In this document: positions 1 through 64,000 of the stretch, one piece after another | Layout of the letters: each line of letters starts with the position of its first letter | Numbering within the stretch: the stretch's first letter is position 1 | Assembly: GCF_029227915.1 (NCBI RefSeq) | Contig: NC_079888.1 | Span: 4,911,001-4,975,000, forward strand | Direction of reading: 5' to 3' | Length of the DNA: 64,000 bases | From: Hydractinia symbiolongicarpus | Lineage: Eukaryota > Cnidaria > Hydrozoa > Anthoathecata > Hydractiniidae | The notes under the pieces: generated by a model | What the model saw: the letters and a program-made list of their open reading frames with translations, nothing else | Told to the model about the DNA's origin: nothing | Database searches by the model: none | Position numbers and translations under genes: made by a program

Positions 1-588
1 GCAAAGTGCGGGCGGTTTCAGAGGACAACTGCCAATTTTATTCAAAAAGTGGCCTGAACTCGCCCTTATATATGCAAGCTTTGTGTTTTATTGACACCCT
101 CTTGAAATCCCCCCTCCACTCCTCCTATTTACCTATTTACCTCCTGGTCAAATTATTATCATTTTTCGTTTTTATCTGTTATGTGTTTGACAAAATTTTC
201 ATCTTTTAAATAACAGTTGCCAAAAATACACGGGATTTTTTGTAGAAACATGATTTTACTGCGTTAAATTAAGCTTCCTGCGCCCCTTTACCTCATCCCC
301 AAGGCTCTTAAGCTTGGACTTATGCGGGATACTCAACAAGTTAGCAAAGACTATGTTTTATTTTTAAGTTACCTTCAACCGTTTTTTTTACTTATATAAT
401 TTTCCACCCTAAATACAGAGTCTGGTATCTGTTCACACATTCTGTGAAACCATCCTCCACAGTTACTACATTCAGCCATTTGCTTGTCTAAAATATAGCT
501 CTCTGTTGCTCTCCATGGCATTCAGCAACTGCAGTAGAGGTTGATGGATATTTCCTTGGGCGCACATCCTCGAGTTATTATGTGGCTA
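1..588. other. No gene seen; 3' flank of Mutator-like element
   Basis: AT-rich sequence downstream of the minus-strand Ulp1-like reading frame. It contains one CCTCATCCCCAAGGCTCTT motif near 291-309 resembling the ends of the MITE family found around 33-38 kb. The only open frame (6-209) has no recognisable protein features. Confidence 0.5.
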
Positions 589-1440
589 TCACATTGCGAA
601 AACTTGGTGATTTGATATGCAGCTAAACATTGCAGCATATGGTTTCTCATTTTTATTGTTCAAAAGTGATATCTGTAGAAAGTTTTTTGGTTGCAACAGT
701 GTGTATGCAAACGCTACTGCGAAAACCACACAGTCAACCCTGTTCTTTTGTTGCTGAACGGGAATTACTTTAACTTTGAGTTGATCCTCACAACAATTAT
801 AATTGCGCATATTTGGGTTTTTGTGTGATCAGCAACCTTTCCACGACACATGCTGTCCATCATATGAACCTCACCTGGTTTGCATCCATATGTTGAAATA
901 GCAATCCAGTGAAGGTTTACAAAAGGTGCAACATCATTTTCAAGATTCTTTTCAGTATTGGCGTTATCATCTTCATCATCACTCACTACAATTACTGGTA
1001 CATGAAACGAAGGTTCGTCATAGCTGTTGTTGTCATGTATCACCTGCTCAACTTCAATCTTTTCGTTTTTCTCAACATTTTCAACCACAATTTTGAGTTG
1101 AGATGCTTTTATTGATTCTTCTTTTTTCATACCAACTCGCTTCAACAATAGGTTTTTGGTTTTTTAATTTCGGAAGTGACATATATTTATATGAAGTTTT
1201 CTTATCTGGTTTCACATCTAACTTTTGCTGTATTTTTGGCAGCAAGGGAATACCACTTTCTTTTGGAACATTGTCCTTCATTTTCCTTACAATTTCTGTA
1301 AGTTCTGCATGAATTAATGCAATAAGCGTGCCGTTGTTTTTTGGTAAAAAACCAAGACTACGGATCTCGTTTAATAAATCCCTTATGGTCTCTCCGTTAA
1401 TATTTCTTCTCTTTAAGACCATTCTACTTGGCAATTCCAA
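589..1440 (-). pseudogene. Ulp1/SENP-like (C48) cysteine peptidase part of the MULE, frameshifted
   Basis: The C48 catalytic signature is visible in order: His in NLHWIAIS (about 908-931), Asp in HMMDSMC (about 845-865), Gln in PVQQQKNR (about 745-770) and Cys in RVDCVVFA (about 720-745). Ulp1-like peptidases cleave SUMO or related modifiers; several transposon groups, including some MULEs, carry such a domain. The upstream part (1081-1440) is a charged linker with many Lys and Glu. The frame shifts between the Asp block and the Gln/Cys block near 805-815, and there is another shift near 1150. The first of these breaks is shared with the copy at 44644-45515, so it is older than the duplication. 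Confidence 0.7.
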
Positions 1441-2887
1441 TAATTTTGTGGCCTTGACAACATCAGCGGTGAAGAAATTTTAACGTTTAACCAAATCATT
1501 TTCATTCTTTGTTGATTCTTTCTTGTTAGAAATTCCGAATCAAGATTTAGGAACAGAGAATTTCTATACAAGCTGGACATAAGACTCCCATCCCCAACAC
1601 GGAAATTTCTTAAAAACAGCAAAAAAATGTTTACAAGGATACACAGATGATTTCCAATCGGGGCATGAACAACTTGGCATATGTTTGTCATCACCAAAAT
1701 ATAAGTCTAAGTCCTTCTTGTTCAGACCAGAATGAAGACTTCTTCAAATTTTCTATCGCATTTTCGCATGAGCTGAGCGTCTCAGAGCACGCAATCAGTC
1801 TTTGTAAAGTTAATATTTTTAGTCTGTCAGCGGAGCAGCCATTCACCTTCTTTTTCAACCAACGATCCCAAGCCTGCTCACAATGAAAATCACATATAAA
1901 TACAGTATTCTTTTTTGAAGGCACTCTTGATTGATAAGTGAATGACACAACTTTCTTCTAGTATGAGTTATATGGTTACGTATTGTTGCATTCTGTGGGT
2001 AAAATAAACATTTCTTTCTTGACATGTATTTTCAGCAATCTTTTCATCTCTTTCGTGTCCGTGACAGCTTCCTTTACATACATATCGATTTTGGAAACAA
2101 TTTCTGAATCTATTCTTTGGGTTATACCGGAATGCTAAATAGAAAAATAGAAAAACAATTAAAATTACTTTTAAACAGAAGTATAAATCATATTGTCCGA
2201 ATCAATTTAACTTTGTTATTGTATGACCTTCATTACTGCTAATATCAGCAATACTAATGAGAAATTTGCAAGTTTGTTTAATCTGTTTTCCTGAAGATAT
2301 ATCTGTTTGAAGGTCTGCTGATTTCTTTTTCCGGTTACGCACATTTGTCATTTACAACCTAAATAGTATATTTAATTAAAAATACATCAAAGTTGTATTA
2401 CTGTATTCAGAAATTTCACATCTAAAAAAAAGAAATCAAAATGTAAAACTACCGGATACTCTGGAAATTCTATCATTTCTTTGATGATAACTTGTGCCGG
2501 ACAATGAAATTTTTTACAATTTTGAACCCGAGTGTGTTTCCTTCTACACCCATAATTGTTTTGCTGTAACAAGAAGGAATATATTATTCTGTGTTTTTTA
2601 AAATCCAATTATATTGTGAAAATCGTGAACCTTACCAGTTCCTTTTCTCTTTTTTCTTTAACTGATAGTTTCAAATTTAGGTTCCTATCTTTTCTGTGAT
2701 GGCAATACAAAATTTTTGTTCCAACAAACATAAATGGCAAACTGGGAAACTTTACTCCATCACTTGACCAGTAAACTTTCTGTTTTTTCTTTCTTAAATC
2801 TGGAATTAATTTTATAATACTGTGACCCTGCCTGGTAAACTTAACTAATGTGGTGGAACAAACTATTCCCAGATGTGGAAAGATCAA
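589..2887 (-). mobile_element. Decayed Mutator-like (MULE) DNA transposon with SWIM and Ulp1-type peptidase
   Basis: Read on the minus strand, the order is: a KILYCHHRKDR / FHCPAQVIIKEM block (2387-2887) resembling the N-terminal zinc-binding region of MULE-derived CaRF-like proteins; a fragment with NHITHTRRK-type sequence around 1930-2100; CEQAWDRWL (about 1850-1890), the usual end of a MULE transposase core; a SWIM zinc finger CxCx(n)CxH at 1628-1671 (CSCPDWKSSVYPCKH); a linker; then an Ulp1/SENP-like C48 peptidase (589-1150). The central catalytic part seen in the duplicate at about 46000-47000 is missing here, so this copy cannot make a transposase. Several frameshifts and stops are present. 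Terminal inverted repeats were not located. Confidence 0.75.
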
Positions 2888-5587
2888 TCAGGCACCTTAA
2901 GAACATGCAACCACATTTAACAACCTTGCAAGCAAAGGACAGCGAGCCAATAAGGGACAATAATTCTTTCCTTGTACATTTCTTCTCTCGCCACAGTTGT
3001 AAGATATTAATTAATTCCCGAAACTTATTGTTAGGTAAACATATGATAAACTTTCTAATAAATTTTTAATAAACTTTCTAATAAAATTTCTATGCCTAAG
3101 TATGTAAAGACCTGTGATGTTCCAACAACTTATCTGAGAAAAAAGGAACACCAAGTGCTTGAGAAGACATCTTTAATTACCTGTAGTGTTTGTTAGACAT
3201 GCCTCTCTTGTTCTCTCTCCTGTTATGATATTGTCTGAGTAGACGCATATTTATTGGCAAACTAAGTTCCCAAAGTCTGGTATGTAATCAACTTATGGCA
3301 TAGATGTGAAAAAAAAGACAACACACACTTGAGGTAATTGTTCCATGCTAAGCATCAGGACTTAAAACCTTTTCATGCATGATTTACCTGTGGTCTTTCT
3401 TATAAAGGAGACACTGGGACAATCGTCCACTGTTTTTACATTCAGGTCATTCTCACCAGTAACATCCATCGGAATAGACGAGGTCAGAGGTGCATTAGGT
3501 GTGGGAGGGTGAAGCAGGTCGAAGTTAACATACTCTCACACTTCTTAATTTTTTCAAGACCGGGTGGGCACAGGAGGGGTAGGCAGAATAGAGGAGAAAT
3601 TATTTCGCACTCATCCACAGTGGCCTTGCACTTGGCGACATTCATAGTTTCTACTTCAGCTTCAGGAGGAATCACAATGAGGTTGCCATTATGATTTAAT
3701 TTTTATTCTAGCAAACTAACCACCGAGACAAAAGAGGGAAATGGCGGCTGAGGTGGGCCAGATATTCCATGGAAATAATGGGGTTTATCCTTCGTAGATG
3801 GCTGCTGAACAGAAAAATCGAGCTTACCATCAGCAATGCCATTTCCAAAATGCGTGACCAAAACTTATTTGTTAATCTAGTCTTAACACCAATGTTGAAG
3901 GGGTTAGCAATAAGGGTGAGTGTTTCTTTCCCAAGCTTCACCCACTGTTCCACTGTGTGCATTTTTAGGTCTACAATAAGTAATTTGTGAATAACAGACT
4001 ATAACAGCACAAACACAACTGTTATAGATAGTGGTTAATTGACTGAGTGTCATAACAAAAAACATCTATTTCAATTGTTACAACCACAAAGCTTAAACAA
4101 AATACAGAAGTTCACTAAAAAACACAATAAACTAGATAAATAAATATAAGAAAAAAGTACTGCACACACAATTATATAACAAATAAATAAGGCAATAACA
4201 TCCCTCTCCTCAATATGATTCTACATAATTGATTAAATAAACAAATTTAAATTTATGCTTTTTAGTAAATAAAATGTATCATTCGTTAAGCTTGTATGCT
4301 CGAATGGACACATGATCAAAACATATTTTGAAATATCGTCACAATGTTGAACAAAACAATTGTCACAATATCAAAAATATATCCATTTATGCAATCTTGG
4401 AATGTTCAATCGAAATATTAAAATCGCTATAAAACGGCTCCTCCATGGGGAATTGAAACTAAGGTTCAGCTGCAACCTTACCATGTTTTTTGTGTAGGGT
4501 ATCACCTTTTGTTTGTTTTGGTCTCATCTTGTTTATTTAAAATTTACAAAACCACATTGATAATGGTCAGCAATAGATAACACAGTTCAAACTGTAACTC
4601 AAACTAAACCTGTAACTGTAAGCTCAAGGTACGTGTTGGGGTCTTATGTGCAGCCATTATTAATCAAGACTTGAGTAGGGTCCAGTTCCTTAGCAGGCAA
4701 GCGAGAATAATCTCTCTGGCAACCTTTAATTTCAGGTCTATAGATAGAAAAAAGAACTGTACTTCTGTTGCCACAATTAACTTGAGCAGAACTTGCAGTT
4801 TAGCACCAAAAAAATCATTTGTACAGAGATCGATGTCAACTTCATTATGAAAAATATTAATTGTTTTGGTTATGAAAGTCGTTAATTCTAGCGGATGAAA
4901 GTCATTAATTTGAGTGGTGCGATAAACATGAAATACAGCAACAAAGTGAAAAGTTTGGTAACTATTAAGACACAGAGTGGCTTGACGTGGATAAAAACCC
5001 TGCTGAACAAACATTATTTTCATAAGCCAAAAATATAAAACACAATATGTTAATATAAATATAAGACAAAGCAAATTACCAGCTAAAACATTGCAAATCA
5101 GATGTGATCAACAAATCGGCTTAACATTGTTTTATTTAAAATTCTAGCATTATAGTGTATGTGCCAAGAAAATGTGGTTTCAGAATGTTTAATGCTCTCA
5201 TTTGAGCTATATAAATCTCTTAAAGTTTCTCCTAACTAGACAACAGTCTTATGCAGGGGTCCAACCCATAACCTTTTAGACGTGAGTGGAGGGCTGCTCT
5301 ACCGACTAAGCTATGTTTCCCAAATTGAAAAATTTTGGAAATTACGGAATAATCTGAATCTTTGCAAAAAATTGCAATTGTAAAATTTTTAACTTCGGAC
5401 CATGCTTCAGGTATCAGATTCCTGTCATATATATATTCCAGATTTTAACTGTCAAACATAGTTCAAGCATCCACTATTTTTTATATTTTATCAGAAAATA
5501 TGCTAGTAGGACAGACATCCGATGGTCGTTATTATAGAAACCTTACACTTTGAAATATAACAAATATTTTGTTTTTTTTTAGAAAGA
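2888..5587. other. No supported gene; conserved flank shared with 47973-50643
   Basis: Both copies hold an unassigned minus-strand stretch (about 3400-3960) that reads MHTVEQWVKLGKETLTL in one frame, then shifts frame repeatedly before a possible splice donor near 3388. It may be the N-terminal part of the Mutator-like element or another decayed gene. A 136-codon minus-strand frame at 4664-5074 has no recognisable domain. A tRNA-like relic lies at 5253-5320. The stretch ends in a polypyrimidine tract and AG (5581-5582) that looks like a splice acceptor for gene A. Confidence 0.4.
5253..5320 (-). tRNA. tRNA-like relic (pseudogene or SINE head), probably not functional
   Basis: On the minus strand a box A-like TAGCTTAGTCGGTAGAGC and a box B-like GGTTATGGGTTGGACCC are correctly spaced for a tRNA, but the anticodon arm does not pair well and box B lacks the GTTCGA core. 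I read it as a degraded tRNA or tRNA-derived SINE head. The same 68 bases recur at 50308-50375. Confidence 0.35.
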
Positions 5588-8500
5588 ATGATTCCCCTAA
5601 AGGTTGTTATCATTGGTGCTAGTGGAGTTGGTAAAAGTTGTATTATGACAAAGTTTTGCAATGGCACTCTTGCTAAGGGTTTAACAGTAAGTTGTGACTC
5701 CAGAACAAAAACTATGGATCACAAAGGTTTTAAATACAGGTTGCAAATTTGGGATATTGCAGGACGGTGTTGGGCTTTGAATACATCATATTTTCATGGG
5801 GCAGACATGATTATAATAGTTTACGATGTTGGTGAACAAAGTTCTTTTGATTTAATTGATACATTTATTTCTCAAATTAAAAAGTACGGTAAAGGAGATG
5901 TACCATATGCAATTGTAGCAAATAAAGCTGATTTAGAATGCTGGAAAGTTGAAGAAAATCCGAAAGATGCAACAAAAGGTCTATTTTTGTAAGAATTTTT
6001 TTTTCATTTTCCTTGTTACAGGAAAAAATAATTACACTTCGAATTCTGCCTTGACTTTCGGTGTCCCAAACAGATTTTCTGTCCTCAATTCACATGCTGA
6101 ATATATACTGAAAGTTAATGTTTACGACTTTTTTTGTTATTTTTTGATTAAGTACCATGCTAATAGTTTTATTTGTTCAAAGCCTACTCAGGGTTCGAAT
6201 TAGAAAATTAAAGTCGGTTCGCAAAAATTTTGACACTCTGTAACAACCACCATCTAGATGTGGCCTGGGAACACCGTAGGTCAATTTTTCACTAGTGGCT
6301 AATTTGTATTTTTTTGTGACCTGCGAGCTCTACTTTTTGTTGCGTTATTATTTTTTTTGTTGGAGAAGTGAAGACGTTTAAACTTGTGAACCCCAAACAC
6401 GAGAACTAAGCGTATGAACTAGCGACTCTCTCACTTTTAACTTTCTTGTATCTGATAGTTGAAATAATGTTGCTTAAATGAAATAAGTTTATTTTTATAG
6501 CATGCTGTAAGAAAATATTCAAAATGTAATTATTGTTTCAGAGGTTCTTAAGTAAAATGCTGGCACTTAAGCTCAACTTGCAAAAGTAATTGCTTTCATT
6601 CAAAAACACAATAGAATAGCGAATTCCTTTCAAATCACGCAAAAATAATTGCTCGTGTTAAGAACAAAAGCATAGCAAGAAACATTGTTTAAAAACAATA
6701 CTCTGCACTGGAAAAAATAAAATGCGAAGGCTATTGAATTTTTAATTCATTCATGAATTTTTAACAACGAAACTAATTAAAGTAACACGATTTTAATCTG
6801 GATATATTTTTAAAAAGACAAAGTTTTTTAAAAAACAAATCCAATGGTCTAAATATTTAAAAAAACTAATGCTGCTACTTTTTAAAACTTTTAGTAACAT
6901 TTCTTTATCATCGAAACATATTTTCTATCATGCAAAACTTTTAAAAGTTCTTCTTATAAAAAGCGATGTTTACCAATGCAAACGGAAAAACCCTACGTTC
7001 ACGGCTTTCCCTTCCAATAAGATTTCGAAAACAAATTAAATTTCAATGCCGAAGAAAGAAAAAATCTAAAAATCTAACTTTCAATGTTCTTGATAGATCA
7101 AAACACTCATTGTGAGAACATTTTTGCGATGCGATCTAAGAAAGCATTTCTATCACCGTTCTTCATTCTTAAATTATTGAAACGTGATTTAAGAAAGCGT
7201 TTTTATCGCTGTTCTTCGTTCTTGAATTTTTAAAACAGGTTTTTTTTTAAGCGGAGGTAAATTTTTTAGAGTTAGAAAGTGGTTATGAAAAGTGTAATTT
7301 CAAAATGAAAAATTTCAATTTTCCACTGCTTTTATTATTATTTTTTTGACAAGGTGCTGGGACAGAAATGCTTGTCTCTCACTGTTACAGCTGGACTTGA
7401 CAAATGTATTATTTCAATTCAAAAACTGCCTTTTTGACTTTTCTTGTTCTTTCTTAGTCTCAAAACATCATGCAAAACGAATTTAAACATCAACGAATTA
7501 TTTCAAAGAGTTGTTGAATGTTGTCATGATGCAAAGCAAGAACAGATAAAACAGAATGGTTATGATTCTGGCATTCTATCTATCTCTGAATGTGATACAC
7601 AACGCACTTCTAAGGAAAATGTTGTGACATTTGAGGGCATTATAAGGAATCCATGTTTAACCAACGTTCCATATGACTTATCTATTTCAGTTTGCGAAGC
7701 ATTAATAAACTGCAGAAAGTCTGGCTTTCTATCGATGAAAAACATTTTTATGTATTATCGTTATTTTTTTGTGATGCGAAAAGATATGTTATATTGGTTT
7801 AGCAACAATAAAAATGCAACTTGTATTGGTCAATTGGATTTGAATGGGTGTGTATCTGTCACACATACATGTCAATATATTAACATAAAGTATTATAGTG
7901 AACCAGGCAAAAGTATCAGTAGTATATGTTTATATGCATACAACAAACAAGAATGCGAAGAATGGTTAAATTTGTTACCAAGTCAGGTATGAAACAATTA
8001 TTTTTCTTGTTGTGAAATTTATCTATTTAGTTTTCAGTTTTTTTTGTTGATCTTACTTTTAAAATTTCTCTCAATTTTCTGTCAAAACATACTCTTTTTA
8101 TAGTGGTTGCATAGTACAACAACAACATTTTCTGTTTCTGTGAATTAATAACATATCATTATAGCACGAAAAATATCATGGCTAGGTGAAGTGAGATATA
8201 CATCATATTCATTTCTTAATATTTAAAGTACAATTTTCAATATCGGAAGTGTAAAATATAAGCTTATTAATTGTGGGTAAGGAAAAATTTTATAGAAAAC
8301 AAAACGTTTATTTTCTTTTATAATAAATATATGTGTTAAATAGTTTAAAACAATGATAAAAATTCACTGGCAACAAGTAAAAACATTTAATCCAAACACT
8401 GACCGAAGCAAAACTTATTTGCAACTCTCAGCGTTATCATCGAACTCTCAAAATGGAACAGTCATATAATTTGATTTAGTAAATGCTAGGTGTTAGTTTA

Positions 8501-11500
8501 CCATAATGATAAATGATTCTTGTGTTGCGTTTTAACGAACGTACATGAAGTTTTTTTCCTCCACTTTTTGCAACAATGTCTTTATTATTATCTATTAAAT
8601 CGTGTTACTTTATTATCTAACATTATTTATCTTTAAAAAATCTTTTCATTCAAAAAGTATTTCTCGTGCTAATGATGTACTAGTTTTCGCATATACTGTA
8701 GCATGACCTTGTTTAATGTTTTGTGTATTTTTTCTGATTCTTTAACCTTTGCATATATTTTACTTACTTAAAGGCTCTTAAAATAATTTTCCACAAAGTT
8801 TTAAAACTCATTCTAACATTTTCTAAATCTTGGTTTTATAGTAGCAATCAAGATTGCTAGAATATAGCTATAATTCTTTTCCTTGTGTGTTGGCTGTCTG
8901 GTATATGAACTTCCAGGAGGCTGCCTTAAACATGTGAAAATCTTTTTTTTTTGGTTTCCTTATCAAAAATTATAGTTGAAGATATTCAACTATAATTTTT
9001 GATTTTTTTTATTATTTCAAACAGTATCAAATTAGGCTAATTTGCCAGATTTATTAATTTTTATATAATTAAATTACTTTTTCAAGTAGTTTAAAACAGA
9101 GTATAGTGCAAATATTTAATCTTTCTTGTTATAAAATTAACCTGTCTAATAATTATTAAATTTTTTTTTATTACAGAGTAGAGCTAATGAAAACCTGAAA
9201 AACGAAAAAAACCCAGATATGATTCCTTTGGATATTATTGGCAAACTTCAGTTTCGAAATGAGAAAGAAATAAATGTGACTATTTCAAAGCAATCAGATG
9301 AAGAATGTGTGTTACAATGCATACCAAAACGGTTTTTGGGTTTCTTATTTGATTATTCCGCTTCATTCCAATTTCCACTAAAGAGTTTCAGGGTAAGTAG
9401 TAAGAGATGCAAACACAGATAAAGTTACGTAACAAAAAATGTGCCATGTTTAAATTTGAAAATATACAGAAGATATACAGTCTGTGCAGTTTTTATATTC
9501 TTTTCGTTACGCGTGCAACGTTGTGGCTACTGTACCTATTGAATTGTGACATAGATTAGCTAAGGCCATCTTTAAGTAATTATTTGTTTTCCGTAACCTA
9601 ACTTACAAAAAATAGTTATTTAGCTATTCAATTGAAGTCAGTCATATACAGACATATTTTTTTGGCTACCCTGTTAGCATGTTAGTATATAAGACTTGTC
9701 AATAAACCCAAAATACACTCAATGTTTTTTAGAATTTTTTTGCCTGTTGCTTCTATTACAGATCTTGAACCTCTAATCAAGAAAATATATAGGATGGTGT
9801 GCTCTTGTAAATAATTGAAGGTTTATTAGAATTTAGAGTTTTTTGATGATGTCATCAACCCATCTGTTCCAAAATCGGTGGATTGACCCAGGTTGTGGAA
9901 CTTGTTCCAATTTTGGTCCCAGGTTACCCATGCATGAGATGGTGTTTTTAAAAGACCCCCCTTTATTTGTCATTAATTTATTGTTACTTTTATTTGATTT
10001 ATTTTATTTTCAGTATTATAAAGACATGAAATCAAGTGGAGAATTTTTATTGACTAGTACTGACGTTTACATGAAGCTTTGGTTTACACCAAAAAATGAA
10101 AGGTAATATTCTAAATAAAAGGGTAATGTAAAATTAAGTCTCTGTTGGGCATTGATAGTATTGACATAATCAAGCAACATCATTACTTAAGAACAAGGAT
10201 TTAGTTAGTTAAGCATAATTCTCTTTTACCATAAACTGTATGCTCTAAGTTTATACAATGGAAAACTAAATGACGTTTAAAGGGAAAAAATATACAAAAC
10301 TATGATGAAGACAAAAAATAAAATTTTATTCAATCCAATGTTAAAAGTAAATAAACTTAAGGGAAGAACTGTAAAGTACAATAGTGGTAATTCATAATTT
10401 TGCATTTGTTTTATGTTCTTAAACCTTAAGCACTTTTTTTAAAAATAAGGATTGACATTATATAATTTAAACAATAGTTTTTGTCATCACAGACCACTGC
10501 CATGAAGGAACGTGGGTCACCGTCTTTTGAGAATTTTATGCACATTATATCTGCACTAAATAATTTCGTAGTAGAACTTAATGTGAGTTTAATGATTAAG
10601 ATAATAGATTTAGAAATAAAGCTTTACTCAGCGCAATAATTTTTATTTGAAAGAAACATTGATTACTTCTCTGGGAGTACTGCTCACACGTATGCTGAGA
10701 ATTATTTATTGTTATTGTTGTTTGATTAGTTTTTTTCGACCTTATATGTATAAAAAATTTTATTTTATTTTATTACCTCACCTTCTATATAAATTATGGA
10801 TACAATGCATGACGTTTATATTGAAAATAGTGGAAGTTATGCCTGCAAGCTAGTAAAAATGCGTTGATAAATTTGTCATATCTTTACATTAATTTAACTT
10901 TTTTTGGTTCACCTTTTTTACAACTAACAATAGCTATTTGTTGTTAATATTTCATACTTTTTTATTGTTTATTTTAGTTTTAGCTTTTAATTTCTAGAAA
11001 ATTTTAAGCCCTTAAATAATTCTTTAAAGTGAGTCTTTCAGTTGGTTCGGTTTTCATACAGCTGCATTTTACGCCCAGTCGGAAAAAGCGCCGCAACTTT
11101 TATTACATGTACCAAAACCATTTCCATTCAGCTATTTTTCGCTTACATGCTTTTGCAAAACATGGCTGCTGTACACAGACGATATTTGTTGTTGTAAAAT
11201 TTGAAATTAGTCTTAGCAATATTGTTATGGCATAGAAATAAACGACGTTGTATAGTACAAAAGAAAACATGTGGGTGAGACGATTGTTTTTAGAAAAAAG
11301 AACTAAAGACCTTTACAACGTTTTGGTAAAAGATTTAATGCTATCAGATCATGAGTACTTTTTTAAGTCATTCAGAATGAGTCCAACAAGGTTTGAAGAA
11401 CTTCTTTCGTTTGTGGCTCAGCACATCCGGAAGTCACTAGTCCAAGTGAGAGGTTATGTATAACACTACGGTATTTGGTCAAAGGGGATGCACAAGCAAC

Positions 11501-14500
11501 AATTGCTAGTAGCTACAGAGTTTTCCACCCACAGTAAGTAGCATAGTAAAGGAAACTTGCGAAGTTATATGGTTGGAACTCAACGAAAGGGATTTTCTAA
11601 GAGTACCAAACACTGAAGACAGCTGGCATGAAGTGGCTAATGAATTTGAAACAAATTGGAATTTGCCTCATTGTTTAGGAGCTATCTACGGTAAGCATGT
11701 GGTGATGCAGGCCCCTGCAAGAAGTGGTTCAGATTATTTTACCTGTATAAAAACACACAGTATAGTATTAATGGCAGTATGTAATGCAAATTACGAGTTT
11801 ACGTTTGTTGACATAGGAGATGCTGGACGACAAAGTGATGGTGGTGCAATTGATAATAATAAAATAAATACTTTATTTGGAGAAACTTTCGCAAGAAAAA
11901 CTTTCGCGAGAAAAAAAATTCTCCAATTAAAGCATGCCACCACCTAGCCCAATCCAAAACGCGGGAACTAAATTGTAACCATATGTTTTTATTGCTGATG
12001 ATTCATTCATGTTGAAACCCTTTATGTTAAAACCATTTCCTCGTTTGGATGCATGCCAGAAAAGAAAAATATTTAATTACAGATTATTAAGTGCTAGACG
12101 TGTCTCTGAAAATTGTTTCGGTATTAAAGCAGCAAGGTTTAAAATTTTTCGCAGGCCAATAATTGCACAATTTGATACCGTTAACTCGATAACAAAAGCT
12201 GTTTGTTGCTTTGCACAATTTTTTAATGATCAGTCAAAGCATGCACAGAAAAAGCAGTTATTGCCTGCCAGGATTCACTGACTGCAAAGATGTGGACTTT
12301 ATACAACATGGCGAATGGAGATCTGACACACTTGGTGACACCGGCCTAATCGATATTGGAGTACAGGGTTCGAATAACTATAATAAAACAGCCAAAGGGG
12401 TGCAAGACAATTTTAAGGAATATTTTAACTCTCCAAGTGGTGCTGTAAGCTGACAGCGGGATTATGTCAATAGAACAATAGATCCATTTGATTTATGAAA
12501 TATTTATATGAAAAATATATACAAAAATATAATAAAATAATAAAGTTTACTCTATACAGTTTCTCCAAATTCAATTTTGAAAAGCAACTGTTGTATTTTG
12601 ACTTTTGCTAATTTATTCCTTCAAGAATCATATATTCTCAGTGTTGGCACAAGGCTCTTACAAAGGCGCATATCTTCATCATTCTCTTCATCTGCAACTT
12701 TTCCACTGGAGATATTTTTCGTTGCTTCGTTAATATTTTTAAGCGTATTAAGGACATGCATGTCCATTTGAGCAGCTGTGTTCCTTCAATTTTTTACTAC
12801 TACTACTACTGCTAAAACTACTTTCCAAATTTGAGCGTTTTGCAGAACGTGTAGTTTGAGTATTACCACTTGCAGGGGAATCTACTACCACAGAAAAGTC
12901 TAAAACCATTTCGTGACTAGAAAGCATATGAACTGGTGGTGGTGAGCTCATAACATTACCATGTTTATTACCTTTTCTTGAATACACTGTGGTTGCACAA
13001 AATGTTTGCATTTTGGCAAAGTGTAGTATGCTGCCCCAGATTTAGTCATTTTTGACCGTTTTACTATGCACCTCTTCAGGTTCTCCCCAAGATTTTTCAA
13101 CCCACTTTTAAGGAATTCAACTAAAAAAGAAAATACATTAGCTGATAAATAAGTAGGTACCACAGAAGTAGCTTGCTAGTTTTGTAAAAAAAGGTTACAA
13201 TTTTTATATGTAGACTTTTATAGACACAAAGTGTGTGGCAAGCTTTTAGAGCCAGGTAGCTAGCTATATCTTACCTGTCTTATAAATTTCTTGGATAACA
13301 CTTCCCAACAAGTTTTTCTGTCTTGATCATGATGAGACCGCGCAAAGGTATTCCATAAAGCTGGATAGCGCTCCATCTTGTTAATGAAAACGTCTATGCC
13401 ATGTTAAAAACAACAGCTTCATCATATTTCTGCTTAGCTTATTCTAGCAAATTCCGCCCTTCATTTACTAGGTTGTTGCTTTGTGCCTCCACAGAATCGG
13501 TAAGGTTATTTTATTCTATTTCAGTTGAATAAGTAATATTTTATTCTCTAAGTTCACTTGATTTTGATAAAAGTTTAATACAGATCTGATGTTGTTGCTA
13601 GCCATCTTGAAAATAATCTAATTAAAAATTCTTTCGTAATTCATGTAGATTTTTGTAGATTTTTTGATTGGCTGTTAAAGTTGAAGCACAAAATGTAGCG
13701 CACAAGAAGTAGAGCCCATTCGACTTTTTTTTAAATCGACGCAGGGGATGCAAAAGCATGAGGTCAGTGGCATTATTCTGATATGCGCATGCGTAGATCA
13801 AAAGTCACGGCGCTTTTTATGACTGGGCACAAAATGCAGTTGCATGGAAACCGGCGTTTAAAGGGAACACAAGGTATAAAATGATGTTGGACTTATATTA
13901 CAGATTATTATTATTATTTCCGAATTTATATACAGGATGAGTATGTCAGTAAAAAATACTGTTATAAATATACGTCCTGTAGAGCTTAAAAAATTGGTTG
14001 ACAAATTTTTTAAAATTTTTTTATAAAAACTCTTTTCGTGCTTCTTTAAAGAATTCCAGATTTACTAAATATAAAGGTTTAGGGAATCCAATAGAGTAAT
14101 AAAAAATTGTATAATGCTTTTACAAATTACAAAACTCTTTCAAAAATGATGAGGCAGAACTGAGATGATAAAATTGACGCAGTTTTATTTAGCTGGCAAT
14201 TATGCAAAAACAGAGATGTATCACATTAATAATGTAGTGTAACTTTGCATCAAAGTATATTTATGAGGAATGAACTGGTAGATAGCCAGCTAGCTATATA
14301 TACACATGCTCACATGTTTTAAATTACTTTAGAAAGCTATCTGTTGATACAGAGAGTTACTTAATTTACTCAATAAAGAAAGGGTCCTTCTTTTTTAAAA
14401 CTGGACTGCAGTATGGTAGCCCACTTAGCTTTGCATTTTTTATTTTAAAGAGGAATTTTCAGGAAACCCTTTTTTGTTGTTGTTGTGGTGGTGGCATTGT

Positions 14501-17500
14501 CTTCTAAGAAATTCATCACTCAAGCCTTGCCTTAATTTAATATTGCAGGTTATTTGTTTCAAAGCTAAAGTCTATATTTGGTAAAAATTCATTTGGTGGA
14601 ATGGTGACAAAATCAGTTTTAAATGAAACATTTAAAATGATTTACAAAATTGCTTGCTTGCAGTTAAATGTTGCTGCAGTCAGTGAGGTCATCTATATCA
14701 TTGATGAACATATCAAGGACAAGTACTAATAATTTATCTTTACATATTATTTCTGTCACAAAAAATGTATATTTTTTAATTTTTAATTCTTTTTTATTTA
14801 GCAGAGAAATACATGACCTATATTTGCGTGGGTGTCCAATTATTCCACAAGACATCTATGCCATTACTCATGCTTTATCATTCTATCCTGGCATAACTTC
14901 AATAAATTTAAGAAATACACACATGACCAGTAAAGGTACGTAAGTTAAACTGTATAGTTGATTCAAAAAATTACTATGGTTCAGTTCAGTTCTAACAGTT
15001 CTATTTCTACATTTCTTTTTTCGTAAATTCTGTATTAAAAAAATAAAGAAATTTTTTTAAGCTTAGAATACCACGGAATGTATATGTATATATGTGTCAT
15101 GGCAAATATGCCAAGGTGCCCACCGGACGTATATATATGTCACAATAATAAATTCAGGTGCCTGATTTAAAATGTTCCTGCCATTCCGTGGTTCCCATGA
15201 AATAAGAAAGATTTTCAGGCAACATAACTATTTTTTTTTCTCATTGCTTTACTTACAAGAAAAAACTGCACAAAGTTGGGGATGTACACCTGCATCTTTA
15301 TGCAACTGCCGAACAATTTCAAACTTAAATCGCATGAAAGTATGTTTGTTTCTTTCTTCAACCTTGTTGTATATAACAAATGCATTGTATAATGCCTTTT
15401 CCAAAAAGTGGGAAAAAATCTAGGTATACCAGTGTAACTTTTACAAATGCAAAATTATTATCAATCATTGCGTCACCCATTTTCGATTGTAATCATGGAT
15501 AACAGTTGGCTTTTGGATTTGATCATTGCGAAGGTTGAGTCGGTTCACATTCACTGAATCAGCCTTATGCATTGTTGAAAGCATCTATATCACTACTCAC
15601 TAAAGTATTTTCATTCCTCTGGAATGCAAACTGGATTCTTGGAGGGTTTTCCTGTTTGAAGAAGGTTGAAAGCTTCAATCTGTTTCTTCTGACTGTTCCA
15701 GCAGCACTGGTTTTATTCTTGTAAAGGTAATGGAATAGAACTTCAATTGTGTACCAGTTGTCTACAAACAGTTTGTAGCCCAAACCAAGGCGATCGCTGG
15801 TTAAGTTAGCAAAATTAGGCCAGTTTTTCCAATCCTGTTCTCTAAGGCATGTTGTTCGTCATCACCAGCAGCAGTTTTACCACGGTACACAAATGAATTA
15901 CAGAGATAGCCAGAATTTATTTGAAGACCAAATAACTTAATTTCAAACCTGACTTTTTTACTTGGTATGTATTGCTTGAAAGATAACCTTCTTTACCATA
16001 GTACAATTTCTATATCTACGTAAATACTCAGGGCAGGAAGGTGAGTTGTCTTAAAACGATCGACTAAAAAGTCCACCGCATGTCTCACCTTGTGCAGTTT
16101 ATCCGGGTTTGGATGATTAGCATCATAATTAGAGTTGTCTGCAAAGTGTAGAAACTCCAATATCTTTTGAAATCTATTCCATGCCATTACCTTGTTGAAG
16201 ACAGTAGTTTTCAGTATAGGATCAGTGCTCCAATATTGATGGACTTGTGGCTTTCTGAATAAAGGTTGTTAGCCAATGCAATGTAGTTGCTTTCCACTGA
16301 CGGGATATTGCACTATTAGAATTTGCTTCAATATATTGATCAGCATACAAATTTGTTTGCGCTGAAATCTGTTTATGGAAGTCTTTAGTGATAAACAATT
16401 TCAAATAATTCAAAATGGCAGTGTTCTCTTTGTGAAATGCAACTTGAAGTCCAGCATTTGCAAAACATTTGTGCATTACAGGGTCTCTATCATTTCGCAA
16501 CCAGGTATCTCCCCATTGCATCTCTTTGTCATTTCATGTAACTTGATTGATACGTCTTCCCCTTTTCTTGTGCTGTAGCATTCCGAGCATTTTTTCCACC
16601 ACTTGTTCTTATTCTTTGCGTGAAATGTGGCACAGTTATTTCATTTGCAACATGCTGTTGGTCCTCTTCAGAAGAGCTTTCATACTCTAAATGCTGAGAA
16701 TCACGATCGTCATGCACCTGCAAGTACATAAGAAACAACATCTGCTGTCGAAATACCTTTTTTTGCAGCCATTTCACAAAAAGAGTGCTTTTTTTGCAGT
16801 GCAATATTGTTATCAAAACATAGTTAAGTTTTGAATGTTTGAACGTTCGGAAAGTGAGATTATAAAACATTCCAGAAGCCAAGGAATAACACAATAGAGC
16901 TGTTTTCAGCGCTGCAAGTCAAATTACAAGTCACTTTCCAAAGGGCACTGAGCTCAGTTTTCCATGATGTATAATTATATATAGTAGCTTCAACTAAAAT
17001 GCGGCCGGAGCCTAGAATGGTAGAATAATAATTACGTTGGGTCTCAAATGGTCAAAGGAAATCAATTGTTTTAATCTACGTGTAGTGAATTATTATTATT
17101 ATTCCAAATATTTATACAGGATATACCCACTTCAGTGTTGTTATTAATGTGGGTCCTGTGTTCTAAATGTATACATTAAGTATGCACCGGCTAGCGTACC
17201 CAATTTCCCACACATGGCTTTGGTTGACCAGTAGCTGTGGTAAAGACACTTACTAAACATGCCGGCGCTGTGGACCGAACCACGGACCATGTGATTACGA
17301 AGCGAACGCCATAACAACAAGGCCACGCGCCAAAATGATCGGTAAGATGTGAAAGATCTAATAATTTTCATAAAAATTGAAACTCTTCAAAGCAGAGGGT
17401 GCTTGTCAGTTTCAGGGCAAAGTCTTTTGGTAGGGTTTTGTCTGATTAGAATAAAATATGGAGATCTGTAAATGTATTTTAGGTACTTGTAATATTTCAG

Positions 17501-19918
17501 TGTATTATTGTCTTAGTAAAAAATCAGTCAAGGAACATTTTCTGGTCCAAAAATACAGAGTAAAATTTAAAAAAATTATTTTCCCAGTTATGTAATTAAT
17601 TCATGTCAGTGAACAATAAGTTAATCAGATAAATATATTATTACATTAAAGTACTAAAAGTATTATTAGAAAGTGAATGTTAATGTTGCACTTCTAAATT
17701 TTCTTTCTTTAAAATTAGAAAGGCTACAATACACCATGCATTTCTTTTTAGGTCTTGTGTACTTATTAAAAGCACTTTGCAAGTACGAGTCATTACTCAA
17801 TTTGGATTTTGGATTTAATGAGCCTATTGATTCCCCTGAAACAAGATCTGCATTACAAGAGTATCTTCCAATTGCAAGTTTAAAAAGCATAAAGTTTATG
17901 AATACAGATGTTGGAAATGAAACATTTGATGTATTTTTTCAAGCTCTAAAGGTAAAGAATGTGTTTTCTTAAATCTAAAATATAACATTGTCTTGTATGT
18001 GTGATTTGTGATGATTATGTTTTTACATGTTGGTTTTTTCTTTGCAAGGAACACGTCAAGAAATGTTACTAATAGGTTTCTCTGTGACAAAACATGTTTA
18101 CATGTATTTACTAAAGATAATTGTCCGGAAGTCCAGTTAAATATTCATAAATTTCATGAATCTGTAGACACCCTTTTTTATTTTTTTTGTTTGTAGACTC
18201 ACGAAACGCTTACTCATGTTGATATTAACTTTAATTCTGTTGACGATGTAAATAGTGATGCTATTTCTCAAGTTATTATTCACAACACAAAGTTGGAAAC
18301 TCTATCCATGTGGCATAGTCATATCACTGAGCACGGTGCCATGGTATTGATAAATGCCCTGGAACAACGATCAGTAAATTCACCAAGTTTGTGTCTAGGG
18401 CTGTATGGTTCGCAATATATATCTGAAGAAACATTAAAACATTTGGACGTAGGTGTTGTTTTTTTCAATAAAATAAATTTTGTTCTTTTTTAAGTAGTGA
18501 ATGGGGTTGACTATAATCTGTATTTAAAGCTGGTATTAAATGTTATATAAGTCTTTCTTTGCCTTTTTAGCCTTTAAATTCTTGTAAGAATTTTGAATAA
18601 TGACTGGGGTCTTTATTATAGGAATGTACAAGGTTTAATTGTAAATCTGAAGTAGAGAAGGAAGTAAAGATGGCAAAAACAGAGGGGCAAAGTCTTCCAA
18701 AAACACTGTCTGAGTTTATACTTGAAGGAGATGAAATGCATCAACAAAACCTCAAAGAAAACGAAGTTGTAAAAGTAAAATTGAAAGAAAAAAATCAAAA
18801 CGAAGAAAAAATTGAACAGGAAAGATATGTTGGGCTGGCATGTGGAAGTGATAGGGCTAAATCCAATATTAAAAACAACTACTTCTCTCCGCTTGATGAT
18901 CCAGGTAACGACTCTGGATCTATGCACTCATTATTTCTGAAAAGAAACTAGTTTTTATCTCTTATTTTGTTATTTCTTATGTTCATTCTTAGAAACATGC
19001 CAATATCATTATTTGTCAAATTAGCTCTGTGTTTAAGAAGTTTGCAATCATATGTTCACACTTAAATTAGATAGATGTTTCTTTTTAGAAAAAATGGTGG
19101 CATATGTGTTGGACCAAAAGTTTATTGGCGAAAGAGAAAATGGGTCATACTTTTCAGAGACACTGCTGGACAATTATGGTAAAGCGAAAGAATTATGGGC
19201 TTCATGTAATAGGTGCGATCACCCCATGCTGGACGTGGTAGCATATTATTGTAATAATAAAACACACAAGAACTTACTGGATGATGTAAACACAGCTTTA
19301 AAAGAATGTGGATTTTTTGGACTTGTGATTGATGAAGAAGAAATTCATCCAGTTCAAGAAGGTAATTATTGGAATACTGTACACATGTTGCAACAAGATT
19401 TTTTTATTGCTCTGCATTTTACAGCTAAATTGTGAAATCAGCAGTCGCTGAAAAATACTGTTGCTCTATGCTTTAATAATTAAATTAGTTTTATGGTATT
19501 AATGTTATATCACTATAAGCGTACAGACGATGATATCGATTTAGATTTGCTTTAAAAAGAAAATGGTTTTGTTTGCCGTCTTGTTTGTTAATATTTTTTT
19601 TGACTTTTTAATTTAGTTGAGGACTCCATTGATCTTTCGAAATTTGATGAAAAAAAACGACAGATATTTTCAATGATATCAAATCAAATTGGTTTCGAAG
19701 CAAGGTATTTGTCTCATTTCCTATTGGACTTTGATGACGTTCTGACTATATCAGTTGCTAATGAGGGAAATGTGACGGCATACACTAGTGACGTTCTGGC
19801 AAGGTGGTATGTAAAAACGAAAAAAGAACTGCGAACTTGGAAAAACTTGCGAAGTGTTCTAAAGTTCTTGGGTAAAGGTAAACTGATTGAAGATATTGAA
19901 TTAGATTTTAAGGACTGA
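5588..19918 (+). CDS. Rab-like GTPase / PH / LRR / Death-domain protein, copy A (11 coding exons)
   Basis: Exons: 5588-5988, 7458-7986, 9177-9392, 10014-10102, 14549-14722, 14802-14935, 17752-17951, 18197-18448, 18622-18904, 19089-19361, 19617-19918. All have GT/AG borders and matching phase; the total is 2853 nt, 950 residues. Residues 1-157 are Rab-like: P-loop GASGVGKS, NKAD, and a G5-like TSCK formed across the exon 1/2 junction. Residues about 221-307 are a PH domain with the conserved C-terminal Trp (EEWLNLL). Residues 311-411 are beta-rich, perhaps a second PH-like fold. Residues about 412-665 carry ribonuclease-inhibitor-type LRRs. Residues 666-759 are Lys/Glu-rich and likely coiled coil. 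Residues 760-850 are an unknown module with CNRC. Residues about 865-945 resemble a Death domain (VLARWYVKTKKEL). Switch II is abnormal: two codons are missing compared with copy C, leaving WDIAGRCW. An AG acceptor at 5581-5582 implies an upstream 5' exon. Likely an intracellular signalling protein; function is inferred only from domains. Confidence 0.82.
7131..7242 (+). repeat. Degenerate ~60-bp tandem repeat, about 2 units (intron 1, copy A)
   Basis: Two units starting GCGATCTAAGAAAGCATTTCT / GTGATTTAAGAAAGCGTTTT, each followed by a CTTC(A/G)TTCTT(A/G)AA motif. The matching intron of copy C holds five to six units (52180-52511). Confidence 0.65.
8962..9003. repeat. Perfect 19-bp inverted repeat, 4-nt loop (intron 2, copy A)
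   Basis: Arms 8962-8980 and 8985-9003 are exact reverse complements around the loop GATA. Copy C has the same hairpin near 54318-54359 with one mismatch (TTGAA to TTAAA). Likely a MITE relic or a structured intron element. Confidence 0.75.
11269..12453 (+). pseudogene. HARBI1-like transposase, broken (copy A)
   Basis: The frame starts at MWVRRLFLEKR and includes the helix-turn-helix-like FRMSPTRFEELL, the first catalytic-Asp region (GAIxGKHV; here GAIYGKHV, so the Asp is replaced by Tyr), DIGDAGRQSDGG with the second Asp, and the ENCFGIKAARFKIF block with the Glu. A 19-nt deletion near 11433 flanked by GTCA shifts the frame, a 27-nt segment after SDGG is missing, and another shift near 12270 separates the C-terminal block (FIQHGEWRSD). 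The product cannot be an active transposase. Confidence 0.8.
12500..13440 (-). pseudogene. MADF/Myb-like Harbinger accessory protein (copy A)
   Basis: Minus strand. The N-terminal part near 13275-13400 reads MERYPALWNTFARSHHDQD, then KTCWEVLSKKF, a MADF/SANT-like DNA-binding fold, and ends at a GTAAGA donor. Further exons at 12948-13163 and 12748-13011 encode a Ser-rich, basic tail (RSAKRSNLESSF, SSSKKLKEH). In Harbinger elements such a protein normally helps nuclear import and DNA binding of the transposase. Intactness could not be shown: exon joins are uncertain and there is a frame break upstream of 13400. Confidence 0.6.
13907..13985. repeat. SINE 3'-end-like fragment with (ATT)n
   Basis: An ATTATTATT run followed by TTTATATACAGGAT and ending TACGTCCTGT resembles the tail end of the SINE at 17090-17332 (ATTATTATT, TTTATACAGGAT, GGGTCCTGT). 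It lies just outside the Harbinger right end. Confidence 0.4.
15061..16960 (-). mobile_element. piggyBac-like transposon in intron 6 of copy A
   Basis: The left end follows a TTAA (15057-15060). The equivalent copy C sequence begins TTAA-CCCTTAGAATACC, a typical piggyBac start. The minus-strand coding pieces are DTWLRNDRDPVM (about 16222-16521), MAWNRFQKILEFLHFADN (15993-16187), a YIPSKKVRF block near 15960 and KLFVDNWYTIEVL (15565-15783), which holds the last catalytic Asp region. An acidic N-terminal part lies at 16529-16894. Frame breaks separate these pieces, so it is inactive. The right border is not certain. Confidence 0.78.
17090..17332 (-). mobile_element. tRNA-derived SINE in intron 6 (copy A)
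   Basis: Read on the minus strand from 17332: a box A-like TGGCGCGTGGCCTTGTTG, then box B-like GTGGTTCGGTCC, then a body containing CCATGTGTGGGAAATTGGG and an (AAT)n tail. The body motif CCATGTG(A/T)GGGAAATTGGG is shared with the SINE at 46223-46580, so the two appear related subfamilies with different tails. The identical insertion occurs at 62202-62443. Confidence 0.65.
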
Positions 19919-20742
19919 ACCTAATTATTTTAAGTGTTTATTCTATGATTTCTTTTCTTTTAAAAATTATCACTCAGACATCTAACAAACTTGACTTTGG
20001 AGTCTTTTTAATTATCTTTATTTTTTATGTGGGTAAAACTATATTTGTGTGGCCTAAAATGGTCCACACTTAAAGAACTCTTTTATGCTAAGTCAGTATT
20101 TATTTTGATTAATTATTTTTTTAAAAGATTTATGTCCACATTCTTTGCATTTATTCCTTAGGTGTGTATTTAAAATTTTGTACAAATAACATTTTAGTAG
20201 CATATATTTTATAAGCTTGTAAATATGCTCACTTCTAATTGTGTATTATAGATATTTTTTATGAAATTTATAGAATTATAAATAACACCATGTTATAAAT
20301 ATTCCAGCAGTGAATAGTTTTGAATTTTAATAATATCTATCCATCTATATATTATAAATGTTTGTATCACTTTTTCACCATTATGAGGTTGGTCTTATTC
20401 AAAAAAAAAAAAGAATTTACATCAATCAATCTGACTGCCGATGTGAAAAGTCTGTGCTAAAACTATTTTCAGAAAATCCACGGCAATAACATAAGTTTTT
20501 GGTTATTTGTCAAGTCAGGAAATCTACAGTCTGTTTACCTCAGTGTTATTCTGCAAAATAATTTAAATAATGAGCTAATTAGTTTTACTAATGCTTTTGC
20601 AGTGTAGTAAAATACACTTCTAAGATCATAAAGAGGATCTTTGGTAATACTTAATTTCTCCAAAGAGAGGCACAATCCAGATGCCATTGCATCATAATAA
20701 AGAGACTGCATAAAAAGGACATTTATTCTACTTTGATAAGAT
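19919..20742. other. Intergenic spacer between copies A and B
   Basis: Very AT-rich sequence holding presumably the 3' UTR of A and the promoter or 5' UTR of B. No gene, strong repeat or clear AATAAA in the expected place was seen. Confidence 0.5.
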
Positions 20743-23700
20743 ATGATTCTTCTAAGGGTGGTTATCGTTGGTGCTAGTGGAGTTGGCAAAAGTTCAATTG
20801 TGACAAAATTTTGCAGTGATACACTTGCAGTTGGCTCATCAGTCTTAGGCTGTGATTTCAGAACAGATACTATGGATCACAAAGGTTCAAAATACAAGTT
20901 ACAAATTTGGGACACTCCTGGAAACGAAGAGTTTTGGACTTCAAATTGTTGTTCAGCAGACATGATTATAATAGTTTACGATGTTGGTAAACAAAGTTCT
21001 TTTGATATGATTGATACATTTATTTCTCAAATTAAAAAGTACGGTAAAGAAGATGTACCCTATGCGATTGTTGCAAATAAAGCTGACTTGGAATGCTGGG
21101 AAGTTAAGATAAATCCCAAAGATACAAGAGAAGCTCTTTTTTTGTAAGTTTCTTCCCTTATTTTTATTTGCTTTTGAGGACAAATGTTTTATTCAAGAGG
21201 GCTTTACAATTGAAGGTGGAATGCATTTTTGCCTAATATTCACAAAAAGTATCTGTTTGCCTTGAACATGTCCTTTGACTGGTATGTCACATTTCGGAAT
21301 CAGTATTACAAAATTTACATCTACAACTACGGCAAGTGCCAAGCAACTACTCTTATCTTTTACCCAGATTTAACTAGTGTTATAGGTTTTCTTTTGCTTG
21401 TGCCTTCATCTGTTTTTTAAAAAATGTCTAAGCTTTATGAAATGGCAAATTTTAACTTTGCATGACTTTATACCAAAGTAGTTAAATGGGATTTGGAAAT
21501 TATGGAGGCAAATAGTCTGTCTACAATTTTTTTGTCATAAATTTCTTACCTTAGTCTATCATTTGTAAAGAACTTAAAACACAGTATATAAGATCATGAA
21601 CATTTGTGTACATGATTAAGAAGATATTGAAGTTTAAAGATGATGTCATCAATCTGTTGGTTTCAAAACGGATGGGTTAGCCCAGCTTAAAAAATCAGCA
21701 TAAATTTAGTTTAAGGTGGTTTCTGGTTACGCAGCCATTATTTAGCCTTAAAGTTCTATATAAAATTCAAGGCCTTCGATCACTTACTTAAAAACAGTGA
21801 CATCAATCCTATTTTTTATTGACGTCAAAACAATATAATAGACTAGTTTAAAAGCATATGGAAGAATGCATTTGATTACAGTAGGGTAGAAAATACTTTG
21901 AAAATCATTTTATGATAACGTCGTCAATGGGCTGTCAATGTATTAAAAAATTGTTAACTGATTGTGTAAGCTTAACTACTATAATCAACTTTAAAAAGTC
22001 ATAGACACACACACAAACTGGTCATATTATAATAGACTGAAGTGCATGAAAAAGTTATAGCTTGTTTTAGAAATTTTAACGAGTCAACAGTTGTGTTTTT
22101 GACGAACAGTTAAGGATATAAAACCCAACAATGTGCAAAAAAATTTATCCTACATCAATAATTAAAAATAATATCCTGTTTTAATACTTTTATAGACATT
22201 TGTTATGAATCTTGATGATCATCTTCATGTTTATATTTATGATATACTATCTTGATGATTCATTCAACCAGCACTAAAATGTCAAATTGCAAGCAAATAT
22301 AAATTTTATTTGAGCAATATAGAATCTTCTGCTGCCTTGTTCTTTTATTCTGATGCATCTGACTTGATTTTAATGCTATAGTGGGCAGAGAACAAAAGCA
22401 ATTATTTTAAAAGCAAATAACATCAAATTTCACCCACTCCAGTACTTTAAATAGATTAAATTTCTGGCATATTGTAAAGCTTGTACCAGTTCTCTTTTAC
22501 CAACAAGTACATAATTCTATTTTGCCTGACAGCATAAGCTAAATTATGATTTGTTGGGCTAGCAGAGTTGATCAACGTACTTGTGGTAAGGCGCAATCAA
22601 GGTCATTGTTTGGCATTGTGTCAAGATTCCAGTAGCTTTATCTAATATAGTCAACATTCAACAGACCAGTCAGGAGAATTTACTTGCACATGTAAATTAA
22701 TCTGTGTGAGAATCCATGTGCAATCACAGACTAATCTGCACTTTGCAAAGTTAGATCAATGAGAGAGCTGCTATCTGATAGAACTTGTGGGGGATGTCTT
22801 TACTTGTGAACCCCAAACACAACAACAGAAGGTGCACTACTGACTAAAATCAACTTAATTTATCCTAATTAAAATTAAATCTTCATTCATTTTTATTTTT
22901 TTTATACAATGACATATGTTATGCATTTGGTCAATTGCTGGTCCACTGCTGGTTAGTTCTGTGATAACCTGTTTTATAATTGAGTGTTTGTTCAGCAGCA
23001 GATGTGTGGTTGTATGAAAATTGGGAAAGTGTAAAATGCAGTTTTCTTGTTCTTTTTTAGTCTGGAAACGTCGTGTAAAACAGATTTAAATATCAGGGAA
23101 TTATTTCAAAGAGTTGTTGAATGTTGTCATGATGCGAAGCAAGAACAGATAGAACAGATAAAACTGAATGATAACAATTATAGCTCTCTGTGTGTAACTG
23201 TTGCATGTGCAAGTTATAAAATGCCCATATCAACGTACAACATAACGTTTGATGGATTTCTGAAGAACCCATGTCTAACAAAGATTCCATATGATTTATT
23301 AGTATCTGTCTCTGAAGCATTAGTAAATTGTAGTAAAAGTGGTTTCCTATCGATGAAAGGTATTCTGATGTATCACAAGTATTTTTTTGTATTGCGAGAA
23401 GATTTTTTATATTGGTTTAAAAACAATAAAAATGCTACATGTATCGACCAATTGGATTTAAATAGTTGCCTATCTGTTATGCAAAAGAAGTGTCAATACA
23501 TACATATTAGTTACTACAGCAAATCAAGTGGAAAGATTGAAAGTATGCGTTTATATGCACACAACAAAAAAGAATGTGAAGAATGGTTAAATTTGTTAAA
23601 AACTAAGGTAAGACATTTTTTATTGAAAATGATAACAAGAGATTAACGACATACAGACGGAATAAAAATCTGCATAATACAAATTTTCTAAAGGTGCAAA

Positions 23701-25945
23701 AAGTAGAACAGCATGGGGGTAATCTGTTAATATTGTAATTGTTAACTGTCTAAGTAAGATGAAAATAATAAATAACAAGTTCAGTGTAGTGTTCTTATCA
23801 TAATATAATTTGCTACTTTGGTTACCACACGAGATAAAATTTCAAAACAGTCTTGTCTAAAAACAGAAACATTCTATGCAGAATTGTGCTTATAGAATAA
23901 GTCGATGTAAACAAAACATTAAGATGTTTGACACTTTTTAAAAAAAGAATGCGTAAAATTGAATGTGCAGCTAAAGTTTAGTTACAGCGAATATTGAAGT
24001 AAATCTTCCAACTAGCGAGCCAAGAAATGACATGGACTTGGATGATTTTTATGTTGACGAATAACCGATTTCTCGTCCTGTGTTTAGCATTTTCGATCAA
24101 GGTCACCGTTTTTTATAGACAATGTTAAGATATTAGTTAACTTGGCTATGTTAAAGAACCTTTCAGACAGAATATTGCAAACTAATGTCAGTACTTCAAT
24201 AAAACTTGGCATTGTTGTTGTTTCTATCCTATAAAATGTTTTTTATCGTTTAGTGTCATCAAGAGCTCTAAGCCAATCACAAGGTTTTTATTGGCTCTAA
24301 GCCAATAAAAACCTGTATTGCCTGCTCGCATTATGCAGATGATTAGCAATTTACAATATTGACCATTATATATTGGTTAATCAAATTAGCTGTATTTTAT
24401 TGTCTAGCAGCAGAAAGAAGACACAGAGCATGAAGATAGCCACAAACCAAAGAAAGATATGATGCCTTTGAATATTATCGGGAGATTTCAGTTTAGAAAT
24501 GATGAAGAAATTATTGTGACTATTTCAAAGCAATCAAATGAAGAATGTGTGTTACAATGCATACCAAAGTGGTTGTTGGGCCTCGTTTTTGATTTTTCTG
24601 CTTCATTTCAATTTCCACTAAAAAGTTTCAGGGTAAGTTGTAATGGATGCGCAAACACAGATAAGTTACCTAACAAAAGATGCACCATGTTTAAATTTGA
24701 GGATATTATTCCAGTTTTGTCTGTACAGTTTTTATATTATTATTCGTAGTTTATCGCAAATTCAAGGGCTGCCACAAATCCAGGTTAAAATAGACAATCA
24801 TTTGTACCCTAAAAATGTGACAAGCCAGGATGATATTTGCACAGATGATCTCATGTTTAAAGTTGTCTGTGAAATGTAATTTTTCTGTTTTAAAGCTTGG
24901 TTTCTATCTGGAGTTAATTCGTGTTACGCATGTGCGCTAATTGGAGTTATTTTTAATGCCTAATGGAAACGATTCAATGATTTCTTAAAAACCCAAATTC
25001 TAAGTCATTTTCTTTCCTTATATTGCTGTCTTTTAATTTACTTTTATTAATTAACTTTTTCGTTTTTAATCTGCACATGTGGAGTTTTCCACGGGCTTTA
25101 TCGACTAGTAATCTAAATAATATCTATTTTCCAAATATTAAACTGCAAAATTGATGTGTGTATTTTTACAATAACAATAAAAGAAATTTTTTCAAAAATT
25201 TTCATAGAATTGGTAAGTAACCCTTTCTCTGCCATAACATGCATGTCATTTGATAAAATACCAGCCCTAATCCATTTCTTTTTCTCTAGTATTATAAAGA
25301 CACAGAGACAAGCAAAAATTTTTTATTGATTAGTACTGACACTCACATGAGACTTTGGTTTAGACCGAAAGATGAAAGGTAATTCCTAAAAAACTCCTGC
25401 CTGTTTCTTAAATAATATTTTCTTACTTTTGTCATTTTTGTAGATTTAATTTATTTTTTACGACTTTTGATGCCTTTTGCACTTTGGGGATTTACATGGT
25501 GAGTACTATTTAAGGAAAAAGCAACAATAAGATGGAAAAGGAGTAAAAAGACCAAAACTGTGCCATAAAACAAAGGGTTTTATCAAAACACAGGTAGAAC
25601 ATGCCCTACTTTACTTGATAATACAATTCTTTGTCAAAGTTAGGTTTACACTAAATGCTAAATAGCGATATAATTTTAGGTACCCAGTGTGCTAAAATTT
25701 CGTGATTTACAAACATATGTTATCGCTAAGCAAACAAGTAATGTCTGTAGACATGTGATAGATGACACCATAAAAAGATCACTGTTTTTTCACTTTCTAA
25801 ATTAGCAGCAACAATCTCGTATTTCCTTCTTTGTTTTGTGGGAGACTGTACACATTTCCAAAATAAGTTGTTCAACTGAATTTATTTTATTGAATGCTTT
25901 TTTTATTATAAAGGAGTTTCAAGGCTCTTCATACTGATCTACAAA

Positions 25946-26683
25946 CAGCATAATTGACAGCATCATGTATAATTGACAGCATCATGTATAATTGACAGCA
26001 TCATGTATAATTGACAGCATCATGTATAATTGACAGCATCATGTATAATTGACAGCATCATGTATAATTGACAGCATCATGTATAATTGACAGCATCATG
26101 TATAATTGACAGCATCATGTATAATTGACAGCATCATGTATAATTGACAGCATCATGTATAATTGACAGCATCATGTATAATTGACAGCATCATGTATAA
26201 TTGACAGCATCATTTATAATTGACAGCATCATGTATAATTGACAGCATCATGTATAATTGATAGCATCATGTATAATTGACAGCATCATGTATAATTGAT
26301 AGCATCATGTATAATTGACAGCATCATGCATAATTGACAGCATCATGTATAATTGACAGCATCATGTATAATTGAAAGCATCATGCATAATTGACAGCAT
26401 CATGTATAATTGATAGCATCATGTATAATTGACAGCATCATGTATAATTGACAGCATCATGTATAATTGACAGCATCATGTATAATTGATAGCATCATGT
26501 ATAATTGACAGCATCATGTATAATTGACAGCATCATGTATAATTGACAGCATCATGTATAATTGACAGCATCATTTATAATTGACAGCATCATGTATAAT
26601 TGACAGCATCATGTATAATTGACAGCATCATGTATAATTGATAGCATCATGTATAATTGATAGCATAATGTATAATTGACAGC
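25946..26683 (+). repeat. 19-bp minisatellite, about 38 units (intron 4, copy B)
   Basis: The unit CAGCATCATGTATAATTGA is repeated head to tail without spacers for about 738 bp. Variant units include CATTTATAAT, TGATAGC, ATGCATAAT and TGAAAGC, interspersed among identical units. The array ends about 50 bp before coding exon 5 (26735). Confidence 0.95.
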
Positions 26684-27435
26684 TATACAATGTATATGGA
26701 TCTGTTTTACTCAGATAATTAAATTTCTATGTAGATTATTCATTTCGAAACTGATTTCTATATTTGGCGAATATGCATTTGGTGGAATGGTGACAACGTC
26801 TGTTTTGAATGAAACATTTAAAATTATCTACAAAATTGCTTGCTTGCAGTTACATGTTTCTCCTGTGAAACGTATCCTCGACCTTATCGATGAAAGTATC
26901 AAGAACAAGTATTATTAATTTTTTTTTAGGCCTAAATAATGTTTTTCTCTGACACAAAGCTCCATTGATAAATCTGTGTAAAAACCTAAAAAGCTTTAGT
27001 TTGTGTTACTTTGACATGACTCGAATTAGTGGGCCACAAGTCCGCGTGTTTAGATATCGAGTTTTGGTTATGGATAGTGTTATAAAAGCGCATCTCAATA
27101 TATATATGGATTACATATGGAATATGTCTATTTTATAGGAAATCAATACATGAACTATGTTTGCGTAGATGTCGAATTATTCCACAAGACATCTATGCTA
27201 TTACTCATGCTTTGTCGTTCTACCCTGGCATAACTTTAATAGATTTAAGAAGTACACGTATGACCAGTAAAGGTACTTGATTATTGGTTGTTAATTTGAC
27301 ATTTAACGTCTCTCTGGAAACGTTATAGTTAAAAATCAGCAATTATTTCTTTATGTATGTTGAACCAGCACTTTAACTGCGATGGTAAAGACACTGTAAA
27401 CTGATTTGAATTTTTAGTATTAAAATGGGATAGGT

Positions 27436-27525
27436 AGATCTATCTAGATAGATAGATAGATGGATAGATGGATAGGTGGATAGGTGGGATGGGTGGGATG
27501 GATGGGATGGATGGGATAGATCGAA
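27436..27525 (+). repeat. (GATA/GGAT)n microsatellite (intron 6, copy B)
   Basis: A run of TAGATAGATAGATGGATAG that drifts into GGATGGGTGGGATGGATGG. Simple-sequence DNA with no coding role. Confidence 0.85.
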
Positions 27526-28037
27526 TGTTTCTGAGAGAAGTAAAGAAAAAAAATTGAAGAAAAAACTCGCTTAAATTTCTTCAAACAAAATTGCAACCCT
27601 TAAGGTAGTCAAAACTTTGTCTTCCCTCAGTCAGTTTTTTTACACCCTAAATTCAGGAAAATAGACCAAACTTTGTCTAGCCAGGAGTTATCACAAAGTC
27701 GGACATCCCCCAAAATAGTTTTTGTTGGTTAAAAAATACCTCGATGAGATTCGTGATAAAAGTTGTAATGGCATGTTTATTTTATTTTATAGGTCTTGTG
27801 TATTTACTAAAAGCACTTTGCAAGTACAAGTGGTTACAGAGTTTAGATTTTGGACAAAATTAAGCTATTGATTCTCGAGAAACAAGATCTGCTCTACAAG
27901 AGTATCTATCCAATGCACAGTTAAAATGCATAAAGTTTCGCAGTACAGATGTTGGAATTGTAACATTTGATGTATTTTTTCAGTCCTTAAAGGTAAAGTT
28001 TATTCATAATTTCTGTTTAGTTTTGTGATCATTGCAC

Positions 28038-28091
28038 TTTGATCATTCCATTCTCATTTTGGTTATCCAAAATGAGAATGGAATGATCAAA
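28038..28091. repeat. Perfect 25-bp inverted repeat with 4-nt loop (intron 7, copy B)
   Basis: Arms 28038-28062 and 28067-28091 are exact reverse complements around TTAT. The hairpin lies inside intron 7 and is followed at once by a degenerate GATGATTTCATTT tandem array. Confidence 0.9.
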
Positions 28092-28105
28092 TTCTGGAAT
28101 AATTA

Positions 28106-28245
28106 TATATACGATGATTTCAGTTACGATGATTTCTTTTGCGATGATTTCATATTTTGATGATTCCATTTGGGACGATTTTATTTGCGATGATGTCATT
28201 TGCGATGATGTCATTTTGGATGATTTCATTTGTGATTATTTTTAT
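28106..28245 (+). repeat. Degenerate 13-15-bp tandem array GCGATGATTTCATTT
   Basis: About nine imperfect units such as ACGATGATTTCTTTT, GCGATGATTTCATAT and GCGATGATGTCATTT follow each other in intron 7 of copy B. Confidence 0.75.
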
Positions 28246-30039
28246 TGGGATTAATTTTGTTTGACAAGATTTTATCATGTTTTTATGATAAATTCAATTG
28301 CATAGATTCTTGTTTCAGACTCACAAAACGCTTACTGATGTTGATATTGCATTTAATGTTGTTGATGATGTAAATTGTGATGCTATCTCTGAAGTTATTA
28401 TCCACAACACAAAGTTGGAAAAACTGCTCATGTGGCATAGTCATATCACTGATCATGGTGCCAATGTATTGATAAATGCTGTAAACCAACGACCGATGGA
28501 TTCACCACATTTGTGTCTAGAACTCCATGGTTCTCAATATATATATGAAGAAACAATGAAACATTTTGACGTAAGTGAGGTTCTTTAGTTAATACGTTTT
28601 TACCATATTTTTATTACTGTTTTGTATATATTTCTATATATGTGTATTTTTATTTACCCTGAACGCATTTTTTTCTATCCTGTCTTTCTTAATTTCTCCA
28701 AAGCACCATCATAGCCCTGAGAATATGCTCATATCGCTTAAATCGCTACAACCTAATTATAAAGACTCAGTTAGTTATCTGACTGACCTATATTTGGCCA
28801 TAAACACAAAAAAATAATATATTTTTAAGCAATAAAAGCAATAAAGAATTGGCTGGAAAAGTGTCACAGTTGAACACACGGCGCGTGTTTACAGGTAAGG
28901 CGCACGGATGAAATTGCCATTGCGTACTTTAAGAGATAACCAAATAAATTTGGGTATTTTACTTTTTGTGTTTTGCTCACAGACCAACCTAACTAGCAGC
29001 GATGTCTAGCATGCTAATGGCCTCAGGGTCACGTTTCTAAAATCTAGTTATTTTATAGGAATGTGTTAGATTGAAATGTCAATCTAAAGTAAGCAGAAAG
29101 GTTAAGGTATCAGGACAAAGCTCGGATTTTGTGGAAACACTTACTGGAAACAAAATTAAGGAAATTGTGGGTAAAACTTCTAATGGTGAAGAAATAGAAA
29201 AGGAAATTGAAAAGCTCAAATTAAAAGAAGAAATTCAATCAAAAGAAAAGGTTGAAAGGAAAGGACTTGCTCGCATGAAATCTAATCTTAAGAACAACTA
29301 TGTGTCTCCACTTGATGACTCAGGTGACAAGATTAAAATACTTTTCTAAAATTTTTTTGATCTCTGCACCAGGCTAGAAGAAGACTAATTTTGACACTTT
29401 CAGTATCGCGCTTTTTGTATCCTATCCTAAGTAACAATATCACGGTTGTTCATTATTGTGTTCTGCAGCTAGTGGTTAAGAAATTAGCAATTATAGATCA
29501 CACGGTCTGACTTAAACGTAAGGATCTGTATATTTAGAAAAAATGGTTGCGTATGTGCTGGACCAAAAGTTTATCGGCGAAAGAGCTGATGGGTTGTATT
29601 TTTCAGAAATTCTGCTGGACGATCATGGTAAGGCAAAAGAATTATGGGCTTCATGTAATAGGTGCGATCATCCTGTGCTGGACGTGGTAGCATATTATTG
29701 TAATAATAACACACGCAAGAATTTACTGGCTGATGTAAACGCAGCTTTAGAAGAATGTGGATTTCTTGGACTTGTGATTGAAGAGGAAGAAATTCATCCG
29801 ATTCAAAAAGGTACCACTTGTTTTTAATGCTTTTATTGTTTTGGATAAAGTAAAAAAATACTATGGTATTGTTTTGGTATATTTAGTAATCTAGCTAAAA
29901 CGTTATAGAGAAGTTAAAAAAAGGAGGCAGTTATTACTTTTGTAGGTTCAAATTTTTTATGTGTTTCCATTTTTATGCATTTCCCCTTCCTCAAGGTATT
30001 GAGTGGTCTACTACTATAAAAAGTTCCCGTCATTTTTTA

Positions 30040-30835
30040 CAAATGCTCAGTAGACTGCATGTAGAAAATCTTGCGCAAAGATGTCGCCGATCCGATTTTC
30101 CATCTGTCTTGGAAATGGAAGGTCGGGTGGGATGTTGGATGTAAATTCAAATATCGGATGAAATCGAATTTCTTGTTTGTGACACATCTTTCATCCGACA
30201 CGTGAGTTTAGTAATTTGAATTTTCACGATGGAGGACAGAACTTTGCTCGCAACGGTAATTGTATTAAACGAGCTTGCAGATTCTGATGACGAAAAAAAA
30301 AACAATGCAGAGGAAAAACAAGAAGTTTGATTTGATTTCTTTTTTTCTGGCATTTTGCTTTTTTCACTTGTTCTTTACTCTTTCCATGTAGTTCAAAAAC
30401 TTCACCCTGATGGTCAATCTCAATTTCACCATCACTACCAGATTTCTTAATTTCTTCAATAAAATAAAACAAAATATAATATTCAATATAATAAAACAAA
30501 ACAGTGTTATTTTGAATGAATTCGAATTTTCACGCGTTCGAAAATCAATCAATTTTTTTGAAACGCCAATTATTTAATTTTGTAAAGAAAAAGACTCCAA
30601 AAGTCGGATGAAATGGTACACCAAACCTATCCGACATCACTTTTGTTTATTTTTTTGTTGGATGTTCTGGAACAAACTTTCATCCGACCTCATCCGACTT
30701 GATTTAGCACTTTTTTGGAAAATTTTGTTTTTTTGTACATACGCAAACCGATCCGACATTTCATCCGACATGGGAAAAATCTCAAGTCGAATGAAAATTT
30801 CGGTCGATTTGCGTCGACCTTTAACTGGGTAGTAC
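30040..30835. mobile_element. Harbinger-like remnant rich in (T)CATCCGAC motifs (intron 10, copy B)
   Basis: The hexamer to octamer CATCCGAC or its complement occurs at about 30089, 30155, 30191, 30603, 30630, 30681, 30691, 30751 and 30762. Between the two motif clusters is a short + frame (from 30230, MEDRTLLATVIVLNELADSD, stop near 30330) facing a minus-strand frame with a Glu/Lys-rich sequence (SGSDGEIEIDHQGEVF). Two convergent fragments suggest an internally deleted PIF/Harbinger element, but the family assignment is inference and terminal repeats were not fixed. Confidence 0.45.
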
Positions 30836-31567
30836 TTTTCTTGTATGTTGAAAATGTGCAGCCATTATGATGATGATGATGAATATCTTGGCGATGCATA
30901 AGTCGATGAGTGACAGTTCTGGTTGATGATTATTGACAGCTGCTATAAGCACTGTACTGAAAGACGAATGACATTTCTTATTTGTATTTCATCCTTGCAG
31001 TGCTTGTTATTTTCAATAATTTGTAAATGTATTTACTGGCATATAATCTGAATTTGTTTAAAAGTAAAGAAAAAGATTGTTTGATTTATCGTTGCATTGC
31101 ACTTGTTATTTTCCCTAAATAAACCTAGCGGTGAAGACAGTTTTTAATAAGTACACTGGTTAATGTTGGTTATTTGTAATTCTGTCTGTCCAGCTTATTA
31201 TTTTCAATTATTTGTAATTGTATTCACTAGTGTTAGATCTAAAGGGTTAGCTGTAAAGGGAAAATAGTTTTGTTGTGTTTTATGTATTTGAATTTGATTT
31301 AGTGGAACACTGTACTGATCTTGGTGACTTTGATGCCAGCAGACGACAGATATTTTCAATGATATCAACTCAAATTGGTTTCGAAGCAAGGTATTTGTCT
31401 CATTTCACAAAGGTTTATTAATTACATTTCTATTTTTAATTCATCAAAGTATGCAACACTCATTCGTTCCAGGCTTTTATAAATTTAATCTACCCACGAC
31501 CGGGAAAGATAGTAGCGTATGCGTTTTAAGATGGTAGCGTATATGGCGGAGCGCCAGAACAATGAAG

Positions 31568-31831
31568 TGATTTGAATTTAATTATTTGAACTAGTCGTTA
31601 GCCCGTGGAAAAATCCACGAGTTCGCCCGTCGCAGCTAAGCTACCATTTTGCGTGACAGACGGACGGAGAGACGTATACTGGGCATTATAAAATTGATGT
31701 GATTTGAATTTAATTATTTGAATTAGTCGTTAGCCCGTGGAAAAATCCACGATTTCGCCCGTCGCAGCTAAGCTACCATTTTGCGTGACAGACGGACGGA
31801 CGGACGGAGAGACGTATACGGCCATTATAAA
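31568..31831 (+). repeat. Two tandem 132-bp repeat units next to the broken end of copy B
   Basis: Units start at 31568 and 31700 (TGATTTGAATTTAATTATTTG), each containing TAGTCGTTAGCCCGTGG, a short inverted repeat CGTGGAAAAATCCACG and GACAGACGGACGG. They differ by a few substitutions and by the number of GGAC repeats. A related CCACGGGCTTTATCGACTAGT piece lies at about 25090-25110 in intron 3 of copy B, so this is a dispersed repeat. Confidence 0.8.
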
Positions 31832-32005
31832 ATAGATTTTTTGATCGATGTTAGAAGGAATTGGTACCAGGGTAGTTAATTTTGAAATCTGGGAACGTAG
31901 AACTTCAATTATTTTTCTCCGTACGGCATTGTTCAAAAGTTAAAAAAGGATCCCTCGCAACGAAAATAATAATTGACTCAGTATATAATATATAGTATAT
32001 TTCTG

Positions 32006-35000
32006 TTATATTTTACATTCGTAATATCTATTAATCTGAATAGCATCTTGTACACTTATGTACGACCGTTGACCAAACTTTACACCATCTTTCTTAGCTT
32101 TGATGGTTGTTCTGAAGTATGGAAACTTCGAGAAAGCGTTCCATTCGTAGTGCATGATGGAATTATAGTCGTAGGGACTTCCACGGCTATCAATCTGGCT
32201 GTGAGAATATTTCTTGAAGTTGTATTTCATGTCTAAATTTCAGAAAAGTGAGAAATCAAAATCTTAGTTCAAAACCGACAGGCTCCGTTCTTCAATACAG
32301 AACACCTAACAAATCCAAGGGACGAGGTCCTAAATAATGTTTGGCCCCGGTAGCTTATATTCCTGTGATAACGATGCGGGCAATGTCTACGACGGGCGAA
32401 AATCAACAAACCTGTGGAATCTTCTACTGGCTACCTGGTGGACGAGGATGAAATAGGCTACCTATTACTCCATATTGGACGTATACTGTATATAAAAAAC
32501 ATTCTCGTCCACATTTTTTAAATAAATGTCGACACTTTTCAAAGTGTATCTCAAAGACCCTCTCAGGCCAAAAATATGAATTTTTTAATTAGATTTATTT
32601 GAAAAAGTTTTGCGCTTTTTTCTTTGAAAAGTTTGTGTTGATTCATGTGGTTAAACTTACCCTCTTTGATGTTATCCCAAACTATTTCGACATAGTTGTC
32701 TCGATCTGGTCTCGATTGTTCATGATGTAATCCTAAAGCATGGCCAATCTCATGGATAGCAATGCCTTTAGTGAAGCAGCCGAATCCTAATGAAAGTTTT
32801 TGTTTTCCTCCTGTCTTACCAACGTGAGAGTAGCACCTGAAAAATACTCTATAAGTTAGCCATCTTCGTTATATAAAAGGTTATAACAACCTCGTTCCCA
32901 AGGCTCTTCGTCTTTTTGATTACTCCGTAACAACAGCTGAGGGCAAAAAGGCCACGAAGACAAGGTTGATCATTTTAATGAAATTAGTTTTATTGGTAAC
33001 TTGAGGCATCAATTTTTTATTTTTGGCTAAATTTTAATACCTTGTGGTTCAGTTTAATGATCGGAAGTGTATAACAAAATATAGGAGATTTAGTTGTGAA
33101 ATACGAAAATGAATGCTAAGCGACATCTTTACGGTGTTTTCCTGTAGTAATTTGCAGATCAGAATATATGAAAAACAACTTTTCTCCCATTGGAAAAAGT
33201 GTTTCCAAAAGAAACTTTTGCAAAATTTTTGTATTTTACTTGTAAAAGCTTCTGTGGTTGTACAAATAGATTATGTTAAACGCGCGTGTCCTTAGTTTTC
33301 AACCTCGTCTCCAGAGCTCTTCTACACCTATGATATTACGGCCATCCTGACAGAATATCATAGGCGTAAAAGAACCCTGAGGACAAGGTTGATTAGTGCT
33401 CAACAGCAGCTTCAGCTTGGCCTTAATTTCCGTCAAAAAAATATTTAAGAGAACTGATTAAGGGTGTGAAAATGAGGATCGAAATACGTCGTACTTTCCA
33501 AAACCATCATCAATGAATTCAACATAATCACGTTCATTTGTGCGTGGTTTAAATTTGATACAAGTTTTCTTTTCCCATGCCTCCATAGCATTCTTAATCG
33601 CTCTTTCAGTTGGTCCTTTGATCCCCTTTATACCACCTTAAAAGGAAATAAATAATTAAACCATGTTGGGAAATGTTTATACAAAATTTAACAAGCGGCT
33701 GAACGAAATCTGCCATGCCGGATTGTTTAAAAATGAAACTAGTCCCCAGGGATCTTTTTTCTCTTTCTGATAATCTCGAACAGCGGAAGAGATAGTTTGA
33801 TTGTTTTGCTCCGCTATTTTTTTTTTTTGGCGGGGAAGCAAACTTTCCCGCAATACAACTCGAGAAAAATATTACGGCGGCCGGCTGATAATACTAATTT
33901 TTATACCCAATTAGGTTGCAAAGATGACCAGCCGGTGTTAAAGCTATTTCTTCTTGCCGTCCGATGTTGTTAGAAAGAGAAAAGAAGCCTTGGGGATGAG
34001 ATTGGCTATGAACATTTTCCTAATTTTTCTGGAGTGTTTGGTCATAAACGTTTCCTCACTACGTCACCTCTTTGTTAGATGTGCATTAAGCTTAATATTT
34101 AATATCAAATAAATTACCCCTTCGTTTTATAAAAAAATTTCAGGTACTAAAATTACAAGGAAATTAAGAAACCCAAACCCTTTGCTTGCTTTCTTAGAAA
34201 AGAGAGACAAGCAGTTTTTTCGACGTTGTATTAAAAAGCACAAACAATAACAATAAAATGATTCGCCTTAAAGACAGTTGTCTCTAGTGTGCAAACTTAT
34301 CCCCAGCGCCTTTTGTCTCTTTAAAAAAAAGGAGGCAAAAGGCGCTGGGGACGAGTTTGGCAAGTGTGATGAACAACTTAACACTACTTACTTATACTGG
34401 AATGAAAAACATATGGTACGACACCGTTTTTCCATCTATACCAAGTTGACTTTTGTATAGCATAACCAGCATTAATTTTATCTACATCACCACCCTTCAG
34501 TGCTGTATCAATTTGGAGTTTACTCATCACCATATCTCCTTGAAACAAGAATCCACTGTCGATAGCTAGAACGACAAAGAAATAATATAAAAACTAAAGA
34601 AAATAAGATAAATAAAAATGAAAGTGTAATATAAAAGTTCAATTTTACACAATCTCGTCATTTGACTGATATCAACGCCAAAAGCTGTTACTGGACGGCT
34701 GATATTTCTTTACCGTGTCGGCGTCGATTTTTAAAAACAGCAATATTTCCTTGGTTGGTACAAAATCGGAGTTCTATACTAACTTATCGTCGTTTGCGCT
34801 ACGTAATGTTTGATTGGTAATGCAAGAAAGTGCTGCCCCAAATAAAGAATAAATACTTATGTTGGCGAACCCCGTTACAAGATATAAGTTGAAAAGAGTG
34901 TAATTGCTGTATGATTATATTTTCATGTACGACATAAAATTAAATAAATATTAACATTAGGGCAAAATTTAGCTAGTTACCTGCAAGTTCCACGGCAACG

Positions 35001-35407
35001 CTATCATGAGAATCAAAATGGCGGCTCGAACGAAAGAGTTGTTTTGTTAATATAGTACTTTATCATATCCCTTCTTTTCGAATTCAACCCTGCCCTGACT
35101 TGCAGGCCGCCATTTTTAAGGTTTGTATTTAGTTGAGTCGCTAATATAACAATCATACTTTCAAGTTTAAAAGTAAGATAACCCCTCGAACAAAAGAGTA
35201 GTTATGTGAAAAAGTACTGAATTAAGATTTTATTTTTAAATTTAACCCTGTCCTGAATTGCAGGCCGCTGCAGTTTATATTTTCAAGGTGTGTATCGGTT
35301 TAAATTGCTAATATGACAGCCATACCTTCAAGTTTAACAGCATCATCAACAGGCTTTCCAAACACCACACAGACCCCACAAATAACAGTAGCCACTAACA
35401 ACTTCAT
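32006..35407 (-). CDS. Astacin-family zinc metalloprotease (five exons, complete)
   Basis: Minus-strand exons: 35326-35407, 34392-34565, 33495-33636, 32661-32836, 32006-32232. All have GT/AG borders and matching phase; the total is 801 nt, 266 residues. The start gives a signal peptide ([17 protein letters not shown]). A propeptide follows with FLFQGDM, likely the FxGD-type zinc-blocking segment of astacins. The catalytic domain begins near [13 protein letters not shown]. The zinc site [19 protein letters not shown] (HExxHxxGxxH) is complete in exon 4, and the Met-turn SIMHY with its Tyr is in exon 5. The protein stops soon after the catalytic domain (YYECKI), so there is no ShK, EGF or CUB tail of the kind many cnidarian astacins have. 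Expected to be a secreted or extracellular protease for development, digestion or matrix turnover. Introns hold several MITEs. Confidence 0.88.
32887..32968. mobile_element. MITE with CAACCTCGT ends (astacin intron 3)
   Basis: Begins CAACCTCGTTCCCAAGG and ends GAAGACAAGGTTG, an imperfect palindrome of about 82 bp with near-complementary ends. Confidence 0.65.
33300..33391. mobile_element. MITE with CAACCTCGT ends (astacin intron 3)
   Basis: Begins CAACCTCGTCTCCAGAGCTC and ends CCTGAGGACAAGGTTG. An inner inverted pair CTATGATATT / AATATCATAG extends the hairpin. About 92 bp. Confidence 0.75.
33737..34003. mobile_element. MITE-like element, ~267 bp (astacin intron 2)
   Basis: Left end AACTAGTCCCCAGGGATCTT with TTTTCTCTTTCT, right end AGAAAGAGAAAAGAAGCC then TTGGGGATGAG: complementary ends around a GC-richer centre. 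Same family as its neighbours but longer. Confidence 0.6.
34292..34359. mobile_element. Palindromic MITE, ~30-bp arms (astacin intron 2)
   Basis: CAAACTTATCCCCAGCGCC... pairs with ...GGCGCTGGGGACGAGTTTG across an A-rich loop at 34322-34329. Near-perfect hairpin close to the 3' splice side of exon 2. Confidence 0.85.
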
Positions 35408-35694
35408 CCTCCCTGGGTAACGTGACGAAGAAATATGTGCAAATATTTCAAACGCACATTCTTTTTCAAAGAGTGTTGTTGGTGTAAGGTGTGCAAACAT
35501 GTTTAACTTCACAGGGGATAACAAGCGACTTAATGAAGTTAGAAAGGGTGTCTTATGTTTTCACTTTGTATTATAACACAAATCTACAAAATAATATTTT
35601 AATCTTGAAAGTTAAGTTATTGATAGGTTCCTAGTGTTGTGCCCAAGTGATTTTTAAGATTCATATTAAAACGTATATAGAGATAAAATTTGTC

Positions 35695-35787
35695 CTTGTA
35701 AGTTCTTTAAACTTGTGAGTTCTTTAATCCCGCAAATACCTTGGCCAATACCAGTTCCATAGTTGCACCGCCATAACCGCCGGCAAA
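35695..35787 (+). repeat. 93-bp direct repeat, copy 1
   Basis: Begins CTTGTAAGTTCTTT and ends ACCGCCGGCAAA. It is repeated with a few substitutions 478 bp downstream at 36173-36265. Confidence 0.85.
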
Positions 35788-36172
35788 TAGTTTAGCAAGA
35801 AAAATGCTCCCCATGTCTGCCTTAGGAAAAGGATGAATTTAGCTGTCCAACCGTACCAAAGATGAACCATCTAAGACCTGTTCTTGAACACCAGTTGCGG
35901 TTTAAGTTTCAAGTAGCTCGCTGAAAAAAAGGATATTTTCAAACACAGACCGTTTTTTTCGTTTTTTAAAGGTTAAAAAGCATTCTAAGACAAATCCAGG
36001 GGGTCGTCCGTCCTTTAAATGTCGCATTTTATGTGGCATCTAATTATATAGGAGGAGTTCCAGATTTCATCTAAAGCTATCCACCCCTTGTGCTTGTTTA
36101 GTGTTTTGAAAGCTGAATCAATAAGAGTGCTTCTCTTGCGCCAACAGAAGGGTGCCTTTTGAATCCGTAAAA

Positions 36173-36265
36173 CTTGTAAGTTCTTTCATCTTGTGAGTTC
36201 TTTAATCCCGCAAATACCTTGGCCAATACCAGTCCCATAGTTGCACCGCCATAACCGCCGGCAAA
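36173..36265 (+). repeat. 93-bp direct repeat, copy 2
   Basis: Same length and order as 35695-35787, with differences such as TTCATC for TAAAC and CAGTCCC for CAGTTCC. The pair flanks about 385 bp of unrelated sequence. Confidence 0.85.
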
Positions 36266-38105
36266 CTTCCAATTTTGTTGTTTAAATAAAAGGGGCTACT
36301 AAAATAACCTTCTAATGAGATTTTTACGATTTTTTGCTAAGAATAGTTCAGGCCTTATTGAGGTCTTCTCAAAAAGTCTTAGTGCGTTTTGTAGGAGGGT
36401 AAAGAGCATCGTTGCGCATGCGTTTTATCACAACATCGAAAAAACTTTGCAAACCTGGGGTTGAGGTTTATGGACTAAAAATGAAGTGTTAGAAACTGAG
36501 GACACGTGTGTTCAACATAATCTATTCTCAAAAATAATAATATTTACAGTTCTTCTTTCGTACTTGTTTTCAACATGCTTTTTATCGTATAGCGTGTACT
36601 CCATTGTAGTGTGTATTCGCTATAACATGAAGTATTGAACATGTGTGCGCTTTTCATTTTTCGTCTTCAGAGCTCTTGAGCATTCTTATCCCAAGGTCTC
36701 TTGGCCCCTGAGCCGTTTTTACAAAGCTGATCAGGATAGCAAAATGTCGTCGAAATAAGGTTTCACTTTAAAGTAATGTCGGTATTATCTCTAAAAGCTC
36801 TGGGGACGATGATATGCGTTTTCGCTAGAGACAGATTCTTTCACAAATCTACCTAGTTTCCAGGTCATTTGGCCTTTTTAATGGATTTGAAGGTGTGCCC
36901 GTAATAATGACTCTATGTAAGAGACAAGCGAGTAATACTACGCCAATAAAAAAACTGGCTGAATATCGCCCTTGTATTAAACAGTGCTCCTCGTCACGGA
37001 ATGCAAGCAAGAATGTTTGTAAGTCAACAAAGCATGCTGGTTAAATATTACATTTTTTCATCATTATCTATCTCTTTTATATATATTATAATCCAATGTT
37101 AAAATGATCTTGCATTCATTTTTAAACGATTCATACTTTGTAAATAAAAAATGAATCACGGCTCCTGGAAAAGAATCTTTACTTTTTTCTAGATTACGAC
37201 AAAATAGGTAAAGAATGGCACCCTGGCTTCACAATTAAAACAATATTTAGTTATGAATAATTTTAAATTATAAAAACGTTTTATAAACCGTGATGGAGTG
37301 AAATAACTTTTGAGTGGAGATTATATATGAATATTATCTTTAGAAGGTATTTAAATTGATGTTATCGGCTATCAAACCGTCAAAAACAATCTCGTCCCTA
37401 GGTTTTATTGGTTTTTAGTATTGAAATAAAAACTGAACAAGGAGCCCTTATTCTCCTCGGAACCAGGTTGGTCCAAAAGAAGCTGACGCAGCTTCTCGCG
37501 ATTATGGTAATTGCATAATGGCGGTAAGAGACAAAAAAAAAATTTACACGAATTTGAGGGAGCGGCGAGAACGAGGCATTTATCTTTCCTCTTTTTTAAC
37601 TCTTCCTATATCTCAACTTAAATGCATAAAAATATAACTCAGGGTATGTTATGGTATACAAAAATAAGAACACTAGAACTAGAACTGTCTCCTCAGGACC
37701 GATATCTAGGTTGCGTACGTCACGTGGTGTCTAAAAACTTGCTTTACTGGGTCAGCCAAAATCTTGTTTTGATATTTTTGTTATAACCTGTGCATATAAT
37801 AAAGGTGGTAATTTTTTGTAGCAAGTTTATATTGTCTACGAAATAATGCAGAAAATGTTTGACCTTTATATTAACCAACAAACTGTAATTTAAATCACTT
37901 CTGTAATTTTGTTCAGCCAATAAGCAAGAGGTACTTTCTCTTGTGCGTAAAACAAAAATATTTTCAGCATACACAAAGACACACACATCACTGTAAAGTT
38001 AGCTCCGAAGGAATGCAGTGTGCAAATACCTTACAATGAAGCTCTTTATCGCTAGGTTTTGTCACCACTGAAAAAAAATCTTCACACGTGCACTTCCAGA
38101 AACAA

Positions 38106-38312
38106 TCAGCTCGCTGCATTTAAATCCGAGACTTTCAGAAAATGATAATAATTTCTCCAAAAATCTACCGCACTTAAACGTGTGCCCCACATGTTATATC
38201 CTTTGTACCTTCTCAATAGAGCGTTTAAGAGCTGAATTTTATTTTGCGCAGAGTCCTTATATGGATCATCCACTGAAATGGTATTGAACCAATATTCTTC
38301 TTTATCAGCCAT
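38106..38312 (-). CDS. Unrecognised small protein, 68 codons (uncertain)
   Basis: Minus-strand frame MADKEEYWFNTISVDDPYKD... with a good start context (GTGATGG). It is charged and aromatic (WFN, WGTRLSAVDFWRNYYHFL) with no low-complexity sequence, which is unusual for chance frames in this AT-rich region. I do not recognise it and see no partner exons. It may be a short single-exon gene, an exon of a larger gene, or chance. Confidence 0.3.
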   Translation of the reverse strand: MADKEEYWFNTISVDDPYKDSAQNKIQLLNALLRRYKGYNMWGTRLSAVDFWRNYYHFLKVSDLNAAS

Positions 38313-38499
38313 CACTAAACTAAACAATATTTTCTATACTTTGAAAAAAAGGAAGATTACGGTAGAGTTTTGAAACCTTTATAAACATAGCAAATACTTT
38401 TAGAAAATACTTTTCTTCGTACGTAATATGTCAGGCGGCACAATGTTTTAAACACAAAGGAATATGTAAAGTAAAAACCCCATAAAAACCATTAACTTA

Positions 38500-38569
38500 C
38501 AACCTTGCCTCCAGGTCATATTCAGGACATCCAAATATAAAAGCCTAGCAAGTTCTTGCGACAAGGTTG
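38500..38569. mobile_element. MITE with CAACCTTG ends
   Basis: Begins CAACCTTGCCTCCAGG and ends TTGCGACAAGGTTG: short element of the same family as those in the astacin introns. Confidence 0.55.
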
Positions 38570-38693
38570 CACTAACTTACTCCTGATCACCAGGTGTGTA
38601 CGTTTTTTGCTTTATGTAGAATTCCTAAGCAGTAGTGGGCTAAATATGACTTAAAGTGTGAGAAATCCAATGAGAACGGACACGGGATAGTCT

Positions 38694-38742
38694 AACCTCG
38701 TCCGATATTCAAAAAGAGACAACTTGTCCTGGGATCGAGGTT
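38694..38742. mobile_element. Short MITE with AACCTCG ends
   Basis: AACCTCGTCC ... GTCCTGGGATCGAGGTT, about 49 bp, an internally shortened member of the same MITE family. Confidence 0.5.
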
Positions 38743-40746
38743 GGGGATAATCTAGTGTGCATTAACCTAGAGCTATAAAGAAACGTTTCCAGAAAGATTT
38801 TTTGCTTTCTGAAAACTGGTGTAGCTTCTAGTGACAAATAAAGGGACACAAGGGGAAAATTTATGTTAAAAAAACGGACTTGATGATGTGACTTTAAAGC
38901 TCCGTATATAATTTCTCGCGTAAACTGGTCTTTTGCGGAAAGTAATACGGAAAAATTGCAACCTTGTCCCTAAGGCTCTTCTTACACGCTCATTTTTTCT
39001 AATTTTGCGACTTTTGTGGGCATGGATTATTTCGTTCTGCAAAATGTAGCGACTTTACAACCTGCCGGCTGTGAGTATTGACCTTTTGGTCATGTTTAAA
39101 AATGACGAAAAAACTGCATTTGTTTTATTAATTTGTCCACGATCTGTGTTTACTTCGCACACGCGTGAGTGAAATGTTTCATAAATCTCGAAATACAAAA
39201 CTATCATCCTCGTCCCTAGGGTTAAAAGGCCCAAATGCTCTGTGTTAAGAACTCAGTTTTTAGTGAACGGTAAATTATCACTGGCAACGTTTGAATCTTC
39301 ATTTTTTATCGCATTAAGTTTCTTAATACATTAAAAAGGAATTTATTCGACGAATAAAAAAGTCGGTAAAGACGGGTAAAAAAAGTAGGTAGAAAATTTG
39401 CGTTCAAGGCAAAATTTAGTTATTTTGTAACAACTTTTTTTACCAGTAATGTTGCTATTACTGCGGCCCCTCTGGTTTTTTGCAACAGGGGCTTTTTGAG
39501 GGGTAATAGTGTATGTTAATTCGGGGCCGAGCAGTAGACCAGAATTTGAAATGTGATATAAGGAAATGAAAAAGAAAGTGACGATCAAGAAGAGCTTACT
39601 GTATCTTTCTTCTTGTAGCTGCCCAAACTGTCAAAAACAGTTAAAACCAAGAATTATGTCGTATATTTTTACCATCTTGTAATTTGTTGAACAGCTATGT
39701 CTATGGCAGGTTAGCTTATTTTTTTATTTAGGTCAGGCTAGGTAGCTAAGCTCTACTAACTAGCTAGCTAGCTAGCTTACATAGCTAGCTACATACTACA
39801 ACAACATTTGAAGAACTAACAGAGTATATGAAAGAAATTATGTCCTCTGCAAAAGTCTGTCCCCCCTGTGATTTTACACAATGATTTATAACCTAAATAG
39901 ATGAGTTGTAGTGTTCCACCCGAAGTCTGCCCAAAGTCGGGCATTTTTAAATCATATATAACACAAGTAGGGAAAAACTATGCAAAGTTAAACAGATTCT
40001 TTTATCAGTTGGAACTGCATTCTTGCGTCTTAAAATAACTTTATTAAACTACTTTAAGCTTTACTATTTTTATACATGAACTTAATTTAACGAAAATTCG
40101 CTCTTATGAACACATACTTAACTAAAATTTAAAAAAATAATCTAAAACTACTTCAGAAAAAGCATGCCCAAAATAGAGCATACATGATATCCAAAGCATA
40201 CAGAGATGCCCAAAGTACCCGACTTAAGGCAAGAAAAAAATCACCCAAAGTAGGGCATTTTAATATTGACGATTTTTGACTAACTTTGGGCAGGAATAGC
40301 AACTACCCAAAGTAGGGCATTTTAACATTGACGATTTTTGACAGACTTTTTGGGCAGAAATAAAAACCACCCAAAGCAGGGCATACATGGAATCACAGTC
40401 CCAATATTTACTTGCGCTCGCATCTAAGTGATTACGTGATGGCCAATGCGCGTGCAGAAATGGAGGTAAAAATGTAAACAAACCAAGCAAACACAGAGGA
40501 AAACGTTCAAAACAAACAAAATCCACAATAAAAACGTAGCGGAAATTCAGATTTCAACATTTATTCACTTAACCATGCTATACTTGCAAAATTTTATTTT
40601 AACATTCACACAGATAAAACATGCATTCAAAGCTTGACTTCTTTTGCGTACCGCTCCGAGCACAGCATCTATGCGCAATCTTTGTTGTCACTTTGATGCT
40701 TGTTTAGCAAAGTAATTTTCAGAAAGGGATTACGCAAAGTAGACAT
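38743..40746. other. No supported gene; repeat motif region
   Basis: Holds isolated MITE-like ends (CAACCTTGTCCCTAAGGCTC near 38960, CCTCGTCCCTAGGG near 39210), a TAGCTAGC-rich stretch (39725-39800) and the GCCCAAAGT repeat series (39920-40390). Minus-strand frames at 39343-39588 and 40260-40526 show no protein signature. Confidence 0.45.
39920..40390. repeat. Recurring GCCCAAAGTxGGGC motif with 62-64-bp tandem part
   Basis: CCCAAAGT(A/C)GGGCAT or a variant is found near 39928, 40164, 40206, 40244, 40306 and 40370. The last three are tandem units of 62 and 64 bp containing CATTGACGATTTTTGAC. Each motif is itself a short inverted repeat (GCCC/GGGC). Confidence 0.75.
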
Positions 40747-41705
40747 CTAATCTATGCTTTGAGAAAGTGATCGTTTAACTATAATTTGAACCATAACATG
40801 TGCATTTATGAATGGTGCTTTGCACGAGCAAAAATGATGACATAAACCTCTATAGTTACCCCTTTCTAATGCATCACTCTTGCCCTTGAAACAATTCACT
40901 ATTACACTGGACTGCCACTCACTTGGAATAGCACCATCCTTTACAATCTGGTTAGCAAGACTTGTAATAAGGTCAACCCCAATATATCCAGATGCTTTTA
41001 CCATCTCTGCAAAACACCTTCATCATTACGTATACACTTCTCACCTACAACATCTTGGTTAGTCTTCTTCATTTGCTTTGCTATCTTGAATACCTCATTG
41101 CACTGGTCTTCCCTTCCTAACACATCTGCAAATCTGTTTCTCTCTTCTTCTGAATTTGCCTTATACACTGCTGTACGAGCACAACACTTAGCTTCTAAGT
41201 AAATATTTTTACTTCCACCTGACTTCCACTCTTTCCAAAGTTTCCTCTTTTCCTTTATACACTGGTCAACCTCATTATTCCACCACCAGGTCTGTCTATG
41301 TCTAGATGGTCCTTTCGTCCACCCACAGGTAACATCACAAGCTTCTAGAAGACAATTCTTCAAAGTAGTCCAAGTACTTTCAACATTGTCATTATCACAT
41401 TGACCATTGTGGGCTAACTGCTGAACTTTTGAACTAAATTGTCTTGCTACAATCTCTTCCTTCAGCTTCCAGACTTTTCGACGGGGCCTGTACTTTCCCT
41501 TGCCTTCACTCTTCAAGATAATATCACAAACCAACAACCTATGCTGGGAAACACACTTTTCCCCCGATATAACTTTCACGTCCTTCACCACTTTCTTGTC
41601 TGACTTTCTAACCAGGAAGTAATCTATCTGTTTCTTATAACCACCTGACTCATATGTTATCAGCCTACTCTGCTTCTTACTGAATGATGTGTTGCAAACC
41701 ACCAT
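40747..41705 (-). mobile_element. Truncated non-LTR retrotransposon, RTE/craniofacial-like endonuclease-RT piece
   Basis: Minus strand. The frame 40998-41705 begins inside the endonuclease end (GGYKKQIDYFLVR, then HRLLVCDI) and continues through the linker (RQTWWWNNEVD). A second frame (40747-41004) holds the start of the reverse transcriptase (GAIPSEWQSSVIV, ALERGNYRGL). One frame break near 41000 and loss of the catalytic RT core make it dead. Family naming is by motif memory only. Confidence 0.72.
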
Positions 41706-41786
41706 GAGTAGTTAAAATGAGTGATTACAATGATATTTGGTTTCAGGTTTTAATTGATTTTAAATCGTTGTAAGAAGATGTTGTTT

Positions 41787-42785
41787 CTAAGATTTCTTAA
41801 AGTTTTCAAGAGAATTTGCTTTTTTTATTGTACTTGGAATGCCACGATTCCAATTGATTACTCCTTTATATGTTATAAAACTTTTGGCTACCTCTGTGTT
41901 TCTATGAAGATTGATAAATGTTTCCTTATCTCTTTCGTTAATTAGGACACCATGTTCGAAAAAAATTTTTTTTGCGACATCAGCTATGCAATTGTTAGAG
42001 ATTCTCCAGATCAATTTCCCTGATACTAATTTTACATTAGTAGTAATGGGTAATATATTCATTTCCTTGTATAATGGAGCTGTTATAGTAGTTTTATTGC
42101 AGAAGTTCATTATTCTGACAACCTTATCTTGTGTTTTGCTTAAATCCTGAAGGTTACCTTGTGCAGTAGTGCTCCATACTAGGATACCATAACCTAAAAA
42201 TGAATGGAAATGAGCATAGTATAAGCTTGTAAGTGACTGGTGTGGAACAAAGTGTCTGAGTTTTGCAAGCAGAGAGTTGTCTCTATTCAACTTCTGATTT
42301 ATTATCCATGTCTGTTGGGTGAATATAATTTTTTTGTCTATTAAGATACCTAGATATTTAACGCAGTCAGTTTCTTTTATTTGCATATCCTTTATTTTCA
42401 GGTTAAAGTCCAGGCTATTTTTTGCATTTCTTGGTCTAAATATTATGACATTAGATTTTCCTACATTTAGGCTAAGCTTATTAGCTGTAAGCCATTCAGA
42501 TAGCTTGTTCAATTATATATTCAAAATTTGTTCCAATTCTATTCTATTCTTATTTGAGTAAAAAATACTAGTGTCATCTGCAAACAAGAACATAGTGACG
42601 ATTTCAGAGATTTTCACAATGTCATTTCTATAAATTAAGAAGAGCAGTGGCCCTAGCACACTGCCTTGTGGTACTACAATTTCTATTGTAATTAATTCAG
42701 AAGTGTTATTTTGGATTGAAACGCATTGTTGTCTGTTATATAGATATGAATATATCCAATTATTACAATGATCGAAGAAATCAAG
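41787..42785 (-). mobile_element. Truncated non-LTR retrotransposon, CR1/Jockey-like reverse transcriptase
   Basis: Minus strand. It contains PQGSVLGPLLF, the catalytic FADD box (42573-42584), then LSEWLTANKLSLNVGKSN and VKYLGILID, which are RT palm and thumb motifs, ending in a C-terminal tail (ENFKKS). An in-frame TAA at about 42513-42515 splits the frame. The 5' part (endonuclease, fingers) is missing. It lies directly beside the other fragment in the same orientation. Confidence 0.8.
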
Positions 42786-44065
42786 TTAAAAAAGCAACTT
42801 ACTTTTTAAAATATTCAAAACCTACTCTTAAAAAGAGAAACTGAAAGTTAGAAAAAAACCAATTCCAGCTCCTTTTAGATTGTTTATTCCTTAAATCTAC
42901 AAATTAAAGGAAATAGTCAATTTTCTTTATGAGGTCCTTCTTTTATTTCCTGTATAGGGAACTTTGTAAACATTCGCAACTCATCTATACGCAGCGCATT
43001 ACTATTTTTCTGTGTAAATGAAATCCCACGAGTTTGCTAATAAGCCACATACGGCGTAAAAGTGGTGGCGTTTTCGTAACATTTTTTTGTAATTTCAAGG
43101 TTGTTTTGACAATGCTAGCATGACTAGATCACATGGATTTTTTTCTTTTTTTGTGAAGTACTCACCTTGGATTAAACATTTTCAAATATTGTGTAGTTTG
43201 AAAATGTTGCCTATTCTGGTAAAAGGACTGGAACTAGTTACCTAAACTGTTTTTCCGGTTTCAAAGCTTAGTTTAATGGTTTTTTTGTACAAAAGAAAGC
43301 ACTTTAACCAATGCTATTCAGATTCCCACATTGCTGTATAAGGTGTAACCAAATTTGGGCCTCAAAAGTAGGGAAAATTGGTGAATTTTTAGGAAAATAG
43401 GTCCGAGAGGTGGTTTCGAGCTATAATTTTTAGCTAAATGTGAAAAAAATTCTGCAAAACTGATACACTATCCATAGAATTTATGGACTACAACAGAATC
43501 CGTATAAAATCAAAGTGGATGTAAACTAAATTTATGATTTATATAATTTCAAACATAAAGCCCAGGAATTTGTTAAAAATGGCCAAAAAGGCCTCAAAAG
43601 AACAAATATTCACACGACCATAAAATCTTAACCAATAACCGAAATCGAACAAAATTTTCAAAAAATTCCTAAAAAACCATAGTATCTTTAACATAAGCAG
43701 AGATAATGCAAAGATAATTTTGGAAACCTCACTTCCTTTCCTTATTTAGTATTGCCTGATCCTTACAGAAAATGGCTCTTAAGCATTCGCACGAAAAAAC
43801 CTGCATAGGCCCGAACAATGCCCGAAAAAGAAAAGAAAAACAATCAAAGATTCACCACCAATGATTAAAAAAACTATAAACTTACTATGGTAGCGAAGTT
43901 CTTAAAAAACTGTATGGTTTTTGATAAGATTTACTTGATAAATAACTTTTATATAAACGTTGTAAACTCCTTTCTCTTCACGCGCCTACTTCCAACTGTG
44001 CCCGCATGGTATGTTACAAGAAATTGCATTTCAGGAATGCTCCAGGCGAGTTCGGGCGAATTTCA
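42786..44065. other. No gene seen; unique AT-rich spacer before second duplication copy
   Basis: No open frame with recognisable domains, no tandem repeat and no RNA gene was seen. The junction with the duplicated block is at 44065/44066 as far as the window allows, since copy 1 starts at the window edge. Confidence 0.5.
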
Positions 44066-44643
44066 GCAAAGTGCGGGCGGTTTCAGAGGACAACTGCCAA
44101 TTTTATTCAAAAAGTGGCCTGAACTCGCCCTTATATATGCAAGCTTTGTGTTTTATTGACACCCTCTTGAAATCCCCCCTCCACTCCTCCTATTTACCTA
44201 TTTACCTCCTGGTCAAATTATTATCACTTTTTCGTTTTTATCTGTTATGTGTTTGACAAAATTTTCATCTTGTAAATAACAGTTGCCAAAAATACACGGG
44301 ATTTTTTGTAGAAACATGATTTTACTGCGTTAAATTAAGCTTCCTGCGCCCCTTTACCTCATCCCCAAGGCTCTTAAGCTTGGACTTATGCGGGATACTC
44401 AACAAGTTAGCAAAGACTATGTTTTATTTTTAAGTTACCTTCAACCGTTTTTTTAACTTATATAATTTTCCACCCTAAATACAGAGTCTGGTATCTGTTC
44501 ACACATTCTGTGAAACCATCCTCCACAGTTACTACATTCAGCCATTTGCTTGTCTAAAATATAGCTCTCTGTTGCTCTCCATGGCATTCAGCAACTGCAG
44601 TAGAGGTTGATGGATATTTCCTTGGGCGCACATCTTCGAGTTA

Positions 44644-45515
44644 TTATGTGGCCATCACATAATAAGAAGAAAACTTTGTGATTTGATATGCAGCTAAACA
44701 TTGCAGCATATGGTTTCTCATTTTTGATGTTTCAAAAGTGATATCTGTAGAAAGTTTTTTGGTTGCGACAGTGTGATATGCAAACGCTACTGCGAAAACC
44801 ACACAGTCAACCCTGTTCTTTTGTTGCTGAACGGGAATTACTTTAACTTTGAGTTGATCCTCACAACAATTATAATTGCGCATATTTGGGTTTTTGTGTG
44901 ATCAGCAACCTTTCCACGACACATGCTGTCCATCATATGAACCTCACCTGGTTTGCATCCATATGTTGAAATAGCAATCCAGTGAAGGTTTCCAAAAGGT
45001 GCAACATCATTTTCAAGATTCTTTTCAGTATTGGCGTTATCATCTTCATCATCACTCACTACAATTACTGGTACATGAAACGAAGGTTCGTCATAGCTGT
45101 TGTTGTCATGTATCACCTGCTCAACTTCAATCTTTTCGTTTTTCTCAACATTTTCAACCACAATTTTGAGTTGAGATGCTTTTATTGATTCTTCTTTTTT
45201 CATACCAACTCGCTTCAACAATAGGTTTTTGTTTTTTATTTTCGGAAGTGACATATATTTATATGAAGTTTTCTTATCTGGTTTCACATCTAACTTTTGC
45301 TGTATTTTTGGCAGCAAGGGAACACCACTTTCTTTTGGAACATTGTCCTTCATTTTCCTTACAATTTCTGTAAGTTCTGCATGAATTAATGCAATAAGCG
45401 TGCCGTTGTTTTTTGTTAAAAAACCAAGACTACGGGTCTCGTTTAATAAATCCCTTATGGTCTCTCTGTATTTAATATTTCTTCTCTTTAAGACCATTCT
45501 GCTTGGCAATTCCAA
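44644..45515 (-). pseudogene. Ulp1/SENP-like (C48) peptidase part, copy 2
   Basis: The 44838-45515 frame joins linker and His/Asp half (GNLHWIAIS, HMMDSMC) without the break copy 1 has near 1150. The Gln/Cys half (PVQQQKNR, RVDCVVFA) is in another frame (44644-44883), with the shift at about 44870-44885, the same place as in copy 1. All four catalytic-site residues are present across the two frames. Confidence 0.7.
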
Positions 45516-46222
45516 TAATTTTATGGACTCGACAACATCAGCGGTGAAGAAATTTTAACGTTTAACCAAATCATTTTCATTCTTTGTTGATTCTTTCTTG
45601 TTAGAAATTCCAAATCAAGATTTAAGAACGGAGAATTTCTGTACAAGCTGAACATAAGATTCCCATCCCCAACACGAAAATGTCTTAAAAACAGCAAAAA
45701 AATGTTTACAAGGATACACAGATGATTTCCAATCGGGCATGAACAACTTGGCATATGTTTGTCATCACCAAAATATACTTAAAGATGTAGTGTCTAAGTC
45801 CTTCTTGTTCAGACCAGAATGAAGACTTCTTCAAATTTTCTATCGCATTTTCGCATGAGCAGAGCGTCTCAGAGCGCGCAATCAGTCTTTGAAAAGTTAA
45901 TATTTTTAGTCTGTCAGCAGAGCAGCCATTCACCTTCTTTTTCAACCAACGATCCCAAGCCTGCTCACAATGAGAATCACATATAAATACAGTACACCCT
46001 AAAAACAAAAATAAAATATACACATGCTTTTTCTTTGAAACTGTAATTACTTTGCCATGACAATTTTAATTACTTCTATGCAATAATCTGACATGGCAAA
46101 TTTTGGTTTAAGGCCACTGTTCCAAAATTTGAGAGTTGTCAATGCCTCGGTAATTCATTCCTCTGTTTCAAATTCGGTGACAAATATACCCACAGTCTGA
46201 TAGTTTACATTTGTTTTAACAA

Positions 46223-46580
46223 GAGGTTTGTGGCGCGGTGGATTAGTGATTATAGCTCTCGTACTCTGTGCGGGAGACCGGGGTTCGATTCCTCTTGAAG
46301 GTGATTCAACATGGGCGAGTGAATGTTACCATAGCTCCGGGTTAACCCAAGCCATGTGAGGGAAATTGGGAAGATGGCACACTGTGTGGTGGGCCGTTGG
46401 ATTTTGCAGGGAGTTGTCTAGTAGAGCGCGGGCTCTAATTGGGTCTGCGTAGCTCAAAATGAGCATTAAATACTCTAGGACTCTCCATCTACGCCATGGC
46501 CCCTCCTGGAAATAATAGACAGGGTATATCCCTCGATATTTGTGAGGCTAGCCATGTAAAATATGCACATCATCATCATC
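46223..46580 (+). mobile_element. tRNA-derived SINE with 23-bp target-site duplication
   Basis: The head has box A-like GTGGCGCGGTGGATTAGTG and box B GGGGTTCGATTCC. The body contains CCATGTGAGGGAAATTGGG, and the 3' tail is (CAT)n. It is flanked by identical 23-bp direct repeats at 46200-46222 and 46581-46603 (ATAGTTTACATTTG...), the mark of target-primed insertion. It splits the MULE catalytic region and so is younger than that element. Copy 1 lacks the surrounding sequence, so timing relative to the duplication is open. Confidence 0.93.
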
Positions 46581-47972
46581 ATAGTTTACATTTGTTTTAA
46601 CAACCAGGGAAAATAGAGGAAGGGCATAGCGTGTTGTATGGTATGTAGCATCAAGTAATATCATTTCGTTTCCATAATTTTCTAACAATCTTTTTTGCCA
46701 ACCATTCTGGTAAACAAATAGAAGTGGCATTTTTTTCTCTGAAAGAGCTTCACATTTTTCTGAATATCTTCATCTGAAGTGCTTTCTTCTAAGTCATTTA
46801 CAGTTTCACTAATTTCATCACTCAAAGTATTAGTTCCTTAAAGGGAAAGCATTACAATTCCACACTGGTATTTGACTAGTAATAACTTAACATTAAAACA
46901 CAAAAAACAATCATAGACATACAAATACAAAAAACAAACCTTTAGGTCTAAAGTATATTTTAGTGGTTGGATCTGAATCTGTCCTTTCTTTTATCTTTTT
47001 TTGAAGGCACTCTTGATCGATAAGTGAATGATACAACTTTCTTCTAGTATGAGTTATATGGTTACGTATTGTTGCATTCTGTGGGTAAAATAAACATTTC
47101 TTTCTTGACATGTATTTTCAGCAATCTTTTCATCTCTTTCTTGTCCGTGACACCTTCCTTTACATACATATCGATTTTGGAAACAATTTCTGAATCTATT
47201 CTTTGGGTTATACTGGAATCCTAAATAGAAAAATAGAAAAAACAATTAAAATTACTTTTAAACAGAAGTATAAATCATATTGTCCGAATCAATTTAACTT
47301 TGTTATTGTATGACCTTTATTACTGCTAATATCAGCAATACTAATGAGAAATTGCAAGTTTGTTTAATCTGTTTTCCTGAAGATATATCAGTTTGAAGGT
47401 CTGCTGATTTCTTTTTCCGGTTACGCACATTTGTCATTTACAACCAAAATAGTATATTTAATAAAAAATACATCAAAGTTGTTTTACTGTATTCAGAAAT
47501 TTCACATCTAAAAAAAAGAAATCAAAATGTAAAACTACCGGGTAATCTGGAGATTCTATCATTTCTGTGATGATAACCTGTGCCAGACAATGAAACGTTT
47601 TACAATTTTGAACCCGAGTGTGTTTCCTTCTACACCCATAATTGTTTTGCTGTAACAAGAAGGAATATATTATTCTGTGTTTTTTAAAATCCAATTATAT
47701 TGTGAAAATCGTGAACTTTACAGTTCCTTTTCTCTTTTTTCTTTAACTGATAGTTTCAAATTTAGGTTCCTATCTTTTCTGTGATGGCAATACAAAATTT
47801 TTGTTCCAACAAACATAAATGGCAAACTGGGAAACTTTACTCCATCACTTGACCAGTAAACTTTCTGTTTTTTCTTTCTTAAATCTGGAATTAATTTTAT
47901 AATACTGTGACCCTGGCTGGTAAACTTAACTAATGTGGTGGAACAAACTATTCCCAGATGTGGAAAGATCAA

Positions 47973-50643
47973 TCAGGCACCTTAAGAACATGCAACCACA
48001 TTTAACAACCTTGCAAGCAAAGGACAGCGAGCCAATAAGGGACAATATTTTTTTCCTTGTACATTTCTTCTCTCGCCGTAAGATATTAATTAATTCCCGA
48101 AACTTATTGTTAGGTAAACGTATGATAAACTTTCTAGTGTAAATTTCTATGCCAAAGTATGTAATGACCTGTGATGGTCCAACAACTTATCTGAGGATAA
48201 AGGAACACCAAGTGCTTGAGAAGACATCTTTAATTACCTGTAGTGTTTGTTAGACATGCCTCTCTTGTTCTCTCTCCTGTTATGATATCGTCTGAGTAGA
48301 CGCATATTTATTGGCAAACTAAGTTCCCAAAGTCTGGTATGTAATCAACTTATGGCAAAGATGTGGAAAAAAAGACAACACACACTTGAGGTAATTGCTC
48401 CATGCTAAGCATCAGGACGTAAAACCTTTTCATGCATGACTTTCCCGTGGTCTTTCTTATAAAGGAGACACTGGGACAATTGTCCACCGTTTTTACATTC
48501 AGGTCATTCTCACCAGTAACATCCATCGGAATAGACGAGGTGAGAGGGGCATTAGCTGTGGGAGGATGAAGCAGGTCGAAATTAACATACTCTCACACTT
48601 CTTAATTATTTCAAGACCGAGTGGGCACAGGAATGGTAGGCAGAATAGAGGAGAAATTATTTCGCACAGCACCAACAGTGGCCTTGCGCTCGGGGACATT
48701 CATAGTTTCTACTTCAGCTTCAGGAAGAATCACAATGAGGTTGCCATTATGATTTAATTTTTATTCTAGCAAACCAACCGCCGAGACAAAAGAGGGAAAT
48801 GGCGGCTGAGGTGGGCCAGGTTATCCATGGAATTAATGGGGTTTATCCTCCGTAGATGGCTGCTGAACAGAAAAATCGAGCTTGCTGTCAGCAATGCCAT
48901 TTCCAAAATGCGCGACTAAAACTTATTTGTTGATCTAGTCTTAACACCAATGTTGAAGGGGTTAGCAATAAGGGTGAGTGTTTCTTTCCCAAGCTTCACC
49001 CACTATTCCACTGTGTGCATTTTTAGGTCTACAATAAGTACTTTGTGAATAACAGACTTTAACAGCACAAACACAACTGTTATAGATAGTGGTTAATTGA
49101 CTAAGTGTCATAACAAATAACATCTATTTCAATTGTTACAACCACAAAGCTTAAACAAAATACAGAAGTTCATTAAAAAAACACAATAAAATAGATAAAT
49201 AAATATAAGAAAAAAGTACTGCACACACAATTATATAACAAATAAATAAGGCAATAAAATCGCTCTCCTCAATATGATTCTACATAATTGATTAAATAAA
49301 CAAATTTAAATTTATGCTTTTTAGTAAATAAAATGTATCATTCGTTAAGCTTGTATCCTCGAATGGACACATGATCAAAACATATTTTGAAATATTGTCA
49401 CAATGTTGAACAAAACAATTGTCACAATATCAAAAATATATCCATTTATGCAATCTTGGAATGTTCAATCGAAATATTAAAATCGCTATAAAACGGCTCC
49501 TCCATGGGGAATTGAAACTAAGGTTCAGCTGCAACCTTACCATGTTTTTTTGTGTAGGGTATCACCTTTTATTTGTTTTTGTCTCATCTTGTTTATTTAA
49601 AATTTACAAAACCACATTGATAATGGTCAGCAATAGATAACACAGTTCAAACTGTAACTCAAACTAAACCTGTAACTGTAAGCTCAAGGTACGTGTTGGG
49701 GTCTTATGTGCAGCCATTATTAATCAAGACTGAGTAGGGTCCAGTTCCTTAGCAAGCGAGAATAATCTCTCTGGCAACCTTTAATTTCAGGTCTATAGAT
49801 AGAAAAAAGAACTGTACTTCTGTTGCCACAATTAACTTGAGCAGAACTTGCAGTTTAGCACCAAAAAAATCATTTGTACAGAGATCGATGTCAACTTCAT
49901 TATGAAAAATATTAATTGTTTTGGTTATGAAAGTCGTTAATTCTAGCGGATGAAAGTCATTAATTTGAGTGGTGCGATAAACATGAAATACAGCAACAAA
50001 GTGAAAAGTTTGGTAACTATTAAGACACAGAGTGGCTTGACGTGGATAAAAACCCTGCTGAACAAACATTATTTTCATAAGCCAAAAATATAAAACACAA
50101 TATGTTAATATAAATATAAGACAAAGCAAATTATCAGCTAAAACATTGCAAATCAGATGTGATCAACAAATCGGCTTAACATTGTTTTATTTAAAATTCT
50201 GGCATTATAGTGTATGTGCCAAGAAAATGTGGTTTCAGAATGTTTAATGCTCTCATTTGAGCTATATAAATCTCTTAAAGTTTCTCCTAACTAGACAACA
50301 GTCTTATGCAGGGGTCCAACCCATAACCTTTTAGACGTGAGTGGAGGGCTGCTCTACCGACTAAGCTATGTTTCCCAAATTGAAAAATTTTGGAAATTAC
50401 GGAATAATCTGAATCTTTGCAAAAAAATGCAATTGTAAAATTTTTAACTTTGGACCATGCTTCAGGTATCAGATTCCTGTCATATATGTATTCCAGATTT
50501 TTAACTGTCATACATAGTTCAAGCATCCACTATTTTTTATATTTTATCAGAAAATATGCTAGTAGGACAGACATCCGATGGTCGTTATTATAGAAACCTT
50601 ACACTTTGAAATATAACAAATATTTTGTTTTTTTTTAGAAAGA
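47973..50643. other. No supported gene; duplicate of 2888-5587
   Basis: Holds the same unassigned minus-strand stretch (about 48450-48960, more broken than in copy 1), the same domainless minus-strand frame (49749-50129) and the tRNA-like relic at 50308-50375. Confidence 0.4.
50308..50375 (-). tRNA. tRNA-like relic, copy 2
   Basis: Same sequence as 5253-5320, with box A- and box B-like blocks on the minus strand but a poor anticodon stem. Probably a degraded tRNA or SINE head rather than a working tRNA gene. Confidence 0.35.
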
Positions 50644-53600
50644 ATGATTCCCCTAAAGGTTGTTATCATTGGTGCTAGTGGAGTTGGTAAAAGTTGTATT
50701 ATGACAAAGTTTTGCAATGGCACTCTTGCTAATGGTTCAACAGTAGGTTGTGACTTCAGAACAAAAACTATGGATCACAAAGGTTTTAAATACAGGTTGC
50801 AAATTTGGGATACTGCAGGAAATGAACGGTATTGGACTTTGAATACATCATATTTTCGTGGGGCAGACATGATGATCATAGTTTATGATGTTGGTAAAGG
50901 CAGTTCTTTTGATTTAATTGATACATTTATTTCTCAAATTAAAAAGTACCATAAAGAAGATGTACCATATGCAATTGTAGCAAATAAAGCTGATTTAGAA
51001 TGCTGGGAAGTTGAAGAAAATCCGAAAGATGCAACAAAAGGTCTATTTTTGTAAGAATTTTTTTTTCATTTTTCTTGTTACAGGAAAAAATAATTACACT
51101 TTGAATTCTGCCTTGACTTCCGGTGTCCCAAACAGATTTTCTGTCCTCAATTCACATGCTGAATATATACTGAAAGTTAATGTTTACGACTTTTTTTGTT
51201 ATTTTTTGATTAAGTACCATGCTAATAGTTTTATTTGTTCAAAGCCTACTCTGGGTTCGAATTAGAAAATTAAAGTCGGTTCGCAAAAATTTTGACACTC
51301 TGTAACAAAGTAAACCACCATCTAGATGTGGCCTGGGAACACCGTAGGTCAATTTTTCACTAGTGGCTAATTTGTATTTTTTTGTGACCTGCGAGCTCTA
51401 CTTTTTCTTGCGTTATTATTTTTTTTGTTGGAGAAGTGGGGACGTTTAAACTTGTGAACCCCAAACACGAGAACTAAGCGTATGAACTAGCGACTCTCTC
51501 ACTTTTAACTTTCTTGTCTCTGATAGTTGAAATAATGTTGCTTAAATGAAATAAGTTTATTTTTATAGCATGCTGTAAGAAAATATTCAAAATGTAATTA
51601 TTGTTTCAGAGGTTCTTAAGTAAAGTGCTGGCACATAAGCTCAACTTGCAAAAGTAATTGCTTTCATTCAAAAACACAATAGAATAGCGAATTCCTTTCA
51701 AATCACGCAAAAATAATAGCTCGTGTTAAGAACAAAAGCATAGCAAGAAACATTGTTTAAAAACAATACTCTGCACTGGAAAAAATAAAATGCGAAGGCC
51801 ATTGAATTTTTAACAACGAAACTAATTAAAGTAACACGATTTTAATCTGGATATATTTTTAAAAAGACAAAGTGTTTTAAAAAACAAATCCAATGGTTTA
51901 AATATTTAAAAAAACTAATGCTGCTACTTTTTAAAACTTTTAGTAACATTTCTTTATCATCGAAACATATTTTCTATCATGCAAAACTTTTAAAAGTTCT
52001 TCTTATAAAAAGCAATGTTTACCAATGCAAACGGAAAAACCCTACGTTCACGACTTTCCCTTCCAATAAGATTTCGAAAACAAATTAAATTTCAATGCCG
52101 AAGAAAGAAAAAATCTAAAAATCTAACTTTCAATGTTCTTGATAGATCAAAACACTCATTGTGAGAACATTTTTGTGATGCGATCTAAGAAAGCATTTCT
52201 ATCACCGTTCTTCATTCTTAAAATATTGAAACGTGATTTAAGAAAGCGTTTTGTTCTTCGTTCTTGAATTTTTAAAACAGGTTTTAAAAAAGCTTTTCTA
52301 TCACCATTCTTCGTTCTTGCACCTTTAAAATGTGATCTACAAAAGCGTTTTTATTGCGGCTTTTCGTTCTTAAACTTTGAAATTGCGATCTAAAAAGGCT
52401 TCTCTATTGCCGTTCTCCGTTCTTAAATTTTTAAAATGCGATCTAACGAAGCTTTTCAATCGTCCTTCTTCGCTCTTAAATTTTTAAAACCCCAAAAGCA
52501 TTTCTATTGCCACTTAAAAATATTGGATTTGCAATTTTATCATTTTCTTTGCAAAATGATTGGCAAAAATGGCAATTCAATTCGCACATTGCGAATTGCA
52601 AACTGCTAATTTAAACCCTGCTACTTAATTTTTGACTCTTTATGCCTCTTTTTTAAGCGGAGGTAAATTTTTTAGAGTTAGAAAGTGGTTATGAAAAGTG
52701 TAATTTCAAAATGAAAAATTTCAATTTTCCACTGCTTTTATTATTATTTTTTTGACAAGGTGCTGGGTCAGAAATGCTTGTCTCTCACTGTTACAGCTGG
52801 ACTTGACAAATGTATTATTTCAATTCAAAAACTGCCCATTGACTTTTCTTGTTCTTTCTTAGTCTCAAAACATCATGCAAAACTAATTTAAACATCAACG
52901 AATTATTTCAAAGAGTTGTTGAATGTTGTCATGATGCAAAGCAAGAACAGATAAAACAGAATGGTTATGATTCTGGCATTCTATCTATCTCTGAATGTGA
53001 TACACAACGCACTTCTAAGGAAAATGTTGTGACATTTGAGGGCATTATAAGGAATCCATGTTTAACCAACGTTCCATATGACTTATCTATTTCAGTTTGC
53101 GAAGCATTAATAAACTGCAGAAAGTCTGGCTTTCTATCGATGAAAAACATTTTTATGTATTATCGTTATTTTTTTGTGATGCGAGAAGATATGTTATATT
53201 GGTTTAGCAACAATAAAAATGCAACTTGTATTGGTCAATTGGATTTGAATGGGTGTGTATCTGTCACACATACATGTCAATATATTACCATAAAGTATTA
53301 TAGTGAACCAGGCAAAAGTATCAGTAGTATATGTTTATATGCATACAACAAACAAGAATTCGAAGAATGGTTAAATTTGTTACAAAGTCAGGTATGAAAC
53401 AATTATTTTTCTTGTTGTGAAATTTATCTATTTAGTTTTAAGTTTTTTTTGTTGATCTTACTTTGAAAATTTCTCTCAATTTTCTGTCAAAACATACTCT
53501 TTTTATAGTGGTTGCATAGTACAACAACAACATTTTCTGTTTCTGTGAATTAATATACATATCATTATAGCACGAAAATATCATGGCTAGGTGAAGTGTA

Positions 53601-56600
53601 TTCATTTCTTAATATTTAAAGTACAATTTTCAATATCGGAAGTGTAAAATATAAGCTTATTAATTGTGGGTAAGAAAAATTTTTATAGAAAACAAAACGT
53701 TTATTTTCTTTTATAATAAATATATGTGTTAAATAGTTTAAAACAATGATAAAAATTCACTGGCAACAAGTAAAAACATTTAATCCAAACTACTGACCGA
53801 AGCAAAACTTATTTGCAACTCTCAGCGTTATCATCGAACTCTCAAAATGGAACAGTCATATAATTTGATTTAGTAAATGCCAGGTGTTAGTTTACCATAA
53901 TGATAAATGATTCTTGTGTTGCGTTTTAACGAACGTACATGAAGTTTTTTTTCTCCACTTTTTGCAACAATGTCTTCAAACATTATTTATCTTTAAAAAA
54001 TCTTTTCATTCAAAAAGTATTTCTCTAATGATGAACTAGTTTTCGCATATACCGTGGCATGACCTTGTTTAATGTGTTGTGTATTTTTTCTGATTCTTTA
54101 ACCTTTGCATATATTTTACTTACTTAAAGGCTCTTAAAATAATTTTCCACAAAGTTTTAAAACATATTCTAACATTTTCTAAATCTTGGTTTTATAGTAG
54201 CAATCAAGATTGCTGGAATATAGCTATAATTCTTTTCCTTGTGTGTTGGCTGTCTGGTATATGAACTTCCAGGAGGCTGCCTTAAACATGCGAAAATCTT
54301 TTTTTTTGTTTCCTTATCAAAAATTATAGTTAAAGATATTCAACTATAATTTTTGATTTTTTTGATTATTTCAAACAGTATCAAATTAGGCTAATTTGCC
54401 AGATTTATTAATTTTTATATAATTAAATTACTTTTTCAAGTAGTTTAAAACAGAGTATAGTGCAAATATTTAATCTTTCTTGTTATAAAATTAACCTGTT
54501 TAATAATTATTAAAATTTTTTTTATTACAGAGTAGAGCTAATGAAAACCTGAAAAACGAAAAAAACCCAGATATGATTCCTTTGGATATTATTGGAAAAC
54601 TTCAGTTTCGAAATGACGAAGAAATAAATGTGACTATTTCAAAGCAATCAGATGAAGAATGTGTGTTACAATGCATACCAAAATGGTTTTTGGGTTTCTT
54701 ATTTGATTATTCCGCTTCATTCCAATTTCCACTAAAGAGTTTCAGGGTAAGTAGTAAGAGATGCACAAACACAGATAAAGTTACCTAACAAAAAATGTGC
54801 CATGTTTAAATTTGAAAATATACAGAAGATATACAGTCTGTACAGTTTTTATATTCTTTTCGTTATGCGTGCAACGTTGTGGCTACTGTGCCTATTGAAT
54901 TGTGACATAGATTAGCTAAGGGCATCTTTAAGTAATTATTTGTTTTCCGTAACCTAACTTACAAAAAATAGTTATTTAGCTATTCAATTGAAGTCAGTCA
55001 TATACAGACATATTTTTTTTGGCTACCCTGTTAGCATGTTAGTATATAAGACTTGTCAATAAATAGAATTTTTTTTGCCTGTTGCTTCTATTACAGATCT
55101 TGAACCTCTAATCAAGAAAATATATAGGATGGTGTGCTCTTGTAAATAATTGAAGGTTTATTAGAATTTAGAGTTTTTTGATGATGTCATCAACCCATCT
55201 GTTCCAAAATCGGTGGATTGACCCGGCTTGTGAAACTTGTTCCAATTTTGGTCCCAGGTTACCCATGCATGAGATGGTGTTTTAAAAAGACCCCCCTTTA
55301 TTTGTCATTAATTTATTGTTACTTTTATTTGATTTATTTGATTTTCAGTATTATAAAGACATGAAATCAAGTGGAGAATTTTTATTGACTAGTACTGACG
55401 TTTACATGAAGCTTTGGTTTAGACCAAAATATGAAAGGTAATATTCTAAATAAAAGGGTAATATAAAATTAAGTCTCTGTTGGACATTGATAGTATTGAC
55501 ATAATCAAGCAACATCATTACTTAAGAACAAGGATTTAGTTAGTTAAGCATAATTCTCTTTTACCATGAACTGTATGCTCTAAGTTTATACAATGGAAAA
55601 CTAAATGACGTTTAAAGGGAAAAAATATACAAAACTATGATGAAGACAAAAAATGAAATTTTATTCAATCCAATGTTAAAAGTAAATAAACTTAAGGGGA
55701 GAACTGTAAAGTACAATAGTGGTAATTCATAATTTTGCATTTGTTTTATGTTCTTAAACCTTAAGCACTTTTTTTAAAAATAAGGATTGACACTATATAA
55801 TTTAAACAATAGTTTTTGTCATCACAGACCACTGCCATGAAGGAACGTAGGTCACCGTCTTGTGAGAATTTTATGCACATTATATCTGCACTAAATAATT
55901 TCGTAGTAGAACTTAATGTGAGTTTAATGATTAAGATAATAGATTTAGAAATAAACCTTTACTCAGCGCAATAATTTTTATTTGAAAGATACATTGATTA
56001 CTTCTCTGGGAGTACTGCTCACACGTATGCTGAGAATTATTTATTGTTATTGTTGTTTGATTAGTTTTTTTCGACCTTATATGTATAAAAAATTTTATTT
56101 TATTTTATTACCTCACCTTCTATATAAATTATGGATACAATGCATGACGTTTATATTGAAAATAGTGGAAGTTATGCTGCAAGCTAGTAAAAATGCGTTG
56201 ATAAATTTGTCATATCTTTACATTAATTTAACTTTTTTTGGTTCACCTTTTTTACAACTAACAATAGCTATTTGTTGTTAATATTTCATACTTTTTTATT
56301 GTTTATTTTAGTTTTAGCTTTTAATTTCTAGAAAATTTTAAGCCCTTAAATAATTCTTTAAAGTGAGTCTTTCAGTTGGTTCGGTTTTCATACAGCTGCA
56401 TTTTACGCCCAGTCGGAAAAAGCGCCGCAACTTTTATTACATGTACCAAAGCCATTTCCATTCAGCTATTTTTCGCTTACATGCTTTTGCAAAACATGGC
56501 TGCTGTACACAGACAATATTTGTTGTTGTAAAATTTGAAATTAGTCTTAGCAATATTGTTATGGCATAGAAATAAACGACGTTGTATAGTACAAAAGAAA

Positions 56601-59600
56601 ACATGTGGGTGAGACGATTGTTTTTAGAAAAAAGAACTAAAGACCTATACAACGTTTTGGTAAAAGATTAAATGCTATCAGATCATGAGTACTTTTTTAA
56701 GTCATTCAGAATGAGTCCAACAAGGTTTGAAGAACTTCTTTCGTTTGTGGCTCAGCACATCCGGAAGTCATCCAAAATAAGAGATGTCACTAGTCCAAGT
56801 GAGAGGTTATGTATAACACTACGGTATTTGGTCAAAGGGGATGCACAAGCAACAATTGCTAGTAGCTACAGAGTTTTCCACCCACAGTAAGTTGCATAGT
56901 AAAGGAAACTTGCGAAGTTATATGGTTGGAACTCAACGAAAGGGATTTTCTAAGAGTACCAAACACTGAAGACAGCTGGCGTGAAGTGGCTAATGAATTT
57001 GAAACAGATTGGAATTTTCCTCATTGTTTAGGAGCTATCGACGGTAAGCATGTGGTGATGCAGGCCCCTGCAAGAAGTGGTTCAGATTATTTTACCTGTA
57101 TAAAAACACACAGTATAGTATTAATGGCAGTATGTAATGCAAATTACGAGTTTACGTTTGTTGACATAGGAGATTCTGGACGATAAAGTGATGGTGGTGT
57201 TTACAAAAATAGCAAATTAGGCTTTGCAATTGATAATAATAAAATAAATACTTTATTTGGAGAAACTTTCGCAAGAAAAACTTTCGCGAGAAAAAAAATT
57301 CTCCAATTAAAGCATGCCACCACCTAGCCCAATCCAAAACGCGGGAACTAAATTGTAACCCTGTTTTTATTGCTGATGATTCATTCATGTTGAAACCCTT
57401 TATGTTAAAACCATTTTCTCGTTTGGATGCATGCCAGGAAAGAAAAATATTTAACTACAGATTATTAAGTGCTACACGTGTCACTGAAAATTGTTTCGGT
57501 ATTAAAGCAGCGAGGTTTAAAATTTTTCGCAGGCCAATAATTGCACAATTTCATACTGTTAACTCGATAACAAAAGCTGTTTGTTGCTTTGCACAATTTT
57601 TTAATGATCGGTCAAAGTATGCACAGAAAAATCAGTTATTGCCTGCCAGGATTTACTGACTGCGAAGATGTGGACTTTATACAGCATGGCGAATGGAGAT
57701 CTGACACACTTGGTGACACCGGCCGTAGTTGATATTGGCATACAGGGTTCGAATAACTATAATAAAACAGCCAAAGGGGTGCAAGACAATTTTAAGGAAT
57801 ATTTTATATCTCCAAGTGGTGCTGTAAGCTGACAGCGGGATTATGTCAATAGAACAATAGATCCATTTGATTTATGAAATATTTATATGAAAAATATATA
57901 CAAAAATATAATAAAATAATAAAGTTTACTCTATACAGTTTCTCCAAATTCAATTTGAAAAGCAACTGTTGTATTTTGACTTTTGCCAATTTATTCCTTC
58001 GAGAATCATATATTCTCAGTGTTGGCACAAGGCTCTTACAAAGGCGCATATCTTCATCATTCTCTTCATCTGCAACTTTTCCACTGGAGATATTTTTCGT
58101 TGCTTCGTTAATATTTTTAAGCGTATTAAGGACATGCATGTCCATTTGAGCAGCTGTGTTCCTTCAATTTTTTACTACTACTACTACTACTGCTAAAACT
58201 ACTTTCCAAATTTGAGCGTTTTGCAGAACGTGTAGTTTGAGTATTACCACTGGCAGGGGAATCTACTACCACAGAAAAGTCTAAAACCATTTCGTGACTA
58301 GAAAGCATATGAACTGGTGGTGGTGAGCTCATAACATTACCTTTTCTTGAATAAACTGTAGTTGCACAAAATGTTTGCATTTTGGCAAAGTGTAGTATGC
58401 TGCCCCAGATTTAGTCATTTTTGAACGTTTTACTATGCACCTCTTCAGGTTCTCCCCAAGATTTTTCAACACACTTTTAAGGAATTCAACTGAAAAAGAA
58501 AATACATTAGCTGATAAATAAGTAGGTACCACAGAAGTAGCTTGCTAGTTGTGTAAAAAAAGGTTACAATTTTTATATGTAGACTTTTATAGACACAAAG
58601 TGTGTGGCAAGCTTTTAGAGCCAGGTAGCTAGCTATATCTTACCTGTCTTATTTCTTGGATAACACTTCCCAACAAGTTTTTCTGTCTTGATCATGATGA
58701 GACCGCGCAAGGGTATTCCATAAAGCTGGATAGCGCTCCATCTTGTTAATGAAAACGTCCATGCCATGTTTAAAAACAACAGCTTCATCATATTCCTGCT
58801 TAGCTTATTCTAGCAAATCCCGCCCTTCATTTACTAGGTTGTTGCTTTGTGCCTCCACAGAATCGGTAAGGTTATTTTATTCTATTTCAGTTGAATAAGT
58901 AATATTTTATTCTCTAAGTTCACTTGATTTTGATAAAAGTTTAATACAGATCCGATGTTGTTGCTAGCCATCTTGAAAATAATCTAATCAAAAATTCTTT
59001 CGTAATTCATGTAGATTTTTGTAGATTTTTTGATTGGCTGTTGAAGTTGAAACACAAAATGTAGCGCACAAACAGTAGAGCCCATTCGACTTTTTTTAAA
59101 TCGACGCAGGGGATGCAAAAGCATGAGGTCAGTGGCATTATTCTGATATGCGCATGCGTAGATCAAAAGTCACGGCGCTTTTTATGACTGGGCACAAAAT
59201 GCAGTTGCATGGAAACCGGCGTTTAAAGGGACCCCAAGGTATAAAATGATGTTGGACTTATATTACAGATTATTATTATTATTATTTCCGAATTTATATA
59301 CAGGATGAGTATGTCAGTAAAAAATACTGTTATAAATATACGTCCTGTAGAGCTTAAAAAATTGGTTGACAAATTTTTTTTTAAATTTTTTATAAAAACT
59401 CTTTTCGTGCTTCTTTAAAGAATTCCAGATTTACTAAATATAAAGGTTTAGGGAATCCAATAGAGTAATAAAAAATTGTATAATGCTTTTACAAATTACA
59501 AAACTCTTTCAAAAATGATGAGGCAGAACTGAGATGATAAAATTGACGCAGTTTTATTTAGCTGGCAATTATGCAAAAACAGAGATGTATCACATTAATA

Positions 59601-62600
59601 ATGTAGTGTAAATTTGCATCAAAGTATATTTATGAGGAATGAACTGGTAGGTAGCCAGCTAGCTATATATACACATGCTCACATGTTTTAAATTACTTTA
59701 GAGAGCTATCTGTTGATACAGAGAGTTACTTAATTTACTCAATAAAGAAAAGGTCCTTCTTTTTTAAAACTAGACTGCAGTATGGTAGCCCACTTAGCTT
59801 TGCATTTTTTATTTTAAAGACGAATTTTCAGGAAACCCTTTTTTGTTGTTGTTGTGGTGGTGGCATTGTCTTCTAAGAAATTCATCACTCAAGCCTTGCC
59901 TTAATTTAATATTGCAGGTTATTTGTTTCAAAGCTAAAGTCTATATTTGGTAAAAATTCATTTGGTGGAATGGTGACAACATCTGTTTTAAATGAAACAT
60001 TTAAAATGATCTACAAAATTGCTTGCTTGCAGTTAAATGTTGCTGCAGTCAGTGAGGTCATCTATATCATCGATGAACATATCAAGGACAAGTACTAATA
60101 ATTTATCTTTATATATTATTTCTGTCACAAAAAATGTATATTTTTTAATTTTTAATTCTTTTTTATCTAGCAGAGAAATACATGACCTATATTTGCGTGG
60201 GTGTCCAATTATTCCACAAGACATCTATGCCATTACTCATGCTTTATCATTCTATCCTGGCATAACTTCAATAAATTTAAGAAATACACACATGACCAGT
60301 AAAGGTACGTGAGTTAAACTGTATAGTTGATTCAAAAAATTACTATGGTTCAGTTCAGTTCTAACAGTTCTATTTCTACATTTCTTTTTTCGTAAATTTT
60401 GTATTAAAAAAATAAAGAATTTTTTTTTTAACCCTTAGAATACCACAGAATGTATATGTATATATGTGTCATGGCAAATATGCCAAGGTGCCCACCGGAC
60501 GTATATATATGTCACAATAATAAATTCAGGTGCCTGATTTAAAATGTTCCTGCCATTCCGTGGTTCCCATGAAATAAGAAAGATTTTCAGGCAACATAAC
60601 TATTTTTTTTCTCAATGCTTTACTTACAAGAAAAAACTGCACAAGGTTGGGGATGTACACCTGCATCTTTATGGATCTGCCGAACAATTTCAAACTTAAA
60701 TCACATGAAAATATGTTTGTTTCTTTCTTCAACCTTGTTGTATATAACAAATGCATTGCATAATGCCTTTTCCAAAAAGTGGGAAAAAATCTAGGTGTAA
60801 CTTGTGTAACTTTTACAAATGCAAGAATTATTATCAATCATTGCGTCACCCATTTTCGATTGTAATCATGGATAACAGTTGGCTTTTGGATTTGATCATT
60901 GCGAAGGTTGAGTCGGTTCACATTCACTGAATCAGCCTTATGCATTGTTGAAAGCATCTATATCTCTACTACAAGTATTTTTCATTGTTTTACCACGGTA
61001 CACAAATGAATTACAGACATAGCCAGAATTTATTTGAAGACTAAATAACTTAATTTCAAACCTGACTTTTTTACTTGGTATGTATTGCTTGAAAGATAAT
61101 CTTCTTTACCATAGTACAATTTCTATATCTACGTAAATACTCAGGGCAGGAAGGTGAGTTGTCTTGTAACGATCGACTAAAAAGTCCACCGCATGTCTCA
61201 CCTTGTGCAGTATATCTGGGTTTGGATGATTAGCATCATAATTAGAGTTGTCTGCAAAGTGTAGAAACTCCAATATCTTTTGAAATCTATTCCATGCCAT
61301 TACCTTGTTGAAGATAGTAGTTTTCAGTATAGGATCAGTGCTCCAATATTGATGGACTTGTGGCTTTTGAATGAAGGTTGTTAGCCAATGCAATGTAGTT
61401 GCTTTCCACTGACGGGATATTGCACTATTAGAATTTGCTTTAATATATTGATCAGCATACAAATTTGTTTGCGCTGAAATCTGTTTATGGAAGTCTTTAG
61501 TGATAAACAATTTCAAATAATTCAAAATGGCAGTGTTGTCTTTGTGAAATGCAACTTGAAGTCCAGCATTTGCAAAACATTTGTGCATTACAGGGTCTCT
61601 ATCATTTCGCAACCAGGTATCTCCCCATTGCATCTCTTTGTCATTTCATGTAACTTGATTGATACGTCTTCCCCTTTTCTTCTGCTGTAGCATTCCGAGC
61701 ATTTTTTCCACCACTTGTTCTTATTCTTTGCGTGAAATGTGGCACAGTTATTTCATTTGCAACATGCTGTTGGTCCTCATCAGAAGAGCTTTCATACTCT
61801 AAATGCTGAGAATCACGATCGTCATGCACCTGCAAGTACATAAGAAACAACATCTGCTGTCGAAATACCTTTTTTTGCAGCCATTTCACAAAAAGAATGC
61901 TTTTTTGCAGTGCAATTTTCTTATCAAAACATAGTTAAGTTTTGAATGTTTGAACGTTCGGAAAGTGAGATTATAAAACATTCCAGGAGCCAAAGAATAA
62001 CACAATAGAGCTGTTTTTAGTGCTGCAAGTCAAATTACAAGTCACTTTCCAAAGGGCACTGAGCTCAGTTTTCCATGATGTATAATTATATATAGTAGCT
62101 TCAACTAAAATGTGGCGGGAGCCTAGAATGGTAGAATAATAATTACGTTGGGTCTCAAAGGGTCAAAGGAAATCAATTGTTTTAATCTACGTGTAGTGAA
62201 TTATTATTATTATTCCAAATATTTATACAGGATATACCCACTTCAGTGTTGTTATTAATGTGGGTCCTGTGTTCTAAATGTATACATTAAGTATGCACCG
62301 GCTAGCGTACCCAATTTCCCTCACATGGCTTGGGTTGACCAGTAGCTGTGGTAAAGACACTAACTAAACATGCCGGCGCTGTGGACCGAACCATGGACCA
62401 TGTGATTACGAAGCGAACGCCATAACAACAAGGCCACGCGCCAAAATGATCAGTAAGATGTGAAAGATCTAATAATTTTCATAAAAATTGAAACTCTTTA
62501 AAGCAGAGGGTGCTTGTCAGTTTCAGGGCAAAGTTTTTTGGTAGGGTTTTGTCTGATTAGAAAAAAATATGGAGATCTGTAAATATATTTTAGGTACTTG

Positions 62601-64000
62601 TAATATTTCATTGTATTATTGTCTTAATAAAAAATCAGTCAAGGAACATTTCTAGTCCAAAATTACAGAGTAAAATTTAAAAAAAAATATTTTCCCAGTT
62701 ATGTAATTAATTCATGTCAGTGAACAATAAGTTAATCAGATCAATATATTATTACATTAAAGTACTAAAAGTATTATTAAAAAGTGAATGTTAATGTTGC
62801 ACTTCTAAATTTTCTTTCTTTAAAATTAGAAAGGCTACAATACACCATGCATTTCTTTTTAGGTCTTGTGTACTTATTAAAAGCACTTTGCAAGTACGAG
62901 TCATTACTCAATTTGGATTTTGGATTTAATGAGCCTATTGATTCCCCTGAAACAAGATCTGCATTACAAGAGTATCTTCCAATTGCAAGTTTAGAAAGCA
63001 TAAAGTTTATGAATACAGATGTTGGAAATGAAACATTTGATGTATTTTTTCAAGCTCTAAAGGTAAAGGTGTCTTCTTAAATCCAAAATATAACATTGCT
63101 TTGTATGTGTGATTTGTGATGATTATGTTTTTACATGTTGGTTTTTTCTTTGCAAGGAACACGTCAAGAAATGTTACTAATAGGTTTCTCTGTGACAAAA
63201 CATGTTTACATGTATTTACTAAAGATAATTGTCCGGAAGTCCAGTTAAATATTCATAAATTTCATGAATCTGTAGACATCCTTTTTTTTATTTTTTTTGT
63301 TTGTAGACTCACGAAACGCTTACTCATGTTGATATTGGCTTTAATTCTGTTGACGATGTAAATAGTGATGCTATTTCTCAAGTTATTATTCACAACACAA
63401 AGTTGGAAAATCTATCCATGTGGCATAGTCATATCACTGAGCACGGTGCCATGGTATTGATAAATGCCCTGAAACAACGATCAGTAAATTCACCAGATTT
63501 GTGTCTAGGGCTGTATGGTTCGCAATATATATCTGAAGAAACATTAAAACATTTGGACGTAGGTGTTTTTTTTTTTCAATAAAATAAATTTTGTTCTTTT
63601 TTAAGTAGTGAATGGGGTTGACTATAATCTGTATTTAAAGCTGGTATTAAATGTTATATAAGTCTTTCTTTGCCTTTTTAGCCTTTAAATTCTTGTAAGA
63701 ATTTTGAATAATGACTGGGGTCTTTATTATAGGAATGTACAAGGTTTAATTGTAAATCTGAAGTAGAGAAGGAAGTAAAGATGGCAAAAACAGAGGGGCA
63801 AAGTCTTCCAAAAACACTGTCTGAGTTTATACTTGAAGGAGATGAAATGCATCAACAAAACCTCAAAGAAAACGAAGTTGTAAAAGTAAAATTGAAAGAA
63901 AAAAATCAAAACGAAGAAAAAATTGAACAGAAAAGATATGTTGGGCTGGCATGTGGAAGTGATAGGGCTAAATCCAATATTAAAAACAACTACTTCTCTC
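50644..64000 (+). CDS. Rab-like GTPase / PH / LRR protein, copy C (3' end beyond window)
   Basis: Exons: 50644-51050, 52863-53391, 54531-54746, 55349-55437, 59918-60091, 60171-60304, 62863-63062, 63307-63558, and 63733 to the window edge (exon 9 incomplete). Splice phases equal those of copy A. About 756 codons are visible without a stop. The GTPase is the most Rab-like of the three: GASGVGKS, GCDFRTKT in switch I, WDTAGNERYW in switch II (Asn where Rabs have Gln), RGADMMIIVYD, NKAD and TSCK. It is therefore the best candidate for a working nucleotide switch, although Asn for Gln suggests altered hydrolysis. The PH and LRR exons differ from A by only a few substitutions. The charged linker starts at exon 9; the unknown module and Death-like domain would lie beyond 64000. 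Confidence 0.83.
52180..52511 (+). repeat. Degenerate ~60-bp tandem repeat, 5-6 units (intron 1, copy C)
   Basis: Units carry GCGATCTAA(G/A)AAAGC(A/T)TTTCTAT and a CGTTCTTAAATTTTTAAAA segment. Copy A has about two units at 7131-7242, so the array differs in number between the duplicates. Confidence 0.75.
56603..57830 (+). pseudogene. HARBI1-like transposase, broken (copy C)
   Basis: This copy keeps the region deleted in A (RKSSKIRDVTSPSER) and the first catalytic Asp (GAIDGKHV). It has its own lesions: TAA at 56669-56671 where A has Leu, and TAA at 57183-57185 where A has Gln in the GRQSDGG block. A shift near 57650 before the C-terminal block is shared with A. The lesions in A and C differ, so both decayed separately after duplication on top of shared older damage. 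Confidence 0.8.
57840..58830 (-). pseudogene. MADF/Myb-like Harbinger accessory protein (copy C)
   Basis: Minus strand. The N-terminal MADF-like part near 58660-58800 (GMDVFINKMERYPALWN, KTCWEVLSKK) appears longer and cleaner than in copy A. Later exons are at 58329-58532, 58126-58380 and 57846-58145 (basic, Ser-rich tail, then NTLKNINEATKNISSG). Exon joins were not proved. Confidence 0.58.
60432..62060 (-). mobile_element. piggyBac-like transposon in intron 6 of copy C
   Basis: Starts CCCTTAGAATACC after TTAA at 60428-60431. One unbroken minus-strand frame (61106-61633) joins the DTWLRNDRDPVM and MAWNRFQKILEFLHF parts that are separated by a frameshift in copy A. About 260 bp with the last catalytic region (FVDNWYT in copy A) is deleted near 60980. 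The right border is uncertain. Confidence 0.78.
62202..62443 (-). mobile_element. tRNA-derived SINE in intron 6 (copy C)
   Basis: Same insertion as 17090-17332, with box A-like TGGCGCGTGGCC read from 62443 on the minus strand, box B and an (AAT)n tail; a few substitutions from copy A. Confidence 0.63.

Follow-up and report, generated by a model that had tools for sequence, protein, structure and literature searches.

A tandem array of eleven-exon genes

We analysed a window of 64,000 nucleotides of DNA from the colonial marine hydrozoan Hydractinia symbiolongicarpus (bases 4911001-4975000 of contig C14, in a genome of 480.9 Mb). It contains part of an array of seven tandem copies of one gene (A, B, C, D, E, F and G), which lie between positions 4916588 and 5055234 of the contig. 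Gene A (5588-19918 of the window, + strand) consists of 11 exons that join in phase into 950 codons with no internal stop, and all 10 introns are of the GT-AG type (Table 1). This chain, as the sequence-only reading had proposed it, was borne out by its recurrence in copies C, D and F and in LOC130625544; because the same 11 exons are intact in copies C, F and D, chance was ruled out. Copy D, at 4977089-4989275 of the contig, encodes exactly, in 11 blocks, the 952-residue isoform X2 of LOC130625544 of H. symbiolongicarpus in NCBI, UniRef and nr (P0002). The last 479 residues of a second database protein of 957 residues (P0001) are those of copy C.

P0001 also carries six residues ahead of the methionine at 5588, mostly derived from a separate 5′ coding exon (MSMA/E) about 11 kb upstream. 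The sequence ATGTCTATGGCAG followed by GT was found at window position 39697 for copy C and, beyond the window, at C14:4898426 for gene A and at 5010764 of the contig for copy F. Because of the 5′ exon in P0001 and the matching sequence upstream of gene A, the ATG at 5588 is probably internal, so that the proposed chain holds and its proposed start codon probably does not. Exon 6 has a NAGNAG acceptor, and P0001 follows the variant that shortens this exon by one codon. It is highly improbable that exons 1-4 (Rab-PH) and 5-11 (LRR-Death) are two neighbouring genes wrongly joined across a border at intron 4: chimeric gene models occur, and this intron, the largest (4.4 kb), separates both parts and carries a transposase remnant, but P0001 and P0002 each join the same exons, the phases fit at all junctions, by exon lengths, A, B, C and F all have two bases of a codon before and one after the exon 4/5 junction, and the order of the detected exons does not vary among the seven copies.

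Table 1. Exons of gene A and the parts of copies B and C that lie in the window (window positions).
Feature	Position	Strand	Content
Gene A exon 1	5588..5988	+	Rab-like GTPase with P-loop (GASGVGKS), NKAD motif and switch regions; switch II DIAGRCW
Gene A exon 2	7458..7986	+	Remainder of the GTPase, with TSCK and its last helix; probable PH domain
Gene A exon 3	9177..9392	+	Start of possible second PH-superfold/PTB-like domain; IRS profile comparison weak
Gene A exon 4	10014..10102	+	Middle of the possible PTB-like domain of exons 3-5
Gene A exon 5	14549..14722	+	End of possible PTB-like domain; helical linker before the LRRs (helices from low-confidence model)
Gene A exon 6	14802..14935	+	LRR, ribonuclease-inhibitor (RI) type; NAGNAG acceptor
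Gene A exon 7	17752..17951	+	LRR
Gene A exon 8	18197..18448	+	LRR
Gene A exon 9	18622..18904	+	End of LRRs; charged, fast-evolving linker
Gene A exon 10	19089..19361	+	Conserved domain; lowest dN of the 11 exons, A vs D
Gene A exon 11	19617..19918	+	Death domain (profile-supported) and stop codon; chain ends ELDFKD
Copy B	20743..31406	+	Exon order as in gene A; exon 7 with in-frame stop; exon 11 cut after ~35 codons
Copy C probable 5′ coding exon (MSMA/E)	39697..39709	+	
Copy C exons 1-9	50644..64000	+	Intact; exons 10 and 11 directly past the window end

All 11 exons are open in copies A, C, D and F, and copies B, E and G are broken. Copy B looks like a pseudogene, judging by its interrupted frame; copy E is without a P-loop and its exon 11 is cut as in copy B; copy G contains several stops and no in-frame P-loop, and its exon 9 was not detected. 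A search of the whole genome with the full-length protein, in which 48 of 164 candidates were scored, gave 52 matches, all within the C14 array. Copy C is ∼97% identical to gene A, and a segmental duplication that carries both genes with their flanks relates positions 1-18889 of the window to 44066-64000 with 96-98% identity over ∼19 kb. By this identity, A and C are the halves of a recent duplication. We consider it unlikely that some copies are instead uncollapsed haplotypes in the assembly, with a true gene number below seven. Such an origin would fit the identity of the A and C units, the exon 1 shared by C and F and the equal match identities of these two copies to A in 7 of the 11 exons, but all copies stand in tandem in one contig, and the identities of C and F to A differ in exons 4, 5, 9 and 11.

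Other elements were found within and between the copies. Pfam identified transposase remnants in intron 4 (DDE_Tnp_4, 11513-11947, + strand) and intron 6 (DDE_Tnp_1_7, 15993-16268, - strand) of gene A; because similar frames recur in copy C, they are probably older than the A/C duplication. In intron 4 of copy B, a tandem array repeats with a period of 19 bases (25948-26696), and an astacin metallopeptidase exon (32566-32868, - strand; Pfam Astacin E 9e-28) lies between copies B and C. At 40998-42785 (- strand), open frames resemble pieces of a reverse transcriptase by eye, with FADDTSIFY in one, and the two frames tested had no Pfam match at 1e-3. As regards a link to the sex locus, the array gene is absent from the accessible part of the text of PMC9926710.

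Domains of the encoded protein

The order Rab, PH, perhaps a PH/PTB-like stretch, LRR, charged linker, exon 10 and Death is supported by the analysis, and the Rab, PH, LRR and Death order claimed by the sequence-only reading held, with the PH domain below the curated cut-off. At the N terminus, the Pfam Ras profile scored 106 bits (E 2e-30) with gene A, 134 with P0001 and 103 with P0002, against a cut-off of 21.6, and the Roc profile scored 67 (E 2e-18), 87 and 65 bits respectively. The GASGVGKS, NKAD and TSCK motifs that define a Ras-superfamily G domain are all present, and the best PDB matches were Rab26 and Rab1. On this evidence the N-terminal domain is certainly a Rab-like GTPase. The glutamine of the catalytic DxxGQ motif is replaced by asparagine in copy C (DTAGNER) and in copy D (DTPGNEE), and gene A has lost six bases of switch II, two codons relative to copy C, with deletion of the catalytic glutamine. 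Three other codons are missing just past switch II in copies B and D. With asparagine in place of the catalytic glutamine in C and D, and a deletion at this position in A, a plain on/off GTPase cycle is doubtful; from general knowledge of Ras-like proteins we infer that GTP hydrolysis may be slow or absent. The small-GTPase switch that had been proposed was thus confirmed as a G domain and weakened as a switch. Because the Rab-like domain is N-terminal, the protein lacks the lipid tail usual in Rabs: there are no C-terminal prenylation cysteines, and the 950-residue chain ends in ELDFKD.

Exon 2 likely encodes a PH domain. The Pfam PH profile gave 21.4 bits with P0002, 19.1 with P0001 and 20.7 with a fragment of gene A, all below the cut-off of 25.1; the match (E 4e-4 to 2e-3) did not appear when gene A was scanned at full length, and a low-confidence model of this region shows seven strands and a closing helix. 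Exons 3-5 perhaps encode a second PH-superfold or PTB-like domain. By eye they show an IRS-type PTB-like pattern (FPLKSFRYY and a last helix), which would match the DOK/IRS adaptors, in which a PH domain is followed by an IRS-type PTB. Unlike in these adaptors, exons 3-5 had no Pfam IRS/PTB match, and HHalign gave a probability of 1-2% against the genome's own IRS loci in a low-power comparison of 3 with 3 sequences, the latter being 3 of the 7 IRS matches of the genome. A PDB sequence search with exons 3-5 gave no relevant match.

The LRRs are ∼seven 28-residue repeats of the ribonuclease-inhibitor/NLR type that form an LRR solenoid. The full-length structure model was built on an alignment of 2 sequences and is usable in its LRR part alone; this part fits the LRRs of NLRP9, NLRP1, NLRP3 and NOD2. 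A second Death domain in exon 10 was not supported by profile comparisons of low power (0.2% against Death, 0.1% against the exon-11 family), and a PDB sequence search with it gave no relevant match.

Pfam and NCBIfam scans of the chain showed no Death and no PTB domain above cut-off, gene A had no single-sequence match to Pfam Death, and a PDB sequence search with exon 11 of three copies gave no relevant match. Pfam Death matched 3 of 13 members of the exon-11 family, with a best E of 0.05. When a profile of this family was compared with the Pfam Death domains of the genome (20 loci minus L036, L037, L041 and L045, judged from their scores to be near copies), HHalign gave a probability of 95.1 (E 3.3e-8), while 60 shuffled controls reached at most 2.9 and the reversed control 0.4. 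The profile comparison thus supports membership of exon 11 in the Death domain family. The C-terminal Death-like fold, a point at which the sequence-only reading might have failed, also agrees with a low-confidence model of exon 11, whose nearest folds include the Death domains of ankyrin and UNC5. The exon-11-like Death family is dispersed over 18 loci of the genome, including C3:15250309, C14:18083755, C2:22800453 and C5:11005177. The dispersed domains (L054-L064 among them) share 28-40% identity with exon 11 of copy D and are hardly recognised by Pfam; by eye, none of the 18 loci lies less than 100 kb from a Ras match among the matches listed (150 of 308 candidates scored). Because this Hydractinia family escapes Pfam, hydrozoans may have more death-fold domains than current counts show. 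The sequence-only reading had recognised neither the tandem family, with its broken neighbour B, nor the genome-wide spread of the exon-11 Death domain.

Outside Hydractinia, the protein searches gave no full relative; they depend on shared 5-residue words, so that distant relatives may escape, and one of them scored the 8000 candidates sharing most words. Besides P0001 and P0002 they matched a single archaeal protein, and this only in the Ras domain. The protein database lists PF27087 for both P0001 and P0002. In agreement with the earlier view that the order is undescribed, we found no description of the domain combination in the accessible portions of the open-licence literature.

Selection on the copies

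Comparison of gene A with copy D over 926 codons gave a dN/dS of 0.34, with values of 0.21-0.60 in each of the 11 exons; dN had its minimum in exon 10 and its maximum in exon 9, which encodes the charged linker. By these ratios, purifying selection is acting between divergent copies over each exon, and the values of every single exon indicate that both ends of the chain are kept as protein. The corresponding B vs D values for exon 7 (1.42) and in total (1.02) were discarded, since the stop in B had shifted the codon pairing.

The two halves of the recent duplication gave a different ratio: between A and C we counted 34.5 non-synonymous and 7.5 synonymous changes over 750 codons (dN/dS 1.14), and 16.5 of the 34.5 non-synonymous changes fall in the GTPase exon. 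This excess, the loss from A of two switch II codons, the catalytic position among them, and the open breakage of 3 of the 7 copies would be expected if gene A were a decaying copy and only genes of the C, D and F type were functional. We regard such decay as doubtful: gene A retains its 11 exons, splice sites and open frames and shows a dN/dS of 0.34 in comparison with D, although the greater part of this divergence is older than the A/C split.

Proposed function and comparison with known systems

Sequence evidence supports the chain of 11 exons, the GTPase and LRR domains, the Death membership of exon 11 and the selection on all exons, and the product is most likely a GTP-binding, LRR-regulated Death-domain scaffold. 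Our main reading, to which we give a probability of about 0.45, is that the Hydractinia tandem family would encode a cytosolic Rab-PH-LRR-Death scaffold with a poorly hydrolysing GTPase, for which an immune or cell-death readout would be the most likely use. By the domain logic of NLRs and Roco proteins, it is plausible that the protein is a sensor whose signal is death-fold assembly. Placement or tethering at membranes would fall to the PH and Rab-like parts, and, as in NLRs, the LRR arc would both bind a ligand or partner and keep the protein closed through autoinhibition; upon release, the Death domain would assemble with Death-domain partners, which are numerous in this genome. Given the asparagine or gap at the catalytic glutamine and the in-frame deletions in switch II, GTP is expected to be bound yet poorly hydrolysed. 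The GTPase could then act as a long-lived switch or a nucleotide-stabilised scaffold, and in gene A as a pseudo-GTPase. If this function were true, a nucleotide-gated, LRR-regulated death-fold receptor would have been built independently from a trafficking GTPase. The host is an animal model for allorecognition and regeneration, and CRISPR editing works in Hydractinia, as described in the accessible part of PMC6122657, so that the functional idea is directly testable.

The chief rival is an adaptor of membrane traffic or signalling with no danger sensing: as a 'large Rab', it would use its PH, LRR and Death parts as scaffolds that link a Rab effector network to receptor or ankyrin-type Death domains. 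This is possible but rather improbable. The best PDB matches of the GTPase are Rab-like, a PH domain is probable, ankyrin and UNC5 Death domains are among the nearest folds, and large Rabs with extra domains are known (Rab44, RASEF and Rab46; accessible parts of PMC8303950 and PMC7645795). Against it stand the N-terminal position of the Rab domain, hence without C-terminal prenylation cysteines, the loss of the catalytic glutamine, and the tandem duplication with broken copies, which would be more typical of immune or conflict genes. Rab44, Rab45/RASEF and Rab46/CRACR2A, as here, have a Rab domain within a large multidomain protein. In Rab45/RASEF and Rab46/CRACR2A this domain is C-terminal, after an EF-hand and a coiled coil. 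The same holds for Rab44 (accessible part of PMC7645795). In the Hydractinia protein, by contrast, the Rab domain is N-terminal, and EF-hand is absent from the Pfam listing for the chain.

The scaffold that we favour also shares parts with other families. CARMIL (LRRC16A), which matched the LRRs in sequence with E 0.0087, has a PH domain followed by RI-type LRRs, as here; it differs in having ∼sixteen LRRs as compared with ∼seven and, to our knowledge, neither a Rab nor a Death domain. The Roco/AP-GTPase proteins (LRRK1/2, DAPK1, MASL1/MFHAS1) likewise combine a Ras-like GTPase with LRRs, and DAPK1 carries a Death domain. AP-GTPases with LRRs, and DAP kinase, are treated in the accessible part of PMC8195603. 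In contrast to these proteins, the Ras match here (E 2e-30) is better than the Roc match (E 2e-18), the LRRs follow the GTPase, and Pfam scans up to E 10 contained no COR domain, with a PH-like region after the G domain.

Like the Hydractinia protein, NLRs are cytosolic and carry an NTP-binding module together with RI-type LRRs and a death-fold domain. Their NTPase is NACHT, whereas here a Rab-like GTPase is N-terminal, the Death domain C-terminal and a PH domain probable. NACHT was absent from the Pfam scans, in which a 15-residue P-loop match to nSTAND1 had E 0.77 and the other NTPase matches were Ras-like or general GTPases. According to the accessible part of PMC8260672, NACHT-LRR NLRs occur in all 9 anthozoans and in none of the 6 medusozoans considered, among which H. 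symbiolongicarpus may not be included, and in Hydra Death is the commonest partner of NACHT. A more specific and quite unlikely proposal is that the family is a hydrozoan stand-in for NLRs, in which a Rab-like GTPase of blunted hydrolysis would replace NACHT as nucleotide-gated core, the LRRs would sense or autoinhibit, the PH domain would bring the protein to membranes, the Death domain, of a family expanded in this genome, would nucleate the signal and the tandem copies would supply diversity. If this were the case, the Rab-LRR-Death family would fill, in a new way, the NACHT-LRR gap that the accessible part of PMC8260672 describes for medusozoans.
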